This document shows, in pieces, positions 1 to 64,000 of a stretch of 64,000 nucleotides of DNA. The stretch comes from Thermocatellispora tengchongensis. Its GTDB lineage: Bacteria; Actinomycetota; Actinomycetes; Streptosporangiales; Streptosporangiaceae. The translations under genes and the position numbers were made by a program. The notes beneath the pieces were generated by a model. It was not told the origin of the DNA. It was given only the letters and a program-made list of their open reading frames with translations, and did not search any database. The stretch's first letter is position 1. Each line of letters starts with the position of its first letter. The stretch lies in the NCBI RefSeq assembly GCF_014202315.1, contig NZ_JACHGN010000012.1, forward strand, positions 248,001 to 312,000, given 5' to 3'.

Positions 1-1553
1 GTGATCTTCGCCATGCCCTCGACGTCCTCGACCTTGGTGCGGTCGAGGTCCTGGGTCAGCTCCCAGGCGCGCTCGTTCTCGTACCGGCCGAAGTTGACCG
101 TGTTCTGCTGCTTCTGCACCGGCAGGCGGAACAGGTAGTCGTAGTACAGCCACGGCGTGTTGCTGAGCTGGCGCTCGTTGTTGATCATCAGGTCGAAGTC
201 GCCGCTGCTGCGGTCGGAGACCAGCTTGGGGTACTCGGGGAAGACGGGCTCGACGTTGATGCCGGCCTTCTTGGCGCTGGCGCTGATCACGCGGATCGAC
301 TCCATCCAGTCGGTCCAGCCGTTGGGCACGGCCAGCTCCAGCTCGATCTTGGAGCCGTCCTTGTTCTCCACCAGGCCGTCGCCGTCGCGGTCGCGGTAGC
401 CGGCGTCGGCCAGCAGCTTCTTGGCCTTGGCCTCGTCGTAGGTGAAGCCCTGGGAGCTCACCACGCTCTTGTCGACGAACTTGTCCCACTGCGGCAGCAG
501 GCCGGTCGGGCTCGCGGGCAGCACCAGGTTGCCGTACACCTTCTCCACGATCGTCTTCAGGTCGATGGAGTGGGCCAGCGCCTTGCGGAACTCGGGGTCG
601 TCCATGGGCTTGCGGGTGGTGTTGGGCACCAGCCAGGCGGTGTTGGCCGAGAGCATGTACGGCGGCTTGGAGTAGTAGGTCTTGATGCCGAAGTTGCCGT
701 TGACCAGGTTGGCGATGCCGGGCAGGAAGTTGTTGCTGAGGTCCAGGCCGTTCTGCAGCAGCAGGCCCAGCGCGACCTCGTTGCTGCCGTTGACGATGTC
801 GACGATGTACTTGGGCTTGACGTCCAGGTTGAGCGCCTTGGTGGCCCACCAGCCGTCGCGCTTGACCCACACCATGCGGTCCTGGTCATGGCTGTGGTAG
901 GCGTACGGGCCGGTGCCGACCGGCTTCTCGTTCAGCCCGTCGAGCACCTCCTTCTCCGACCGGCCGTCCCAGACGTGCTTGGGCACGATCGCCCGGCTGT
1001 AGAGGTGGTTGGCGAACTGCTGGTAGTTGGCCTCCTTGAAGGTGAACTTCACCGTGGCCGGATCGACCGCCTCCACCTTCTCCAGGAACTCCCACAGCGG
1101 GTGATAGGGGATGGTCTCCATCTTGCCCAGCTCGAAGGTGTACACCACGTCGTCGGCGACCAGCGGCTTGCCGTCGGACCAGGTGACGCCCTGGCGCAGC
1201 TTCAGGGTGTACTCCTTGTCACCGGTCCAGCTTCCGCTCTCGGCCAGCCAGGGGGTGAACTCGCCCTTCTGCGTGTCGTACAGGAACAGGGTCTCGTAGC
1301 ACAGGCCCTTGGTGCCGGTCGCGAAGTCCCATTCCCGGATCGGGTTCCAGTTGGCCGGGGGGCCGTACTGGGTGCCGCTGGTGTAGAGCGTCTCGTTGCG
1401 CGGGAACTGGCCGTTCGCCGCCGCGGCGGGCGCGGAGGCGGCGCCGCTGGGCGGGGCGCTCTGCGGCGGCGTGGTCCCACCGCCGCCCGTGCACCCGGCC
1501 GCGACCATGGTGGCCGCGGCCAGGAGGATCATCAACCTGGACCGGTTTCGCAT
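1..1553 (-). CDS. ABC transporter substrate-binding lipoprotein, family 5 (partial, runs off the left edge)
   Basis: Reading leftward from an ATG at 1553 there is an uninterrupted frame to the window edge, about 517 codons with the C terminus missing. The N terminus is a lipoprotein signal peptide: MRNRSR, a hydrophobic run, then the lipobox VAAGC with the lipidated Cys at residue 21, followed by a Gly/Thr/Pro/Ala-rich linker. The mature part has family 5 (oligopeptide/DppA-like) features, such as a WNPI segment, YETLFLYD, LRQGVTWSDGKPLVADDVVYT and VGTGPYAY. Family 5 receptors bind oligopeptides or oligosaccharides outside the cell and deliver them to an ABC permease, which would lie beyond the edge. 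It starts 31 bp after the beta-mannosidase stop on the same strand, so a mannooligosaccharide ligand is plausible. The ligand is inferred; the family is clear. Confidence 0.9.
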   Translation of the reverse strand, partial: MRNRSRLMILLAAATMVAAGCTGGGGTTPPQSAPPSGAASAPAAAANGQFPRNETLYTSGTQYGPPANWNPIREWDFATGTKGLCYETLFLYDTQKGEFTPWLAESGSWTGDKEYTLKLRQGVTWSDGKPLVADDVVYTFELGKMETIPYHPLWEFLEKVEAVDPATVKFTFKEANYQQFANHLYSRAIVPKHVWDGRSEKEVLDGLNEKPVGTGPYAYHSHDQDRMVWVKRDGWWATKALNLDVKPKYIVDIVNGSNEVALGLLLQNGLDLSNNFLPGIANLVNGNFGIKTYYSKPPYMLSANTAWLVPNTTRKPMDDPEFRKALAHSIDLKTIVEKVYGNLVLPASPTGLLPQWDKFVDKSVVSSQGFTYDEAKAKKLLADAGYRDRDGDGLVENKDGSKIELELAVPNGWTDWMESIRVISASAKKAGINVEPVFPEYPKLVSDRSSGDFDLMINNERQLSNTPWLYYDYLFRLPVQKQQNTVNFGRYENERAWELTQDLDRTKVEDVEGMAKI

Positions 1554-1584
1554 CGTGCCACTCCTTCCTCCCTGGCGGAGGTCT

Positions 1585-4080
1585 TCATCGGGAACGATCT
1601 CCCAGAGCAGTGCGCCCCCCGAACGGCGCCTCGTTGACGCAGCGGAGCACCGGGTGGGCGGCGAGGGCGGCGACGTCGAGCCCGCCCGGAGCCGTCACAT
1701 GGAACCTGGCGCGCTCGCCAGGCAGCAGGGTCACCAGCATGTCGTCCACCGACGCGGCCGGGTCGAGCCGGTCGGGGAACAGCGCGAGGTCGCGGACCAG
1801 GGTGAGCGCGGTGACCGTGACCGTCGCGCCGCCGGGCGCGGGCTCGGCCAGCACCTCCATCCGGGCCGGCGGGTAGGCCATGTCCTTGTCCGGCGCGTAC
1901 GCCCACAGCGCGCGCACCCCGTCGAGTTCGGCGGCGAGGAGTTCCAGCCTGGGGTAGCCGGGCTCGGCCAGGGAGGCGGGCAGCGCGACGCGGGCGACCT
2001 GGCGCGGCGGGACGCTCACCTCGTAGGACTCCTTGGCCAGGGGCTCGCCCGCGACGTTGATCCGGGTCACCGCGAGCTGCCCGGTCCAGGGCCGGGCGGT
2101 GTCGTTGACCATGGCGATCTCCGGGACGCCGCCCGGCGCGTCCATGCCGGCGATGACGAGCAGGCGGTCGGCGAACGCGCGGCGCAGGGCGTACCACAGG
2201 GGCTTGCGCCTGCCGTCGCCGTCCACGGCGGACCAGGACGTGACCGGCCAGCAGTCGTTGAGCTGCCAGACGACCGCGCCCATGCACCGGGGGGCGAGGG
2301 AGCGCAGGTGCGCCACGCCGAAGGCCATCGCGCGGGCCTGGTTGAGCTGGGTCAGGTAGTGCCAGTCGTCGAAGTCCGACGGGACGGGCAGGTGCCCGGC
2401 GAGGCCGCGCATCAGCTTGCCGTTGCCGTCGTCGGCCTTCTGGTGGTGCAGCACGCCCGGCGACTCGGGCGTGAGGGGCCGGTCGGTGACCGCCCGGCGC
2501 AGGGTCGCGTACGCGGGCGGGCCCTGGAAGCCGAACTCGGCCACGAACCTGGGGCGGTAGCTCGCGTAGTGGGTGTAGTCGCGGGTGTTCCAGACGTCCC
2601 AGATGTGGATGGTGCCCCGGTCGGGGTCGTTGGGCCGCAGGCCGGGCTCGCCGGAGTAGGGGCTGCCCGGCCAGTACGGGCGCGTCGGGTCCAGCTCGGC
2701 CACGATCGAGGGCAGCAGGCCGTGGTAGAAGCCGGCGCCCCAGGAGCGGCCGCCCAGGCGCTCGCGCCAGCCCCACTCGGCGTAGCCTTCGAGGTTCTCG
2801 TTGTTGCCGCACCACAGGGCCAGGCTGGGGTGGCTCGCCAGGCGGGTGACGTGCTCCCTGGCCTCGGCCTCGACCTCCGCGGCGAACGGGCCCTCCTCGG
2901 GGTAGGCGGCGCAGGCGAACGGGAAGTCCTGCCAGACCAGCAGGCCGCGCTCGTCGGCGAGGTCGTAGAACTCCTCGCTCTCGTACAGGCCGCCGCCCCA
3001 CACGCGCAGCAGGTTCGCCCCCGCCAGGCACGCCTGGTCGAACCGCTCGGCCAGCCGCTCGCGGGTGACGCGGTGGGGGAAGCAGTCGTCGGGGATCCAG
3101 TTGAACCCCTTGACGAAGATCGGCTCATTGTTGACCACCAGAGTAAAGGCGCCGTCGGCGGTGTCCAGCCGGATCGACCGGAATCCGATCCTGCGCCGCC
3201 AGGTGTCCAGGGTGGCACCGGACGAGGGGTCGGCGAGCCGTACGGTCAGCTCGTAAAGGGGCTGGGGGCCGCGTCCGCGCGGCCACCACAGCTCGGGCCG
3301 GGGCACGTCGAGCGTCACCGCGGTGCCGGTCTCGCCTTCTGGGAGCGCTCCCAGAGCGTGCGCGAGTCCACCGGCGGTCACCTCGACCGTGAGCGGCCGG
3401 TCCGCCGCGCGCTCGGCCCGCACGTGCACGGTGACCCGCCCGTCGCCCGCCTCGGTGACCTCGGCCAGGGGGCGGACCTCGGCCAGGCGGGCCACCGACC
3501 AGCTCTCCAGGCCGATCGGCCGCCAGATCCCGGAGGTCACCAGGGTGGGGCCCCAGTCCCAGCCGAAGTTGCAGGCCATCTTGCGGATGAACGGGTACGG
3601 CTCGTCGTACGCGCCGGGGCGGGCGCCCAGCGCGGCCCGCTGCGCCTCGGCGTACGCGTAGGGGGGCTCGAACTCCACCCGCAGCGTGTTGCGGCCGGGG
3701 CGCAGCAGGTCGCGCACCGGGAACCGGTAGGAGCGGTGCTGGTTGGCCGACGAGCCCGCCTCGCGCCCGTTGACCAGCACCGTCGCCACGGTGTCCAGCC
3801 CCGCGCAGACCAGGTCCACGCGGTCCTCGCCCGCGCCGTCCCACTCGAAGGCGGTCTCGTACGCCCACCGCGTGCGCCCGATCCAGCCCAGGCGGGTCTC
3901 GTTGTCGTCAAGGTAGGGGTCCTCGATCAGGCCCGCCGCCAGCAGGTCCGTGTGCACGCAGCCGGGCACCGTCGCCGGCACGCTCTTGCCGCCGAGGACC
4001 GCGAGAGCGCTCCCATGACCGGGGCTCGCGTCCGGGACGGCGGTGAGGGACCAGCCCTCGTGCAACTGGCGGTAGGTCAC
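1585..4080 (-). CDS. Beta-mannosidase, glycoside hydrolase family 2
   Basis: An 831-residue protein of normal GH2 beta-mannosidase length, predicted to release mannose from the non-reducing ends of beta-1,4-mannosides. The order is an N-terminal jelly-roll sugar-binding domain, an immunoglobulin-like domain and a TIM barrel. The barrel carries LLRVWGGGLYE, the acid/base Glu in CGNNENLEG (about residue 427) and the nucleophile Glu in VAEFGFQG (about residue 514). No signal peptide is seen, so it is probably cytoplasmic and acts on imported oligosaccharides. The start is GTG at 4080, with GGGAGGAG just upstream. It is co-directional with the solute-binding lipoprotein and divergent from the LacI regulator. 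One operator-like palindrome lies inside the gene at 3338-3355 and another near its 5' end at 4002-4015. GH2 beta-galactosidase/glucuronidase alternatives are less likely given the FVAEFGFQG form. Confidence 0.93.
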   Translation of the reverse strand: MTYRQLHEGWSLTAVPDASPGHGSALAVLGGKSVPATVPGCVHTDLLAAGLIEDPYLDDNETRLGWIGRTRWAYETAFEWDGAGEDRVDLVCAGLDTVATVLVNGREAGSSANQHRSYRFPVRDLLRPGRNTLRVEFEPPYAYAEAQRAALGARPGAYDEPYPFIRKMACNFGWDWGPTLVTSGIWRPIGLESWSVARLAEVRPLAEVTEAGDGRVTVHVRAERAADRPLTVEVTAGGLAHALGALPEGETGTAVTLDVPRPELWWPRGRGPQPLYELTVRLADPSSGATLDTWRRRIGFRSIRLDTADGAFTLVVNNEPIFVKGFNWIPDDCFPHRVTRERLAERFDQACLAGANLLRVWGGGLYESEEFYDLADERGLLVWQDFPFACAAYPEEGPFAAEVEAEAREHVTRLASHPSLALWCGNNENLEGYAEWGWRERLGGRSWGAGFYHGLLPSIVAELDPTRPYWPGSPYSGEPGLRPNDPDRGTIHIWDVWNTRDYTHYASYRPRFVAEFGFQGPPAYATLRRAVTDRPLTPESPGVLHHQKADDGNGKLMRGLAGHLPVPSDFDDWHYLTQLNQARAMAFGVAHLRSLAPRCMGAVVWQLNDCWPVTSWSAVDGDGRRKPLWYALRRAFADRLLVIAGMDAPGGVPEIAMVNDTARPWTGQLAVTRINVAGEPLAKESYEVSVPPRQVARVALPASLAEPGYPRLELLAAELDGVRALWAYAPDKDMAYPPARMEVLAEPAPGGATVTVTALTLVRDLALFPDRLDPAASVDDMLVTLLPGERARFHVTAPGGLDVAALAAHPVLRCVNEAPFGGRTALGDRSR
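3338..3355. promoter_or_regulatory. Perfect 18-bp palindrome, CebR/CelR-type LacI operator inside the mannosidase gene
   Basis: The site is TCTGGGAGCGCTCCCAGA, identical to its reverse complement. It contains TGGGAGCGCTCCCA, which I recall as the box bound by actinomycete cello-oligosaccharide LacI repressors (CebR, CelR). It lies about 240 codons into the mannosidase gene, so it could act as an internal roadblock or looping operator. Confidence 0.6.
4002..4015. promoter_or_regulatory. Second GGGAGCGCTCCC-type operator near the mannosidase 5' end
   Basis: CGAGAGCGCTCCCA matches TGGGAGCGCTCCCA at 12 of 14 positions. It sits roughly 70 bp inside the mannosidase coding region, where a bound LacI-family protein would block early elongation. 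Confidence 0.45.
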
Positions 4081-4106
4081 TGGGGGTCTCCTCCCGACGG
4101 GAGAGC

Positions 4107-4118
4107 TGAACCGGTCAA
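4107..4118. promoter_or_regulatory. LacI-type operator upstream of the beta-mannosidase
   Basis: TGAACCGGTCAA is a near-palindrome (10 of 12 symmetric) centred on CCGG, 27-38 bp upstream of the mannosidase GTG. The same core recurs at 4277-4288 before the LacI gene and, less perfectly, at 5497-5508. A central CG or CCGG flanked by TGAA/TTCA is typical of LacI-family operators. Confidence 0.5.
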
Positions 4119-4276
4119 GTAGGAGGACCGTAAACGGGGCATATCAGAGATGTCAACGGGTGGTTTAATCGACACTGGCCGCGCGTGCTGCGAGAATCGG
4201 TGACGGCGCAGCCCAGGACGTGGCCGCGGCCCGTACCGGCCGGGCCGGGCGCGGCGGCCGGGGGTGAAACGCTTGC

Positions 4277-4288
4277 TCAACCGGTTCA
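4277..4288. promoter_or_regulatory. LacI-type operator just upstream of the LacI regulator gene
   Basis: TCAACCGGTTCA (10 of 12 symmetric) ends 13 bp before the regulator start codon and overlaps its likely 5' leader. This suggests autoregulation through the same motif found before the mannosidase. Confidence 0.5.
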
Positions 4289-4301
4289 AGGAAGGGGGGC
4301 C

Positions 4302-5327
4302 GTGAACAGACCGACCATCGCCGACATCGCCAGGAGGGCCGGCGTCTCCAAGGGCGCCGTCTCCTACGCGCTCAACGGCAGGCCCGGGGTCTCCGAGGCC
4401 ACCAGGGCGCGGATCAGGGCCATCGCCGAGGAGATCGGCTGGCGCCCCAACCGGGCCGCGCTCGCGCTCAACGGCAGGCGCGCCGACGCGGTGGGGCTGG
4501 CGCTGTGCCGCCCGGCGCGCATACTCGGCGTGGAGCCGTTCTTCATGGAGCTGATCAGCGGCATCGAGGCCGAGCTGGCCACGCGGTCGGCCGCCCTGAT
4601 GCTCCAGGTGGTCGCCGACCACGATGCCGAGCTGGGCGTCTACCGCCGCTGGTGGGGCGAGGGCCGCATCGACGGCGCCATCATGGTCGACCTGCACGTC
4701 GGCGACCCGCGCGTGCCCGAGCTGGAGCGGCTGGGCATGCCGGTGATCGTGGTGGGCCACCCCTCCGAGGCGGGCTCGCTGGTGCCGGTCTGGTCCGACG
4801 ACGGCGCGGCGGTGCGCGAGACCGTCGAATACCTCGTGGCGCTGGGCCACCGCAGGATCGCCCGCGTGGCCGGCCTGCCCAAGCTGGTGCACACGGTGAT
4901 CCGCGACCGGGCCTTCGACGGGGTGTGCGCGGAGCTGGGGGCCACCGAGCACGTCACGGTGCACGCCGACTACACCGGCGAGGACGGCGCACGGGCCACG
5001 CGGCGGCTGCTCAGCTCGCCGCGCCGCCCGACCGCGATCGTCTACGACAACGACATAATGGCCGTCGCCGGCCTGTCGGTGGCCCAGGAGATGGGCCTGA
5101 CGGTGCCGGCCGACCTGTCGATCGTCGCCTGGGACGACTCCCCGCTCTCGCAGGTGGTCCGCCCCGCGCTGACCGCCCTCACCCGCGACATCCCGGCGTA
5201 CGGCGCCCACGCCGCGCGGCGGCTGCTGACCCTGATCGCCGACGGCGAGGCCGACCCCTTCGAGGACGAGGCGGCCCGCCTCGTCCCCCGAGGCAGCACC
5301 GCTCCCCCACCCGCCCAGGCAGGCTGA
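4302..5327 (+). CDS. LacI-family transcriptional regulator
   Basis: A 341-residue regulator starting at GTG 4302 (VNRPTIADIARRAG), with a GGAAGGGGGG ribosome-binding site just before it. The open frame extends further upstream, but that extension lacks a ribosome-binding site and the LacI DNA-binding helices begin immediately after this GTG. Residues about 3-50 form the LacI helix-turn-helix and hinge (VSKGAVSYALNGRPGVSE). The rest is a periplasmic-binding-protein-like sensor domain with the usual YDNDIMAVAGL and LSIVAWDDSPLSQ segments. It is divergent from the mannosidase, with candidate operators in the shared 221-bp gap, so it probably represses mannoside uptake and cleavage until a sugar binds. 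The effector is not determinable from sequence. Confidence 0.92.
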   Translation: MNRPTIADIARRAGVSKGAVSYALNGRPGVSEATRARIRAIAEEIGWRPNRAALALNGRRADAVGLALCRPARILGVEPFFMELISGIEAELATRSAALMLQVVADHDAELGVYRRWWGEGRIDGAIMVDLHVGDPRVPELERLGMPVIVVGHPSEAGSLVPVWSDDGAAVRETVEYLVALGHRRIARVAGLPKLVHTVIRDRAFDGVCAELGATEHVTVHADYTGEDGARATRRLLSSPRRPTAIVYDNDIMAVAGLSVAQEMGLTVPADLSIVAWDDSPLSQVVRPALTALTRDIPAYGAHAARRLLTLIADGEADPFEDEAARLVPRGSTAPPPAQAG

Positions 5328-5402
5328 CGGCAGGCCCGGAGGCCGCCCGCGGAACCCGTGTGACTCCACCGTAAGCCGACCGCCTCCCTAGGCAGGCACG
5401 CG

Positions 5403-5416
5403 TGGGAGCGCTCCCG
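5403..5416. promoter_or_regulatory. Orphan CebR/CelR-type operator downstream of the LacI gene
   Basis: TGGGAGCGCTCCCG matches the palindromic box at 13 of 14 positions and lies 75 bp after the LacI stop. No gene starts nearby on either strand, so the site currently controls nothing visible. Confidence 0.5.
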
Positions 5417-5496
5417 CAGCGATGTCCTGGCGCCATGTGAACACCCGGGGAAGCGCAGACGCAATGGTTTGGGGCGGGGCGTTTCGCGAGTGTTAC

Positions 5497-5508
5497 TGAA
5501 CCGTTTCA
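5497..5508. promoter_or_regulatory. Orphan LacI-type operator, second motif class
   Basis: TGAACCGTTTCA (10 of 12 symmetric) repeats the motif seen at 4107 and 4277 and lies about 80 bp from the orphan GGGAGCGCTCCC box. Both operator classes side by side before a gene-free stretch look like the remains of a lost regulated promoter. Confidence 0.4.
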
Positions 5509-5930
5509 TTCCCCGCGACCGCCCCCAACCCGCCCACCCCACCCTCACCGGCCGCGGCCCCCAGGCCCGTAAACCCCCCTCTTACCTGGCCGTATCCCCA
5601 ATCGGCCGCCAGGCAGCACCCGAGGCCCACAAGCCGGCACACGGCCACCCCAACGGGGTCCACCCCGAAACGCGGACCTGCACGAATTGCCACTTATCCA
5701 GTTAAGTAGACGAAGGCCATGCGGGTGGGTTGCAAGCGCCCCTTGGCCCCGAACCACACACCTAGTGGGCGGCGCGGGATCACGCGCGGGGCGGAGGGCG
5801 CGGATCAGAGCGCGGGGCGGCATGGGGTTGACGCGCGGGGTCGGCGCGAGGGCGGCGCGCAGGGTTCGCGCCGGGCGGGCGCGGATCAGAGCCCACGGCA
5901 GCGCGCACCACAACCCGGAGCAGACGGCGC

Positions 5931-6062
5931 AGGTCAAAGCCCGAGGCGGCGCGGGTCAAAGCCCGAGGCGGCGCGGGTCAAAGCGCGGAGCGGCGCGGGT
6001 CAAAGCGCGGAGCGGCGCGGGTCAAAGCGCGGAGCGGCGCGGGTCAAAGCGCGGAGCGGCGC
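5931..6062. repeat. 22-bp tandem repeat, six copies
   Basis: The sequence GGGTCAAAGC recurs at 5953, 5975, 5997, 6019 and 6041, with an AGGTCAAAGC variant at 5931, always exactly 22 bp apart. A seventh, broken copy starts at 6063. Units differ mainly in the second half (CCGAGGCGGCGC versus GCGGAGCGGCGC). Looser copies with GGATCAGAGC lie upstream (about 5790-5900). A 22-bp period is not a multiple of three, so this is not a coding repeat, but it is about two helical turns. Confidence 0.85.
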
Positions 6063-6570
6063 GGGTTGGCGCTGGGCACGCGCAGGGCTCAGGTTCGCCC
6101 CGGTCTGCGCGGGTCGGGGACGACGCCGGGCGGTCCCTGCCACCATGCCGCTCCGGCTCCCGCGACCGTGGCTTTTCGCGCTGGCCACCAACGCCCCGCA
6201 CGCCGACCCGGTGAAGGTGGAACTGGCTGTGCGCGACCGCTCAGGCCGTCGGGAGCGCGGCCCCGCGAGCCCGGGGCCTCGCGGCCAGGGCCGCGCCTCC
6301 ACTCCCGTGCAACCGTGCCGGCTGGGCCCGCGAGTGCCGCGCGGCGCATGAGGACGGTGCCGATCGGCACCGCGACTGCATGGGTTGGCGCGCTGAGCCG
6401 CGCGGATTCGTGGGCGGCGGCTCGGGCCGGCGGGAGTGGCGAGGGCCTCGGCAGCCAGAGCGATCGTCCGGCCATCGAAACCGGAGGGGGCGGTCCCGTG
6501 CCCGAGCGCGGTGAGGACACCGGCAGGCCCGGTACCCATCACCGTTCCGGTCTGCCGGCGGGGAAGGGCA

Positions 6571-6600
6571 GGGCCCCGGACGCGGGTGCGTCCGGGGCCC
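6571..6600 (-). terminator. Strong hairpin terminator downstream of the helicase
   Basis: GGGCCCCGGACGC (6571-6583) pairs perfectly with GCGTCCGGGGCCC (6588-6600) around a 4-nt loop. This 13-bp stem lies 21 bp past the helicase stop in its direction of transcription. No U-tract follows, as is usual in high-GC actinomycetes. Confidence 0.75.
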
Positions 6601-6621
6601 TGGTGTGTGTCGGCCCGGGTG

Positions 6622-8361
6622 TCAGCGGGAGTAGCGGCGCTCGGGGCGGCCTCGGTCCTGGCGGAAGCCGGTGCGGGGGTCGCGGCCTCGGCTCTCGCGC
6701 TGGGGGCCGCGGTCGTCACCGCGGTACTGGTAGGCGCGGGTGTCGCGGTCGTCGCCGCGGTACTGGTAGGCGCGGGTGTCGCGGTCGCCGGTGCGGAAGC
6801 CGGGCTCCTTGCGGTCGCCGCCGCCGTACGGGCGGGCGGTGCGGTCGCCGCCGTTGTACGGGCGGCCGGGGCGGTCGTCGCGGCGGTCGCGGCCGTAGGA
6901 GCGGGAGCGGTCGTCGCGGCGGTCCTCGGCGGGGGCGCCGTCGGCCTCGTGGCGGCGGGGACGGAAGCCGTCGCCGTTCTCGTGGCGGCGCGGGCGGCGC
7001 TCGCCGTCGAAGCCCTCGCCGTGGCGGCGGCGCGGGCGCCGGTCGCCGTGGCCGCCCTGGCCGTCGCGGCTCCTGCGGCGCGGCTTCTCCAGCGGCGCGG
7101 GCTCCCACACCGGGATCTCCTGGCCGCTGGGCGGCTGGGCCCCGGCCACCTCGGCCAGGCGCGGGTGCCCGGGCGTGGCCTTGAGCCGGAACGGCCGGAT
7201 GCCGGCCTGGCGGGTCAGCGCGTCGGTGGAGCGGCGCTCGTTGGGCAGGACCAGGGTCATGACGGTGCCCCGCTCGCCCGCCCGTGCGGTGCGCCCGCCC
7301 CGGTGCAGGTAGCTCTTGGGGTCCTGCGGCGGGTCGACGTGCAGCACCAGGCTCACGTCGTCCACGTGGATGCCGCGGGCGGCGACGTCGGTGCACACCA
7401 GCACCTGGATGGCGCCCTCGCGGAACTCGTTGAGGATGCGGGTGCGCTGGTTCTGCCGCTTGCCGCCGTGCAGGCCGCCGGCCCGCACCCCGACCCGGGC
7501 GAGCTGCTTGACCAGTCGGTCAACGCCGTGCTGGGTGCGCACGAACAGGATCGTACGGCCGTCGCGGTTGGCGATCTCGGCCGTGACGGGGAACTTGTCG
7601 TCGCGGGTGACCTGGAGCACGTGGTGCTCCATGGTGTCCACCGGCGAGGTGGCCGGGGCGATCGAGTGGGTGACCGGGTCCTTCAGGAACCGCTTGACGA
7701 GCTTGTCCACGTCGCCGTCGAGCGTGGCGGAGAACAGCAGCCGCTGCCCGTCGGGCGGCGTCTGCTCCAGCAGCGCGGTGACGACGGGGAAGAAGCCGAG
7801 GTCGCACATGTGGTCGGCCTCGTCGAGCACGGTCACCTGGACGTCGGCCAGCGAGCACTCGCCCTGCTGGATGAGGTCGGTCAGGCGGCCGGGGGTGGCC
7901 ACGACGACCTCGACGCCGCGGCGCAGCGCCTCGATCTGGCGGCCCATGGACATGCCGCCGACGACGGTCTTCATGCGCAGCGACAGGCCGCGGCCGAGCG
8001 GCTCCAACGCGTCGTGCACCTGGAGGGCGAGCTCACGGGTGGGGACGAGGATGACGGCCAGCGGCCGTCCCGGGCGGGCCTTGGTGCCCGCGACTCGGGC
8101 CAGGGTGGGCAGTCCGAAGGCGAGGGTCTTGCCGGAGCCGGTCTGGCCCCGGCCGAGAACGTCGTTCCCGCCGAGAATGTCGGGGATCGTCACCCGCTGG
8201 ATCTCGAAGGGGGAGGTGATGCCCTGCCGGGCGAGGGCCGACACCAGGGGCCGGGGCAGGCCCAGGAGCGCGAACTCCGAGATCTGCGGCTCCGTGGCCG
8301 CGGCGGCGGTCTCGGTGCCGCCGTCGGTCGTCTCGGGCAGGACAGCGTCAAGCATGGTCAC
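6622..8361 (-). CDS. DEAD-box ATP-dependent RNA helicase with Arg/Gly/Asp-rich tail
   Basis: About 579 residues from GTG 8361 (or 577 from ATG 8355); GGAAAGG lies 11 nt before the GTG. The frame stays open to 8511, but that part has no ribosome-binding site and forms leader hairpins. Core motifs in order: Q motif (PFEIQ), motif I GQTGSGKT (about residue 77), PTRELA, TPGR, DEAD (about 180), SAT, then the RecA2 motifs including HRGGRTARAG. The last is slightly atypical where most members have HRxGRTGR. Residues from about 400 form a basic, glycine-rich tail with a duplicated DTRAYQYRGDDR unit, expected to bind RNA nonspecifically. The family remodels structured RNA in ribosome assembly, mRNA decay and cold adaptation. 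It stands alone, with its own terminator. Confidence 0.93.
   Translation of the reverse strand: MTMLDAVLPETTDGGTETAAAATEPQISEFALLGLPRPLVSALARQGITSPFEIQRVTIPDILGGNDVLGRGQTGSGKTLAFGLPTLARVAGTKARPGRPLAVILVPTRELALQVHDALEPLGRGLSLRMKTVVGGMSMGRQIEALRRGVEVVVATPGRLTDLIQQGECSLADVQVTVLDEADHMCDLGFFPVVTALLEQTPPDGQRLLFSATLDGDVDKLVKRFLKDPVTHSIAPATSPVDTMEHHVLQVTRDDKFPVTAEIANRDGRTILFVRTQHGVDRLVKQLARVGVRAGGLHGGKRQNQRTRILNEFREGAIQVLVCTDVAARGIHVDDVSLVLHVDPPQDPKSYLHRGGRTARAGERGTVMTLVLPNERRSTDALTRQAGIRPFRLKATPGHPRLAEVAGAQPPSGQEIPVWEPAPLEKPRRRSRDGQGGHGDRRPRRRHGEGFDGERRPRRHENGDGFRPRRHEADGAPAEDRRDDRSRSYGRDRRDDRPGRPYNGGDRTARPYGGGDRKEPGFRTGDRDTRAYQYRGDDRDTRAYQYRGDDRGPQRESRGRDPRTGFRQDRGRPERRYSR
6720..6791 (-). repeat. 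Exact-type 36-bp tandem duplication in the helicase tail
   Basis: Two consecutive 36-bp units (6720-6755 and 6756-6791) encode a 12-residue repeat containing DTRAYQYRGDDR in the RNA-binding tail. It is in frame and adds one tail unit. Confidence 0.8.
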
Positions 8362-8381
8362 GAAGATTCGTGCCTTTCCAT

Positions 8382-8470
8382 AGAAGTACGGCACGTCACT
8401 TCTGCGAAAGGACGAGCCTGGAACCCGCGGCGTCAAGCCGCGTATGAGCGAGCACCCGCTGTTTCGGGTG
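8382..8470 (-). promoter_or_regulatory. Hairpin-rich 5' leader of the helicase
   Basis: Three inverted repeats lie just upstream of the helicase start. AGAAGT/ACTTCT is at 8382-8387 and 8398-8403, next to the ribosome-binding site. CGCGGC/GCCGCG is at 8426-8431 and 8437-8442 (5-nt loop), and CACCCG/CGGGTG at 8453-8458 and 8465-8470 (6-nt loop). Structured leaders are known for autoregulated or cold-induced helicase genes; that role is inferred here. Confidence 0.4.
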
Positions 8471-9154
8471 TTGTGCGGTGTATGCCGAGGTATGACATCT
8501 GAGTACCGCACGGGGCGGGTAACGCCAGTCTACCCGCACAGAGCCAAACCGCGATCAAGCCGGCCCGGCCGCAGCCCGGGCCCGGCGCGCATATGGTGCG
8601 ACCGCGCGGATCACACCACGTACGCCACCTGTATCCGGAAACACCGGGCGGCCCGTGTTTCTTCCCGGCCCAGGAAAACTCTTTCTCACCACCGCTCTCA
8701 GGGGCCGGTGCGGCCCGGTCAGGCCGCGTGGGCGCGCGCACCACACGGAGACGCGGGGCGCGTCGGCGGCCTGCGGCATCGCCGAAGGCCCACCGGCTCC
8801 CGTCGGGCGCGGCCAGGCCCAGGACGACACCAGGTCGTGCCGGGATACGGCAGGCTCGGCGGCCCGGTGGTGTCCAGGGCGTGGTCCGGTGCTCGGCCGG
8901 CCGGGTCGTGGCCGGAGTTCGCGGCGGCAGCGGGTCCCGACCCGGGCCAGCCGGGTGCCCGGGTGGATGCGCGCGCACGGCGTCGTGGGTGCCGGAGACG
9001 CCTCGCGCCACCGGCGCCGGCAGCTCCCCCGATGCGATGCCGCGCACCATCTCGGCCGGCACGTCGTGCAGCGGGCGATACGCGGCGGCCAGGTCATCCA
9101 CGATGTCCGCCGCCGCTCCCCCATACCGGACTTTGTTCGGTTCCGGGCGGGAGG
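8471..9154. other. About 680 bp without a supportable gene
   Basis: This lies between the helicase leader and the sufT stop. The long open frames overlap one another on both strands and show no domain. One minus-strand segment reading LAAPDGSRWAFGD (around 8800) faintly resembles the C-terminal part of mycothiol-dependent maleylpyruvate isomerase-like proteins, so a decayed gene is possible but not demonstrated. The helicase promoter should lie at the left end. Confidence 0.4.
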
Positions 9155-9523
9155 TCAGACGTTGAAGCCGAGCATGCGGAGCTGGTCGCGGCCCTCGTCG
9201 GTGATCTTGTCGGGGCCCCACGGCGGCAGCCAGACCCAGTTGATGTTGACCTCGGAGACCATGCCCTCCAGGGCGGTGTTGGCCTGGTCCTCGATGACGT
9301 CGGTCAGGGGGCAGGCGGCACTGGTCAGGGTCATGTCGATGGTGGCGACCGGGGGGGCGCCCTCGGGGCCGGGGTCGAGGTTGACGCCGTAGACCAGGCC
9401 GAGATCGACGACGTTGACGCCGAGCTCGGGGTCGACGACGTCCTTCAGGGCCTCCAGGACCTCGTCGAGGGTGGTCTCGCCGTCGTAGGCCCCCGTGGTC
9501 GGGGTCTCCACGGGCTTGCTCAT
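9155..9523 (-). CDS. sufT: SufT-like metal-sulfur cluster assembly protein (MIP18/DUF59 family)
   Basis: A 122-residue protein starting at ATG 9523 (MSKPVETP). The family core is clear: LDEVLEALKDVVDPELGVNVVDLGLVYGV and the SAACPLTDVIEDQ segment containing the conserved Cys. Family members assist late Fe-S cluster maturation or transfer to client proteins. The ATG overlaps the sufU stop by 4 nt (ATGA), making it the last gene of the suf operon; no further suf gene follows. A long N-terminal open frame exists but belongs to the sufU region. Confidence 0.9.
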   Translation of the reverse strand: MSKPVETPTTGAYDGETTLDEVLEALKDVVDPELGVNVVDLGLVYGVNLDPGPEGAPPVATIDMTLTSAACPLTDVIEDQANTALEGMVSEVNINWVWLPPWGPDKITDEGRDQLRMLGFNV

Positions 9524-9957
9524 GTCGTGCTCCTCACCAATGCGTCCTTGTAGGCCATCCAGGCCAGCAGCGCGCACTTCACCCGGGCGGGGAACTTGGC
9601 CACGCCCGCGAAGGCGACCGCGTCGCCGAGGACGTCCTCGTCGGGCTCCACCTGGCCCCTGCCCTGCATCAGGCGGGTGAACTCCTCCACCACGCCCAGC
9701 GTCTCCTCCACGGTGGAGCCGCTGGCCAGCTCGTGCAGCACCGAGGCGGCGGCCTGGCTGATGGAGCAGCCCTGGCCGTCGTAGGAGACGTCCTCCACCT
9801 TGCCGCCGTCGCCGAGCTTCACCCGCATGGTGATCTCGTCGCCGCACGTCGGGTTGACGTGGTGGACCTCGGCGTCGTACGGCTCGCGCAGCCCGCGGCC
9901 CTGCGGGTGCTTGTAGTGCTCCAGGATCAGCTCCTGGTACATCGACTCGGCGATCAT
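9520..9957 (-). CDS. sufU: SufU, Fe-S assembly scaffold / sulfur-transfer protein
   Basis: A 145-residue IscU-like protein. The three conserved ligand cysteines are visible at about residues 38 (PTCGDE), 64 (GQGCSIS) and 128 (VKCALL), with Asp40 in the first motif, as expected for the zinc-containing SufU type that accepts persulfide sulfur from SufS. The start is ATG 9957, two bases after the sufS stop, and the stop overlaps sufT by 4 nt. The SufU insertion between the second and third Cys, absent from IscU, is present. Cytoplasmic; works with SufS just upstream. Confidence 0.93.
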   Translation of the reverse strand: MIAESMYQELILEHYKHPQGRGLREPYDAEVHHVNPTCGDEITMRVKLGDGGKVEDVSYDGQGCSISQAAASVLHELASGSTVEETLGVVEEFTRLMQGRGQVEPDEDVLGDAVAFAGVAKFPARVKCALLAWMAYKDALVRSTT

Positions 9958-9959
9958 GG

Positions 9960-11236
9960 CTAGGCGAACACCTTCTGCACGTAGTGGAGGCCGCGCACCA
10001 GTGCGTCGATCTCTCCCGTGGTGTTGTACAGGTAGAACGACGCCCGGGTGGTCGCGGGTATTCCGAACCGCAGGTGCAGGGGGCGGGCGCAGTGGTGGCC
10101 GACCCGTACGGCGACGCCGAAGGAGTCGTCGAGGATCTGGCCGACGTCGTGGGGGTGGATGCCCTCCAGGGTGAAGGACACCGTGCCGCCCCGCGACTCC
10201 AGCGTCGTGGGGCCGATCACGCGCAGGCCGGGGATCTCGCGCAGCGCGTCCAGCGCGTACGCCGTGAGCGCGCGCTCGTGCGCCTCGACGGCCCGCATGT
10301 CCACCGCGTTGAGGTAGTCCACGGCCGCGCCGAGCCCGATCGCCTCCACGATCGGCGGCGTGCCGGCCTCGAACTTGTGCGGCACCGGTGCGTAGGTCGA
10401 GCGGTCCATCCAGACCGCCTCGATCATCTCGCCGCCGCCCAGGAACGGCGGCATGGCGTCGAGCAGCTCGCGCCGCCCCCACAGCACCCCGATCCCGGAC
10501 GGGCCGAGCATCTTGTGCCCGGTGAAGGCCACGAAGTCGACCCCGAGCGCGGCGAAGTCGGCCGGGTGGTGCGGCACCGCCTGGGAGGCGTCGAGCATCA
10601 GCAGGGCGCCGACGTCGCGCACCCGGGCCAGCACGTCGGCGACCGGGTTGACCGTGCCGAGCACGTTGGACTGGTGCGCGATGGACACGATCTTGGTGCG
10701 CTCGTTCACCAGGTCGCCGATGCCGGACAGGTCGAGCCTGCCGTCGTCGGTGACCGGGAACCAGCGCAGGGTGGCGCCGGTGCGCTGGGCCAGGAGCTGC
10801 CAGGGCACGATGTTGGAGTGGTGCTCCATCTCGGAGATGACGATCTCGTCGCCCGGCCCCATGCGGAACCGCTCGTCACTGCCCGCGGGGTTGCCGAAGG
10901 CGTAGGCGACGAGGTTGAGCGCCTCGGAGGCGTTCTTGGTGAAGACGATCTCGTCACGCGACGGGGCGCCGACGAACGCGGCCACCTTGTCGCGCGCGTT
11001 CTCGTACGCCTCGGTGGACTCGGCGCCGAGCACGTGCATGGCGCGCCCGACGTTGCTGTAGTGCATGCTCAGGTGCTCGCGCATGGTCTCGACGACCTGC
11101 ACGGGCTTCTGGGAGGAGTTGCCGGAGTCGAGGTAGACCAGCGGCCGGCCGCCGGGCAGCTCGCGGGACAGGACCGGGAAGTCGTTCCTGATCCTGTCCA
11201 CGTCCAGCGCGGTCACCCCGCCGGAGACCTGTGCGG

Positions 11237-11240
<4 letters not shown>
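9960..11240 (-). CDS. sufS: SufS-type cysteine desulfurase
   Basis: A 426-residue group II cysteine desulfurase, PLP-dependent, which converts cysteine to alanine and holds the sulfur as a persulfide. The PLP lysine lies in FTGHKMLGPSGIG (about residue 241) and the catalytic Cys in GHHCARPLH (about residue 382), the short-loop form typical of SufS. The start is GTG 11240, overlapping the sufC stop in GTGA, and sufU follows after 2 nt. This tight coupling implies equal expression of the sulfur donor and acceptor. Confidence 0.95.
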
Positions 11241-11983
<743 letters not shown>

Positions 11984-11987
11984 GGTT

Positions 11988-12305
11988 CTATGACTCCTTC
12001 GAGAGCGAGACGTAGACGTCGTCGCCGTCGATCTTGACTCGGTATACGGGGACGGGCCGGGTGGCGGGCGGTCCGGTGGGCTTGCCGGTGCGCACGTCGA
12101 AGCAGGAGCCGTGCAGCCAGCACTCCAGGGTGCCGTCGTACACGTCGCCCTCGCTCAGGCGCACCTCGGCGTGTGAGCACACGTCGTGCAAGGCGTGGAT
12201 CTCGCCCTCGGTGCGCACCAGCGCGACCGGGGTGTCGCCGACCTCCACTCCCAGGGGCCCGTCCTCGGGGATGTCCTGGACCTTGCACACCTTCTGGAAG
12301 CTCAC
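11988..12305 (-). CDS. Rieske-type non-haem [2Fe-2S] ferredoxin of the suf operon
   Basis: A 105-residue bacterial Rieske ferredoxin. The ligands are visible as C43-S-H45 and C62-W-L-H65, the standard CxH...CxxH pattern. It starts at GTG 12305, overlapping the sufD stop (GTGA), and ends just upstream of sufC. Actinobacterial suf operons often carry such a gene between sufD and sufC; it may supply electrons for cluster assembly, but its exact role is not established from sequence. No oxygenase partner is nearby, which argues against a dioxygenase ferredoxin. Confidence 0.9.
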   Translation of the reverse strand: MSFQKVCKVQDIPEDGPLGVEVGDTPVALVRTEGEIHALHDVCSHAEVRLSEGDVYDGTLECWLHGSCFDVRTGKPTGPPATRPVPVYRVKIDGDDVYVSLSKES

Positions 12306-13423
12306 TTCTCCAGCTCCGCTTCCACCGCGGCCAGGACCCTCTGCCGGATCTCCTCGATCTCGATCTTCTCGATGACCTGGGCGAAGAAGCCCCGGATCAC
12401 CAGGCGGCGGGCCTCGTCGTAGGGGATGCCGCGCGCCTGGAGGTAGAAGATGTGCTCGTCGTCGAGGCGGCCGGAGGCCGAGGCGTGCCCGGCGCCGGCG
12501 ACCTCGCCGGTGAGGATCTCCAGGTTGGGCACCGAGTCGGCGCGGGCGCCGTCGGTGAGGATCAGGTTGCGGTTGTACTCGTAGGTGTCGGTGCCCTCGG
12601 CCTCGACCCTGATGATCACGTCGCCGATCCAGACGGCGTGCGCGTCCTCGCCCTGCAGCGCGCCCTTGTACTCGACGTTGCTGCGGCAGTTGGGCACGCT
12701 GTGGTCCACCAGGAGCCGGTGCTCCAGGTGCTGGCCGGCGTCCACGAAGTACAGGCCGGTCAGGTCGGCGTCGCCGCCGGGGGCGGTGTAGGACACCGAC
12801 GGCGACAGGCGGACCAGGTCGCCGCCGAGCGTGACCACGAAGCTGCGGAAGGTCGCGTCGCGGCCGAGCTGGGCGTGGTGGTGCGAGACGTGCACGGCGT
12901 CGTCGTCCCAGTCCTGGAGGCTGACGACCTTGAGCGTGGCGCCGTCGCCGACGACGAACTCGACGTTGTCGGCGTACACGGCGCTGCCCCGGTGGTCCAG
13001 GACCAGCACGGCCTCGGCCATCGGCTCCAGCCGGACCACGATGTGGCCGTACGCGGCGCCCTGGCCCCGCCCGCGCAGGGTGAGGGTGGTCGTGCGCGAG
13101 GCGACGGCCTGCGCGGGCACGGTCAGCACCGTGGCCTTCTCGAAGGCGGAGTACGCCTGGGCGCTGACCCGGTCGCGCGGCACGTACGCCGTGCCGATCC
13201 GCGGGTCGTCGCGGCCGACGGTCTCGACGGTCACCTCGGGGGCTGCGTCTACCTCGACCACGACGTGCCCCGACGCCGGGGCCTTGCCGTTGTGCAGGCC
13301 GCGCAGGCGGGGCAGCGGGGTGAACCGCCACTCCTCCTCGCGGCCGGTCGGCACCTCGAAGTCGGCCAGGTCGAAGGACGACTTCTCGTGCAGGGTCGAA
13401 AGCGGCTTGGTCTCCAGGCCCAT
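12302..13423 (-). CDS. sufD: SufD, Fe-S cluster assembly scaffold subunit
   Basis: A 373-residue SufB/SufD-family beta-helix protein starting at ATG 13423, two bases after the sufB stop. Family segments include EEWRFTPLPRL near the N terminus and the C-terminal ASASGRLDDEHIFYLQARGI and EARRLVIRGFF, where the conserved His/Glu surface of SufD lies. It forms the SufBC2D complex with its neighbours. The open frame continues upstream into sufB sequence and is not part of this gene. Confidence 0.94.
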   Translation of the reverse strand: MGLETKPLSTLHEKSSFDLADFEVPTGREEEWRFTPLPRLRGLHNGKAPASGHVVVEVDAAPEVTVETVGRDDPRIGTAYVPRDRVSAQAYSAFEKATVLTVPAQAVASRTTTLTLRGRGQGAAYGHIVVRLEPMAEAVLVLDHRGSAVYADNVEFVVGDGATLKVVSLQDWDDDAVHVSHHHAQLGRDATFRSFVVTLGGDLVRLSPSVSYTAPGGDADLTGLYFVDAGQHLEHRLLVDHSVPNCRSNVEYKGALQGEDAHAVWIGDVIIRVEAEGTDTYEYNRNLILTDGARADSVPNLEILTGEVAGAGHASASGRLDDEHIFYLQARGIPYDEARRLVIRGFFAQVIEKIEIEEIRQRVLAAVEAELEK

Positions 13424-13425
13424 CG

Positions 13426-14834
<1,409 letters not shown>

Positions 14835-14838
<4 letters not shown>

Positions 14839-15608
14839 CTTCCGGTCTCCTTGCTCGAATCGTTCGAATCGATGCTCGAATCGTCGTTCGTCGTATGTCT
14901 GGCGGGCCGCCGCGCTCGGGCGCCGGCCAGCTCGTGGGGACTTACATGGGTCGTGCACACGCCGTCGCCGTGGGCGATGGTGGCGAGCCGCTGCACGGGG
15001 GTGCCCAGGATCTGCGCGAACGCCTCGGTCTCGGCCTCGCAGAGCTGCGGGAACGCGACCGCGACGTGGGCGACCGGGCAGTGGTGCTGGCACAGTTGCT
15101 CGCCGCCGAGGCTGGCCTTGCTCGCCGAGGCGGCGTAGCCGTCGGCCGACAGCGCCTCGGCCAGGACGCGTACGCGCTGGTCCGGGGGGACCTCGCGCAT
15201 CGTGCCGGCCAGGCGCTGGACCAGCCCGGCGACCTGGGTGCGGGCGAACTCGGCCACCGCCTCCTCGCCCATGCGCTCGGCCAGGAAGCGCAGCGCGCTG
15301 CCCGCCAGGTCGTCGTAGGCGTGCTCGAACGCGCTGCGGCCGGCGTCGGTGATCGCGAACAGCTTCGCCGGCCGCCCGCGCCCGCGCTGGACCCGGGGCC
15401 TGGCCGTGCGGTGCTCGATCATCTCGTCGGCGAGCAGCGCGTCGAGGTGGCGGCGCACGGCGGCGGGGGTCAGCCCGAGCCGCTCGCCGAGGGCGGCGGC
15501 GGTGATCGGGCCGTGTTCCAGGATCAGCCGGGCGACGCGCGCGCGAGTGCTCTGCTCGGCGCCCGCCTCGGTGTTCCTCGCCCCGGCATGCCTCACGGCC
15601 TTGCTCAC
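14835..15608 (-). CDS. sufR: SufR-type Fe-S-sensing transcriptional regulator of the suf operon
   Basis: About 257 residues from GTG 15608 (VSKAVRHAG), which has GAGGAA close upstream. The frame stays open to 15656, but those codons are made of 18-bp direct repeats and are better read as leader. The N-terminal winged helix ([24 protein letters not shown]) is of the ArsR/DeoR-like SufR type. The C-terminal half carries the clustered cysteines ([25 protein letters not shown]) expected to ligate a [4Fe-4S] cluster. In mycobacteria and streptomycetes SufR represses the operon when its cluster is intact. It is the first gene of the eight-gene suf operon. Confidence 0.92.
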
Positions 15609-15616
15609 CGTTCCTC

Positions 15617-15666
15617 GTCCACTGGATGTCGTGTGTCCACTGGGTGTCGTGTTCACTGGTGTCGTG
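15617..15666. repeat. Three direct repeats of about 18 bp in front of sufR
   Basis: GTCCACTGGATGTCGTGT (15617-15634) and GTCCACTGGGTGTCGTGT (15635-15652) are adjacent and differ at one base. A shortened third copy, TCACTGGTGTCGTG, follows at 15653-15666. They lie immediately upstream of the preferred sufR start and could be iterated protein-binding sites or a recent slippage expansion in the leader. Confidence 0.8.
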
Positions 15667-15705
15667 CGTGCGTGAAGGCGTCCTGCAGGACCGCCCTCAT
15701 GTTTT

Positions 15706-15722
15706 TGACAACATCAGTGTGA
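15706..15722. promoter_or_regulatory. Candidate SufR operator
   Basis: TGACAACATCAGTGTGA is an imperfect inverted repeat. Read on the minus strand it contains ACACT-N5-TGTCA, which matches the mycobacterial SufR motif I recall (ACACT-N5-TGTGA) at 9 of 10 positions. It lies about 100 bp upstream of sufR, where the promoter is expected. Confidence 0.55.
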
Positions 15723-15780
15723 CGTATTTCCTTCCCGCCGCACAAACCGATCTGGAAGTCCCCGCGATGCAGTTCCTCAC

Positions 15781-15799
15781 GCAGGTAAGCCTTACCTAA
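15781..15799. promoter_or_regulatory. Iron-box-like palindrome (DtxR/IdeR/DmdR type) upstream of the suf operon
   Basis: On the minus strand the sequence is TTAGGTAAGGCTTACCTGC, matching the DtxR-family consensus TTAGGTTAGGCTAACCTAA at 15 of 19 positions. The core AGGTAAG-C-CTTACCT is a perfect palindrome (15783-15797). It overlaps the stop of the bcr-type gene and faces sufR, suggesting iron-dependent input to suf expression. Confidence 0.6.
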
Positions 15800-17046
15800 C
15801 CTGCGGAAACGCCCCTGCGGAGCGCGACGAAGACGAGCAGCGCCAGCGCCGCGGCGACGATCATCACGACCGCCATCGGCACGCCGGTGTCGGTGCCGGC
15901 CAGGCCGACCAGCGGGGCGGCCACCGCACCGAGCGCGAACTGCAGCACGCCGAGCAGCGCCGAGGCGCTGCCGGCCACCTGCGGCTCCTGCCCGGCCAGC
16001 GCGAGCGCGCCGGTGCCCGGCAGCGTCAGGCCCGCGCCGCACATCATCACGAACAGGGCCGCGGCCACCGCGGGCAGGCCGAGCCCGGTGGTGACGCCGG
16101 CCAGCAGGCCGAGCGCGCCCGCCAGCGACACCGCCAGGCCGATGAGCACCAGCCGCGCGCCCGGCACCCGGCCGGTGATCCGGCCGCCGATCTGGGAGAC
16201 CGCGATGAGACCGAAGGCGTTCAGGCCGAACAGCAGGGAGTAGGTCTGCGGCGAGACCCCGTAGATCTCCTGCAGCACGAACGGCGAGCCGGAGATGTAG
16301 GCGAACATGCCGGCGAAGCCGAGGCCGGCGGCGAGCGCGCAGGCCATGAACGACCGGTCCCGCAGCAGCCGGGCGAAGATCACCAGGGTGTGCCGCAGGC
16401 CGCCGGACTGCCGCGCCTCGCGGGGCAGCGACTCGCGCACGCCCCACAGCACCCAGGCCAGCAGCGCCAGGCCCGCGGCGCTGAGGGCGACGAAGACGCC
16501 GCGCCAGGAGGTGAAGGTGAGCAACTGGGCGCCGGCGATCGGGGCCAGGATCGGGGCCAGTCCGCTGACCAGCATCAGGGAGGCGAAGATGCGGGCGATG
16601 GCGGCGCCGTCGTACAGGTCGCGCACGATCGCCCGGACGATCACCAGCGCCACGCCGCCGGTGAAGCCCTGCGCCAGGCGCAGCGCCACCAGGGCGTACA
16701 CGGAGGGGGCGAACGCGCACAGCAGCGACGCCACGGCGTAGCCGGCGATGCCCACGAGCAGCGGCGCCCGCCGCCCGCGCACGTCGCTCAGCGGCCCGCC
16801 GACGACCTGGCCCAGCGAGACGCCGATGAGGCAGGCGGTGAGGGTGAGCTGCACCTGCGCGGGCCCGGTGAGCATCTCCGAGGTGATCTCGGGCAGCGCC
16901 GGGAGGTACATGTCGATGGAGAGCGGGCCGATGGCGGAGAGCGCGCCGAGCACCAGGAGCACCAGCCTGCGCCGGGCGGTGGGCGGGGGTTCGGGGGTCA
17001 GGACGGCGGACGGGGACGTGCTGGATGCGACTTCCGTCGCGGACAT
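15796..17046 (-). CDS. Bcr/CflA-family drug resistance MFS transporter
   Basis: A 416-residue 12-helix major facilitator protein starting at ATG 17046 with GGAAAGG 8 nt upstream. The MYLPALPEI motif in helix 1 and SDVRGRRAP loop are hallmarks of the Bcr/CflA drug:H+ antiporter branch. Substrates of such pumps range from bicyclomycin and sulfonamides to cysteine. It is divergent from the ABC transporter genes, and its 3' end overlaps an iron-box-like palindrome that belongs to the suf promoter region. Substrate unknown. Confidence 0.88.
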   Translation of the reverse strand: MSATEVASSTSPSAVLTPEPPPTARRRLVLLVLGALSAIGPLSIDMYLPALPEITSEMLTGPAQVQLTLTACLIGVSLGQVVGGPLSDVRGRRAPLLVGIAGYAVASLLCAFAPSVYALVALRLAQGFTGGVALVIVRAIVRDLYDGAAIARIFASLMLVSGLAPILAPIAGAQLLTFTSWRGVFVALSAAGLALLAWVLWGVRESLPREARQSGGLRHTLVIFARLLRDRSFMACALAAGLGFAGMFAYISGSPFVLQEIYGVSPQTYSLLFGLNAFGLIAVSQIGGRITGRVPGARLVLIGLAVSLAGALGLLAGVTTGLGLPAVAAALFVMMCGAGLTLPGTGALALAGQEPQVAGSASALLGVLQFALGAVAAPLVGLAGTDTGVPMAVVMIVAAALALLVFVALRRGVSAG

Positions 17047-17293
17047 GCGTGGTTCCTTTCCAACGCGACGAGGCACGACAGGGCTCGGTAGCGGACAGGC
17101 TCTCGGGTGCACGGACGGCCATGGACCGGACACGCAGCGTCAGCGTCCGGCCGCAGCCGAATGATCAAAACCCCATGAACAACTCTGGGATTCCCCAAAT
17201 CGGGTTAAATTTCCGTGCCGAAATCCTCGATGCCCGGCTTTCCGCCCCCTTCCCGGCGGCCGAGCCGCGGGCGGGACCGTCGCGCAGACTCCT

Positions 17294-17299
17294 TACACT
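17294..17299 (+). promoter_or_regulatory. -10 element for a leaderless ABC transporter transcript
   Basis: TACACT lies 7 bp before the ATG at 17307, so transcription would begin at or within a base or two of the start codon. No ribosome-binding site precedes this ATG. No clear -35 hexamer is visible. Confidence 0.5.
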
Positions 17300-17306
17300 C
17301 GTGGGC

Positions 17307-18227
17307 ATGGAGTCCGCAGCGGTCGAGATCGACGGCCTGGTCAAGCGGTACGGCCGCACGACCGCGATCGACGGCCTCACCCTCACGGCGCGGCGTGGCG
17401 AGGTGACGGCGATCCTCGGCCCCAACGGCGCGGGCAAGACCTCCACCATCGAGATCTGCGAGGGGTTCCGGCAGGCCGACGGCGGCGTCGTGCGCGTGCT
17501 CGGCCTCGACCCCGCGCGGCCCGAGCTGCGCGCCCGGGTCGGCGTGATGCTCCAGGCGGGCGGCGTGCCCCCGGCTGCGCGGGCGGGCGAGTGGCTGCGC
17601 CTGGTGAGCCGGTTCTACGCCCGTCCCCTCGACCCGGCCGCCCTGCTGGACCGGCTCGGGCTCACCGGGCACGCGCGCACGCCGTACCGGCGGCTGTCGG
17701 GCGGGCAGCAGCAGCGCATCTCGCTGGCCGCGGCCGTGATCGGCCGCCCGGAGCTGGTCTTCCTGGACGAGCCGAGCGCCGGGCTCGACCCCCAGGCCAG
17801 GCACGCCTGCTGGGACCTCGTGGGCGACCTGCGCCGCGCCGGGGTGTCGGTGGTGCTCACCACCCACCACATGGACGAGGCCGAGAAGCTGGCCGACCAC
17901 GTCGTGATCATCGACAGGGGGCGGGTCGTGGCCGAGGGCAGCCCCGCCACCCTCACCGGGGCCGAGCGGCAGCTCCGCTTCCGCGCCCGTCCCGGGCTCA
18001 ACCTCGACGAGCTGCTCACCGGCCTGCCCGACGGCTCGGCGGCCAAGGAGTCGCCCGCGGGCCACTACATCATCGAGGGTCCCGCCTCCGCGGGCGTCGG
18101 CCCCGAGCTGCTGGCCACGGTCACCGCCTGGTGCGCCGCCGAGGGCGTCACGGCCGACGACCTGAGCATCGAGCGGCGCACCCTCGAAGACGTCTTCCTC
18201 GAACTCACCGGCAGGGAGCTGCGTTGA
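17307..18227 (+). CDS. ABC transporter ATP-binding protein (CcmA/drug-export type)
   Basis: A 306-residue single-domain ATPase of the DrrA/CcmA-like exporter group. Walker A is GPNGAGKT, the Q-loop follows LQAGGVPP, the signature is LSGGQQQR and Walker B is LVFLDEPSAGLDP, with a switch His in TTHHMDEAE. The C-terminal extension of about 80 residues is usual for this group. The ATG at 17307 is chosen although the frame is open further upstream, because a -10 box lies right before it and there is no ribosome-binding site (leaderless). The permease start overlaps its stop. Substrate unknown. Confidence 0.9.
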   Translation: MESAAVEIDGLVKRYGRTTAIDGLTLTARRGEVTAILGPNGAGKTSTIEICEGFRQADGGVVRVLGLDPARPELRARVGVMLQAGGVPPAARAGEWLRLVSRFYARPLDPAALLDRLGLTGHARTPYRRLSGGQQQRISLAAAVIGRPELVFLDEPSAGLDPQARHACWDLVGDLRRAGVSVVLTTHHMDEAEKLADHVVIIDRGRVVAEGSPATLTGAERQLRFRARPGLNLDELLTGLPDGSAAKESPAGHYIIEGPASAGVGPELLATVTAWCAAEGVTADDLSIERRTLEDVFLELTGRELR

Positions 18228-18994
18228 CCCCGACCCTCGACGTGAGCCCCGCGCCCGGGGCCGCCCCGATGGCGCGCATGGTCGCCGCGCAGGCCGCCGC
18301 CGAGGTCCGGGCCACGCTGCGCAACGGCGAGCAGCTCCTGCTCACCCTGATCATCCCGGTGCTGCTGCTGGCCGGGTTCTCCGCCGCGCCGCTGCTCGAC
18401 CTGGGCGAGGTGCGCCGGGTCGATTTCCTCGCGCCGGGCGTGCTCGCGCTGGCGGTGATGTCCACCGCGTTCACCGGCCAGGCCATCGCCACCGGGTTCG
18501 AGCGGCGCTACGGCGTGCTCAAGCGCCTGGGCGCGACCCCGCTGAGCCGGACCGGGCTGATGCTGGCCAAGACCGCCGCGGTGATCGCGGTGGAGGTCGT
18601 GCAGGTGGCCGTGATCGCCGGCGTCGCGCTCGCGCTCGGCTGGCGCCCGCAGGGCTCGCCGCTCACCGCCGCCCTGCTGATCGTGCTGGGCACGGCCGCG
18701 TTCAGCGGGCTCGGCCTGCTCATGGCCGGCACGCTGCGCGCCGAGGCCACCCTGGCCGCGGCGAACCTGGTCTACCTCGTGCTGCTCGGCTGCGGCGGGG
18801 TGGTGTTCCCGCTCACCGCGTTCCCCGAGGCCGTGCGGCCGGCGCTCGAACTGCTGCCGATCACGGCGCTCACCGGCGGCCTGCGCGAGGTGCTGGCCGA
18901 GGGCGCGGCCCTGCCGCTCGGCCCGGCGGCCGTCCTGGTGGTGTGGGCCGCGGCGGCCCTGGCCCTCGCGGCGCGCACGTTCCGCTGGGAGTAG
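18224..18994 (+). CDS. ABC transporter permease (ABC-2 type)
   Basis: A 256-residue membrane protein with six predicted helices of the ABC-2/DrrB type, including QLLLTLIIPVLLLAGF and the C-terminal LAAANLVYLVLLGCGGVVFP. The start is TTG 18224, overlapping the ATPase stop as TTGA, with AGGGAG 5 nt upstream; an in-frame ATG at 18269 is less well supplied. It should pair with the upstream ATPase as an efflux or lipid exporter. ATPase-permease pairs of this kind often export drugs or polyketides, but nothing local points to a substrate. Confidence 0.88.
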   Translation: MTPTLDVSPAPGAAPMARMVAAQAAAEVRATLRNGEQLLLTLIIPVLLLAGFSAAPLLDLGEVRRVDFLAPGVLALAVMSTAFTGQAIATGFERRYGVLKRLGATPLSRTGLMLAKTAAVIAVEVVQVAVIAGVALALGWRPQGSPLTAALLIVLGTAAFSGLGLLMAGTLRAEATLAAANLVYLVLLGCGGVVFPLTAFPEAVRPALELLPITALTGGLREVLAEGAALPLGPAAVLVVWAAAALALAARTFRWE

Positions 18995-19037
18995 CGTTCT
19001 CCACCGTGACCGCTTCCCCCGTGATCGTCCCACTGCC

Positions 19038-20015
19038 ATGGGCGCTGCCATGAGCGGCCTTTCGACTACCGGTCTTTCGATGACCCCCGTTCCGGTGACC
19101 GGCCTTTCGGTGACCGGCCCCGGCGAGCCGTACCGGCGGGGGCTGCCCCGGCCCGGAGACCTGCTGTCGGCCGCCGCGGGCGCGATCCCGCCGTCGGGGC
19201 TGGTGCTGCTGGCGATCCTGTCGGTGCAGATCGGCGCCGGGCTCGCCAAGGACCTGTTCGCCCAGCTCCCGCCGAGCGCGGTGGTGTTCCTGCGCATCGC
19301 GGCCGGCTCGCTGATCCTGGGCGCGTTCGTACGCCCCCGCCTACGCGGCCTGAGCCGCTCCGACCTGGCCGTGGGCGTGGCGTTCGGCGTGACCCTGGGC
19401 CTGATGAACCTGGCGTTCTACGAGGCGCTGTCGCGGCTGCCGATGGGCATCGCCGTGGCGATCGAGTTCCTCGGCCCGCTCGGCGTCGCCGTGGCCGCCT
19501 CCCGCAGGCGGCTGGACCTGCTGTGGGTGGTCCTGGCCGCGGCCGGCATCGCGCTGCTGGCGCCGTGGAGCGAGGCGTCCCGGGTGAGCTGGGCCGGGAT
19601 CGGCTTCGCCGCGCTGGCCGCGCTGTGCTGGGCCGGGTACATCGTGCTGTCGGCCGCGACCGGGCGGCGCTTCCCCGGCACCACCGGGCTGTCCTTCGCG
19701 ATGATCGTCTCGCTGGTGCTCGTGGCCCCGGTCGGGCTCGCCAGCGGCGGCGCCGGCCTGCTCGACCCGGAGCTGCTGCTCATCGGGCTGGGCGTGGGCC
19801 TGCTGTCCTCGGTGATCCCCTACTCCATCGAGCTGGAGGCGCTGCGCCGGATGCCGAAGAAGGTCTTCGGCATCCTGATGAGCCTGGAGCCCGCCGCCGC
19901 GGCCCTGGTCGGCCTGGTCGTGCTGGGCGAGGTGCTGCACCTGCGCGAGTGGGCCGCGATCGGCTGCGTGGTCGTGGCCAGCGTCGGCGCCACCCGGTCG
20001 GGCCGCGCGTCCTGA
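19038..20015 (+). CDS. EamA/RhtA-family transporter
   Basis: About 325 residues with ten hydrophobic segments in two EamA repeats, ending LHLREWAAIGCVVVASVGA. The group includes the RhtA threonine/homoserine exporter, and IPYSIELEALRRMPKKVFGILMSLEPA-like sequence is characteristic of that branch. The first 30 or so residues are low complexity and arise from short repeats (ACCGGTCTTTCGATGACC-like), so the true start is uncertain. The ATG at 19038, the ATG at 19050 and later GTGs are all possible. Probably an inner-membrane amino-acid or metabolite exporter. Confidence 0.85.
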   Translation: MGAAMSGLSTTGLSMTPVPVTGLSVTGPGEPYRRGLPRPGDLLSAAAGAIPPSGLVLLAILSVQIGAGLAKDLFAQLPPSAVVFLRIAAGSLILGAFVRPRLRGLSRSDLAVGVAFGVTLGLMNLAFYEALSRLPMGIAVAIEFLGPLGVAVAASRRRLDLLWVVLAAAGIALLAPWSEASRVSWAGIGFAALAALCWAGYIVLSAATGRRFPGTTGLSFAMIVSLVLVAPVGLASGGAGLLDPELLLIGLGVGLLSSVIPYSIELEALRRMPKKVFGILMSLEPAAAALVGLVVLGEVLHLREWAAIGCVVVASVGATRSGRAS

Positions 20016-20133
20016 GCGGGGTTACAGGGTTCTGACCGCCTGAGTACGCGGGTCCTCGTGCGCGACGGGCCCGCGCGGGCGAGGATGGCGTGGTCAGCCA
20101 GCGCAGTCCAGGAAGCGCAGTCCAGGAGGGGCC

Positions 20134-21108
20134 ATGTCGATGCCCGACGCGGAGGACCGCCGCCGCCACTGGTGCGGCACGATGCCGGTGCACCACCAGC
20201 TCATTGCCGGCCTGCCCGAGTACTCCATCGCCAGGGCGGCGATCGAGAACACCGCCTTCCAACGCCGCACCGCCCGCGCGCCGCGCCGGGCCGACGTGGT
20301 CACGATCCCGGTCGTGGTGCACGTCGTGTACGCGAGCGAGGAGGAGAACGTCTCCCGGGAGCAGATCGACAGCCAGATCGCGGTGCTCAACCAGGACTTC
20401 CGCAAGGCCAACCCCGACGCCGCGAAGGTGCCGTCGGTCTGGCGCGACCTCGCCGACGACGCGCGGATCGAGTTCCGCCTCGCCGACACCGACCCCTCGG
20501 GCGCGGCCACCGACGGCATCGTGCGCAGGCGGACCACCCGGTCCTCCTTCGGCGACGACGAGGCGGTGAAGTTCGACGACCGGGGCGGCTCCAGCGCCTG
20601 GCCCGCCGACCGCTACCTGAACCTGTGGGTGTGCCGGCTGGAGCCGTGGCTGGGCTACGCGCAGTTCCCCGGCGGGCCGGCCGAGACCGACGGCGTGGTC
20701 ATCGGCCACACCGCCTTCGGCACCACCGGCACCGCCGCCGAGCCGTACAACCTGGGGCGCACCGCGACCCACGAGGTGGGCCACTGGCTCAACCTGCGCC
20801 ACATCTGGGGCGACGACGGCGACGGCTGCTCCGGCGACGACTTCGTGGCCGACACCCCCAACCAGGGCGGCCCCAACTTCGGCGCCCCGGCCTTCCCCCA
20901 CATAAGCTGCGGCAACGCCCCCGACGGCGACATGTTCATGAACTTCATGGACTACACCGACGACCGGGCGATGTTCATGTTCACCAAGGGGCAGGGCGAG
21001 CGCATGGACGCCTGCCTGGCCGGCCCGCGCTCCTCACTGGTCGCCAAGCCGACCCTGGAGCAGATGTGGGAGGGCGTGCCCGAGGAGATGACCCGGAGCC
21101 AAGCGTGA
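20134..21108 (+). CDS. Zinc metalloprotease, M43 (pappalysin/cytophagalysin) type
   Basis: A 324-residue metzincin. The zinc site HEVGHWLNLRH is at residues 213-223 (H213, E214, H217, H223), and the Met-turn is NFMDYTDD (Met272), both diagnostic of the family. M43 enzymes are usually secreted, but no signal peptide is visible at this N terminus (MSMPDAEDRRRHWCG), so this form is either cytoplasmic or exported by another route. The ATG at 20134 follows AGGAGG and a 14-bp direct duplication containing AGTCCAGGA. The stop overlaps the next gene in GTGA, so the two proteins are made together. Confidence 0.88.
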   Translation: MSMPDAEDRRRHWCGTMPVHHQLIAGLPEYSIARAAIENTAFQRRTARAPRRADVVTIPVVVHVVYASEEENVSREQIDSQIAVLNQDFRKANPDAAKVPSVWRDLADDARIEFRLADTDPSGAATDGIVRRRTTRSSFGDDEAVKFDDRGGSSAWPADRYLNLWVCRLEPWLGYAQFPGGPAETDGVVIGHTAFGTTGTAAEPYNLGRTATHEVGHWLNLRHIWGDDGDGCSGDDFVADTPNQGGPNFGAPAFPHISCGNAPDGDMFMNFMDYTDDRAMFMFTKGQGERMDACLAGPRSSLVAKPTLEQMWEGVPEEMTRSQA

Positions 21109-21452
21109 GCGAGGACCTTCCGGCCGAGGCGGGGGCGCTGCGCGCCCGTCTCGCCGGCGAGTGGACCCACGCCCGCGAGGAGGACTCCGCGGGCGTGCGG
21201 GTCTACCGCCCCAGGGGCCACCCGCTGCCGCCCTCGCGCTGGCGGCACCGGCTCGACCTGCGCCCCGACGGCACGTACGTGGACCACCGCCTGGCCGCCG
21301 ACGACCGCTCGGCCCGCGACCACGGCCGGTGGACGGTGGGCCCCGGGCCCGCGATCGTGCTCACCCCCGACGATCCCGCCGCCCGCTCGCGCAGGATCGA
21401 GGTCGTCGCCGCCGGCCCCGGCCGGATCGAGGTGCGCGTCCCCGAGCCCTGA
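21105..21452 (+). CDS. Small protein of unknown function coupled to the M43 protease
   Basis: A 115-residue protein starting at GTG 21105 inside the protease stop codon (GTGA). It is acidic at the N terminus and then reads ALRARLAGEWTHAREED, SRWRHRLDLRPDGTYVDH and GRWTVGPGPAIVLTPDD, ending in short beta-strand-like segments. The alternation of G-x-W, R-L-x-L-x-P-D-G-T-Y and G-x-W motifs is what one sees in small lipocalin-like beta-barrels. No cysteines or signal peptide are visible. Translational coupling suggests it acts on the protease, as an inhibitor or folding partner, but this is inference. I do not recognise the family. Confidence 0.75.
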   Translation: MSEDLPAEAGALRARLAGEWTHAREEDSAGVRVYRPRGHPLPPSRWRHRLDLRPDGTYVDHRLAADDRSARDHGRWTVGPGPAIVLTPDDPAARSRRIEVVAAGPGRIEVRVPEP

Positions 21453-21480
21453 CCGGGGGCGGGACGAGGGTGAGAACGGT

Positions 21481-22125
21481 TCAGTCCCCGGGCCCGGCGC
21501 CGCGGCCGGGCTCGCTCATGTCCCCCGTCGCGGGCGTGCCCTCGGCGAGGCCGTAGCGCAGGTACACGGTGCCCTTCGGACTGGCCACCGGCGGTTCGAG
21601 GAGTGTGACGTTCGTGGGCACCGCGCCACCGTCGAACACCTTCTTCCCGACGCCGAGCACGATCGGGTACACCCACAGGTCGAGACGGTCGAAGAGCTTC
21701 TCGCGCAGGAGGGTCTGCACCAGGTTCAGGCTCCCGACGACCTTCACGTGCTCGTGCCGGTCGCGGATCTCGCGCACCGCACCGGCAAGGTGCGGGCCGA
21801 GGTGCGTGGACCCGGCCCAGGAGAGGTCGGGCCTGCCGCGGGAGGCGACGTACTTGGGGACTCTGTTGAAGAGCGTGGCGATCTCGTCGGCCTCGCCGCC
21901 CTCCTGGTAGGGCCAGTAGGCGGCGAAGATGTCATACGTCCGCCGGCCGAGCAGGAGGGCGTCGGTGCCCTCGTACGCGGCGCTCACCTGCGCCCCGGTG
22001 ACCTCGTCCAGCAGGGGCGCCTGCCAGCCGCCGAACGGGAACCCCACCGGGTCCTCGCCGGGGCCGCCGGGCGCCTGCCCGACGAGGTCGAGGGTCGCGA
22101 ACATCTCGATGTGGATGAGGCCCAT
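21481..22125 (-). CDS. Dihydrofolate reductase family protein (RibD C-terminal-like)
   Basis: A 214-residue protein of the RibD_C/DHFR-like group found widely in actinomycetes. It starts MGLIHIEMFATLDLVGQAPG and has the nucleotide-binding LLLGRRTYDIFAAYWP and VKVVGSLNLVQTLL segments and the C-terminal YPIVLGVGKKVF. These proteins probably reduce a small pterin- or pyrimidine-like substrate with NADPH; most are uncharacterised. The ATG at 22125 has GGGAG upstream; an upstream in-frame start lacks one. It is convergent with the protease-partner gene (28-bp gap). Confidence 0.88.
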   Translation of the reverse strand: MGLIHIEMFATLDLVGQAPGGPGEDPVGFPFGGWQAPLLDEVTGAQVSAAYEGTDALLLGRRTYDIFAAYWPYQEGGEADEIATLFNRVPKYVASRGRPDLSWAGSTHLGPHLAGAVREIRDRHEHVKVVGSLNLVQTLLREKLFDRLDLWVYPIVLGVGKKVFDGGAVPTNVTLLEPPVASPKGTVYLRYGLAEGTPATGDMSEPGRGAGPGD

Positions 22126-22231
22126 GCCTTGCTCCCGATGAGTTGGCCGTCCACTCCCCACCCACGATAGATCACAGGCCGCCCCTGCGTCCGGCGTCAC
22201 GCAGGGCGTCGGCGCGATCCGCGGCTGTGTG

Positions 22232-22927
22232 CTAGGCCGGGGCGGGCGGCTCGGGGCGGGCGGCCCAGATGCCGCGTACGTGCTGGATGTGCTGGTCCAT
22301 GAGGCGGCGGGCGGCCTCGCTGTCGCCGGCCATCAGGGCGTCGAGGATCGCGACGTGCTCGCGGGCCGACTCCTCCAGCGTGCCCTTCCTGTACAGCGCG
22401 TCCAGGCCGTACAGGCGGGCCCGGTTGCGCAGGTCGCGCACCACGTCCACGAGGTGGGCGTTGCCCGACAGCGACAGCAGCTCCAGGTGGAAGCGCAGGT
22501 CGGCGTCGACGTAGGTCAGCAGGTCGCCCTCGCGGGCGGCGGTGACGATCTCCTCGGCCAGCGGGCGCAGCAGCTCGAACTCGTCCTCGCGGGACGCGTC
22601 GGCGAGCGCGGCGACGGTGGGCACCTCGATGAGCCGGCGGATGTGGGTCAGCTCGTCGAGGTCGCGGTCGGACAGCTCGGTCACCCGGAAACCCTTGTTG
22701 CGCACCGCCTCGACCAGGCCCTCCTTGGCCAGGTCGAGCATGGCCTCGCGCACCGGCGTGGCCGAGACCCCGAACTGCGCGGCCAGCACCGGCGCCGAGT
22801 ACACCATGCCGGGCCGCATCTCACCGGTGATCAGCGCGACGCGCAGTGCGTGCGCCACCTGCTCGCGCAGGCTCTGCCGCTCGCCCACGACCGGCAGATC
22901 GAGCCGGCCATCCGCCGAAGGCATCAT
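22232..22927 (-). CDS. GntR-family (FadR/VanR subgroup) transcriptional regulator
   Basis: A 231-residue regulator. The winged helix (LREQVAHALRVALITGEMRPG ... FGVSATPVREAMLDLAKEGLVEA) is followed by an all-helical FCD ligand domain with metal-binding histidine positions (DADLRFHLELLSLSGN, EHVAILDAL). It is the last gene of a minus-strand cluster with the OCD-like and proline-racemase-like genes, and in this context it probably senses a hydroxyproline or pyrroline carboxylate. A candidate operator is the TCACA-N7-TGTGA palindrome at 24928-24944; a related GTGTGATGT word precedes the second hydroxyproline operon. Confidence 0.88.
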   Translation of the reverse strand: MMPSADGRLDLPVVGERQSLREQVAHALRVALITGEMRPGMVYSAPVLAAQFGVSATPVREAMLDLAKEGLVEAVRNKGFRVTELSDRDLDELTHIRRLIEVPTVAALADASREDEFELLRPLAEEIVTAAREGDLLTYVDADLRFHLELLSLSGNAHLVDVVRDLRNRARLYGLDALYRKGTLEESAREHVAILDALMAGDSEAARRLMDQHIQHVRGIWAARPEPPAPA

Positions 22928-22988
22928 CCCAAGACCTTCCCTCGTCGCGCTCGCGCGCGTGAACGCATCCGACTTGCTCGCCCCTCGG

Positions 22989-23963
22989 CTACCGCGCCGC
23001 GCGGGCTTCGTACGCGGCGGCGGCCACGACCAGGTCCTCCCAGGCCATGCCCACGCCCTTGAACACCCGTGGACCGGGGGCCGGCTCGACGGCGCCGGTC
23101 ACCAGCTCGGCCAGATTCCCGGCGAGATGGCCAACCGCGATGGTACCGGTTCGCAGGGGAACGACCAGATCGCCCGCTTCGGCGAGGGCGGCGCCGCGCG
23201 CCTCCACGACCACGGTGGCGCGGGCGACGAGATCCTCGTCGATCTCCCGGGCGTCGGGCTCGTGCGAGCCGACCGCGACGACGGTGGCGTCGTCGCGGGT
23301 GAGCTTACCGGGGAACACGGGGACGCGAGCGGTTGTGCAGCAGGCGATGAGGTCCGATCCGGCGACGGCCGAGGCCACGGCGGGGTCGCCGGCGGTCAGG
23401 GCGGCGGCCTCCAGGCCCGCGCCGGCGCATCGGGCGGCGAACGCGGCCGTCCGCCCGGGGTCGCGCCCGACCACGGTGACCCGCTCGACCGGGCGCACGG
23501 CGCGCAGCGCCTCCACGTGGCCCCACGCCTGCGGGCCGGTGCCGAAGACCGTCAGCGTGCGCGCGCCGGGCCGGGCCAGGTGGTCCACCGCGAGCGCGGA
23601 GACCGCCGGGGTGCGCAGCGAGGTGAGCGCGATCCCGTCCAGCGTGGCCAGCGGCGCCAGCGTCTCACCGTCGAACAGCAGGTACGTCCCCTGGATGCGC
23701 GGCAGCCCTCGCCCCGGGTTGCCGGGCGCCACGGTGACGGCCTTCAGGCCCGCGTACCGGTCCCAGGCGGCGGGCATCATCATCAACTGCCCGGCGGGCA
23801 CGTCCATGACCGGCCGGCGCGGGGTGTCCTCGGGGTCCAGCCCACCGCGCAGGGCGTCGCCCAGCACGCGTACGGCGCGTTCCACCGGCACCAGCGCCCG
23901 CAGCTCGGCGCCGCCGATGTGCGGCGGCGCGGTCTCCTCGTTCACGTCGGTCCCCATCCTCAT
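22989..23963 (-). CDS. Ornithine cyclodeaminase/mu-crystallin family reductase (probable delta-1-pyrroline-2-carboxylate reductase)
   Basis: A 324-residue Rossmann-fold protein. Family features are RRPVMDVPAGQLMMMPA, the YAGLKAVTVAPGNPGRGLP segment, TSLRTPAVSALA and the nucleotide motif FGTGPQAWGH. The ATG at 23963 overlaps the stop of the upstream racemase-like gene (ATGA). True ornithine cyclodeaminases are fewer than reductases in this family. Beside a proline-racemase-fold gene, the expected job is NAD(P)H reduction of the cyclic imine formed by 3-hydroxyproline dehydration, giving L-proline. The activity is inferred from context. Confidence 0.82.
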   Translation of the reverse strand: MRMGTDVNEETAPPHIGGAELRALVPVERAVRVLGDALRGGLDPEDTPRRPVMDVPAGQLMMMPAAWDRYAGLKAVTVAPGNPGRGLPRIQGTYLLFDGETLAPLATLDGIALTSLRTPAVSALAVDHLARPGARTLTVFGTGPQAWGHVEALRAVRPVERVTVVGRDPGRTAAFAARCAGAGLEAAALTAGDPAVASAVAGSDLIACCTTARVPVFPGKLTRDDATVVAVGSHEPDAREIDEDLVARATVVVEARGAALAEAGDLVVPLRTGTIAVGHLAGNLAELVTGAVEPAPGPRVFKGVGMAWEDLVVAAAAYEARAAR

Positions 23964-24931
23964 CGCAGGGTGAACCCGGTGCCGAGCGGGTCGCGCGGGT
24001 CGAGGATGAAGCGGTGCTCCCCCGTGCGGTACGCCATGCCCGCGATCTCCGGGATCACCCCGCCGTCGCGCGCCTCCGCGACCCGGCCGCTGAACACGCT
24101 TCCCACGATGCTCTCGTGGGTGAGCGTCCCGGTGAACCCCTCTTCGTGCAGCAGCGCCAGCCGGGCCGCCGTGCCCGAGCCGCAGGGCGAGCGGTCCACC
24201 TCGCCGTCGGCGAAGACGGTGACGTTGCGCTGCCGCCCGGGGCCCAGCTCGTCGTGGAAGATCACGCCGTACACGCCGGACAGCCGCTCGTCGTCGGGGT
24301 GCCGGGTGGCGGGGTGGCCGGCCAGCGCCGCCTTGACGGCCCGGCCGGCCGCGATCAGCTCGCCCAGGCGCGCGGGCTCCACCGCGAGCCCGAAATCGGC
24401 GGCGCGCACGCTGGCGTAGATCGCGCCCCCGTAGGCGAGGTCGGCGTGCCCGCCGGGCACGGGGACCCGGCGCGCGAGCACGTAGGACAGCACGTTGCGG
24501 AACGTCACCTCCTCGACCCGCCCGCCCGAGCAGCGCACCCGGGCCGTGACCCGCCCCGAGGGCACGTCGATCACCACGTCGGTCTCGCCGTCGGGCGCGG
24601 CCTCGACCAGGCCCCGTTCCACCGCGTGCACCCCGAGCGCGATCGTCCCGTGCCCGCAGGCGGTGGAGTAGCCGTCCTTGTGCCAGAACAGCACCCCGAG
24701 GTGGGCGCCGTCGTCGTCGGGCGGCACCAGGAAGCAGCCGTACATGTCGGCGTGACCGCGCGGCTCGTGGCACAGCAGCCTGCGTACCCGGTCGATCGCG
24801 GGCGCGGCGGCGGCCTCGCGGCGGTCGAGCACGGTGGCCCCGGGTATCTCCGGCACCCCGGACAGCACGATCCGGAACGGCTCCCCGGCCGTGTGGTAGT
24901 CCACGGTACGGACCTCGCTCAAGTAAGTCAC
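23960..24931 (-). CDS. Proline racemase-fold enzyme (hydroxyproline epimerase or dehydratase)
   Basis: About 323 residues. Both active-site motifs have cysteine: ACGHGT (about residue 92) and RSPCGSGT (about residue 250). Two cysteines normally indicate racemase/epimerase activity, whereas trans-3-hydroxyproline dehydratases usually have Cys and Thr. Yet the gene is fused by overlap to a pyrroline-carboxylate-reductase-like gene, the arrangement seen for 3-hydroxyproline dehydratases. The start is uncertain: GTG 24931 (used here), GTG 24904 with GCGAGG before it, or TTG 24937. A palindrome at 24928-24944 overlaps the start region. It is a distinct paralogue of the enzyme at 34993-35994. Confidence 0.85.
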   Translation of the reverse strand: MTYLSEVRTVDYHTAGEPFRIVLSGVPEIPGATVLDRREAAAAPAIDRVRRLLCHEPRGHADMYGCFLVPPDDDGAHLGVLFWHKDGYSTACGHGTIALGVHAVERGLVEAAPDGETDVVIDVPSGRVTARVRCSGGRVEEVTFRNVLSYVLARRVPVPGGHADLAYGGAIYASVRAADFGLAVEPARLGELIAAGRAVKAALAGHPATRHPDDERLSGVYGVIFHDELGPGRQRNVTVFADGEVDRSPCGSGTAARLALLHEEGFTGTLTHESIVGSVFSGRVAEARDGGVIPEIAGMAYRTGEHRFILDPRDPLGTGFTLR

Positions 24932-24944
24932 ATACAAAGTGTGA
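24928..24944. promoter_or_regulatory. Candidate GntR operator
   Basis: TCACATACAAAGTGTGA is a TCACA-N7-TGTGA inverted repeat at the start of the racemase-fold gene. It is the strongest dyad in this part of the divergent gap and lies where a repressor would block transcription of the racemase/OCD/GntR cluster. Confidence 0.5.
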
Positions 24945-24988
24945 TGTATTACTGCGGCTTCGATGCAGGCGGGAGGGGCCTCGCCATT

Positions 24989-25020
24989 CTTAGAGTTGAG
25001 TTCTAGAATAAACCTCTAAG
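24989..25020. promoter_or_regulatory. 32-bp nested palindrome (TTCTAGAA type) before the DUF35-thiolase operon
   Basis: The inner TTCTAGAA (25001-25008) and the outer arms CTTAGAG (24989-24995) and CTCTAAG (25014-25020) share exactly the same dyad axis. A -10-like TAGAAT (25004-25009) lies inside it, so a bound repressor would occlude the promoter. The TTCTAGAA core recurs before the other acyl-CoA units at 30049 and 33262, with a variant at 33454. Confidence 0.65.
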
Positions 25021-25047
25021 ACCTGGCCCCCGGCCGCGAGGAGAACG

Positions 25048-25527
25048 ATGAGCGTTCCGGCTCCACCCCCGCCCCCACCCGACGGCCCGCGCCCGCCCGT
25101 GCCCAAGCCGGTGCCCAAGCCGACGCCGGACACCCTGCCCTTCTGGGAGGGCGCCGCCGCCGGGGAGCTGCGGGTGCAGCGGTGCACGGCCTGCGCGCGG
25201 CACTACTTCTATCCGCGGCCCGCCTGCCCCAGGTGCGGCTCGCAGGACGTGGAGTGGGTCGCCACCGGCGGGCGGGCCACCCTGTACTCGTACGTGATCA
25301 GCCACCGGCCCGCCCCCGGCTTCGAGCACGAGGGACCGTACGCGATAGCCGTCGTCGAGCTGGAGGAGGGCGTGCGGATGATGACCAACATCGTCAACGT
25401 GGAGGCCACGCCGGAGAACCTGGTGCTCGACATGCCGCTGCGGGTGGTGTTCGAGGAGCGCGGCGGGGTGCGCCTGCCCCTGTTCGAACCCGCGTACGAG
25501 CCCGCGGCCGAGGCGGCGGAGGGATGA
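25048..25527 (+). CDS. DUF35 OB-fold / zinc-ribbon protein (acyl-CoA-associated)
   Basis: A 159-residue protein starting at ATG 25048 after GAGGAG. A proline-rich N terminus leads into a rubredoxin-like zinc ribbon (QRCTACARHYFYPRPACPRCGS, four Cys as two CxxC) and an OB-fold that binds acyl-CoA. Such proteins pair with thiolase-like partners in steroid side-chain and acyl-CoA metabolism and are needed for activity of the complex. The thiolase-like gene overlaps its stop by 4 nt. A TTCTAGAA palindrome precedes it. Confidence 0.9.
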   Translation: MSVPAPPPPPPDGPRPPVPKPVPKPTPDTLPFWEGAAAGELRVQRCTACARHYFYPRPACPRCGSQDVEWVATGGRATLYSYVISHRPAPGFEHEGPYAIAVVELEEGVRMMTNIVNVEATPENLVLDMPLRVVFEERGGVRLPLFEPAYEPAAEAAEG

Positions 25528-26672
25528 GCGTGCGGATCGTGATCGCGGGGGCCGCGGAGACCGACGAGCTGGGCAAGCTGCCCCACATGTCCGCCACGCA
25601 GCTCCACCTCCAGGCGGCGCGCAACGCCCTGGCCGACGCCGGGCTCGGCAAGGACGACATCGACGGCGTGGCCACGGTGGGCACGCCCGGCCCGATCCAG
25701 ATCGCGCACGCGCTCGGCATCACGCCGGCCTGGCTGGACGGCACCGGCGTGGGCGGCTCGTCGTTCCTGTTCCACGTGCGGCACGCCGTCGCGGCGATCC
25801 GGGCCGGGCTGTGCCACACGGTGCTGATCACCCACGGCGAGTCGGGACGCTCGCGGGTGGGCGCGCCCCGTTTCGCGCCCGCGCCGGACTCGCTGCCGGG
25901 GCAGTTCGAGGCCCCGTACGGCGTGCTCGGCCCGGCCACCACGTTCACCCTGACCGCGCTGCGCTACATGAAGGAGACCGGGCTCACCCACGAGCAGCTC
26001 GCCGAGGTGGCCGTGGCGCAGCGGCGCTGGTCGCACCTCAACCCGCGGGCCATGATGCGCGAGCCGATCACCGTGGAGGACGTGCTCGCCTCCCGGATGG
26101 TCGCCTACCCGTTCCACCTGCTGGAGTGCTGCCTGGTCACCGACGGCGGCGGCGCGCTCGTCGTCACCTCCGAGGAGCGGGCGCGGGCGCTCGGCACGCC
26201 CAGGCCCCCGGTGTACGTGCTGGGCAGTGGCGAGTCCGCCGAGTCGCCGATCATCTCCCAGATGGAGGACTTCACCACGTCGGCCGCCTTCCGCAGGGCG
26301 GGCGAGGCCGCCTTCGCCGAGGCGAAGATCTCCCACGCCGACGTGGACCACCTGATGATCTACGACGCGTTCGCGCACGTGCCGATCTACGGCCTGGAGG
26401 ACCTGGGTTTCGTGGGGCGGGGCGAGGCGGGCGCGTTCATCGCCGAGGGCCACACCTCGCCCGGCGGCCGGCTGCCGATGAACACCAACGGCGGCGGGCT
26501 GTCGTACACGCACACCGGGATGTACGGGATGTTCGCCATCCAGGAGTCGGTGCGCCAGCTTCGCGGCGAGGCCGCGGCACAGGTGCCCGGCGTGGAGGTG
26601 AGCGTGGTGCTGGGCAACGGCGGGATGTTCGCCAGCGCGGCCACGCTGGTCCTGGCCGACCGCGAGGGCTAG
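25524..26672 (+). CDS. Thiolase-family (lipid-transfer protein/SCP-x-like) protein
   Basis: A 382-residue thiolase-fold protein starting at ATG 25524 (ATGA overlap with the DUF35 gene). Thiolase landmarks include the C-terminal segment with GHTSPGGRLPMNTNGGGLSYTHTGMYG and an NGGMFAS loop. The usual N-terminal nucleophile Cys region is replaced by VGGSSFLFHVRHA, so classical thiolysis may be absent. This matches the Ltp-type proteins, some of which act as retro-aldolases with DUF35 partners. The substrate is probably a CoA thioester with a branched or steroid-like chain; this is inferred. Confidence 0.87.
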   Translation: MSVRIVIAGAAETDELGKLPHMSATQLHLQAARNALADAGLGKDDIDGVATVGTPGPIQIAHALGITPAWLDGTGVGGSSFLFHVRHAVAAIRAGLCHTVLITHGESGRSRVGAPRFAPAPDSLPGQFEAPYGVLGPATTFTLTALRYMKETGLTHEQLAEVAVAQRRWSHLNPRAMMREPITVEDVLASRMVAYPFHLLECCLVTDGGGALVVTSEERARALGTPRPPVYVLGSGESAESPIISQMEDFTTSAAFRRAGEAAFAEAKISHADVDHLMIYDAFAHVPIYGLEDLGFVGRGEAGAFIAEGHTSPGGRLPMNTNGGGLSYTHTGMYGMFAIQESVRQLRGEAAAQVPGVEVSVVLGNGGMFASAATLVLADREG

Positions 26673-26680
26673 CCGCGTAC

Positions 26681-26704
26681 GCGGCGGCGGCCGGGCGCCG
26701 CCGC
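26681..26704. terminator. Bidirectional terminator hairpin between convergent genes
   Basis: GCGGCGGCG (26681-26689) pairs with CGCCGCCGC (26696-26704) around a 6-nt loop. It lies in the 37-bp gap between the thiolase-like gene and the convergent acyl-CoA ligase. Confidence 0.65.
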
Positions 26705-26709
26705 CGCGC

Positions 26710-28848
26710 TCAGTCACGCCAGGTCACCAGGGCGTCCAGCGCCTCCACCCGGGAGCCGGTGACCAGCAGCGGGTTGATCTCCAGCGACTCCAGCCGGTCG
26801 CCGAGCCCCTGCGCGAACGCGGCGATCCGGGCCACGACCGCGGCGACCGCGCCGAGGTCGGCGGGCTCGGTGCCGCGGGCCCCCTCCAGCAGGCGGGCGC
26901 CGCGCAGCTCGCCCAGCGCCCGGCGCACCTCGGCGGCGTCCACCGGGAGCACCCGCAGGGCGGTGTCGCGCAGCACCTCGACCCAGACGCCGCCCAGGCC
27001 GACGGCCAGGGTCAGGCCCCAGCCGGGGTCGCGCACCACGCCGACCAGCAGTTCCACACCCCCCTTGGGGCGCTGCGGCTGCACCAGCGCGCCGCTCGCC
27101 TCGATCCCCTCCGGGACCGCCGCGACGACCTCCCGGTACGCCTTGCGCACCTCGTGCCCGTCGGCCAGCCCGAGCTTCACGCCCCCGATGTCGCTCTTGT
27201 GGCCGAGCCCTTCCGCGGCGACCTTCAGCACCACCGGGTAGCCGAACCGCTCGGCCGCGGCCACCGCCGACTCCTCGTCGCGGGCCAGTTCGGAGGGCAC
27301 CACCGGGATGCCGCCCTCGGCCAGCAGGGCGGCCGCGCGGTGCTCGGCCCACAGGCCGCTCGCCCCCTCGGGCACCGCGACGGCCTTCGGGCGCGCCGGC
27401 TCGGCGGAGGCCGCCGCCCGTTCCAGCTCCGCGCGCCGGATCTCCGACCAGCGCACCGCCGCGCCGATGGCGGACAGGCCGTGCTCGATGCCGCCCGCGA
27501 CGTACGGGTAGCCGGTCTCGGCCTGCACCCTGCGGCCGAACGGGCTGATGTCGGTGAGCACGTTGGAGACCACCACCACCGGCGTGGGCGAGGCGGCGAT
27601 CCGCTCGGCGGCGGCCCGGTACGTCGCCAGGACCGGCGCCGGGTCGGGCGGCTCCGCCCGGGGCGGCTCCGACAGCAGCAGGACGGCGTCGATGCCGGGG
27701 TCGCCGGTCACGGCCTCCAGCGCGCGGCCGAGCAGCGTACGGTCGATGAGGACGTAGCCGGTGACGTCCAGCGGGTTCTGCACGGTCGCGAACGCGGGCA
27801 CGATCCCGGCCAGCTTCGCCGCGGTCTCCGGCGCGAACTCCGGCAGCTCCAGGCCCTCGTCCTCGGCCCGGTCGGCGATGATCTCCGAGGCGCCTCCCGA
27901 CGGAGTGACGACGCCGAGACGGCGGCCGGGGATCTCGCCCACCGCGTCCAGCAGCCCGGCCGTGATCAGCAGGTCCTCCAGCGAGCGCACCCGCAGCACC
28001 CCCAGGCCGCGGAACGCCGCGTCCACCACGTTGTCGTCGCCCACCAGCGCGCCGGTGTGGGCCTGGGCGGTGCGCGAGGCCAGCGAGCTGCGGCCGATCT
28101 TCAGCGCCACGATCGGCTTGCCCTTCAGCAGCGCCCTGCGCGCCACCCGGGCGAACTCGGCCGGATCGCGCACCGACTCCAGGAACAGCGCGATCACCTT
28201 GGTGGCGGGGTCGTCCACCAGGTAGTCGATCACGTCGGTGACGGTCAGCACCGCCTCGTTGCCCATCGAGGTGAGCAGGCTGATCCCGACGTTGCGCGCC
28301 TGGGCGAAGGCCAGCACCGAACTGGCCAGCGCGCCGCTCTGCAGCACCACCCCGACCGAGCCGCGCAGCAGCGGCGCCGGGATCGGCAGCCCGTACGGGG
28401 TGACGCCGGCCGCCGCGTTGATGTAGCCGTTGCCGTTCGGGCCGAGCAGCGCCAGGCCGTGCTCCCGGGCGAAGCCGGCCACCTCCCGCTCCAGCGCCGC
28501 GCCCTCGCCGCCCACCTCGCCGAACCCGGCGGTGAGCACCACATAGGCGCGCACGCCCAGCCCGGCGCCCTCGCGCAGGATCGGCAGCACCGCCCGCGTG
28601 GGCACCATCACGTACGCGAGGTCCACCGGACCGGGCACGTCCGACAGGCTGCGGTATGCGTCCTGCCCGTGGACCGTGCCGCCGCGCGGGTTCACCAGGT
28701 GCACCGGCCCCGCGAACCCCTGGGCCCGCAGGTTGCCGAAGGTGCTGACCGACCATCCGGACTTGTCCGTGGCGCCGACCAGCGCGATCGAGCGCGGGTT
28801 GAACAGGGCCCTGACGTCCGGCGCCGGAACGCCCGCCTGTGCCGTCAT
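26710..28848 (-). CDS. Acyl-CoA synthetase, NDP-forming type (acetate--CoA ligase family)
   Basis: A 712-residue fused protein: CoA-binding Rossmann domain (FNPRSIALVGATDKSGWS), two succinyl-CoA-synthetase-like flavodoxin domains with the phospho-His region in TPSGGASE, and a C-terminal ATP-grasp domain (FGYPVVLKVAAEGLGHKSDIGGV). It interconverts acid, CoA and NTP with acyl-CoA. The ATG at 28848 is one base after the stop of the acyl-CoA dehydrogenase, so they form an operon. Substrate not determinable; the neighbourhood suggests a medium or branched acyl group rather than acetate. Confidence 0.9.
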   Translation of the reverse strand: MTAQAGVPAPDVRALFNPRSIALVGATDKSGWSVSTFGNLRAQGFAGPVHLVNPRGGTVHGQDAYRSLSDVPGPVDLAYVMVPTRAVLPILREGAGLGVRAYVVLTAGFGEVGGEGAALEREVAGFAREHGLALLGPNGNGYINAAAGVTPYGLPIPAPLLRGSVGVVLQSGALASSVLAFAQARNVGISLLTSMGNEAVLTVTDVIDYLVDDPATKVIALFLESVRDPAEFARVARRALLKGKPIVALKIGRSSLASRTAQAHTGALVGDDNVVDAAFRGLGVLRVRSLEDLLITAGLLDAVGEIPGRRLGVVTPSGGASEIIADRAEDEGLELPEFAPETAAKLAGIVPAFATVQNPLDVTGYVLIDRTLLGRALEAVTGDPGIDAVLLLSEPPRAEPPDPAPVLATYRAAAERIAASPTPVVVVSNVLTDISPFGRRVQAETGYPYVAGGIEHGLSAIGAAVRWSEIRRAELERAAASAEPARPKAVAVPEGASGLWAEHRAAALLAEGGIPVVPSELARDEESAVAAAERFGYPVVLKVAAEGLGHKSDIGGVKLGLADGHEVRKAYREVVAAVPEGIEASGALVQPQRPKGGVELLVGVVRDPGWGLTLAVGLGGVWVEVLRDTALRVLPVDAAEVRRALGELRGARLLEGARGTEPADLGAVAAVVARIAAFAQGLGDRLESLEINPLLVTGSRVEALDALVTWRD

Positions 28849-28849
28849 C

Positions 28850-30019
28850 TCACTCCCCGATGGTGCCGAGACGGGCGTGCCCGCGCAGCAGGTTGCGCGC
28901 TATCGTGCGCCGCTGGATCTCGTCGGTGCCCTCGAAGATGCGCAACAGGCGCAGCTCGCGGTACCACCGCTCGATCGGCAGCTCCTTGGTGTATCCCATG
29001 CCCCCGTGAATCTGCATCACCCGGTCCACCACCTGGTTGGCCATGATCGCCCCGTTCAGCTTGGCGATGGACGCGGCGTGCCGGGCGTCCCGGCCCTGCT
29101 GCACCTGCCAGGCGGCGTTGAGGGTCAGCCACTTGGCCGCCTCGATCTCGACCTGCGAGTCGGCGATCATCCACTGGATGGCCTGGTACTCCGCGATCGG
29201 CCGCCCCATGGACTTGCGGATCTTGGCGTAGTCGATGGCCATCTGCAGCAGCCGCTCGGCCGCGCCGACCGCCCGCGCGGGGATCATGTACCGCCCCTGC
29301 CCGATCCACTGCATCGCGAGCTGGAACCCCTGCCCCAGTTCCCCGAGGATGTTCTCCTCAGGGACCCGGACGTCCTCGAACACCAGCGACGCGGGCCCCC
29401 ACTGCCCCATCGTCGGGATCGGCTCCGACTTCCACCCCATGTCCCGGTCCACCAGGAAGCAGGTCACCCCGCCGTTGGCGCCCTTCTCGGGGTCGGTCAC
29501 CGCGAACACCATCACGAAGTCGGCCTCGTTGCCCCCGGTGATGAACGTCTTCTCCCCGTTGATCACCCACTCGCCGCCGTCCTTGACCGCCCGCGTCCGG
29601 ATGTTGCGCGCGTCCGACCCGGCCCCCGGTTCCGTGATCGCGAAACACGACCGCCGCTCCCCCTCGATCGTGGGGATCAGGTACCGCCGCTTCTGCTCCT
29701 CGTTCCCGGCGTACAGGATGTTGTCCGCGCTGCCCCCGAAACTGAACGGCACGAACGTCCGCCCGGTCTCCATCGCGATGATCGCCGACATCACCGGCCC
29801 GAGCGCGGCCCCGCCGTACTCCTCCGGCGTGTTGATCCCCCAGAACCCCATCTGCCGCGCCTTGTCCCGCAGCCCCCGCAACACCTCCGGCTCGATCCCC
29901 GGCCGCCCCGCCCGCTCGTTCCGCAACACCTCGGGCTCCAGCGGCATGACCTCCTTCTCCACGAACGCCCGCACCGTGTCCCGAATCTGCCGCTCTTCCA
30001 CACTGAGCCCGAAGTCCAT
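28850..30019 (-). CDS. Acyl-CoA dehydrogenase
   Basis: A 389-residue FAD-dependent dehydrogenase starting at ATG 30019 with GGAAGG upstream; an upstream in-frame start lacks a site. Family landmarks are CFAITEPGAGSDARN, the GGNEADFVMVFAV region, QIHGGMGYTKELPIERWYR and the C-terminal RIFEGTDEIQRRTIARNLLRG. The catalytic Glu is in FEGTDE, as in short/medium-chain types. It catalyses alpha,beta-desaturation of an acyl-CoA, passing electrons to ETF. First gene of an operon with the CoA ligase; its promoter region carries two TTCTAGAA/CTCTAGAA motifs. Confidence 0.93.
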   Translation of the reverse strand: MDFGLSVEERQIRDTVRAFVEKEVMPLEPEVLRNERAGRPGIEPEVLRGLRDKARQMGFWGINTPEEYGGAALGPVMSAIIAMETGRTFVPFSFGGSADNILYAGNEEQKRRYLIPTIEGERRSCFAITEPGAGSDARNIRTRAVKDGGEWVINGEKTFITGGNEADFVMVFAVTDPEKGANGGVTCFLVDRDMGWKSEPIPTMGQWGPASLVFEDVRVPEENILGELGQGFQLAMQWIGQGRYMIPARAVGAAERLLQMAIDYAKIRKSMGRPIAEYQAIQWMIADSQVEIEAAKWLTLNAAWQVQQGRDARHAASIAKLNGAIMANQVVDRVMQIHGGMGYTKELPIERWYRELRLLRIFEGTDEIQRRTIARNLLRGHARLGTIGE

Positions 30020-30048
30020 GGCCGGGTCCTTCCGCCGTCCGACGTCAT

Positions 30049-30069
30049 TTCTAGAATACGCCTCTAGAA
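30049..30069. promoter_or_regulatory. TTCTAGAA-type operator upstream of the acyl-CoA dehydrogenase operon
   Basis: TTCTAGAA (30049-30056) is followed by CTCTAGAAG (30062-30070). The centres of the two palindromic elements are 13 bp apart, the same spacing as between the core and outer arms at 24989-25020. The pair lies 30-50 bp upstream of the dehydrogenase start. Confidence 0.6.
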
Positions 30070-30749
30070 GTAAATTCCACCCTGATCCGCCCACCGCCCC
30101 CTGTCAAGGCCCCAGCAGTGCGCACCCACCCCCAAGAGGAGCCGCGACAGGCAAAGCACAGCGGGAGAGCGCACAGCGCGAGAGCGCGGCCGCGCTTCGA
30201 AGGTTCCGCCCCCCAGCACCCGGTCATGTTCCTGGCCGTCGGGGTGATGGGCCTGAACCTGCTGAACGCCTTCAACCGCCGGCCGTCGATCGGCCAGAGC
30301 ACCCCGATGGGCCTGGTCGCCCCGCCGCCGCCCACGACGCGACCGGCCCTCACCTCGGGTGTGAACCGCCGGCCTGTTCCCGCTGTCCGCTGCCGAGTTC
30401 GTGCCGGGCATCCGCAGGTTCCCAGCGCCCACGGCCCCGCGCCTCCACGTCCCGTTCTCGGGCTTCGCTCCCCTCGGTCTCAGGCTCCACGTTCCCTGCC
30501 CCACGCCGGCTCTCGTGCCAGGCGTCGTCGGCGGCCTCTTACGCCGCGCGCGTTCCGGCGTGACAGGTGCGCCCGCGGTGCCCTCCTGCGCTGCGAGCGG
30601 GGACGCGCAACCCCCAGGACCGGCCGGAACGGGAGGCCAACGGTGCGCGGTGCCGCCGAGGATACGCGCCAGGGCGCGAGGGGACGGTGGTGGTTGGGAA
30701 TGGGACCGGCGAAGCGATCCGCCGCTACAGCCCTCACCCGCAGCGGCCC

Positions 30750-31055
30750 GAACGCTGCGGCGCACGCCGCGGACACGGCCCACAGGCCCACCGGGGCCGC
30801 CCACGCCACCCCGGCGCCGCACCCCGCGCAGCGGACGCTACGGCCACTCCATGGCCCACACCCCACCCGATGCCCCCACCAGGGCGCCGCGCCCCGCACA
30901 CCGTGGAGGCTGCGGCAAGACGTCACAGAGACGGCCCACAGCCCACCTCCCCGCTCACCCCGGCGCCGCACCCCACCCTCGGACGCTGCGGCACACGCCA
31001 CGGACACGGCCCACAGCCCCACCCCACACCCACCCCGGTGCCGCGCCCGCACTCC
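30750..31055. repeat. Four degenerate direct repeats of about 72-83 bp
   Basis: Blocks beginning near 30751, 30834, 30906 and 30982 each start with a GGACGCTGCGGC-like word, continue with GACACGGCCCACAG or a variant, and end with CACCCCGGCGCCGCACCCC or a variant. Similarity is clear by eye but imperfect. They do not encode a consistent peptide repeat. Confidence 0.5.
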
Positions 31056-31103
31056 TGGGCCGTGCCGGGTCGGGGCGTCGCCGCCCCCGACAGGTCCCCG
31101 CGA

Positions 31104-31297
31104 GAGTGCCCGGGCAACGGGGGATCTTCCATAACGCGGTGTGGATGGCGGAGCATGTGCCGACGGGCGGCGTTCTCCCCTGCCTTCTGGGTGTGTCGCC
31201 GTTCGGGAGGAGGCGGCCGGAGGGCGTCGCGTTTCCGCAAGTTCCGGCATCCACCCCCATCCCGTCGGGCGCAAGATCCACCGTTGCCCGGACACTC
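31104..31297. mobile_element. 194-bp MITE-like element with 25-bp terminal inverted repeats
   Basis: The left end (31104-31128, beginning GAGTGCCCGGGCAACGG) and the reverse complement of the right end (31273-31297, beginning GAGTGTCCGGGCAACGG) match at 23 of 25 positions. The interior of about 145 bp has no coding potential. No target-site duplication is evident. Long, near-perfect ends around a short non-coding core are what a non-autonomous transposon derivative looks like; a large structured RNA or extended hairpin is the alternative. Confidence 0.55.
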
Positions 31298-31444
31298 CCT
31301 GCCTTCTCCTCGTGCGCACGCGCCGGGCCGCCTTGGAGGACGCCGTGGGCCCGGGGGCACGGCGGCGGGAGCGGCGGTCTTGTGGCGTGCGGCCCGGGGC
31401 GCGCCTGCTGCTGGGGGGAAGGGCGCCCTGGGCCTGGGGCGGGG

Positions 31445-32290
31445 CTAGATGAAGGTGGCGACGCCGTGGGAGATGGCGGGGCGGCCGTCGGGTTTGAGGG
31501 TTTGGAAGCGGGCCGTACGGTCGTCCACCCAGATGTTGATCGTCAGCGACTCGCCGGGGAAGACGGGGGTGGTGAAGCGGCCGGACATGGATCTGAAGCG
31601 GGACGGGTCGCCGTCGGTGAGGGCGTGGAGGAGGGCTCGGCCGGTGACGCCGTACGTGCACAGGCCGTGCAGGATGGGGCGGTCGAAGCCGGCTCGGGCG
31701 GCGAAGGCGGGGTCGGAGTGGAGGGGGTTGCGGTCGCCGGACAGGCGGTAGATGAGGGCCTGTTCGGGGCGGGTCTCGTAGGTGAGCTTGTGGTCGGGGG
31801 CCCGGTCGGGCTCCTCCCAGGTGGTACGGGGGCCGCGGTCGCCGCCCCAGCCGCCCTCGCCGCGGATGAACACCGAGCTGCGGGAGGTGATCATGGGGTC
31901 GCCGGTGGCGGCGTCCACGGCGGCCGCCTCGGTGACGACCAGGGCGCCGGAGCCCTTGTCGTAGATGCCGGTGACCTTGGAGGTGGTGCGTACGGTCCCC
32001 TCGGGCGGGAGTTCGCGGTGCAGTTCGAAGGACTGCTCGGCGTGGACGAGCATGGCGGGGTCGAAGTCGCCGAACCTGCGGCCGAGGGGGGCCTGGGCGG
32101 CCAGGACGGCGAAGGTGGGCAGCACCCGCTGCCGTACGCCCGCGGAGTTCTCGGTGGTGAAGGGCAGCTCGCGCAGCGGGTCGCCGAGGCCGGCGCCCAC
32201 GCCGACGGCGTACAGGAGGGTGTCCTTGGAGGTCCAGGAGCGCTCGTACGGCTCGCTCTCCACCCCGATGACGTCGTGGTCCAGCGGCAT
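31445..32290 (-). CDS. MaoC-like enoyl-CoA hydratase (hydratase 2)
   Basis: A 281-residue double hot-dog protein starting at ATG 32290. The C-terminal catalytic motif is LSGDRNPLHSDPAFAARAGFDRPILHGL, the standard hydratase-2 motif with Asp, Asn and His. The N-terminal half is a degenerate MaoC_N domain (YAVGVGAGLGDPLRELPFTTE). It hydrates trans-2-enoyl-CoA to the R-3-hydroxy product. Located 5 nt after the SDR gene, whose product would oxidise that alcohol: together they reproduce the two activities of peroxisomal multifunctional enzyme 2. Confidence 0.92.
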   Translation of the reverse strand: MPLDHDVIGVESEPYERSWTSKDTLLYAVGVGAGLGDPLRELPFTTENSAGVRQRVLPTFAVLAAQAPLGRRFGDFDPAMLVHAEQSFELHRELPPEGTVRTTSKVTGIYDKGSGALVVTEAAAVDAATGDPMITSRSSVFIRGEGGWGGDRGPRTTWEEPDRAPDHKLTYETRPEQALIYRLSGDRNPLHSDPAFAARAGFDRPILHGLCTYGVTGRALLHALTDGDPSRFRSMSGRFTTPVFPGESLTINIWVDDRTARFQTLKPDGRPAISHGVATFI

Positions 32291-32295
32291 GCCGA

Positions 32296-33219
32296 TCAGC
32301 CCTCCCGTCCGGGGATCACGCCGTCCTGCCGGGCGTTGGGGGCGGCCTTCTCGACCAGGCCGGGGATGACGGCGCCGAGTTCGGCGGGGTCCCAGCGGGC
32401 GCCCTTGTCGGCGCCGGGGCCGGCGTGCCAGCCCTCGGCGACGCTGATCATGCCGCCGCGCACGTTGAACACCCGGCCGGTGATGCCGCGGGCCTCCTCG
32501 CTGCCCAGCCACACGACCAGGGGGGCGATGTTGTCGGGGTGGCCGGCGTCGAACTCGCCCTCGGCGGGCCGGCGCCGGCCGGGCATGAGGTTCTCGGTCA
32601 TGCGGGTGAGCGCGGCGGGCGCTACGGCGTTGACCGTGACGCCGTACCTGGCCAGCTCCTGGGCGGCGATGACGGTGAAGGCGGCGATGCCGGCCTTGGC
32701 GGCGCCGTAGTTGGTCTGCCCGGGGTTGCCGTAGATGCCGGACGACGAGGTGGTGTTGATGATCGCGGCCTCCACCTGCTCGCCGGCCTTGGCCCGCTCC
32801 CGCCAGTACGCCGCCGCGTGCCGCGTCGGCGCGAACGTGCCGCGCAGGTGCACCCGGATGACGGCGTCCCACTCCTCGGCGGTCATGTTGACCAGCATCC
32901 GGTCGCGCAGGATGCCGGCGTTGTTGACCAGCACGTGCAGCTCGCCGAAGTGGTCGATGGCGGCCTGGATCAGCCGCCGCGCGCCCTCGAAGTCCGCGAC
33001 GTCCTCGCCGTTGGCGATGGCCTCGCCGCCCATCGCGCGGATCTCCTCCACGACCTCGCCGGCGGGCCCGGTCGAGGACCCGGTGCCGTCCACCTCCGCG
33101 CCGAGGTCGTTGACCACGACCCGGGCGCCCTGGCGGGCGAACTCCAGCGCGTGCCCTCTGCCGATCCCCCGCGCCGCCCCGGTGACGATCACCGTGCGGC
33201 CGGCCGCGATCCCGTTCAT
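32296..33219 (-). CDS. Short-chain dehydrogenase, 3-hydroxyacyl-CoA dehydrogenase type
   Basis: A 307-residue SDR of the 17-beta-HSD4/multifunctional-enzyme type. The coenzyme motif is VTGAARGIGRGHALEFARQGA followed by VVVNDLGAEVDG, whose Asp favours NAD. NNAG and the YGAAK catalytic motif are present. The start is ATG 33219 with GGGAG upstream. It probably oxidises R-3-hydroxyacyl-CoA made by the MaoC hydratase encoded 5 nt downstream. A perfect GTTCTAGAAC palindrome lies 41 bp upstream of the start. Confidence 0.92.
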   Translation of the reverse strand: MNGIAAGRTVIVTGAARGIGRGHALEFARQGARVVVNDLGAEVDGTGSSTGPAGEVVEEIRAMGGEAIANGEDVADFEGARRLIQAAIDHFGELHVLVNNAGILRDRMLVNMTAEEWDAVIRVHLRGTFAPTRHAAAYWRERAKAGEQVEAAIINTTSSSGIYGNPGQTNYGAAKAGIAAFTVIAAQELARYGVTVNAVAPAALTRMTENLMPGRRRPAEGEFDAGHPDNIAPLVVWLGSEEARGITGRVFNVRGGMISVAEGWHAGPGADKGARWDPAELGAVIPGLVEKAAPNARQDGVIPGREG

Positions 33220-33260
33220 CCGATCTCCCATCGAACGCTCCGGACCCAGAGTGGAACATA

Positions 33261-33270
33261 GTTCTAGAAC
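33261..33270. promoter_or_regulatory. Perfect GTTCTAGAAC palindrome before the SDR-MaoC operon
   Basis: A 10-bp perfect palindrome containing the TTCTAGAA core shared with 25001 and 30049. It lies in the divergent gap between the SDR and MFS genes, 42-51 bp upstream of the SDR start. Confidence 0.6.
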
Positions 33271-33452
33271 GCTGAGCGTTTCCCACGCCGGACCCGATGT
33301 CAACACCGAACCTTCGCCAACCGTGCCGTTCCCGCAGGCAGGAGGGGCCACCGGGCTCCGGCGCACATCCGGGCGCCCTGGCGCGCCTCTCACCGGCCCC
33401 TTGGGCGGGCCGGACGAGGTTGGTCCACTCACCGCCCTCTGTCGCGAATGTA

Positions 33453-33475
33453 ATTCTAGTATTAGACTTCAAGAA
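33453..33475. promoter_or_regulatory. Variant TTCTAGTA/TTCAAGAA site before the MFS gene
   Basis: TTCTAGTA (33454-33461) and TTCAAGAA (33468-33475) lie 14 bp apart, about 45 bp upstream of the MFS start. They resemble the two-element arrangement of the 30049 site, but are less perfect. Confidence 0.4.
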
Positions 33476-33517
33476 CTCCGGTGTGCGCCACCCCCCAGAC
33501 AGACGGGAGCCTGCGAG

Positions 33518-34996
33518 GTGACTTCGGTACGGGAAGAGGTCACCGCGGGCGGCGAGGAGCGGAGCATCGGCTACGCCTGGCGGGTGGTCTCGGTGGTCGG
33601 CCTGGCCGGCGTGCTCACCGCGCTGGGCGGCAGCGCCCTGAACGTGGCCCTGCCGCAGGTGGTGCAGCAGACGGGCGCGAGCGCCGCCGCCGCGAGCTGG
33701 ATCCTGCTGTCCTTCCAGCTCACCACGACCACGCTGATGGTCGCCTTCGGCCGCATGGCCGACATGTTCGGACGGCGCGCGATGTACCTGGGCGGCCTGG
33801 CCACCTACACCGCGGCCAGCCTGCTGGCCGGGTTCGCGCCCGACCCGTGGCTGATCGTGGCGCTGCGGGTGTTCCAGGCGGCGGGCACGGCGATGCTGCT
33901 GACCAACAGCGCCGCGCTGATCACCGACGCGTTCCCCCGCGCCCGGCTGGGCGAGGGCATGGGCGTCTACACCGCCTGCTTCTCCATCGCCCAGCTCATC
34001 GGGCCGACCATGGGCGGCTTCCTGGCCGAGCATCTGGGCTGGCGCTGGGTGTTCTGGTACAACGTGCCGATCGGCGTGGGCTGCCTGGCCTGGGACGCGT
34101 ACGTGCTGCGGCGCACCCGGCCGCGTCAGACCGAGCGCGGCATGGACTGGCCGGGCAACCTGCTGGTGCTGCTGTGCCTGGGCGGCCTGCTCATCGCGCT
34201 GTCGGAGGTCAGCAGGCGCGGCTGGCACGACCCGCTGATCCTGGCGGGCCTGGCCGGGTTCGCGGTCACCCTGCCGCTGTTCCTGCTGGTGGAGCTGCGG
34301 CACCGCCGCCCGGTGGTGGACCTGCGCATGTTCCGGCAGGCGGCGTTCGCGCTGGGCACCGCGGCCTCGTTCCTGGCCTCGTGCGCCCGGGTCGCGGTGG
34401 TGCTGCTGCTGGCCCTGTTCTTCCAGGCCGTGCACGGCGACGACCCGGTCACGGCCGGGCTGAAGATCCTGCCGCTGGCGGTCGCGGCGATGGTCGCCTC
34501 GGCCGGGTCGGGGTTCCTGCAGCGGCGGCTCAGCGCGCGCACGCTCGCCGCGGCGGGCAGCGGCCTGGTCACGCTGGGCCTGCTGGCGCTGCTCGCCACG
34601 ATCTCCCCGGACGCGCCCTACCCGCTGCTGGGCGCGGCCCTGCTGGTCATCGGCCTGGGCTCGGGCACGTTCCTGCCGTCCAACACGGTGGTGCTGATGG
34701 ACGGCATGCCGGCCGGCCGCGTGGGCATCGCCAACGCGATGCGGCTCATGCTGCAGAACACCGGCATCGTGGTCGGCACCGCCCTGGCCCTGTCGATCAT
34801 CACGGCGCCGCTGCCCGCCGACCTGCACGACGCGGTGTTCGCCGGGACGCTGCACGACGTCTCCGGCCCCGCCACCGCCCAGCTCGCGCTCGGCTACCGC
34901 TGGGCGCTGGCGTGCATGGCCGCGGTCTCGGCGCTGTGCACGCTCACCTGCCTGGGCAGGCGGCGCGCGGGCCGGCGGGCCGCCGCGGGCCGCTAG
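33518..34996 (+). CDS. MFS transporter, DHA2 (EmrB/QacA) family
   Basis: A 492-residue transporter with 14 predicted helices, starting at GTG 33518 (VTSVREEV) with GGAG about 9 nt upstream. The motif-A loop is FGRMADMFGRRAMYLGG, and the motif-C-like IAQLIGPTMGGFLAEHLGWRWVFWYNVPIG is typical of drug:H+ antiporters. It is divergent from the acyl-CoA SDR operon and shares its regulatory gap, so it may export a toxic acid or an intermediate of that pathway. Its TAG stop overlaps the convergent racemase stop within CTAG. Confidence 0.88.
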   Translation: MTSVREEVTAGGEERSIGYAWRVVSVVGLAGVLTALGGSALNVALPQVVQQTGASAAAASWILLSFQLTTTTLMVAFGRMADMFGRRAMYLGGLATYTAASLLAGFAPDPWLIVALRVFQAAGTAMLLTNSAALITDAFPRARLGEGMGVYTACFSIAQLIGPTMGGFLAEHLGWRWVFWYNVPIGVGCLAWDAYVLRRTRPRQTERGMDWPGNLLVLLCLGGLLIALSEVSRRGWHDPLILAGLAGFAVTLPLFLLVELRHRRPVVDLRMFRQAAFALGTAASFLASCARVAVVLLLALFFQAVHGDDPVTAGLKILPLAVAAMVASAGSGFLQRRLSARTLAAAGSGLVTLGLLALLATISPDAPYPLLGAALLVIGLGSGTFLPSNTVVLMDGMPAGRVGIANAMRLMLQNTGIVVGTALALSIITAPLPADLHDAVFAGTLHDVSGPATAQLALGYRWALACMAAVSALCTLTCLGRRRAGRRAAAGR

Positions 34997-35994
34997 AGGA
35001 CGAAGCCCTCGGGGAAGGGGTCGCGCGGGTCGAGGAAGTACTGCGCGGTGCCGGTCACCCAGGCCCGCCCGGTGATCGTGGGCACGACCGCCTGCCTGCC
35101 CGCGACCTCCGCCTCGGCCACCAGCCGCCCCACGAACCGGGTGCCGATGAACGACTCGTTGACGAAGTCGGCGCCGAGCTCCAGCTCGCCGCGGGCGTGG
35201 AGCTGGGCCATGCGGGCGCTGGTGCCGGTGCCGCACGGCGAGCGGTCGAACCAGCCCGGGTGGATGGCCATGGCGTGCCGCGAGTGCCGGGCGTCGGAGC
35301 CGGGGGCGACGAACTGCACGTGGTGGCAGCCGCGGATGCCCGGGTCGAGCGGGTGCACCGGCTCGTCCTGCTCGTTGATCGCCGCCATGATGGCCAGCCC
35401 GGCGTCCAGGATCTGCTGCTTGGCCGCCCGGTCGAACGGCAGCCCCACCGACTCGATGTCCAGGATCGCGTAGAAGTTGCCGCCGTACGCCAGGTCGTAG
35501 CCGACCTCGCCCAGGCCCGGCACCTTCACCGTGCGCTCCAGGCCGACGCTGAAGGCGGGCACGTTCTGGATCGTGACCGCGGTCGCCGCGCCGTCCTCGA
35601 CCTTCACCTCGGCGACCACCAGCCCGGCGGGGGTGTCGAGGCGGATCGTGGTGACCGGCTCCACGACCGGCACCATGCCGGTCTCGACCAGCACGGTCGC
35701 CACCCCGATCGTGCCGTGGCCGCACATCGGCAGGCAGCCGGAGACCTCGATGTAGACCACGCCGTAGTCGGCGTCGGGCCGCGTGGGCGGCTGCAGGATC
35801 GCGCCGCTCATCGCGGAGTGGCCGCGCGGCTCGTTCATCAGCAGCCTGCGCACGTGGTCGAGGTTCGCCATGAAGTGCTCGCGGCGCTCGGCCATGGTCG
35901 CGCCGGGGATCACGCCGATCCCGCCGGTGATCACCCGCGTGGGCATGCCCTCGGTGTGCGAGTCGACCGCGTGGTAGACGTGGCGCGTTCTCAC
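34993..35994 (-). CDS. 4-hydroxyproline 2-epimerase (proline racemase family)
   Basis: A 333-residue enzyme with both catalytic cysteines: PMCGHGTIG (about residue 90) and FDRSPCGTGTSARMA (about residue 253). It converts trans-4-hydroxy-L-proline to cis-4-hydroxy-D-proline, the first step of bacterial hydroxyproline degradation. It is the last gene of a minus-strand operon that also contains the D-hydroxyproline dehydrogenase subunits and the pyrroline deaminase, so the 4-hydroxyproline assignment is much safer than for the paralogue at 23960. The start is GTG 35994, 22 bp after the deaminase gene. Proline racemase activity is the alternative. Confidence 0.9.
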   Translation of the reverse strand: MRTRHVYHAVDSHTEGMPTRVITGGIGVIPGATMAERREHFMANLDHVRRLLMNEPRGHSAMSGAILQPPTRPDADYGVVYIEVSGCLPMCGHGTIGVATVLVETGMVPVVEPVTTIRLDTPAGLVVAEVKVEDGAATAVTIQNVPAFSVGLERTVKVPGLGEVGYDLAYGGNFYAILDIESVGLPFDRAAKQQILDAGLAIMAAINEQDEPVHPLDPGIRGCHHVQFVAPGSDARHSRHAMAIHPGWFDRSPCGTGTSARMAQLHARGELELGADFVNESFIGTRFVGRLVAEAEVAGRQAVVPTITGRAWVTGTAQYFLDPRDPFPEGFVL

Positions 35995-36016
35995 CTGTGA
36001 CTCCCCTCCCCGGTTC

Positions 36017-36904
36017 CTAGCGCAGTCCCTCGGCGAGGGCCTTCTCGGTGGCCGCGCGCACCGCGGCCTCCTGCTCGGGCGTCAGCGGCACCCGCGGTGG
36101 CCGGCACGCCCCGCCCCTGCGCCCGGCCAGGTCCATCGACAGCTTAATGGCCTGCACGAACTCGGTCTTGGAGTCCCAGCGCAGCAGGGGGTGCAGCAGC
36201 CGGTACAGCGGCAGCGCGGTCTCCAGGTCCTTGGCGACCGCGGCGCGGTACAGGGCGACGCAGGAGGCGGGCAGCGCGTTCGGGTAGCCGGCCACCCAGC
36301 CGGCCGCGCCGGCCAGGCACAGTTCGAGCAGCACGTCGTCGGAGCCGACCAGCAGGTCCAGCCCCGGGGCCACCTCGGCCAGCTCGTACGCCCTGCGCAC
36401 GTCGCCGGTGAACTCCTTCACCCCCACGATCAGCCCCTCGCCGTGCAGCCTCGCCAGCAGCGCCGGGGTGAGGTCCACCTTGGTGTCGTAGGGGTTGTTG
36501 TACGCCACGACCGGCACGCCCGCCTCGGCCACCTCGCGGTAGTGCCCGAGCACCGCGCGCTCGTCGGCCCGGTAGGCGTTGGGCGGCAGCAGCATCACCG
36601 CGCCGCACCCCGCGTCGCGCGCCTGCTCGGCCCACCTGCGCGCCTCGGCCGCGCCGTACGCCGCGACGCCGGGCATGACCCGCTCCGGGCCGACGGCGGC
36701 CACCGCGGTCTCCACCACCCGGGCCCGCTCCTCCGGGGTGAGGGTCTGGTACTCGCCCAGCGAGCCGTTGGGCACGACGCCGTCGCAGCCGTTGGCCACC
36801 AGCCAGCGGCAGTGCTCGGCGTATGCGCCGAAGTCGGGGGATAGATCCTCGTTCAGCGGCAGCGCGGTGGCGACGAGCACGCCGTGCCACGGAAGGGTCG
36901 TCAT
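36017..36904 (-). CDS. DHDPS/NAL-family protein, probable 1-pyrroline-4-hydroxy-2-carboxylate deaminase
   Basis: A 295-residue TIM-barrel class I aldolase-type protein. The Schiff-base Lys is in LIVGVKEFTGD (about residue 163), the GSLGEYQTLT nucleophile-region motif replaces the GTTGE of DapA, and YNNPYDTKVDL carries the conserved Tyr. In hydroxyproline operons this family deaminates the pyrroline to alpha-ketoglutarate semialdehyde. The ATG at 36904 overlaps the FAD-subunit stop. A semialdehyde dehydrogenase, the next step, is not in the window. Confidence 0.87.
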   Translation of the reverse strand: MTTLPWHGVLVATALPLNEDLSPDFGAYAEHCRWLVANGCDGVVPNGSLGEYQTLTPEERARVVETAVAAVGPERVMPGVAAYGAAEARRWAEQARDAGCGAVMLLPPNAYRADERAVLGHYREVAEAGVPVVAYNNPYDTKVDLTPALLARLHGEGLIVGVKEFTGDVRRAYELAEVAPGLDLLVGSDDVLLELCLAGAAGWVAGYPNALPASCVALYRAAVAKDLETALPLYRLLHPLLRWDSKTEFVQAIKLSMDLAGRRGGACRPPRVPLTPEQEAAVRAATEKALAEGLR

Positions 36905-38298
36905 CGAATCTCCTTTGGGGGTGCTTGCCCGGGTTCGGTCCCGGAGTCGGGGGGTGCGGCGAGGTCGCCCAGGCGTACGGGCTGGGCGATCGGGCGGCGG
37001 GGCGGCGCGGGCGGCTCGCCGGCCAGGGAGGCGATGGCGTGGCCGCACACCCGGCCCTGGCACCAGCCCATGCCGGGGCGGGCCAGGAGCTTGATCGCGC
37101 GGGCGTCGCGGGCGCCCAGCCTGCGGGCCTCGGCGACGCGGGAGTACGGCACCTCCTCGCAGCGGCACACGATGGTGCCGGGACGCAGCCAGGAGTGCCA
37201 GCCGTCGCGTACGGGATAGGCGCGCTGGAGCGCGGCGGCGAAGGCCGCGAGCCGGTCGCGGCGCCGCGGCAGCGCGGGCGCGGGGGCGACGCGGCGGCCC
37301 AGGTCGGCGGCCACCGCGCGGCCCGCGATCAGGCCCTCCAGCTCGGCCAGCTCGGCGCCGCCGATCCCGGTGCTCTCGCCCGCCGCGTACACGCCGGGGA
37401 CGCTGGTGCGCATGCCGGCGTCCACAGTGACGACCGGGCCGCCGTCGGCTCCGGGTCCGGTGGCGCAGCCGAGCTGGACCGGCAGGTCGAGCTGGGGCAC
37501 GAAGCCGTAGCCGACGGCGAGCGTGTCGCAGGCGACCGTGCGGGTGCGCAGGGGCCGCCAGTTCGCGTCCACCTGGGCGAGGGTGACGCCGGTCAGCTCG
37601 CGCTCGCCGTGGGCGGCGACGACGGCGACGCCGCCCCGGAAGGGCACGCGGTGGCGCAGCAGCGCCAGCCCGTACGCCGCCGCCTCCGCGACCTTGCCGG
37701 GCAGCGGCCGGGCCCGCAGCGCGATGGCGGCCAGGGGGTTGGCCTCGTACACGCCGAGCACGTCCGCGCCGGCGGCGGCGAGCCCCGCGCCCACCGGCAG
37801 CAGGAACGGCCCGGTGCCCGCCACCACGATCCGCCGCCCGGCCGCCACCAGGTCGCCCTTGAGCAGCGCCTGCGCGCCGCCTGCGGTGAGCACGCCGGGC
37901 AGGTCCCAGCCGGGGAAGGGCAGCGACCGGTCGTAGGCGCCGGTGGCGATCAGCAGCCTGCGGGCGGTGACGGTGACCGGCCGCTCCTCGCGGTCGCCCG
38001 CCAGGCAGCGCACCACCACCCCGTCGGCGCCGCGCTCCACCGACCAGACGCGGTGGTTCAGCCGCACGTCGGCGCGCGCGGTGACGTCGGCGGCCAGGCG
38101 CAGGAACCGGCCGAAGCCGTGGTGCAGCGCGCCGGGGCGGGCGGCGTGGAAGCCCTCGGCCGGGTGCCGGAAGTACTGGCCGCCGAGCCGCGCGCCGGAG
38201 TCGAGCAGGACCACGCTCAGCCCGGCCCGAGCCGCGGCGGCGGCCCCGGCGAGCCCTGCGGGGCCGCCGCCGACGACGGCGAGATCGTACCCGTTCAC
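36901..38298 (-). CDS. D-hydroxyproline dehydrogenase, NAD(P)/FAD-binding subunit
   Basis: A 465-residue pyridine-nucleotide-disulfide-type flavoprotein: FAD motif VVGGGPAGLAGAAAAARAGL at the N terminus, a second nucleotide motif VVAGTGPFLLPVGAGLA, and a C-terminal BFD-like [2Fe-2S] domain with CRCEEV ... MGWCQGRVCG. This is the architecture of the large alpha subunit (HcnB/OoxA/LhpE type) of heteromeric D-hydroxyproline dehydrogenases. Its small and catalytic partners are encoded directly upstream with 4-nt overlaps. Confidence 0.88.
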   Translation of the reverse strand: MNGYDLAVVGGGPAGLAGAAAAARAGLSVVLLDSGARLGGQYFRHPAEGFHAARPGALHHGFGRFLRLAADVTARADVRLNHRVWSVERGADGVVVRCLAGDREERPVTVTARRLLIATGAYDRSLPFPGWDLPGVLTAGGAQALLKGDLVAAGRRIVVAGTGPFLLPVGAGLAAAGADVLGVYEANPLAAIALRARPLPGKVAEAAAYGLALLRHRVPFRGGVAVVAAHGERELTGVTLAQVDANWRPLRTRTVACDTLAVGYGFVPQLDLPVQLGCATGPGADGGPVVTVDAGMRTSVPGVYAAGESTGIGGAELAELEGLIAGRAVAADLGRRVAPAPALPRRRDRLAAFAAALQRAYPVRDGWHSWLRPGTIVCRCEEVPYSRVAEARRLGARDARAIKLLARPGMGWCQGRVCGHAIASLAGEPPAPPRRPIAQPVRLGDLAAPPDSGTEPGQAPPKEIR

Positions 38299-38573
38299 GA
38301 GGTGGTCACCTCATCCCCGGGGCGTGCCTGGGTGGAGCAGGCGCGCAGCGACGGCGTGCCGTTGACGGTGAGCAGGCAGTCGAAGCACACGCCGATGCCG
38401 CAGAACAGGCCGCGGGGCCTGCCCTCGAAGCGGGTGGTGCGCCAGGAGCGGATGCCGGCGGCGTGCATGGCGGCGCCGATGCTCTGGCCGGGCACGACCG
38501 GCACCGGGCGGCCGTCCACGGTGATCTCGAAGGCGGGCTCTGGCCGGGCGCCGACCAGCCGTTGGGGTGTCAT
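38295..38573 (-). CDS. D-hydroxyproline dehydrogenase, small [2Fe-2S] subunit
   Basis: A 92-residue plant-type ferredoxin domain with the cysteine pattern LFCGIGVCFDC and a distal Cys in RACSTQ, as in the HcnA/OoxX/LhpF small subunits. It relays electrons between the flavin subunits encoded on either side. It starts at ATG 38573, overlapping the catalytic-subunit stop, and its own stop overlaps the large-subunit ATG. Confidence 0.88.
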   Translation of the reverse strand: MTPQRLVGARPEPAFEITVDGRPVPVVPGQSIGAAMHAAGIRSWRTTRFEGRPRGLFCGIGVCFDCLLTVNGTPSLRACSTQARPGDEVTTS

Positions 38574-39733
38574 GCGTTCTCCGCGGCGAATCTGGCGGGC
38601 CCGAACGGCCCGGGATCAACGTCGGCGAGTCCGTCGCGGCCGGGGAGGCCGGCGAGGCCGTCGCGGGCCTCCGTGATGGCCGCGGCGACGAGGCGGCCGG
38701 TGGCGGGCGCGAGGCCGATGCCCGCGCCCTCGTGGCCGCAGGCGTGGTGCAGGCCGGGCGCGCGCGGGTCGGGCCCGATGACCGGCAGGTGGTCGGGGCA
38801 GTAGGGGCGGAACCCGCAGTACGCCCGGATCACCTTGCGCTCGGCCAGGGCGGGGAACAGCGCGACCGCCTGCTCGGCGAGCCGCCGCAGCACCGGGACC
38901 GACATGGTGCGGTCGAAGCCGACCCGCTCGCGGCTGGCGCCGATCAGCACGGTGCCGGAGGGCGTGCCCTCGACCACGGCGCTGGTCTCCAGCCCGGAGG
39001 AGTCGCTGGCGACGTTGGTGACGTACGCGGCGGTGTAGACCTTGTGCAGGATCAGCGGCTCGGGCAGCGGTTCGGTGACCAGGATGAAGCCGCGCCTGGG
39101 CAGCACCGGCAGGTCCACCCCGGCGAGCGCGGCGACCTCGCCGCCCCAGGTGCCGGCCGCGTTGACGACGGCGCCGGCGGGGATGTCGCCGCGGGTGGTG
39201 CGCACGCCGGTGATCCGGCCGCCGGAGGTCAGGAACCCGGTGACCTCGGTGCCCGGAAGGAACCGGGCCCCGCTCGCGCGCAGCAGGCGGGCGGCGGCCA
39301 GCATCGGCTGCACCTGGGCGTCCTGCGGGTAGAACACGCCGCCCGCGAGGTCGCGCGTGAGATGCGGCTCGTACGCGGCCAGCCCGGCCGCGGAGACCGC
39401 GGTGTGCTCGACGCCGCGCTGGGTGCGGGCCAGCCCGGTCAGCGCGGCCAGGACCTCGTCGGTCTCGGCGACGACCAGGCCGCCCTTGGCCTCGAACTCG
39501 AACCCGCCGACCTCGGCGTCCAGCTCCCGCCACAGCCGGTTGGACAGCAGGGCGAGCTCCAGCTCCGGCCCCGGTTCCTTGTCGGAGACCAGGACGTTGC
39601 CCTCGCCGGCGCCGGTGGTGCCGCCGGCCACCGAGCCCCGCTCGACGACGGTCACGTCCAGCCCGGCGCGCGCCGCATAGTAGGCGCAGGCGGCCCCGAC
39701 GACCCCCGCCCCGATCACCACGACATCCGGCAC
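38570..39733 (-). CDS. D-hydroxyproline dehydrogenase, catalytic FAD subunit (DadA-like)
   Basis: A 387-residue D-amino-acid-oxidase-like flavoprotein with VVVIGAGVVGAACAYYAARAG at the N terminus and the C-terminal FRPYCPDHLPVIGPD and HEGAGIGLAPATGRLVA segments. In this operon it should oxidise cis-4-hydroxy-D-proline to the pyrroline. The start is GTG 39733, six bases after GGAGG; an upstream TTG at 39754 is in frame but weaker. It is the first gene of the five-gene operon, with a TATTAT -10-like box and GTGTGATGT word just upstream. Confidence 0.9.
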   Translation of the reverse strand: MPDVVVIGAGVVGAACAYYAARAGLDVTVVERGSVAGGTTGAGEGNVLVSDKEPGPELELALLSNRLWRELDAEVGGFEFEAKGGLVVAETDEVLAALTGLARTQRGVEHTAVSAAGLAAYEPHLTRDLAGGVFYPQDAQVQPMLAAARLLRASGARFLPGTEVTGFLTSGGRITGVRTTRGDIPAGAVVNAAGTWGGEVAALAGVDLPVLPRRGFILVTEPLPEPLILHKVYTAAYVTNVASDSSGLETSAVVEGTPSGTVLIGASRERVGFDRTMSVPVLRRLAEQAVALFPALAERKVIRAYCGFRPYCPDHLPVIGPDPRAPGLHHACGHEGAGIGLAPATGRLVAAAITEARDGLAGLPGRDGLADVDPGPFGPARFAAENA

Positions 39734-39753
39734 TCCCGCCTCCTTCCCTCTCA

Positions 39754-39772
39754 ATAATATGTCACATCACAC
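39754..39772 (-). promoter_or_regulatory. Promoter/operator region of the hydroxyproline operon
   Basis: On the minus strand GTGTGATGTGACAT is followed by a -10-like TATTAT (39754-39759). The word GTGTGATGT (39764-39772) also occurs at 24939-24947 beside the GntR/racemase/OCD cluster, so the same GntR protein may bind both places. Confidence 0.4.
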
Positions 39773-39904
39773 CACGTGCCACCCGCCTGGCCGCATCCGG
39801 CCACCCGGGCACGCGTATCACTCCACAGCGCGTCCATATCGGCTCCATACCGGGGAGACGGGGTGAAGGGGGAACCGGTCGTATCCGCGCCTACCATGTG
39901 TGCC

Positions 39905-40909
39905 GTGACCCGCATCATCGACCAGGTGCGCGCCCGCGCGACCGCCCTGTTCCACTCGTTCTGGACGCCGACCCCCGACACCATGCGCCGGTGGGCGGTG
40001 GTCGCGGTCGCCGTCAACGTGCTCATCACCGTGACGGGCGCCACCGTACGGGTCACCGGCTCCGGCCTGGGCTGCCCCACCTGGCCGCGCTGCACCCCCG
40101 ACAGCTTCACCCCGGTGCCCCACCCCGACGTCTCCGTGGTGAACATGCTGATCGAGTTCGGCAACCGGACCCTGACGGGCCTGGTGGGGGCCGTGGCCGT
40201 GGTCTGCGTGCTGGCCGCGCTGCGCCTGCGCGAGCGCCGCCGCGACCTGGTCCACCTTGCCTGGCTCCAGGTCGCGGGCGTGCTGCTCCAGGCCCTGTGG
40301 GGCGGCGTCGTGGTGCAGACCCTGCTGAACCCGGTCACGGTCAACCTGCACTTCCTGTTCTCGATCGGGCTCATCGCCGCCGCCTACGCCCTGTACGCCC
40401 GCTCGGTCGAGGGCGACGGCGCGCCGCAGCGGCTGGTGCACCGCGACATCCGCACCCTCGGCTTCGTGCTCGTGGCCGCGGTGCTGGTGCTGATCGTGGC
40501 CGGCATGGTGGTCACCGGCACCGGCCCCCACTCCGGCGACGAGCTGGCCGGCCGGTTCCCCTTCGACATCGAGACCGTGGCCCGCATCCACGCCGACACC
40601 GTGTGGATCGTGATCGGCCTGACGTTCTCGCTGCTGTTCGCCCTGCACGTCACCGACGCCCCCGGCCGCGCCCGGCGCGCCGCGCTGGTGCTGTTCGGCG
40701 TCGAGCTGGCCCAGGGCGTGATCGGCTACGTGCAGTACTTCACCGCCGTCCCGGCCGCCCTGGTGGCCGCGCACGTCCTGGGCGCCACCCTGGTCTGGAT
40801 CGCCACCCTCCGGGTCGTGTACATGATGCGCTCCCGCGGCCCCCTCGGCACCCCGGCCCCGCCCCGCGAGACCGACGACGAGCGGACCCCTCTCAGCGCC
40901 TCCGCCTGA
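39905..40909 (+). CDS. ctaA: CtaA/COX15-type haem A synthase
   Basis: A 334-residue eight-helix protein that oxidises haem O to haem A for cytochrome aa3 oxidase. Conserved features: the LGCPTWPRC cysteine pair after helix 1, the EFGNRTLTG loop, VNLHFLFSIG, VARIHADTVW and VAAHVLGATL with haem-ligand histidines. The GTG at 39905 is chosen because a TACCAT -10 box ends 7 bp before it, suggesting a leaderless transcript; an ATG at 39896 is possible but would lie within the -10. It is separated from ctaB by two unrelated genes. Confidence 0.9.
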   Translation: MTRIIDQVRARATALFHSFWTPTPDTMRRWAVVAVAVNVLITVTGATVRVTGSGLGCPTWPRCTPDSFTPVPHPDVSVVNMLIEFGNRTLTGLVGAVAVVCVLAALRLRERRRDLVHLAWLQVAGVLLQALWGGVVVQTLLNPVTVNLHFLFSIGLIAAAYALYARSVEGDGAPQRLVHRDIRTLGFVLVAAVLVLIVAGMVVTGTGPHSGDELAGRFPFDIETVARIHADTVWIVIGLTFSLLFALHVTDAPGRARRAALVLFGVELAQGVIGYVQYFTAVPAALVAAHVLGATLVWIATLRVVYMMRSRGPLGTPAPPRETDDERTPLSASA

Positions 40910-41006
40910 CACCCCCTCCCCCAGGCGTCCCATCGAGCACACGCGATGGAAATGGGGTCTTATGGGAGAGTAGGTCCGCCACTCCCCCACCGGCCGGAGG
41001 TGCCAA

Positions 41007-41744
41007 CTGCCGGATATTTCGCGAAAGCTGTCGCTGCCCCTCCCCCGGCCCTCGCGGCGTGCCCTGCGGCTGGGGTTCCAAGGGCTCGTCGTGCTCAGCG
41101 TGCTGGCCATGGCTCCGCAGACCTGGGCCTGGCTGTCCAGCTCCGGCCACCGCACCGTCGCCGAGGCGCGGCCCGGCTGGGCCGCCGCGGTGCCCGAGGC
41201 GCCGGTCGCGCTGGTGCTCGGCGCGGGCATCCGCGACGGGGCGCCCACGCCGATGCTGGCCCGGCGGCTCGACATCACCGCCGAGCTGTACCGCGCGGGC
41301 AGGGTGCGGGCCGTGCTGCTGTCGGGCGACAACAGCCGGGCGGGCTACGACGAGCCCACGGTCATGCGCGACTACCTGGCCGCCCGGCGGGTGCCCGCGG
41401 AGGCGATGGTGCTCGACTACGCCGGATTCGACACCTGGGACTCCTGCGTCCGCGCCCGTGAGGTGTTCGGGGCGCGCAAGGTGACCGTGGTCACCCAGGC
41501 GTTCCACCTGCCGCGGGCGGTCACGCTGTGCCGTACGGCCGGCCTGGACGCGCACGGCGTGGGCGACGACTCCGCCGAGCGGTTCGCCGCCGCGACCTAC
41601 GTCTACGGCGCCAGGGAGTTCCTGGCCTCCGCCAAGGGGTTCCTGGACTCGGTGGTGCTGGACTCGCGCCCGCGCTTCCCCGGCCCCCGCGAGACCACGC
41701 TGGAGCGGGCGCTCGCGGGCTCGCCGGGTCAGCGCGGCGGCTGA
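41007..41744 (+). CDS. SanA/YdcF-like (DUF218) membrane protein with probable CTG start
   Basis: About 245 residues: an N-terminal basic stretch and single transmembrane helix (RRALRLGFQGLVVLSVLAMAP), then a DUF218 domain (ALVLGAGIRDGAPTPMLARRL, LLSGDNSRAGYDEP, VVTQAFHLPRAV). Relatives such as SanA and ElyC act in envelope integrity. From the in-frame stop at 40971 to 41091 there is no ATG, GTG or TTG, but CTG 41007 sits six bases after GGAGG and gives an intact membrane anchor. The GTG at 41091 would delete half the helix. It is convergent with, and overlaps, the PrsW gene by 16 bp. Confidence 0.8.
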   Translation: MPDISRKLSLPLPRPSRRALRLGFQGLVVLSVLAMAPQTWAWLSSSGHRTVAEARPGWAAAVPEAPVALVLGAGIRDGAPTPMLARRLDITAELYRAGRVRAVLLSGDNSRAGYDEPTVMRDYLAARRVPAEAMVLDYAGFDTWDSCVRAREVFGARKVTVVTQAFHLPRAVTLCRTAGLDAHGVGDDSAERFAAATYVYGAREFLASAKGFLDSVVLDSRPRFPGPRETTLERALAGSPGQRGG

Positions 41745-43018
41745 CCCGGCCCGCCGTACGGGCCCGCGCCGTACGGCCCGTGCGACGGGCGCTGCGGCCA
41801 CTGCCCGGGAGGCGGCTGGGACGGCTGCTGCGGCCACTGCCCGGGGGGCGCCTGGGGCGGCTGCTGCGGGCCGAACCGGACGACCCGCGACGGCGGGGCC
41901 GGCAGGCTGGCCCGCGCCGCCCGCATGCACTCCAGCAGCGCGCGCTGCTCCTCGTAGAACACGGACTCGCCGACCCCGCCGCGTGAGGCACGCTCGTGCA
42001 GCAGGCCCAGCTCGGTCGCGGCGAGCTGGTAGTCGCTCATCGCGCGCAGCCCGGCCCGCCCGCCGTGGGCCTTGCTCCACTGCCGGGCGTGCCGCCGCGC
42101 GGGCAGCGAGGACAGCATGGTCACGTCGGCCCCGCTGATCAGCCCGGTCGGCTCGTACGGCGGCAGGTAGCGCTGCAGCAGCGCCACGATCCGCCGCCGG
42201 TCGCGGATCACCAGGCCGATCAGGGTGAACAGCACGGCCATCAGCACCAGGTAGGCCACGACCAGCCCGGGGAAGCCGCCGTAGGTGGCCAGGCCGTTCC
42301 ACAGCCCGTGCAGCAGCATCGCGCCGACCCACCCGGCCAGCAGGATGAACACCCGGCCGGGGCCGTGGCGATGGGCCGCCCACGCGACGGCCACGCCGAT
42401 CATCGAAGTGAACAGCGGGTGCGCGAAGGGCGAGAGCACCCCGCGCAGCACCACGGTGACGGCCAGGCTCTGCACCGCCACCGGCCCGCTCTGCGCGGCG
42501 ACGTAGTAGCTGACGTTCTCGGACATCGCGAAGCCCAGGCCGACCATGCTGGCGTAGATGATGCCGTCGGTGGGGCCGTCGAGCTCCTGCCTGCGGAACC
42601 TGAGCAGGCCGAGCAGCACCAGGCCCTTCATGGTCTCCTCGACCAGCGGCGCGCCGAAGGTCGCCGCGATGCCCCGGGCGTCGTCGAGCTCCAGGTTGGC
42701 GGCGTGGGAGATGTACAGCAGGCCGACCGAGTTGATGATCCCGGCGGCCAGCACGGCGATGCCCGCGCCCCAGGCGAAGGCGAAGATCAGGTTGCTGCGC
42801 GGCTCGGGCTCCAGGCGGTCCAGGCCGAGCACCGCGGCCAGCAGCAGCGGCACCGGGGCGATGGCCAGGATCAGCGCGATCACGAACCTGACCGGCTCGC
42901 CGTCGAGCAGGTCGAAGGAGAACGAGGCGAGCGCGCACAGCCCGGCCAGGACGAGGCCGACGATCAGTCCGACCGAGGGGCGCTCCTTGAACACCCATCG
43001 AGGATCACGGATCGTCAT
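41729..43018 (-). CDS. PrsW-family intramembrane metalloprotease
   Basis: A 429-residue membrane protein with about eight helices. The glutamate-rich zinc motif is EETMKG (about residue 127), followed by GFAMSENVSYY, FAHPLFTSMIG and LLHGLWNGL with conserved histidines, as in PrsW, which starts site-1 cleavage of anti-sigma factors. After the helices comes a cytoplasmic region and a Pro/Gln-rich tail with repeated PPGQWPQ units. No anti-sigma gene is nearby, so its substrate is unknown. ATG start at 43018. Confidence 0.9.
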   Translation of the reverse strand: MTIRDPRWVFKERPSVGLIVGLVLAGLCALASFSFDLLDGEPVRFVIALILAIAPVPLLLAAVLGLDRLEPEPRSNLIFAFAWGAGIAVLAAGIINSVGLLYISHAANLELDDARGIAATFGAPLVEETMKGLVLLGLLRFRRQELDGPTDGIIYASMVGLGFAMSENVSYYVAAQSGPVAVQSLAVTVVLRGVLSPFAHPLFTSMIGVAVAWAAHRHGPGRVFILLAGWVGAMLLHGLWNGLATYGGFPGLVVAYLVLMAVLFTLIGLVIRDRRRIVALLQRYLPPYEPTGLISGADVTMLSSLPARRHARQWSKAHGGRAGLRAMSDYQLAATELGLLHERASRGGVGESVFYEEQRALLECMRAARASLPAPPSRVVRFGPQQPPQAPPGQWPQQPSQPPPGQWPQRPSHGPYGAGPYGGPGQPPR

Positions 43019-43121
43019 GTGGCGAGCGTAACCGATCAGGTACCACCTGTCCGCCCCGCGCTGCCCGGTCGTCCGGGTCAGGACAGGGCGGCGCCCGCGG
43101 CGACGGCGGGCGTACCAGGGG

Positions 43122-44126
43122 TCATACCAGCAGGGAATCGATGGCGACGGTCAGGAACAGCAGCGCCAGGTAGGCGTTGGACCAGTGAAAGAACCGCATG
43201 GGCCGCAGGGCCACGCCGGTCTTGCCGGCGTTGACCCGGCCGAGCAGGCGGTGCACCTCCCACAGGCAGGCCGCGCCGAGCGCGAGCGCCACCACCGGGT
43301 AGAGCAGGGTGGTGCCGGCGACCGGCCACAGCAGCAGCGAGCACAGCACGGTGGCCCAGGTGTAGGCGATGCTCTCCAGCACCACGCGGCGCTCGGTGGC
43401 GACGACGGGCAGCATGGGCACCGACGCGGCGGCGTAGTCCTCGCGGTAGCGCATGGCCAGGGTCCAGGTGTGCGGCGGGGTCCAGAAGAACACCACGCCG
43501 AACAGCACGACCGGGGCCCAGTCGAGGCCGCCGGTGATGCCCGCCCAGCCGATCAGCACCGGCATGCAGCCGGCGATGCCGCCCCACACGACGTTCTGGG
43601 CGGTGCGCCGCTTGAGGTACATCGAGTAGACGAAGACGTAGAACAGGTTGGCCGCCAGCGACAGCAGCGCGGCCAGCCAGTTCACCGTCAGGCCCAGGCC
43701 CGCGGTGGAGATCGCGCCCAGGGCGACGCCGAAGACGAGCGCGCCGCGCGGCGAGACCTGGTGCCGGGCCAGCGGCCTGCGCCGGGTGCGGCGCATGGCG
43801 GCGTCGATGTCGCGGTCGATGTAGCAGTTGAGCGCGTTGGCACTGCCCGCCGAGAGGGTACCGAACACGAGGGTGGCGATGGCCAGCCACGGGTCCGGCA
43901 GGCCGCGCGCCGCCAGGAACATGACGGGGAGCGTGGTGATCAGCAGGAGCTCGATGATCCGCGGCTTGGTCAGCGCGATGTACGCCTTGACGAGCGCGCC
44001 GATCGTGCGCGGCGGCGGCCCGGCCTCCTGAGCGAGGTCGGGCTGCGGGGTCGCCGGCGCGATCGCCGGGGGCGTGCCGGGCGATTCGGCCGGCCGCCGG
44101 AACGTTGTGTGGTTCGTCAGCGTCAA
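43122..44126 (-). CDS. ctaB: CtaB/CyoE protohaem IX farnesyltransferase
   Basis: A 334-residue UbiA-family prenyltransferase converting haem B to haem O, the substrate of CtaA. The prenyl-diphosphate site is [20 protein letters not shown] (about residue 100), and the second loop is [15 protein letters not shown]. The start is TTG 44126 with GGAAG 5 nt upstream; an upstream GTG at 44195 is in frame but has no ribosome-binding site. It is divergent from the transketolase gene with a 298-bp shared region, the usual actinobacterial arrangement. Confidence 0.93.
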
Positions 44127-44424
44127 GGGGCTTCCAGGACGTGCGGGGTCAACGCGTAACCTCTGGTTAAGAGCGGATCCGTAAAATGCGGGCACCAGCC
44201 AGCTTGGAGACTCACTGTAGTCCGTGGGGGGGCCGGTCCCGGCATGGGGGGCGAACCGTGCGGCGAGTTGCTCTGTATAGGGCGGTTTGTCCGCGGGCGG
44301 TGAACTCCGCGAGTGTACTCAGGGCGGCCTGCGCCCCGCCGACCAGGCCGACCCGTTAGGGTCCGGTGTGGGCGGGAAACGCCAACCGGCGCCATCAATC
44401 CAACTAGATCCGGAGATCGAGCAG

Positions 44425-46536
44425 TTGAGCAGCGAACTCGTGCCAGCCCTTGAGTGGACCGACCTCGACCGGCGCGCGGTCGACGTCGTCCGTGCCCTGG
44501 CGATGGACGCGGTTGAGAAGGCCGGCTCGGGGCACCCGGGCACGGCCATGAGCCTCGCTCCCGCCGCGTACCTGCTTTTCCAGCGCGTCATGCGCCATGA
44601 CCCGACCGACCCGTCCTGGACCGGCCGCGACCGCTTCGTGCTGTCGTGCGGCCACTCCAGCCTCACCCTGTACATCCAGCTCTTCCTGTCCGGCTACGGC
44701 CTGACGCTGCACGACCTGCAGTCGCTGCGGCAGTGGGACAGCCTCACCCCGGGCCACCCGGAGCACGGCCACACGCTGGGCGTCGAGACCACCACCGGCC
44801 CGCTCGGCCAGGGCATCGGCAACGCGGTCGGCATGGCCATGGCCGCCCGCCGCGAGCGCGGCCTGTTCGACCCCGACGCCGAGCCCGGCACCAGCCCGTT
44901 CGACCACCACATCTGGTGCTTCGCCTCCGACGGCGACATCGAGGAGGGCATCAGCCACGAGGTCAGCGCCCTGGCCGGGCACCAGAAGCTGGGCAACCTG
45001 ACCGTCGTCTACGACAGCAACCACATCTCGATCGAGGACGACACCCAGATCGCGCTGTCGGAGGACGTCGCCAAGCGCTACGAGGCGTACGGCTGGCAGG
45101 TCATCTCGGTCGACTGGACCAAGACCGGCGACTACGTCGAGGACGTCCAGGAGCTGTACGCCGCGCTGGAGGAGTCGCGCGCCGAGACCGACCGGCCCAC
45201 CCTGATCAAGCTGCGCACGATCATCGGGTGGCCGGCGCCCAACAAGCGCAACACCGGCAAGATCCACGGCTCGGCGCTCGGCGCCGCCGAGGTCGCGGCC
45301 ACCAAGGAGCTGATGGGCATGGACCCCACGGCCACCTTCGTGGTTCCCGAGGAGGTGCTGGAGCACTCCCGCAAGGTCATCGGCCGGGGCCGTGAGGCCC
45401 ACGCCGAGTGGGAGAAGTCCTTCCAGGAGTGGCGCGTGGCCAACGCCGAGCGCGCCGCGGAGTTCGACCGCATCGACGCGCGCAAGCTGCCCGAGGGCTG
45501 GGACCACGCGCTGCCGACGTTCGAGACCGGCGCCTCGATCGCCACCCGCAAGGCGTCGGGCGAGGTGCTGACCGCGCTCGCGCCGGTGCTGCCCGAGCTG
45601 TGGGGCGGCTCGGCCGACCTCGCCGAGTCGAACAACACCACGATGAAGGGCGAGCCGTCCTTCATCCCCGAGGAGTACCAGACCCGCGAGTTCCCGGGTC
45701 ACAAGTACGGCCGCACCCTGCACTTCGGCATCCGCGAGCACGGCATGGGCGCGATCCTCAACGGCATCGCCCTGCACGGCGGCACCCGCCCCTACGGCGG
45801 CACCTTCCTGGTCTTCAGCGACTACATGCGCCCGGCGGTCCGCCTGGCGGCGCTGATGAAGCTGCCGGTCGTCTACGTGTGGACCCACGACTCGATCGGC
45901 CTGGGCGAGGACGGCCCCACCCACCAGCCGGTGGAGCACCTGTGGTCGCTGCGCGCGATCCCCGGGCTCGACGTCGTCCGCCCGGCCGACGCCAACGAGA
46001 CCGCCGCCGCCTGGAAGGTCGTGCTGGAGCACACCGACCGGCCCGCCGCGCTCGCGCTGACCCGGCAGAACCTGCCGGTCTACGAGGGCACCGCCGACCC
46101 GGCCAAGGTCGCCAAGGGCGGCTACGTCCTGCAGGAGGCATCCGACGGGTGCCCGCGGGTGATCCTGATCGCCACCGGCAGCGAGGTCCAGCTCGCCGTC
46201 GAGGCCCGCGAGACCCTGGAGGCCAGGGGCGTTCCCACCCGCGTGGTCTCGATGCCGTGCGTGGAGTGGTTCCGGGCCCAGGAGCCCGCCTACCGGCAGT
46301 CGGTGATCCCCCCGTCGGTGCGCGCCCGTGTGGCCGTCGAGGCGGGAATCGCTCTTGGCTGGCGGGAGTTCGTGGGAGAGGACGGGGAAGTGCTGAGTTT
46401 GGAGCACTTCGGTGCCTCAGCTCCGTACCGGACCCTGTTCGAGCAGTTCGGTCTGACGGCCGACCGCGTGGTCGCGGCTGCGAACGCCAGCCTCGCCAGG
46501 ACCGGGGCCGACAAGGGCGAGACGACGGGAAACTGA
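44425..46536 (+). CDS. tkt: Transketolase
   Basis: A 703-residue thiamine-diphosphate enzyme. Landmarks: the [19 protein letters not shown] substrate loop, the ThDP motif [20 protein letters not shown] ending near [21 protein letters not shown] with the catalytic Glu, and the [12 protein letters not shown] motif. The start is TTG 44425, which fits the family N terminus ([22 protein letters not shown]) and has GGAG 9 nt upstream; the frame is open further upstream. First gene of the six-gene pentose phosphate operon. Confidence 0.96.
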
Positions 46537-46541
46537 ATATC

Positions 46542-47645
46542 ATGACCGAGAATCTGAAGCGACTTACCGAGCAGGGCGTGTCGATCTGGCTGGACGACAT
46601 CAGCCGTGAGCGCCTGCGCAGCGGCAACCTGGCCCAGCTCGTGCGCGACAAGCATGTGGTCGGCGTCACGTCCAATCCCACGATCTTCGCCTCCGCGCTG
46701 AGCAAGGGCGACGCGTACGCCGACCAGCTCCACGACCTGAAGGTGCGCGGAGTGGACGTAGGCGAGGCGGTGCGCGCCATCACCACCTACGACATCCGCT
46801 GGGCGTGCGACGTGCTGCGCCCGGTCTACGACGCCTCCGGCGGCGTGGACGGCCGGGTGTCCATCGAGGTCGATCCGCGCCTGGCCCGCGACACCGAGCG
46901 CACGATCGCCGAGGCGCGGGCGCTGTGGTGGCTGGTGGACCGGCCCAACCTGTTCATCAAGATCCCGGCCACGGTCGAGGGCCTGCCGGCGATCACCGCC
47001 GCCCTGTCCGAGGGCATCAGCGTGAACGTGACGCTGATCTTCTCGCTGGAGCGCTACCGCGCGGTCATGGACGCCTGGCTGGCCGGCCTGGAGGGCGCCA
47101 AGGCCAAGGGCCTGGACCTGTCCGCGGTGGAGTCGGTGGCCTCCTTCTTCGTCAGCCGGGTCGACACCGAGATCGACAAGCGTCTCGACGCGATCGGCAC
47201 CGACGCCGCCAAGGCGCTGAAGGGCAAGGCGGCCGTCGCCAACGCGCGGCTGGCGTACGCGGCGTTCGAGGACGTCGTCAACAGCGCCCGCTGGCAGGCG
47301 CTGCGCTCGGCCGGCGCCCGCCCGCAGCGCCCGCTGTGGGCCTCCACCGGCACCAAGAACCCGGCCTACCCCGACACCCTGTACGTCGATGAGCTGGTCA
47401 CCGCGGGCACGGTCAACACCATGCCCGAGAAGACCCTCGACGCCACCGCCGACCACGGCCAGATCAAGGGCGACACCGTCCGCTCCTTCTACGAGGACGC
47501 CTGGAACACCATGGCGGCGCTGAAGGAGGCCGGCATCGACTACGACGACGTCGTGCGGGTGCTGGAGGACGAGGGCGTGGAGAAGTTCGAGGCGTCCTGG
47601 AACGAACTGCTCGAAACCGTCTCCGCAGAGCTCAAGAAGGCGTGA
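46542..47645 (+). CDS. tal: Transaldolase
   Basis: A 367-residue actinobacterial-type transaldolase, longer than the enterobacterial form. It begins [23 protein letters not shown], has the [14 protein letters not shown] segment, the Schiff-base Lys in [13 protein letters not shown] (about residue 143) and the TLIFSLERY and [12 protein letters not shown] motifs. It exchanges dihydroxyacetone units between sedoheptulose 7-phosphate and glyceraldehyde 3-phosphate. Five bases separate it from tkt. Confidence 0.96.
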
Positions 47646-47651
47646 GCGTTC

Positions 47652-49271
47652 ATGACCGTTTCCTTCGGTGACGAGACGGCGGCCGAGGCCGCCGCCTCCG
47701 CCGTCGGGACCCTCGTCCGGGAGGGCGTGCCCGCCGCGCTGGCGGCGGGCGACGCCTCCCTGTGGGGTCCCGAGGCCGCCGACGAGGCGGCCAGGCGCCT
47801 GGGCTGGCTCAGGCTGCCGGAGACGAGCCGCGAGCTGCTGCCCGAGATCACCCGGCTGGTGGAGCGGGCCCGCGCCGAGGGCCTGGACCACGTCGTGCTG
47901 GCCGGGATGGGCGGCTCCTCGCTCGCGCCGGAGGTGATCTGCGACACGGCCGACGCGCCGCTGACGGTCCTGGACACCACCGACCCCGGCCAGGTGCGCC
48001 GGGCGCTGGAGGACCGGCTCGACCGCACGATCGTCGTGGTCGCGAGCAAGAGCGGCGGCACGGTCGAGACCGACAGCCACCGGCGCATCTATGACAAGGC
48101 GTTCCGCGACGCGGGCATCGACCCGGCGGGGCGGATCGTCGTGGTCACCGACCCCGGCTCCCCGCTGGAGGCGGTCGCGCGCGAGGCGGGCTACCCGCTG
48201 GTGCTCGCCGACCCGGACGTGGGCGGGCGCTACAGCGCCCTGTCGGCCTTCGGCCTGGTGCCCAGCGCGCTGGCGGGCGCCGACGTCGAGCGGCTGCTCG
48301 ACGAGGCCGCCTCGGTGCGCGGGCTGCTGGCCGAGGGCGAGGGCAACCCGGGCCTGGAGCTGGGCGCGGCGCTCGGCGCCGCGGCGGCGGCCGGGCGCGA
48401 CAAGCTGATCCTGGAGGACGGCCTGTCGCAGATCAACGGGCTGCCCGACTGGATCGAGCAGCTCGTCGCCGAGTCCACCGGCAAGTCCGGCACCGGCATC
48501 CTGCCGGTGGTCGACGCCGACCCCACCGGCGCCGATGACGAGATCGTGGCGTCCATCGACGGCGAGGGCGCGATCGAGGTGTCCGCGCCGCTGGGCGCGC
48601 AGTTCCTGATCTGGGAGTACGCCACCGCCGTCGCGGGCCGGATGCTCGGGATCAACCCGTTCGACCAGCCGAACGTGGCCGAGTCCAAGGAGAACACCGC
48701 GGCGCTGCTCGCGGCCGGCGTACCCCAGGAGAAACCGGTCCTGGTCGACGGCCCGGTCGAGGTCTACGGCGAGCTCGCCGGTCCCGCGCACGACCTTTCC
48801 GGCGTGCTGACCGGCCTGCTCAAGGCGATCCCCGACGACGGCTACCTCGCGATCCTGGCCTTCCTGGACCGCTGGTCCGCCTTCGACGTGCCGACGCCCG
48901 AGGACGCGGCGCTCGACGAACTGACCGAGGCGTGGGCCGCCGCCGACCCGGCCACGCTGCGCCCGCTGCTCGCGGCGCGCACCGACCGGCCGGTGACCTT
49001 CGGCTGGGGACCGCGGTATCTGCACTCCACCGGGCAGTTCCACAAGGGCGGCCCGCAGTACGGCGTGTTCCTGCAGATCACCGGCGCGATCCCCGACGGC
49101 GCCGACATCGAGGTGCCGGGTAAGCCCTACACGCTGGGCGCGCTACAGCTCGCCCAGGCCCTCGGCGACTTCGGCGCCCTCGTCAAGAGGGGCCGGCCCG
49201 CCGTGCGCGTGCATCTGACCGACCGGGTGGCCGGCGTGACCCACCTGCTCGCCGCCGCCCGCCAGGTATGA
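47652..49271 (+). CDS. pgi: Glucose-6-phosphate isomerase
   Basis: A 539-residue enzyme of the actinobacterial pgi type, with the SIS domain motif VLAGMGGSSLAPEV, the second SIS motif VVASKSGGTVETD, the active-site region FLIWEYATAVAGRMLGINPFDQP and LHSTGQFHKGGPQYGVFLQ. It supplies glucose 6-phosphate to zwf or drains fructose 6-phosphate from tkt/tal. It starts six bases after tal and is followed 18 bp later by zwf. Placement of pgi between tal and zwf makes this operon self-contained for cycling hexose through the oxidative branch. Confidence 0.94.
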   Translation: MTVSFGDETAAEAAASAVGTLVREGVPAALAAGDASLWGPEAADEAARRLGWLRLPETSRELLPEITRLVERARAEGLDHVVLAGMGGSSLAPEVICDTADAPLTVLDTTDPGQVRRALEDRLDRTIVVVASKSGGTVETDSHRRIYDKAFRDAGIDPAGRIVVVTDPGSPLEAVAREAGYPLVLADPDVGGRYSALSAFGLVPSALAGADVERLLDEAASVRGLLAEGEGNPGLELGAALGAAAAAGRDKLILEDGLSQINGLPDWIEQLVAESTGKSGTGILPVVDADPTGADDEIVASIDGEGAIEVSAPLGAQFLIWEYATAVAGRMLGINPFDQPNVAESKENTAALLAAGVPQEKPVLVDGPVEVYGELAGPAHDLSGVLTGLLKAIPDDGYLAILAFLDRWSAFDVPTPEDAALDELTEAWAAADPATLRPLLAARTDRPVTFGWGPRYLHSTGQFHKGGPQYGVFLQITGAIPDGADIEVPGKPYTLGALQLAQALGDFGALVKRGRPAVRVHLTDRVAGVTHLLAAARQV

Positions 49272-49289
49272 AGACGGGGGAACCCCATC

Positions 49290-51044
49290 ATGACTAGTCC
49301 GGCACAGCCGGAGCCGAGCGGCCCGGAGGCCGCGGCTCCCGACGAGGCCGCGGGCCCCACCGCGGCGACGGGCGCCGACACGAGCCCCACCGCGGCGGCC
49401 GGCGCCGACACGAGCCCCAGCGCGGGGACCGGCGCCGACCTGTACCCCGCCGCGACGCGGCCGTCCGACGAGGCCGCGGTGGTCGCGGCGCAGGCGGCGA
49501 CCGCGGCGACGACGAGAGAGGCGCTGACGGCCAACCCGCTGCGCGACCCGCGCGACAAGCGCCTGCCCCGTGTGGCCGGGCCGTGCGTGCTGGTGCTGTT
49601 CGGCGTCACCGGCGACCTCGCCAAGCGCAAGCTCCTGCCCGCGATCTACGACCTGGGCAACCGGGGCCTGCTGCCCCCGGGCTTCTCCCTGGTCGGCTTC
49701 GCCCGGCGCGACTGGGCGGCCCAGGACTTCGCCCAGGTCACCCATGACGCGATCAAGGAGAACGCGCGCACCCCCTTCCGCGAGGAGGTGTGGAAGCAGC
49801 TTCGCGAGGGCATCCACTTCGTCCCCGGCGAGTTCCACGACGACGGCGCGTTCGACGCGCTGGCGATGGCGCTGAAGGAGATCGACGAGACCCGCGGCAC
49901 CGGCGGCAACTACGCCTTCTACCTCTCGGTGCCGCCGAAGTTCTTCCCGCTGGTGGTGCAGCAGCTCAAGCGCACCGGCCTGGCCAACGCGCCCCACGGC
50001 GCGTGGCGGCGGGTCGTGATCGAAAAGCCGTTCGGGCACGACCTGGCCAGCGCCCAGGAGCTGAACGAGATCACCAGCGCGGTCTTCCCCGAGAGCTCGG
50101 TCTTCCGGATCGACCACTACCTCGGCAAGGAGACCGTCCAGAACATCATGGCGCTGCGGTTCGCCAACAACCTGTTCGAGCCGATCTGGAACCGCAGCTA
50201 CGTGGACCACGTGCAGATCACGATGGCCGAGGACATCGGCATCGGCGGCCGGGCCGGCTACTACGACGGCATCGGCGCGGCCCGCGACGTGATCCAGAAC
50301 CACCTGCTCCAGCTCCTCGCGCTGGTCGGCATGGAGGACCCGACCTCCTTCGACGCCGACGCGCTGCGCCGGGAGAAGGAGAAGGTGCTCAAGGCCGTGC
50401 GCCTGCCGCAGGACCTGAGCCTCGGCACCGCCCGCGGCGCCTACACCGCGGGCTGGCAGGGCGGCGAGCCGGTGGTCGGCTACCTGGAGGAGGAGGGCAT
50501 CCCCGCCGACTCCATCACCGAGACCTACGCCGCGATCAAGCTGGAGATCGCCAACCGGCGCTGGGCGGGCGTGCCGTTCTACCTGCGCACCGGCAAGCGG
50601 CTCGGGCGGCGCGTGACCGAGGTCGCCGTGGTGTTCCAGCGGGCGCCCCACCTGCCCTTCAGCAAGACCGACACCGAGATCCTGGGGCAGAACGCCCTGG
50701 TCATCCGGGTGCAGCCGGATGAGGGGATCACGGTCAGGTTCGGCTCGAAGGTGCCGGGCACCGCGATGGAGGTCCGCGACGTCAGCATGGACTTCGCCTA
50801 CGGCGAGTCGTTCATGGAGTCCTCGCCCGAGGCGTACGAGCGGCTGCTGCTGGACGTGCTCATCGGCGACCCGCCGCTGTTCCCGCACCAGCGGGAGGTG
50901 GAGCTGTCCTGGCGCATCCTCGACCCGATCGAGGAGTTCTGGGCCACGCAGGGCCAGCCGGAGGGCTACCCCGCCGGCACCTGGGGCCCGCCCTCGGCCG
51001 ACGCGATGATGGCCCGCGACGGCCGGGTCTGGAGGAGGCTGTAG
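49290..51044 (+). CDS. zwf: Glucose-6-phosphate 1-dehydrogenase with repetitive N-terminal extension
   Basis: A 584-residue protein. The conserved enzyme begins only near residue 85 (NPLRDPRDKRLPRVAGP), with the coenzyme motif FGVTGDLAKRKLLPA and the substrate site RIDHYLGKETVQN (catalytic His). The first 80 residues are an Ala/Thr/Asp/Pro-rich tail containing three 10-residue repeats (PTAATGADTS, PTAAAGADTS, PSAGTGADLY) that normal members lack. The ATG at 49290 is well placed after GGGGGAA, and no better internal start is seen, so the tail is probably made. It forms NADPH and 6-phosphogluconolactone; opcA follows directly. Confidence 0.95.
   Translation: MTSPAQPEPSGPEAAAPDEAAGPTAATGADTSPTAAAGADTSPSAGTGADLYPAATRPSDEAAVVAAQAATAATTREALTANPLRDPRDKRLPRVAGPCVLVLFGVTGDLAKRKLLPAIYDLGNRGLLPPGFSLVGFARRDWAAQDFAQVTHDAIKENARTPFREEVWKQLREGIHFVPGEFHDDGAFDALAMALKEIDETRGTGGNYAFYLSVPPKFFPLVVQQLKRTGLANAPHGAWRRVVIEKPFGHDLASAQELNEITSAVFPESSVFRIDHYLGKETVQNIMALRFANNLFEPIWNRSYVDHVQITMAEDIGIGGRAGYYDGIGAARDVIQNHLLQLLALVGMEDPTSFDADALRREKEKVLKAVRLPQDLSLGTARGAYTAGWQGGEPVVGYLEEEGIPADSITETYAAIKLEIANRRWAGVPFYLRTGKRLGRRVTEVAVVFQRAPHLPFSKTDTEILGQNALVIRVQPDEGITVRFGSKVPGTAMEVRDVSMDFAYGESFMESSPEAYERLLLDVLIGDPPLFPHQREVELSWRILDPIEEFWATQGQPEGYPAGTWGPPSADAMMARDGRVWRRL
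49356..49445 (+). repeat. 30-bp tandem repeat, three copies, in the zwf 5' coding region
   Basis: Units at 49356-49385, 49386-49415 and 49416-49445 each encode ten residues of the P-T-A-A-x-G-A-D-T-S type. They are in frame and diverge slightly toward the third copy. Confidence 0.85.
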
Positions 51045-51950
51045 ATGACCAGCTTCATGCTCAGCGGCACCAACGCGTCCAAGATCAGCTCTCATCTGAC
51101 CCACCTGCGCCACCAGATGGGCGCGCCCGCGATCGGCATGGTGCTGACGCTGGTCGTGGTGTGCGACGAGAGCAACCAGTACGACGCGACCCGCGCGGCG
51201 ACCGACGCGGCGCGCGAGCACCCCTCGCGCATCCTCGTGGTGATCAACCGCGACCCGGAGGAGGCCAACCGGCTCGACGCCGAGCTGCGCATCGGCGAGT
51301 CCACCCCGGGCGAGGTCGTCCTGCTGCGCCTGTACGGCGAGCTGACCCGGCACGCCGACTCGGTGGTCAGCCCGCTGCTGCTGCCCGACACCCCGGTGGT
51401 GGCGTGGTGGCCGGGCCCGTGCCCGGAGGTCCCGTCCAAGGACCCGATCGGCCAGCTCGCGCAGCGGCGCATCACCGACGCGCGGGCCGACACCGACTCC
51501 GTGGCGGCGATCGTCGGCCGGTCCCGCGGGTACGTCGCGGGCGACACCGACATGGCCTGGACCCGCCTGACACCGTGGCGCAGCCTGCTGGCCGCGGCGT
51601 TCGACCAGCCGGTGGGCCGGGTCGGCGGCGGCCTGGTGGAGGCCGCGGCCGGCAACGCCAGCGGTCCGCTGCTGGCCGCCTGGCTGTCCAGGCGCGTGGG
51701 CGTGCCCATCGGCGTCGCCGAGTCGGGCGGGCCGGGGCTGACGGCCGTACGCCTGAACACCGACGAGGGCGAGGTCTCGGTGACCAGGACCGACGCCAGG
51801 CTCGCCACCCTGCGCCGGCCCGGCCAGCCCGACCGGCACGTCGCGCTGGCGCGGCGGCACACCTCGGAGCTGCTGGCCGAGGAGCTGCGCCGCCTCGACC
51901 CCGACGAGATCTACGCCGAGGCGCTGCAGCAGCTCGCCGCGACCGGCTGA
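51045..51950 (+). CDS. opcA: OpcA, glucose-6-phosphate dehydrogenase assembly protein
   Basis: A 301-residue OpcA-family protein, required for active or redox-regulated glucose-6-phosphate dehydrogenase in actinobacteria and cyanobacteria. Recognisable segments include LTLVVVCDESNQYDATRAA, VVAWWPGPCPEVPSKDPIG and DTDMAWTRLTPWRSLLAAAFD. The ATG immediately follows the zwf TAG with no spacer, so co-translation with its partner is likely. Confidence 0.94.
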   Translation: MTSFMLSGTNASKISSHLTHLRHQMGAPAIGMVLTLVVVCDESNQYDATRAATDAAREHPSRILVVINRDPEEANRLDAELRIGESTPGEVVLLRLYGELTRHADSVVSPLLLPDTPVVAWWPGPCPEVPSKDPIGQLAQRRITDARADTDSVAAIVGRSRGYVAGDTDMAWTRLTPWRSLLAAAFDQPVGRVGGGLVEAAAGNASGPLLAAWLSRRVGVPIGVAESGGPGLTAVRLNTDEGEVSVTRTDARLATLRRPGQPDRHVALARRHTSELLAEELRRLDPDEIYAEALQQLAATG

Positions 51951-51998
51951 CCCTGCACACCCGATCACGAATCACACCCGATCCCGAAAGGCACCGAC

Positions 51999-52772
51999 GT
52001 GACCGTCCCCAGCGTTGTCGTCCACCGCGACGCCGACGTGCTCGCCAAGGCAGTGGCCGCACGCCTGATCACCCGGCTGGTGGACGTGCAGTCCGCCAAG
52101 GGCTCGGCGTCGCTGGTCCTCACCGGAGGCACGGTCGGTCACGCCACCCTGGCCGAGGTCGCCGCCACCCCGGCCAGGGACGCCGTCGACTGGCGGCGGC
52201 TCGACGTGTGGTGGGGCGATGAACGCTTCCTGCCCACCGGCGACCCCGAGCGCAACGAGACCGGGGCCCGCAAGGCGCTGCTGGACAAGGTCGATCTCGA
52301 CCCCGCCCGGGTGCACGTCATGCTCGGCCCCGACTCCGGCCTGACCGCCGAGGAGTCCGCCGCCCGCTACGCCGAGGAGCTGCGCGCCGCGGCCCGTCCC
52401 GAGGACCACGGTCCGGTCCCCCGCTTCGACGTGCTCCTGCTCGGCATGGGCCCCGACGCCCACGTGGCCTCCCTGTTCCCGGAGATGCCCGCCCTGTACG
52501 ACGAGCGGCCCACCGCCGCCGTGCACGGCGCTCCCAAGCCCCCGCCCACGCGCATCACGCTCACCATGAGCTCCATCCACGCGGCCCGCGAGGTGTGGGT
52601 GGTGGCCGCCGGCGCGGAGAAGGCCGGCGCCGTCCGGCTGGCCCTGTCCGACGCGGGCCCGGTCCAGGTGCCGGCCGCGGGCGCCCGCGGCCAGAGCCGC
52701 ACGCTGTTCCTGCTGGACCGCGCCGCCGCCGCCAAGATCCCCGCGTCCCTGGTGCGCCCCGCCAGCCCCTGA
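51999..52772 (+). CDS. pgl: 6-phosphogluconolactonase
   Basis: A 257-residue DevB/Pgl-type lactonase of the glucosamine-6-phosphate deaminase fold. Family motifs: LVLTGGTVGHATL near the N terminus, the WWGDERFLPTGDPERNE active-site region and LLLGMGPDAHVASLFP. It hydrolyses the lactone formed by Zwf. The start is GTG 51999, with AAAGG nearby. Last gene of the pentose phosphate operon, followed by a 14-bp gap and the convergent add gene. Confidence 0.94.
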   Translation: MTVPSVVVHRDADVLAKAVAARLITRLVDVQSAKGSASLVLTGGTVGHATLAEVAATPARDAVDWRRLDVWWGDERFLPTGDPERNETGARKALLDKVDLDPARVHVMLGPDSGLTAEESAARYAEELRAAARPEDHGPVPRFDVLLLGMGPDAHVASLFPEMPALYDERPTAAVHGAPKPPPTRITLTMSSIHAAREVWVVAAGAEKAGAVRLALSDAGPVQVPAAGARGQSRTLFLLDRAAAAKIPASLVRPASP

Positions 52773-52786
52773 CGGGCCCTGCTCCG

Positions 52787-53887
52787 CTACTCCGCGGCGC
52801 GCAGCACCGTGTCGATCTCGGCCACAAGGGCGTCCTGGGCCGGGCGGTCCAGGCTGGAGGCCCGTACGGCGTTGCGGGCCAGCTCGGCGAGTGCGGCGCG
52901 GTCCAGGCCGAAGACCTCGGCGGCGATCTCGTACTCGCGGGTCAGCGTGGTGTTGAACATGGGCGGGTCGTCGCTGTTCAGGGTGACGTTCAGGCCCTCC
53001 TTGAGCATGCGGGGCAGGGGGTGCGCGGCGATGTCGCGCACCTGGCCGGTGCACACGTTGGAGGTCGGGCACACCTCCAGCGGCAGCCAGGTCTCGCGCA
53101 GGTGGGCGACCAGGCGGGGATCGTCCAGGCAGGAGATGCCGTGGCCGACGCGCTCGGCGCCCAGGCCCTCGATGGCCTCCCAGATGGTCTCCGGCCCCGT
53201 CATCTCGCCGGCGTGCGGGAGGCTGCGCAGGCCGGCGGCGCGGGCGGCGCGGAAGGCGTCGCGGAACTCCTCCCGGTACGCCGGGCGGTGCTGCTCGATC
53301 CCGGCCAGCCCGAACCCGACCAGGGCCTCCGGCGGCTCGTCGAGGGCGTGGCGCACGGTGACCGCCGCCGCCTCGCCGCCGTACTCACCGGGGATGTCGA
53401 AGATGTAGGCCATGCGCACGCCGTGCTCGGCCGCCGACTCCCGGGCGGCGACGTCCAGGGCCTCGGTGACCGCCCGCATGGGCAGGCCGCGCGTGTGGTG
53501 GGCGTACGGCGTCACCTGGAGCTCGACGTAGCGGCAGTTCTGCGCGGCCAGGTCGCGGGCGAGGCCGGTGACGAGGGTGGCGATGTCCTCCGGCTCGCGC
53601 ACCACGTCGTTGACGGCCTGGTAGACCTCGGCGAAGTGGGGGAAGTCGCGGAAGGTGTAGAAGGCCCGCAACTCCGCCTCGGTGCCGGGCACCCGGCTGC
53701 CGGGGTGGCGCCGGGCCAGTTCCAGCACCGTCGGCACCGACGCGGAGCCGATCAGGTGGACGTGCAGCTCCACCTTGGGCAGCGCGGCGATGAACTCGGC
53801 CGAAGGCCGGGACGAGGACGGGGACGAAGACGGGGACGAAGACGGGGACAAAGACGGGGACACAGTCTCGGACACTGGCTGGGTCAT
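52787..53887 (-). CDS. add: Adenosine deaminase
   Basis: A 366-residue metal-dependent deaminase of adenosine/deoxyadenosine. Zinc ligands and catalytic residues: LHVHLIGSA (HxH), SLPHAGEM (catalytic His/Glu region), ERVGHGISCLDD and the Asp pair in LNSDDPPMF. LIGS replaces the more common LDGS after HVH. The first 30 residues are a Ser/Pro-rich tail encoded by a 12-bp tandem repeat, absent from typical members. The start is ATG 53887; the frame is open upstream but without a ribosome-binding site. Convergent with pgl. Confidence 0.93.
   Translation of the reverse strand: MTQPVSETVSPSLSPSSSPSSSPSSSRPSAEFIAALPKVELHVHLIGSASVPTVLELARRHPGSRVPGTEAELRAFYTFRDFPHFAEVYQAVNDVVREPEDIATLVTGLARDLAAQNCRYVELQVTPYAHHTRGLPMRAVTEALDVAARESAAEHGVRMAYIFDIPGEYGGEAAAVTVRHALDEPPEALVGFGLAGIEQHRPAYREEFRDAFRAARAAGLRSLPHAGEMTGPETIWEAIEGLGAERVGHGISCLDDPRLVAHLRETWLPLEVCPTSNVCTGQVRDIAAHPLPRMLKEGLNVTLNSDDPPMFNTTLTREYEIAAEVFGLDRAALAELARNAVRASSLDRPAQDALVAEIDTVLRAAE
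53811..53858 (-). repeat. 12-bp tandem repeat, four copies, in the add 5' coding region
   Basis: Four consecutive units of GACGAAGACGGG or a one-base variant (53811, 53823, 53835, 53847) encode an in-frame Ser-Pro-Ser-Ser type repeat in the N-terminal tail of the deaminase. Short uninterrupted repeats of this kind are prone to slippage, and changes keep the frame. Confidence 0.85.
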
Positions 53888-54010
53888 GCCGGGACCATAC
53901 GCACGCTCGCGGCCTCGGAGACACCCTTCCGGCCGATATCTCACACAATCGTGTCAGGTTCCTCCGCGAATGGGGCGTGGCGATGGACGAGGGCGCCCGC
54001 GAGGGGGTAG

Positions 54011-54850
54011 TTGTGGATCGTGGACCTCGACGAGGTGGCCGGGCGGCTGTACGGTCTGGCGCCGGGTGACTTCACGGCCGAGCGCGACGCGGCGGCGCGT
54101 GCGGCCAAGGAGGCGGGCGACGCGGCGCTCGCCCGCGAGATCCGCACGCTGCGGCGGCCCACGGTCGCGGCGTGGGCGGTGAACCAGGCGTCCCGGCGGC
54201 ATCCCGACGAGCTGACCGAGCTGCTGGAGCTGGGCGCGGAGCTGCGCCGGGTGTGGCAGGAGCAGGACGTCGAAGCGCTGGCCGAGCTGACCCGCAGGCG
54301 CGGCGCGGCGAGCGGGCGGCTGCTGCGGCTGATCCGCGAGACCGCCGAGGCGGCCGGGCAGGCGCTGTCGGGCTCGGCTCCGGCCGAGATCGAGCAGACG
54401 CTGGACGCGGCGACGGTGGACGAGGACGCGGCCGAGCAGGTGCGCCGCGGGCGCCTGGTCCGCCCGCTGAGCTACGCCGGGTTCACCCCGGCGCCCGCGG
54501 CCCCGGCCGGCCCCCGCCCCAAGCGCCCGGCCCAGCCGCGCAAGAAGGCCGATGACCGGCAGGCGCGCGAGGCCGCGGAGCGGGAGGCACGCGAAGCCGC
54601 CGAGCGGGCCGCACGCGAGGCCGAGCGGGCGGCCCAGGAGGCCGAGCGCGACCACGCCGAGTGGCGGGCCGAACTGGAGGCCGCCGTGGCCGAGCACGAC
54701 CGGCTCACGGAGAAGGTGGAACGGCTGTCCGGCAAGCTCGCCAAGGCCCGGCAGCAACTGGCCACCGCCGCCCACCGGCGCGAGGTGGCCGAACGCGAGG
54801 AACGCCGAGCCGCCCGCACCGCCGCGACCGCCCGCGCGAAGACACGCTGA
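54011..54850 (+). CDS. Hypothetical coiled-coil protein
   Basis: A 279-residue protein with no recognised enzymatic motif. The N-terminal 150 residues are helical (TLRRPTVAAWAVNQASRRHPDEL is the most distinctive segment). A Pro/Lys-rich linker follows, then a long Ala/Glu/Arg coiled coil (residues about 185-275, EREAREAAERAAREAERAAQ) ending in a basic tail. The start is TTG 54011 or GTG 54020, with GAGGGGG just upstream of either. Similar N-terminal segments occur in uncharacterised actinobacterial proteins, but I cannot assign a function. Confidence 0.7.
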   Translation: MWIVDLDEVAGRLYGLAPGDFTAERDAAARAAKEAGDAALAREIRTLRRPTVAAWAVNQASRRHPDELTELLELGAELRRVWQEQDVEALAELTRRRGAASGRLLRLIRETAEAAGQALSGSAPAEIEQTLDAATVDEDAAEQVRRGRLVRPLSYAGFTPAPAAPAGPRPKRPAQPRKKADDRQAREAAEREAREAAERAAREAERAAQEAERDHAEWRAELEAAVAEHDRLTEKVERLSGKLAKARQQLATAAHRREVAEREERRAARTAATARAKTR

Positions 54851-55249
54851 CGACCGGGAGCCACGCGGCACACGTCCCCCACACCACCGCTCCTGCCCGC
54901 ACGAAGGCGCGCTGAGGGCCGGGGGTCGTGCGGCACACAGCACCCACACCACCACCCAGCCCACGCGGACACACCACAACAACCAGGAACCACCGAACAC
55001 ACCACCCACACCACCCCAACCCACGCCAACACGCCCCGGCGACCACGACCCCACCCGAATGCCGAGCAGCGGTTTGCTGATGTAGGAGCGTATGCCGCGC
55101 GGGCCGTCGATGCCCCACGACCTCCGGCCGTCAGGGCGTGTTGGGGAGGGGTGGGGCGGTGGTGTGGGTGGTCGGGTGAGTTGCGGTCGTTGGGGCGTGT
55201 TGGGGTGCCGGGGGTGATGGTGTGGGTGGTGTGTGGGGAGGGCGTCGCG
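54851..55249. other. C-rich then G-rich non-coding block with inverted symmetry
   Basis: No gene is seen here. From about 54870 to 55070 the plus strand is dominated by CCACACC/CACACCACCCAC words; from about 55135 to 55245 it switches to GGGTGG/GTGTGGGTGG words. The halves are imperfect inverted repeats around a neutral centre near 55100. Transcripts in either direction could fold into a long hairpin, and the G-rich half could form quadruplexes. It probably ends transcription of the coiled-coil gene. Confidence 0.5.
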
Positions 55250-55659
55250 TTGCGGGTGGTCACGCCCGGCGGGGAGTTCGCCACGCCCGGCGGGTACGGC
55301 GCCGAGGGCCACGTGCACCAGGAGTTCCTCCCGCTGCCCGACTTCGACTGCCAAGCAGAGCCGGCTCCGCCTGCCTGCCGGGAGATCTCGGTGTTCGAGC
55401 GCTTCGACGATCGTGCCCGATGTGCCGTGGTGGCGGCCCAGGACGAGGCGAGGCGGCTCGGCCAGGCCGAGATCGACAGCCAGGCCGCGATCGACAGCGA
55501 CCACCTGCTGCCCGGGGTGTTCGCCGCCGAGAGGGCCCGGCCGCGGGCGTCCTGCTGGACCACGGCCTGGACCCCGGGCGGGCACGCCGCGGGCTCGCTG
55601 CGACGGGGCTCATCGACGCCCTCATCGGCCTGAAGGTGGCGCCCGTCACGTGCCGCTGA
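55250..55659 (+). pseudogene. Frameshifted Clp N-terminal (Clp-N) domain protein
   Basis: From about 55390 one frame reads FERFDDRARCAVVAAQDEARRLG and DSDHLLPGVFAAE, the first half of a Clp-N repeat. The second half, VLLDHGLDPGRARRGL, continues in another frame to the TGA at 55659, so a frameshift lies near 55540. An 18-bp tandem-type duplication (AEIDSQAAIDS) further disrupts the repeat. Upstream in the first frame is a short segment (TPGGEFATPGGYGAEGHVHQ) of unknown origin. Intact Clp-N proteins are adaptor or chaperone domains; this copy looks inactive. Confidence 0.65.
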
Positions 55660-55763
55660 CCCGCGCCCGGGGAAGGCGGGCGCGGCCCTGATGGGACGAC
55701 CGCCGCACGGGGGCGGCGGTCGGATCTCCTCGTCGTGGGCGGCCGGCCAGGGGGCGGCCGGTC

Positions 55764-56368
55764 TCAGCGGCAGAAGGGGGCCATGCCCAGCACGGACTTC
55801 ACGCCGCCAAGCAGATGCTGGACGAAGAACCGGTCGCCCTCCATGGGCTCGTCGGTCCACGCCCGGACGTCGTGGCCGAGGGTGGTGAGCCACGCCTTGC
55901 CGCCGTCGTAGTACTGGCACCAGCTCACCGGGTGGTGCTCGCCGTGGCCGGGGTGGCCGAGGTTGCCGCGCACGCCCCGGGCCAGGGTGCTCTCGTCCAC
56001 CTCGGCGAGCACGCGGACGCGGGTCGGCGCCGGGACGAGGTTGTACCACTCGTCGGAGAAGGTCCAGGTGCGGGGCAGCCCCTGGGTGGATGCGTCGCGG
56101 CGGCCGACGGTGACCACGGTGCCGGGCTGGTTGGCGCTGTGGTCGTAGAAGTTGGCGTTGCCGAGCAGGCCCTCGTACCAGGGCCAGTTGTACTCGGTGC
56201 CGAAGGCGTTGTGCACGCCGACGAACCCGCCGCCGGCCCGGATGTACTGGCGCAGCGCGGTCTGGGCGGACTCGTCGAACGCGTCGCGGGTGGTGCTGAG
56301 GAACATCACGGCGTTGTACGACAGGAGCCGTCCGGCCGAGGAGAGCTGGGTGACGTCCTCCGCCACCG
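55764..56368 (-). pseudogene. ThuA-like (trehalose utilisation/glutamine-amidotransferase fold) fragment, 5' truncated
   Basis: The minus-strand frame gives the C-terminal three quarters of a ThuA-like domain: YNAVMFLSTTRDAFDESAQ, QYIRAGGGFVGVHNAFGTEYNWPWYEGLLG, HPVSWCQYYDGGKAWLTTLGHD and a Cys near the end. The family's first beta strand and helix (normally about 40 residues ahead) are missing. At that point (about 56360-56368) the sequence switches to a plus-strand PQQ-dehydrogenase remnant. No start codon with a ribosome-binding site lies at the junction, so the gene is probably dead. Confidence 0.7.
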
Positions 56369-56972
56369 ATCTGCTGTTCATCGGGCAGCCCGACGGCAAC
56401 CTGCTGTGCCTGGACGCCAGGAACGGGCGCGAGCTGTGGCGCTGGCAGACCGGGGCCGCCGTCAGCAGCAGCCCCATCGCCTACGAGATCGACGGCGAGC
56501 AGTACATCGCGGTCTACGCCGGCGGCACCGGCATCCCGTACGGGAACTCGGCGCCGCGCGGCGACCACCTGTGGGCGTTCAAGGTGGGCGGGCGCGTGCC
56601 CCCGGCCGCCACCCCGCCCGCCCCGGTGGTCCGCCGTCCGGTCTCGGGGCCCCGGTGGACGGCAGCGCCGTGAACAACACGGTGGTGCTCGCCCGCACCT
56701 ACGACAACGGACAGGTCGGGACCGTCGAGTCGGCGGTCAACGCCATGGCCCCGACCCACCTGCGGGTTCCGGCCGGGACCACGGTCACGTTCGTCAACCC
56801 CGCGGACAACGTGCACGTGCACGGGGCCACGCAGTTCTTCGAGGGCCTGTTCGACGTGCGGCTCAAGCCGGGCGAGTCGTTCCAGTACACCTTCACCCGG
56901 CCGGGCGAGTACTTCTTCAACGACTGCCACAGCCCGCGCCCCACGGGCAAGATCGAGGTCCTGCCCGCCTAG
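56361..56972 (+). pseudogene. Quinoprotein (PQQ) alcohol dehydrogenase remnant with C-terminal cupredoxin domain
   Basis: The first part reads ATDLLFIGQPDGNLLCLDAR, ELWRWQTGAAVSSSPIAYE and DGEQYIAVYAGGTGIPYG, the last beta-propeller blades of a PQQ-dependent dehydrogenase; several hundred N-terminal residues are absent. After a frame change near 56640-56660 a plastocyanin-like domain follows (VPAGTTVTFVNPADNVHVHG, PGEYFFNDCHSP), ending at the TAG at 56972. The copper-ligand pattern (HVHG ... CHSP) is partly present. The truncation meets the ThuA fragment exactly, so both were cut by one rearrangement. Confidence 0.72.
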
Positions 56973-57745
56973 GGCGCGATCACGGCGACGTCGGCGCCCA
57001 GCAGCGGGAAGCGTTCGAGCACCAGGGGATCGTGGCCGGCGACCACCAGTCCGGGGTCGCCGGCCAGTTCCCTGATGCGGTCGAAGGCGCCGTACACGCC
57101 GGTCATGCTGTGCAGGATCGGGAACGGCCGGTCGGTTTCCAGGTTCTCGTAGAAGTGACTGGCGTCGGAGGCCAGCACGACGGGGCCGCGGGCCGTCTCG
57201 GCCCGCACCACCTGCATGCCCGCCGTGTGCCCGCCGACCAGGTGCACGCTCAGGCCCGGCAGCACGGGCGCGTCGCCGTCCACCACCCGCACCCGGCCCC
57301 GCTCCCTGGCCGACAGGAGGCGGGCGAGGTCGTGCTCGTCGAGCAACCAGCGCTCGCGGGCGATCCGCTCCGCCCAGGGGCCGGTCCAGTAGGCCAGCTC
57401 GGCCCGCTGCACGACGTAACGGGCCCGGGGGAACAGGTGCGCGGTGCCGGTGTGATCGTAGTGCAGGTGGGTCAGCACCACGTGGTCCACCGACTCGGCG
57501 GCCACGCCCGCCTCTGCCAGGGCCTGCACGGGCGAGCAGCGGTAGCGGAGACCTTCGGCGCGCGCCGCCCGTTCCGGTGCGATGCCGGTGTCGATCACCA
57601 CCGTGTGCCGGTCGGAGACGGCCGCCCAGACGTAGTACGCGGTCGGATGGGGGCTGTCCCCGCCGGGCTCGTAGCCGTGGAAGTGCTCGCCGCGCCGGGC
57701 GTCGCGCTGGGCGTAGCGCACGGCGAGGACCCGGAAGCCGCTCAC
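56969..57745 (-). CDS. Metallo-beta-lactamase-fold hydrolase (AHL-lactonase-like)
   Basis: A 258-residue MBL-fold protein with the metal motif LTHLHYDHTGTAHLFP, VGGHTAGMQVV, ASDASHFYENLE and a distal GHDP. Its layout resembles AttM/AiiB-type N-acyl-homoserine lactonases. The GTG at 57745 overlaps the stop of the MHS transporter gene, so in this cluster it more likely hydrolyses an imported lactone or ester related to quinate/shikimate than a quorum signal. That role is inference. Its TAG overlaps the convergent remnant's TAG in CTAG. Confidence 0.82.
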   Translation of the reverse strand: MSGFRVLAVRYAQRDARRGEHFHGYEPGGDSPHPTAYYVWAAVSDRHTVVIDTGIAPERAARAEGLRYRCSPVQALAEAGVAAESVDHVVLTHLHYDHTGTAHLFPRARYVVQRAELAYWTGPWAERIARERWLLDEHDLARLLSARERGRVRVVDGDAPVLPGLSVHLVGGHTAGMQVVRAETARGPVVLASDASHFYENLETDRPFPILHSMTGVYGAFDRIRELAGDPGLVVAGHDPLVLERFPLLGADVAVIAP

Positions 57746-59049
57746 ACGGTCACCCGCTCGGCGGGCCTGAGCCCCAGCTCGGCGGTCGGCACCTTGTAGG
57801 TCTCCCGGGCGGTGAGGACCGCGGCCACGTTGATCAGGCACAGCATGGCCGTGATGACCGAGACGCCGAGCCAGCTCCCGGGGCCGGTGCCCGCCACGGC
57901 GGTGGCCACGGTGGGCGCGAACCCCGCGATCGCGAACCCGATCTGGGTGCCGATCGCCATGCCGGACAGGCGCACCCGGGTGGGGAACATCTCCCCGTAG
58001 AACGACGGCCACACGGCGCTGGTGGCGCTGTGCACGACGCCGAACATCACGATGCCCGCGATGAAGATCAGCAGGTAGTCGCCGACGGAGATGGACCACA
58101 GGTAGGCGAACATCAGCACCGCGCAGCCGAGCGACCCGCCGGCGAACACCGGCTTGCGGCCGATCCGGTCGGACAACCTGCCCCAGAGCGGGATGGTGAT
58201 CACCGCGGCGACGTTGGCCAGGACGCCCACCCAGAGCATCGGGCCGCGCTCCAGGCCGATCGTGTTGACGGCGTACGACAGGGCGTGCACGGTGAAGATG
58301 GTGCTGACCGAGGCGATGACCGCGGCCACCACCACGCGCAGCACGTCGCGCCACTGCTCCCGGAACAGCACCGCGAGGGGCATCTTCGCCACGGTGTGGC
58401 CGGCGACCTCCCGCTCGAAGGCGGGCGTCTCCTCCAGCGTGCGCCGGATGACCAGCCCCGCCACCGCCACCGCGACGCTCAGCCAGAACGGCACCCGCCA
58501 GCCCCAGCTCAGCAACTGGTCCTCGGGCAGCGCGGCGATGGGCAGGAAGATCGCCGTGGCGATGATCTGGCCGGCCTGGGTGCCGTTGAGGGTGAAGCTG
58601 GTGTAGTAGGCGCGCCGGTTCTCGGGGGCGTGCTCCAGGGTCATGGAGTTGGCGCCGGCCTGCTCGCCGGAGACCGAGAAGCCCTGGATCAGGCGCAGCA
58701 CCACGAGCAGGACCGGCGCGAGCAGGCCGGCCTGGTCGTAGGTGGGCAGGCAGCCCACCAGGAACGTCGAGCCGCCCATCATCACCAGCGTGGTCACCAG
58801 CACCCGCTTGCGGCCGAACCTGTCGCCCACGTGCCCCAGCACGAAGGCGCCCACGGGGCGGGCCAGGTAGCCGACGCCGAACGTGGCCAGCGCGAGCAGG
58901 GTCCCCGTGGCGGGCGAGGAGGAGGGAAAGAAGATCTTGTTGAAGACCAGGGCGGCGGCGGTGCCGTAGATGAAGAAGTCGTAGTACTCCAGCGCGCTGC
59001 CGATCCAGGCTGCTACAGCCGCTTTACGAGGTTTGCCGTGCACCGTCAC
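57742..59049 (-). CDS. MHS-family MFS transporter (probable shikimate/quinate uptake)
   Basis: A 435-residue 12-helix transporter of the metabolite:H+ symporter family. Landmarks are GSALEYYDFFIYGTAAALVF in helix 1, the GHVGDRFGRKRVLV loop, RLIQGFSVSGEQAGA and GRLSDRIGRKPVF. Members carry shikimate, alpha-ketoglutarate, proline/betaine or benzoate. The neighbouring dehydroshikimate dehydratase and shikimate dehydrogenase point to shikimate or quinate. The start is GTG 59049. A TetR-type operator (59087-59106) sits just upstream, nearly identical to the one before the dehydrogenase gene. Confidence 0.88.
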   Translation of the reverse strand: MTVHGKPRKAAVAAWIGSALEYYDFFIYGTAAALVFNKIFFPSSSPATGTLLALATFGVGYLARPVGAFVLGHVGDRFGRKRVLVTTLVMMGGSTFLVGCLPTYDQAGLLAPVLLVVLRLIQGFSVSGEQAGANSMTLEHAPENRRAYYTSFTLNGTQAGQIIATAIFLPIAALPEDQLLSWGWRVPFWLSVAVAVAGLVIRRTLEETPAFEREVAGHTVAKMPLAVLFREQWRDVLRVVVAAVIASVSTIFTVHALSYAVNTIGLERGPMLWVGVLANVAAVITIPLWGRLSDRIGRKPVFAGGSLGCAVLMFAYLWSISVGDYLLIFIAGIVMFGVVHSATSAVWPSFYGEMFPTRVRLSGMAIGTQIGFAIAGFAPTVATAVAGTGPGSWLGVSVITAMLCLINVAAVLTARETYKVPTAELGLRPAERVTV

Positions 59050-59086
59050 ATTAAGCTCCTCACGGGGGAGATGCGGTGACAGGAAA

Positions 59087-59106
59087 CTAACTCACTGGTT
59101 CGTACA
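59087..59106. promoter_or_regulatory. TetR-type operator before the transporter gene
   Basis: CTAACTCACTGGTTCGTACA matches the reverse complement of 62463-62482 at 18 of 20 positions. Located 38-57 bp upstream of the transporter start, between it and the TetR gene. Confidence 0.7.
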
Positions 59107-59149
59107 CTACAAGGGTGTTGCCGATCGGTTACCTGGCCGGGTCTCCGGA

Positions 59150-59818
59150 TCAGGCGGCGGGACCCTGGCCGCGGAGGTAGGCGACGATCATCTCCCCCAC
59201 CATCCGGCGCTGCCGGTCGCGGTGTTCGGGCGCGGTCATGTCGCGCCCGAACAGCGCCTGGAAGGTGTGCTGGTTGGCCACGCGGAAGAAGCAGAACGAG
59301 CTGATGAGCATGTGCACGTCGATGGCGTCGGCCTCGGTGACGAACTCGCCGCTCGCCGTGCCCGCGTCGAGGATCGACTCGATCAGGTCGAGCACGGGGG
59401 TGCCCAGGCCGGCCAGCGCCTGCGACTTGCGGATGTGCTCGGCCTGGTGGATGTTCTCGATCGCGACCAGCTTGATGAAGTCGCGATGGGCGTCGTGGTG
59501 GTCGAAGGTCAGCTCGGCGAGGGTGCGGATGGCCTCGACCGGGGCGAGGTGCTGCACGTCGACCGTGCGCTCGACCGCCCTGACCTCGGCGTACGCCTTC
59601 TCCAGCACCGCGATGTAGAGCCGCTCCTTGCTGCCGAAGTAGTAGTAGATCATGCGCTTGGTGGTGCGCATGCGCGCGGCGATCTCATCGACCCGCGCGC
59701 CCGCGTAGCCGTGGCGCGCGAACTCCTGCTGGGCGACCTCCAGGATCTCCGCCTTGGTGCGCTCGGCGTCGCGCTGGCGATCGGCCGCGCCGGAGGGTGA
59801 GGAGGCGGAGACGGTCAC
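59150..59818 (-). CDS. TetR-family regulator of the shikimate/quinate cluster
   Basis: A 222-residue TetR protein. The helix-turn-helix is EEFARHGYAGARVDEIAARM-like (residues about 32-60), followed by TTKRMIYYYFGSKERLYIAVLE. The C-terminal ligand domain (HHDAHRDFIKLVAIENIHQAEHI) is of the type common in aromatic-acid regulators. It lies between the transporter and dehydratase genes, and two near-identical 20-bp sites at 59087 and 62463 are the obvious targets. The inducer is probably shikimate, quinate or dehydroshikimate (inferred). Confidence 0.9.
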   Translation of the reverse strand: MTVSASSPSGAADRQRDAERTKAEILEVAQQEFARHGYAGARVDEIAARMRTTKRMIYYYFGSKERLYIAVLEKAYAEVRAVERTVDVQHLAPVEAIRTLAELTFDHHDAHRDFIKLVAIENIHQAEHIRKSQALAGLGTPVLDLIESILDAGTASGEFVTEADAIDVHMLISSFCFFRVANQHTFQALFGRDMTAPEHRDRQRRMVGEMIVAYLRGQGPAA

Positions 59819-59827
59819 GCGCTCATC

Positions 59828-61561
59828 TTAGCCACCGCCGGAATGCCGCACCGCGAGCCGGATGGGCGCGTTGACGGCCCCGTAACCGTCGTAGCCTCCG
59901 ATCCGCTGGACCAGCTCGAAGAAGACCCGGCCCACCGTGACGGTGTAGAGGTGCAGGAACTCGCCGCCGTCCTCGTCGCGGTCGTACAGCACGCCGAGAC
60001 GGCGCAGCTCGGGATCGGCATCGTGGCGGGCCTCCAGGTCGTCGTAGTAGTTGCCGGGGATCGGCAGCAGCAGGCCGGGATGCTCCGCGCGCAGCCTGCG
60101 GGCCACGGCCAGGACGTCCCGGCAGGCCAGCGCGACGTGCTGCCACGGGACGCCCTCGGCGCCGACCTGGGCGATGTTGACCACCATGCGCACGCCGCCG
60201 CCGGGGGACGACATCGCCTTGCTGCGCAGCAGCCCGTACGGGTCGGGCAGCTCCAGGCCGGGCTGCGGGCTCAGGCCGAGCACGGTGCGGTAGAACAGCT
60301 CGGCCTCGTCGAAGTAGTGCCGCGGCTGGGCGAGTGCCACGTGGTCGATGCCGGTGATCTCTCCCCCTGCCCGCCCGTCCGGGGCGAAGTCGGACAGCCA
60401 GGAGTCGTCGCAGAAGAAGATCTGGGTGCCGTCCGGGGCGGCGATGGCGTCCAGCCGGGCCTCGCCCGGCCCCCGCCTGCGGGGCAGGACCGGTGACAGC
60501 AGTGACTCGGCGTGCTCGACGGCCCCGGCGGGGTCGGGGCTGTCCAGCCCGATCGCGATCAGGGCGGGCTCGCCGCCGGTGGCGTTGAGCAGCAGCCTCG
60601 CCCCGCCCTGCTCCCACAGCTCGACCGGTTTCGTGGGATGCCTCCCGGTACGCGCGAAGCCGAGCGCGGTCAGCATCCCGCCGAGCTCGCCGGTGCCGGC
60701 CAGCTCGGCGAAGGCGAACCCGGTCGGGACGATCGGACGCGCGGGCCCGCCGTGCTCCAGGGTGCTCTCCAGCGCGATGAGCGAGCGCATGCCGTCGCGC
60801 GCGGTCCGCCTGGCGTCGGCCTGACGGAAGTGGTCGTTGAACACCTCCAGCGACAGCGGACCGGCGTACCCGGCGTTCAGCGCGTGCTCCGCCACCCCCG
60901 CCACGTCGAAGGTGCCCTGGCCGGGGAAGCAGCGGTGATGGCGGCTCCACTGCAGGACGTCCATGGCCAGCCGCGGCGCGTCGGCGAGCTGGAGGAAGAA
61001 GATCTTCTCGCCCGGGATGGCCTCGATGCCGATCGGGTCGGAGCCGCGCGAGAGGATGTGGAAGCTGTCCAGGCACACGCCCAGGCCGGGGTGGCCGGCC
61101 AGGCGCACCAGACGCCAGGCGTGCAGGTACTCGTTGACGTGCCTGCCCCAGGCCAGAGCCTCGTAGGCGATGCGGATGCCGTGCTCGGCGGCCCGTTCGG
61201 CCAGCAGCCGGAGCTGCCCGGCGGCGAGGTCGTCGTCGCCGATCGCGCCCGGGGAGACGTTGGAGCAGACCAGCAGCAGGTCCGCGCCCAGGCGCTCCAT
61301 CAGCCGGAACTTGTGCTCGGCCCGCCGCAGGTTCCGGGTCAGCACGTCGTCCGGCACCGACTCGAAGTCGCGAAAGGGCTGGTAGAGGTCGATCGTCAGG
61401 CCGAGGTCGGCGGCACGGGCCCGGATCTCCTCCGGCGGCAGGGGGCAGACCAGCAGGTCGCTCTCGAAGATCTCCACACCGTCGAAGCCTGCGGCGGCGA
61501 TCGCCTCCAGCTTCTCGGTCAGTGTGCCGCTCACCGACACGGTGGCGATGGACTTACGCAC
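59828..61561 (-). CDS. qsuB: 3-dehydroshikimate dehydratase, fused to a 4-hydroxyphenylpyruvate-dioxygenase-like domain
   Basis: A 577-residue two-domain protein. Residues 1-270 are a sugar-phosphate-isomerase-type TIM barrel (GFDGVEIFESDLLV, EALAWGRHVNEYLHAW, CLDSFHILSRGSDP, SLEVFNDHFRQ) that carries the metal-dependent dehydratase activity giving protocatechuate. Residues about 290-577 are a VOC/HPPD-like fold (ITGIDHVALAQP, HVALACRDV, FFELVQRIGGYDGYG). This fusion is seen in QsuB/QuiC1. The start is GTG 61561, overlapping the dehydrogenase stop by 8 nt. Protocatechuate ring-cleavage genes are not in the window. Confidence 0.9.
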   Translation of the reverse strand: MRKSIATVSVSGTLTEKLEAIAAAGFDGVEIFESDLLVCPLPPEEIRARAADLGLTIDLYQPFRDFESVPDDVLTRNLRRAEHKFRLMERLGADLLLVCSNVSPGAIGDDDLAAGQLRLLAERAAEHGIRIAYEALAWGRHVNEYLHAWRLVRLAGHPGLGVCLDSFHILSRGSDPIGIEAIPGEKIFFLQLADAPRLAMDVLQWSRHHRCFPGQGTFDVAGVAEHALNAGYAGPLSLEVFNDHFRQADARRTARDGMRSLIALESTLEHGGPARPIVPTGFAFAELAGTGELGGMLTALGFARTGRHPTKPVELWEQGGARLLLNATGGEPALIAIGLDSPDPAGAVEHAESLLSPVLPRRRGPGEARLDAIAAPDGTQIFFCDDSWLSDFAPDGRAGGEITGIDHVALAQPRHYFDEAELFYRTVLGLSPQPGLELPDPYGLLRSKAMSSPGGGVRMVVNIAQVGAEGVPWQHVALACRDVLAVARRLRAEHPGLLLPIPGNYYDDLEARHDADPELRRLGVLYDRDEDGGEFLHLYTVTVGRVFFELVQRIGGYDGYGAVNAPIRLAVRHSGGG

Positions 61562-62417
61562 CGCTCCTCCTCCGGACGGCGATGAGATCGGTCAGGTGGG
61601 CGAGCATGCGCTCGGCGTCCGGCTCCCGGCCGGTGAACAGCCGGAAGGCGTGCGCGGCCTGGAAGACGACCATGCCGCCGCCGTCGAGGGTGCGGCAGCC
61701 CAGCGACCGCGCGTGCCGCAGCAGCTCGGTCTCCAGCGGCCGGTACACGATGTCGGCCACCCACAGGCCCGGACGCAGCAGCCCGGCGGGCAGCGGCATC
61801 CCCGGATGGTGGGCCATCCCGGTGGGGGTCGCGTGCACCAGGCCGTCGGCCGCCGCGAGGAGCCCCGGCAGCTCCGGCGGGGCCGCGTGCCGCGCGCGCC
61901 CGGCGCCGAAGCGTCCGGTCAGCTCGCCGGCCAGCCCGCCTGCCCGCGCCGGGTCGGCGTCCACGACCGTGACCAGGTCGGCGCCCAGGGTGAGCAGCGC
62001 GTGCGCCACTGCGGCCCCCGCGCCCCCGGCGCCGAGCTGCACGACGTGGTGGGTGGGCGCGTCGGGCAGGCCCCGGGCGAACGACTCGGCGAAGCCGGTC
62101 CAGTCGGTGTTGTGGCCGACGGCCCGGTCTCCGTCGAAGACGACGGTGTTGACCGCGCCCAGCATGCGGGCGTCCGGCGACAGCTCGTCCAGGTGCGGGA
62201 TGACGCTCTGCTTGCACGGGTGGGTGATGTTGAGCCCGTCGAAGCCGAACCGCCGCGCCGTGCGCACCAGATCGCCCACGTCGAGCCCGAGCCTGTCGGT
62301 GTCGAGCAGCCGGTAGACGTAGTGCAGGCCGTGGTGCACGGCCTCCTGCTCGTGCAGCGGCGGGCTCAGGGAGGGGCCGATGCCCGAGCCGATGAGTCCG
62401 ACCAGGAACGAGGCCAT
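61554..62417 (-). CDS. Shikimate/quinate dehydrogenase (AroE family, catabolic type)
   Basis: A 287-residue AroE-family protein with the substrate site GSGIGPSLSPPLHEQEAVHHG, the catalytic FDGLNITHPCKQSVI (Lys, and Asp in VGHNTDWTGF) and the nucleotide motif QLGAGGAGAAVAHAL followed by VVDAD. The acidic residue after the second strand favours NAD over NADP, as in catabolic quinate/shikimate dehydrogenases (QsuD type). The context agrees: it is co-transcribed with dehydroshikimate dehydratase. The TetR-type operator lies 46 bp upstream of its ATG. Confidence 0.9.
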   Translation of the reverse strand: MASFLVGLIGSGIGPSLSPPLHEQEAVHHGLHYVYRLLDTDRLGLDVGDLVRTARRFGFDGLNITHPCKQSVIPHLDELSPDARMLGAVNTVVFDGDRAVGHNTDWTGFAESFARGLPDAPTHHVVQLGAGGAGAAVAHALLTLGADLVTVVDADPARAGGLAGELTGRFGAGRARHAAPPELPGLLAAADGLVHATPTGMAHHPGMPLPAGLLRPGLWVADIVYRPLETELLRHARSLGCRTLDGGGMVVFQAAHAFRLFTGREPDAERMLAHLTDLIAVRRRSGA

Positions 62418-62462
62418 CGTTTCGTCCTTTCCAGCGGATGCGGGCGGCGCGCGTACCCCTAA

Positions 62463-62482
62463 TGTACGTACTAGTGAGTTAG
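62463..62482. promoter_or_regulatory. TetR-type operator before the shikimate dehydrogenase operon
   Basis: TGTACGTACTAGTGAGTTAG is the reverse complement of the site at 59087-59106 with two differences, and contains the palindromic core ACTAGT. It lies 46-65 bp upstream of the dehydrogenase start. Confidence 0.7.
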
Positions 62483-62486
62483 CAGG

Positions 62487-62745
62487 CTAGACACGCCTCC
62501 GGGTTCCCCTGCCGTCGCCGGTGGTGCGGAAGGTGGAGTCGAACACGCGCGAGTTGCGCGTCCCGTCGCTGAAGGCGATGCCGTCGGCGTACGTGTTGCG
62601 GATGCGCACGCCGCTGAACCGCAGCCCGTCGGCCGGGCCCCACAGCTCGGGATGTCGTCGCAGTCGCGGCCGACCCAGACGGCCGGCGCGTCGGGGATCG
62701 GGTTGCGCACCACGATCGCGTTGGCCTGGTTCGCCGCCGGGGCAG
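62487..62745 (-). pseudogene. Fragment of a beta-helix glycosidase (mycodextranase/alpha-1,3-glucanase-like), frameshifted
   Basis: Two minus-strand frames join to give one family-like sequence: NQANAIVVRNPIPDAPAVWV, then after a shift near 62645 ELWGPADGLRFSGVRIRNTY, ADGIAFSDGTRNSRVFDSTF and RTTGDG. The DG(I/L)-plus-RNT rungs are those of right-handed beta-helix glucanases. Only about 85 residues remain, with no start and an early stop, so it is a relic of a larger gene. It lies beside the TetR operator and does not disturb it. Confidence 0.6.
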
Positions 62746-62849
62746 AGGAGCAGGCCGAGCCGACCGCGCCCGGCGAGCCGCCTGCGCCCGACGTGGCGGG
62801 CGCGCCGGGCGAGTTGCGGGCCGGGTGGTGGCGGCGATCCCGGAGCCGT

Positions 62850-62940
62850 CAAAGCGGATGCCGGGGCCGGTGCGAATGCCAGGGGCCAGTGGGATGCCGG
62901 GGGCCGGTGCGAATGCCGGGGCCGGGACGGATGGCCTCGC
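62850..62940. repeat. Imperfect tandem repeat of about 18 and 36 bp
   Basis: GGATGCCGGGGCCGGTGCGA and close variants recur two to four times. The repeats sit between the glucanase relic and the small open frame and give Gly/Pro/Ala/Arg runs in all frames. Confidence 0.5.
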
Positions 62941-62948
62941 CGCCGGCC

Positions 62949-63146
62949 ATGCTGGAGTACCTGCGGCGCCTCGAACGCCGGATGAGGTGCCTGGCGGAGG
63001 GTCTGAGCCGGAGCGAACGCCGCCGGGACTCCCTGGGCCTGCCCGCCGGCCCGGCCCCGCACGGACTGCGGCATCCGTACGGGTTCGCGTTCCCCGCGGG
63101 TGAGGACGGCGAGCCGGGCGAGCGCCCGGAGGAGGATGAGTCCTAG
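62949..63146 (+). CDS. Possible small protein (65 residues), uncertain
   Basis: ATG 62949 begins MLEYLRRLERRMRCLAEGLSR, a short amphipathic helix, followed by a Gly/Pro segment (GFAFPAGEDGEPGERPEEDES) with an acidic end. There is no clear ribosome-binding site. It ends at the TAG sharing CTAG with the convergent GNAT gene. It could equally be the tail of a decayed gene. I do not recognise it. Confidence 0.3.
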   Translation: MLEYLRRLERRMRCLAEGLSRSERRRDSLGLPAGPAPHGLRHPYGFAFPAGEDGEPGERPEEDES

Positions 63147-63991
63147 CAGGGCTCCATGACGCCGACCGGGAGGCGGGCCTCCAGGACACCCGGGTCCTCG
63201 GTGTAGGACAGGGTGGCGCCGAGCGAGAGCATCAGGCGGCGCATCCGGACGTTGTCGGAGAGCATGGTGGCCCTGACCTCGGCGAAGCCCAGGTCGCGGG
63301 CCTCGCGGACCAGCATGCGGGCCATGCTGCCGCCCAGGCCGCGGCCCTGCCAGCGGTCCTCGATCAGGAAGGCCATCTCGGCGATGCCCGGGTCGGCGGT
63401 GAACATCAGGTTGGCCAGGGCCACGACCTGGCCGTCGTGCCCGCCGACGAGGGAGTGGCCCCTGCCGCGGTCGCACAGGCGGTCGAAGACGCGCGGCGGC
63501 AGGGTGGGCATCGCGGTGAAGTAGCGGAACCTGCGGGTCTCGGGCGAGCAGCGCTCGTGCAGGTCGCGCACCGCGTCGCGGTAGATGGGGGTGAGCTGCC
63601 TGACGATCACCTCGGCGCCGTCGGCGAGCCGCACCGGACGCTCGGAGCCGACCGGGTCGGCCGGGGGCTGGGCCAGCCGGACGAACGCGGCGGCTCTGGC
63701 GGCCTCGGTGAGGGTGAAGGGCAGTTCGGACCGGCGCAGCCGCACGAAGCGCCGCGGCGCCACGGGCACGGTCAGCAGGGTCGGGTCGGGCAGCCGGACG
63801 GCCTGCTCGATCTCGCCGTTGACGTCGCCGCCGATCTCGCCATTGATCCCGCCGATCTCGCCATTGATCCCGCCGATCTCGCCATGGATCCCGCCGATCT
63901 CGCCGTTGATCCCACCGGTCTCGCCTGTGCTGTCGTCCGCGGCGCCGTCGTGCCCGTTCGCCGTCGCGGCGCGTTCCCCCGAATCGCTCAC
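63143..63991 (-). CDS. GNAT-family N-acetyltransferase with repetitive N terminus
   Basis: 282 residues from GTG 63991. The frame is still open at the window edge and the GTG lacks a ribosome-binding site, so the real start may lie beyond. The C-terminal 160 residues form a GNAT domain: VRQLTPIYRDAVRDLHERCS, EMAFLIEDRWQGRGLGGSMAR (acetyl-CoA loop QGRGLG) and ATMLSDNVRMRRLMLSLGA. It resembles Pat-like acyltransferase domains (RPVRLADGAEVIVRQL). Residues about 25-60 are tandem GGINGEI-type heptads, unusual for the family. Substrate unknown. Confidence 0.87.
   Translation of the reverse strand: MSDSGERAATANGHDGAADDSTGETGGINGEIGGIHGEIGGINGEIGGINGEIGGDVNGEIEQAVRLPDPTLLTVPVAPRRFVRLRRSELPFTLTEAARAAAFVRLAQPPADPVGSERPVRLADGAEVIVRQLTPIYRDAVRDLHERCSPETRRFRYFTAMPTLPPRVFDRLCDRGRGHSLVGGHDGQVVALANLMFTADPGIAEMAFLIEDRWQGRGLGGSMARMLVREARDLGFAEVRATMLSDNVRMRRLMLSLGATLSYTEDPGVLEARLPVGVMEPC
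63831..63914 (-). repeat. 21-bp tandem repeat, four copies, in the GNAT 5' coding region
   Basis: Units start at 63831, 63852, 63873 and 63894 (CCGATCTCGCCATTGATCCC-like, 21 bp each) and encode the heptapeptide GGINGEI with one His variant. A longer, diverged unit (GGDVNGEI) lies at the left. The period is exactly seven codons. Confidence 0.9.
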
Positions 63992-64000
63992 GGCCGCACC

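What the first reader, a model, noticed from the sequence alone, without database searches (positions are those of the whole stretch)
24989..33475. TTCTAGAA operator family marks an acyl-CoA regulon without an encoded local repressor
The same palindromic core precedes the DUF35-thiolase unit (with perfectly concentric outer arms), the dehydrogenase-ligase unit, the SDR-MaoC unit, and in variant form the MFS gene. Secondary elements lie 13-14 bp from the core at three of the four. No TetR gene lies among them, so the regulator is encoded elsewhere. The unit resembles, but is not the same as, the KstR-type motifs I know from sterol regulons.
Basis: partly seen in the sequence, partly recalled or inferred. 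Interest (0 to 1): 0.6.

Follow-up and report, generated by a model that had tools for sequence, protein, structure and literature searches.

The report
Dispersed TetR regulon for acyl-CoA breakdown
Four neighbouring gene units that probably break down an unidentified organic acid carry the same DNA switch sequence, and the protein that most likely works the switch is encoded on a different contig of the same genome, next to its own copy of the switch.

Summary
The sites are real: 3 of only 8 TTCTAGAA in the 11.65-Mb genome lie within 8.3 kb of the window (Poisson about 3e-8). In 78 loci with orthologues of this TetR, 68 carry the double site within 900 bp of tetR. The same sites precede orthologues of the window's dehydrogenase (58 of 58 loci), SDR (45 of 49) and MFS genes (37 of 43), and none of the four commonest flanking families. 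In 120 genomes of the family, sites exceed background only where the TetR is present. Correction: the operator is not the 8-mer but a 21-bp composite palindrome of two units 13 bp apart, TTCTAGAATnnnATTCTAGAA. Its half-sites TAGAA/TTCTA recall KstR sites with a 1-bp wider gap; it does not fit the KstR motif. Binding, repression and inducer are inferred. New member of a known kind.

The parts
24988..25021 (.). operator A: three units in 13-bp register (TCTTAGAG, TTCTAGAA, CTCTAAGA), upstream of the DUF35-thiolase unit
   Evidence: best-strand matrix scores 33.3 and 28.8 for the two pairs; overlaps the only promoter-like hit in 24850-35000, whose second hexamer TAGAAT ends at 25009 (0.3 expected by chance)
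25048..25527 (+). DUF35 protein (zf-ChsH2 plus OB_ChsH2_C)
   Evidence: Pfam; nearest solved chains 9myr_B, then ChsH2 6ok1_B; family K17
25524..26672 (+). SCP-x-type thiolase/aldolase, next to the DUF35 gene
   Evidence: nearest solved 4u4e, then 6ok1_A; family K2
26710..28848 (-). ADP-forming acyl-CoA synthetase type (CoA_binding_2, Succ_CoA_lig, ATP-grasp_5), probably in operon with the dehydrogenase
   Evidence: family K6
28850..30019 (-). acyl-CoA dehydrogenase
   Evidence: family K1, site-linked in 58 of 58 loci
30049..30069 (.). operator B: TTCTAGAA-N5-CTCTAGAA, upstream of the dehydrogenase-ligase unit
   Evidence: score 34.2
30070..31445 (.). stretch without a recognised gene, with a 75-bp tandem repeat (30853-31048); the place where many relatives hold tetR; no tetR remnant seen
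   Evidence: the one frame scanned here (30480-31661) has no Pfam hit
31445..32332 (-). MaoC hydratase 2 type (MFE-2_hydrat-2_N plus MaoC); exact start not settled
   Evidence: family K5
32296..33219 (-). SDR of the PRK07791 subfamily, 3-hydroxyacyl-CoA dehydrogenase type; first gene of the SDR-MaoC unit
   Evidence: family K3, site-linked in 45 of 49 loci
33249..33269 (.). operator C: GAGTGGAA-N5-TTCTAGAA (weak partner), upstream of the SDR-MaoC unit
   Evidence: score 14.5
33441..33474 (.). operator D: three units in 13-bp register (GTCGCGAA, TTCTAGTA, CTTCAAGA), upstream of the MFS gene
   Evidence: scores 30.5 and 25.7
33518..34996 (+). MFS transporter
   Evidence: Pfam MFS_1 1.5e-50; family K4, site-linked in 37 of 43 loci

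Best explanation
The four sites are operators of one TetR-family regulator encoded away from them, at G000:C36:60720-61346 (minus strand), as the second gene of a VOC-tetR pair that carries a variant of the same operator and is therefore probably autoregulated. The operator is a 21-bp composite palindrome, TTCTAGAATnnnATTCTAGAA: two TTCTAGAA-like units 13 bp apart, with the axis between them and the inner inverted repeat TAGAA-N5-TTCTA best conserved on average. Most likely one TetR dimer reads each inner repeat, so arrays of three units (operators A and D) hold two overlapping dimers. Bound 26-56 bp upstream of the start codons, at operator A over a TAGAAT -10-like hexamer, the protein would block transcription until an acyl-CoA or acid from the pathway releases it. 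The genes it controls make a beta-oxidation-type route for an unidentified carboxylic acid: transport (MFS), CoA ligation, dehydrogenation, MaoC hydration, SDR oxidation, and C-C cleavage by a thiolase-DUF35 pair. Shown by sequence comparison: the motif, its register, its linkage to these genes and to this TetR family, and the separate place of the regulator. Inferred: physical binding, dimer arrangement, repression rather than activation, inducer and substrate.
For: (a) Significance: 3 of 8 genomic TTCTAGAA lie in 8.3 kb. (b) The own-genome tetR follows a VOC gene preceded by TCCTAGAA-N5-TTCTAGTC at C36:61980-62000. (c) 68 of 78 loci with orthologues of this TetR have the double site within 900 bp of the tetR start. 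Sites by offset: 330 at 13 bp; 11-33 at eight other offsets tested, 73 at 11 bp, 57 at 14 bp and 90 at the 26-bp multiple. (d) Site-linked families: ACAD 58 of 58 loci, SDR 45 of 49, VOC 27 of 28, MFS 37 of 43, TetR 69 of 79, second MFS 22 of 28, thiolase 28 of 50; the flanking families K9, K10, K12 and K13, present in 25-27 loci, have 0. A site between two divergent genes counts for both, so ACAD and TetR often share one. (e) Motif search by expectation-maximisation on 147 of 307 upstream regions (160 dropped as redundant), not told the motif, returns this pattern. (f) 155 of 161 exact TTCTAGAA in the 78 loci have a 13-bp partner. (g) In 120 genomes of the family: 0.46 matches per Mb (both strands counted) in 38 TetR-positive genomes (reversed-pattern control 0.11), and 0.118 in 82 TetR-negative genomes (control 0.110); Mann-Whitney 8e-8, Fisher 8e-5. 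(h) The C3:655522 site precedes an MFS gene whose relative in G022 lies inside the same cluster with its own site. (i) The next best TetR matches in the genome (C7 and two on C33, 42-45% identical to the L049 query against 63% for C36) have no double site in the 11-20 kb fetched around them.
Against: No binding or expression data exist. 10 of 78 TetR loci lack a nearby site at this cut-off (L086, L113, L115, L140, L141, L142, L145, L146, L151, L152). 7 of 38 TetR-positive genomes have no exact CTAGAANNNNNTTCTA, and 36 of 82 TetR-negative genomes have at least one (background, by the control). Four of 60 genomes in the first sample had strict sites without a close orthologue (G001, G016, G020, G056); G016 and G020 have a more diverged TetR of the family beside the site. 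In the own genome, loose searches do not exceed the reversed control clearly (11 against 6) or at all (31/28 against 40/38). Operator C scores low (14.5), and the own tetR site scores well on one strand only (29.5 and 16.0). A site with a CGAA half also stands before an AAA-ATPase-like gene at C14:308561 (gene named by my reading). The outer halves are conserved too, one position as strongly as the inner ones. The loci are not independent: many are Nonomuraea, and by equal contig length 5 of the 89 loci are second copies of contigs already counted. The families fed to the motif search were partly chosen because they sit near sites.
Confidence: 0.86

Rival explanations
1. The sites belong to a KstR-type sterol regulator, and the genes are a piece of steroid side-chain catabolism.
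For: Half-sites TAGAA/TTCTA occur in KstR sites listed in PMC1995591 (passages); the thiolase-DUF35 pair matches 6ok1, Ltp2-ChsH2; SDR and MaoC match 17-beta-HSD4-type and peroxisomal MFE-2 enzymes among others.
Against: The published core TnnAACnnGTTnnA implies a 4-bp gap; here it is 5. The genome has 4 exact TAGAACNNGTTCTA, none in the window, though with one mismatch such sites are fewer than in the reversed control (8 against 15), so a working KstR regulon here is not established. The 60 best PDB matches shown for the TetR carry no KstR label (many labels are generic). Nearest folds are EthR2/Rv0078 and FasR. Among the site-linked families that I identified there is no AMP-type FadD, KstD or ring-cleavage enzyme.
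Confidence: 0.04
2. Another TetR of the same genome (C7:244123, C33:631 or C33:19969), or an unrelated regulator, is the real one.
For: They are the next best matches, and C33 carries its own thiolase-DUF35-ligase genes.
Against: No double site within the 11-20 kb fetched around them, whereas the C36 gene has one; genomes with the close orthologue, and only they, have sites above background.
Confidence: 0.08
3. Same regulator, different reading of the operator: each 8-bp TTCTAGAA is the site of its own dimer, or the whole 21 bp holds two dimers, with the 13-bp spacing serving cooperativity, as in dimer-of-dimers TetR proteins (CprB; QacR).
For: Outer halves are conserved too (1.31 bits per position over 6 positions against 1.83 over the 10 inner ones), and CprB binds a 22-bp site as two dimers (PMC4150764, passages).
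Against: Half-sites within one 8-mer are only about 4 bp apart, against 9 bp in the inner repeat; the recognition helices of CprB are 38.2 angstroms apart. Isolated 8-mers are rare (6 of 161). None of this excludes two dimers on the whole site.
Confidence: 0.3
4. Chance similarity of AT-rich promoter patches in a GC-rich genome.
For: TAGAAT resembles a -10 hexamer; loose own-genome searches are near background.
Confidence: 0.01

Closest known systems
KstR regulon (TetR, mycobacteria and other actinomycetes; PMC1995591, passages)
   Same: TetR repressor of its own gene and of a dispersed lipid-degradation regulon; palindrome with similar half-sites
   Different: Published core TnnAACnnGTTnnA (4-bp gap); here a 5-bp gap, 21-bp composite site and 13-bp arrays; no sign of the same TetR
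KstR2 regulon (PMC3068626, passages)
   Same: TetR, small catabolic regulon with few operators
   Different: Motif AnCAAGnnCTTGnT
FadRSa of Sulfolobus acidocaldarius (PMC6449355, passages)
   Same: TetR protein, only four genomic binding sites, linked to fatty-acid metabolism genes, two binding stoichiometries depending on the site
   Different: Archaeal; sequence kinship and gene place not compared here
Dimer-of-dimers TetR proteins: CprB (PMC4150764, passages); QacR (recalled)
   Same: Long operator able to hold two dimers
   Different: Stoichiometry untested here; units in a 13-bp register
EthR2/Rv0078 and FasR (nearest folds)
   Same: TetR fold, TM-score (query) 0.60-0.71
   Different: About 21-26% identity; operators not compared
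Ltp2-ChsH2 steroid aldolase (6ok1)
   Same: Thiolase and DUF35 genes side by side
   Different: Substrate and activity untested; the nearest solved thiolase is 4u4e

Membership tests
TetR family regulator (the C36 protein) | N-terminal TetR HTH (PF00440) and all-helical TetR fold | tested here: met
   Four orthologues scanned hit TetR_N (C36 protein itself not run on Pfam); C36 protein hits TetR NCBIfam models over the HTH, below their cut-offs; model pLDDT 89.8 matches solved TetR proteins
TetR family regulator (the C36 protein) | Palindromic operator, often at its own promoter | tested here: met
   Variant double site upstream of VOC-tetR and near tetR in 68 of 78 loci; binding itself not tested
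KstR regulon | Operator TnnAACnnGTTnnA | tested here: not met
   Gap is 5 not 4; no TAGAACNNGTTCTA with up to 1 mismatch in the window
KstR regulon | Regulator orthologous to Rv3574 | tested here: inconclusive
   No chain labelled KstR among the 60 PDB matches shown; labels often generic; direct alignment not made
Dimer-of-dimers TetR (QacR/CprB type) | Two dimers per operator | not testable with these tools
   The composite site is compatible, no more
Steroid side-chain aldolase system (Ltp2-ChsH2) | Thiolase plus DUF35 with rubredoxin-like zinc ribbon | tested here: met
Steroid side-chain aldolase system (Ltp2-ChsH2) | Retro-aldol cleavage of steroid acyl-CoA | not testable with these tools
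   needs an enzyme assay

The most novel reading that the evidence does not exclude
An apparently undescribed actinobacterial TetR regulon, found in Streptosporangiales-type genera (Nonomuraea, Microbispora, Actinomadura and others), Saccharopolyspora, Amycolatopsis and some Streptomyces, that governs breakdown of an unidentified acid. Its operator is an array read in 13-bp steps (n units holding n-1 overlapping dimers) and differs from KstR-type operators by a single extra base pair between near-identical half-sites.
Probability: 0.32. Interest if true: 0.55.

Novelty: new member of a known kind. Interest (0 to 1): 0.42.

Why it matters
It turns an orphan motif into a named regulator-operator-regulon hypothesis conserved across many actinomycete genera, and gives the exact protein and DNA to test. 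Knowing the regulator makes the pathway's substrate findable, since the compound that releases the TetR from the operator should be the substrate or its CoA ester. The one-base-pair difference from KstR-type sites is a neat case for studying how TetR proteins with similar half-sites avoid crosstalk.

Tried and rejected
Single 8-mer as the operator: rejected, because 155 of 161 copies in the TetR loci are paired at 13 bp. A decayed tetR in 30070-31445: looked for with the TetR and VOC family members. Among the 30 best rows shown the only hit there is K0_L125, an antisense shadow of the dehydrogenase gene caused by a mis-called ORF; weaker rows were not printed. Pro_racemase genes flanking the cluster (23960-24937, 34993-35994): not among the site-linked families, so left out. 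Loose own-genome scans: TTCTAGAANNNNNTTCTAGAA with up to 3 mismatches gives 11 places against 6 in the reversed control, and TAGAANNNNNYTCTA with up to 1 gives 31/28 against 40/38, so I used only exact or high-scoring sites. The KstR-type pattern TAGAACNNGTTCTA (typed from recall, consistent) has 4 exact places, none in the window; with one mismatch 8 against 15 in the control. Literature: TTCTAGAA plus TetR (334 papers, 20 listed; the one opened, PMC10304680, has the string only in a cloning primer, passages), KstR motif (15 of 85 listed), TetR/acyl-CoA dehydrogenase/DUF35/thiolase (5 listed), TCTAGAAT plus operator (4 listed), Streptosporang- and Nonomuraea regulon searches (none), two-dimer TetR (12 of 33 listed), TAGAAT/ATTCTA (4 listed) and Streptomyces beta-oxidation regulon (12 of 15 listed). 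No listed title or abstract start describes this regulon; most subscription journals are not held. Papers seen: passages only of PMC10304680, PMC1995591, PMC3068626, PMC4150764 and PMC6449355; all others as listings. QacR binding is recalled. My gene calls come from a simple codon-composition caller and have wrong starts in places.
Full report
Observation. TTCTAGAA occurs at 25001, 30049 and 33262, and as TTCTAGTA at 33454. The genome in which the window lies (11,649,915 bases, 62 contigs) holds 8 exact copies, so 3 of 8 within 8.3 kb has a Poisson probability near 3e-8 (a post hoc figure). The units can be read at a fixed 13-bp step: 24988/25001/25014, 30049/30062, 33249/33262 and 33441/33454/33467. 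The pair pattern TTCTAGAA-N5-TTCTAGAA with up to 3 mismatches is found 3 times in the window and never in 100 shuffles.

Genes. The four sites precede: a DUF35 protein (25048-25527) with an SCP-x-type thiolase (25524-26672); an acyl-CoA dehydrogenase (28850-30019, minus) with an ADP-forming acyl-CoA synthetase (26710-28848, minus); an SDR (32296-33219, minus) with a two-domain MaoC hydratase (31445-32332, minus); and an MFS transporter (33518-34996). Together they give transport, CoA activation and one full beta-oxidation-type round with a thiolase-DUF35 cleavage step. The substrate is not identified.

Finding the regulator. In relatives the double sites are clustered (11 of 60 genomes with a strict pattern). 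Eight genes beside them in seven loci form one family; the four of these scanned are TetR_N proteins, and seven are aligned. Searching the own genome with one of them (L049) gave a best match of 63% identity on contig C36, the next being 45%. An earlier motif search, made before the TetR was known, had already listed a variant double site at C36:61980-62000 (3 mismatches). The fetched locus (L069) shows that this site lies about 34 bp upstream of a VOC gene (C36:61434-61946, minus), which is followed by the tetR (C36:60720-61346, minus).

Test across genomes. A scan of genome contigs with the TetR alignment gave 78 loci (529 relatives, best 80 kept) from Nonomuraea, Planotetraspora, Microbispora, Microtetraspora, Actinomadura, Streptosporangium, Saccharopolyspora, Amycolatopsis, Streptomyces, Pseudonocardia and others. 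68 of 78 have the double site within 900 bp of the tetR start (sum of at most 4 mismatches in 16, one unit with at most 1); the ten without are L086, L113, L115, L140, L141, L142, L145, L146, L151 and L152. The number of sites by offset is 330 at 13 bp against 11-33 at offsets 9, 10, 12, 15, 16, 17, 20 and 21, 73 at 11, 57 at 14 and 90 at the 26-bp multiple. Of 272 operators, 57 have three or more units in register.

Regulon content. In 89 loci (the 78 plus 11 from G-handle genomes including the window; by equal contig length 5 of the 89 are second copies) the site-linked families are: dehydrogenase 58 of 58 loci, SDR 45 of 49, VOC 27 of 28, MFS 37 of 43, TetR 69 of 79, second MFS 22 of 28, thiolase 28 of 50, MaoC 10 of 43, DUF35 6 of 16 and ligase 2 of 39 (the last three are seen mostly as later genes of units). 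A site between divergent genes counts for both. The four flanking families present in 25-27 loci have none. In 45 of 78 loci the dehydrogenase is divergent from tetR, and in 31 of these MaoC or SDR follows within three genes. The window has the same order, dehydrogenase-operator-[gap]-MaoC-SDR-operator-MFS, with 1.4 kb without a recognised gene and with a 75-bp tandem repeat where relatives have tetR, and no tetR remnant among the matches shown. VOC directly upstream of tetR on the same strand was seen in 0 of 78 loci but is the arrangement on C36. So the regulator was most likely relocated (inference). G006 is a second case of a regulator on another contig (C34) than the enzymes (C23).

Presence test. 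In 120 genomes drawn from the family (completeness 90 or more), 38 have the TetR at E at most 1e-60. The palindrome core CTAGAANNNNNTTCTA occurs at 0.46 matches per Mb in those 38 (both strands counted; reversed control 0.113) and 0.118 per Mb in the other 82 (control 0.110): above background only where the TetR is (Mann-Whitney 8e-8; presence table 31/7/36/46, Fisher 8e-5). A smaller sample of 60 gave 7/4/11/38, p = 0.012. Genomes are related, so these p-values are optimistic.

Operator anatomy. Expectation-maximisation on 147 non-redundant upstream regions (160 of 307 dropped as redundant) returned TTTCTAGAATnnnATTCTAGAAT, whose symmetric part is the 21-bp TTCTAGAATnnnATTCTAGAA. It was not told the motif, although the gene families fed in were chosen because they neighbour sites. 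The ten inner positions (TAGAA, TTCTA) average 1.83 bits and six outer ones 1.31, though one outer A reaches 2.33. 155 of 161 exact TTCTAGAA in the 78 loci have a partner at 13 bp; per side 54% against 3-9% at seven other offsets. With this matrix, at score 16 or more, the 78 loci give 685 matches against 23 in the reversed sequences (the matrix was trained on part of them). The simplest reading is one dimer on TAGAA-N5-TTCTA, with overlapping dimers in longer arrays; two dimers on the whole site is the rival. The only promoter-like match in 24850-35000 has its -10 hexamer TAGAAT inside operator A (0.3 expected), which fits occlusion of the promoter but is weak evidence.

Wider regulon in the own genome. 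C3:655522 (score 37.4) lies before an MFS gene related to one inside the G022 cluster. C3:367237 (score 30.2) lies before a 4HBT_3 thioesterase, 58% identical to one that stands within about 0.2 kb of tetR in Streptomyces L135; the family also adjoins tetR in L092 and L110 (3 of 78 loci). Less sure are C10:205837 before another 4HBT_3 gene (18.7) and C2:286426, a 21-bp palindrome perfect but for its centre, before a second acyl-CoA dehydrogenase (18.4).

Comparison with the known. KstR: published core TnnAACnnGTTnnA, binding as a dimer (PMC1995591, passages). The half-sites are alike but the gap differs by one base pair. The own genome has four exact TAGAACNNGTTCTA, none in the window; one stands before what I read as a cytochrome P450 gene, but with one mismatch such sites are fewer than in the control (8 against 15), so a KstR regulon here is not shown. 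KstR2: AnCAAGnnCTTGnT (PMC3068626, passages), different. By fold the TetR is nearest EthR2/Rv0078 and FasR at 21-26% identity, so none of the 50 solved chains listed looks like an orthologue. Works like: FadRSa and KstR, few operators over a beta-oxidation set. Member of: TetR family, yes; KstR regulon, the operator test is not met.

Verdict. The recognition unit needed correcting, and the likely regulator can now be named by coordinates. It is a new member of a known kind of system, of moderate interest.

Noticed in passing
window 23960-24937 (-) and 34993-35994 (-): Two Pro_racemase-family genes flank the acyl-CoA cluster on both sides; neither is among the conserved site-linked families.
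   Followed up: partly
window 30853-31048: A 75-bp tandem repeat (2.5 copies) in the stretch where relatives have tetR.
   Followed up: partly
G000:C9:265547 and 267932 (L171): Two sites of a sister type, CAGAA or TAGAA halves with the same 5-bp gap, stand near an AMP-ligase and a double acyl-CoA dehydrogenase gene; perhaps another TetR with a changed half-site, perhaps the same one.
   Followed up: partly
G000:C33:1-11000 (L071) and 12000-30000 (L072): A paralogous cluster with thiolase (56% to L043), DUF35, ADP-forming ligase and two TetR genes 42-43% identical to the L049 TetR, without TTCTAGAA double sites; its operator is unknown.
   Followed up: no
several family genomes, e.g. G022:C59, G033:C11, G080:C1, G086:C39: The exact string CTAGAATATGGTTCTA recurs in genomes with and without the TetR; possibly a different conserved element.
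   Followed up: no
L177 (G006:C34) 12682-14421: A peptide-type ABC transporter (binding protein, then permeases) follows a site in G006; related transporter genes lie in L124 and L130, a hint at another uptake route.
   Followed up: partly
L040 3571-6128: In Planotetraspora (L040) an aldehyde dehydrogenase gene followed by an alcohol dehydrogenase gene carries the operator, so an alcohol or aldehyde precursor of the acid may feed the pathway.
   Followed up: no
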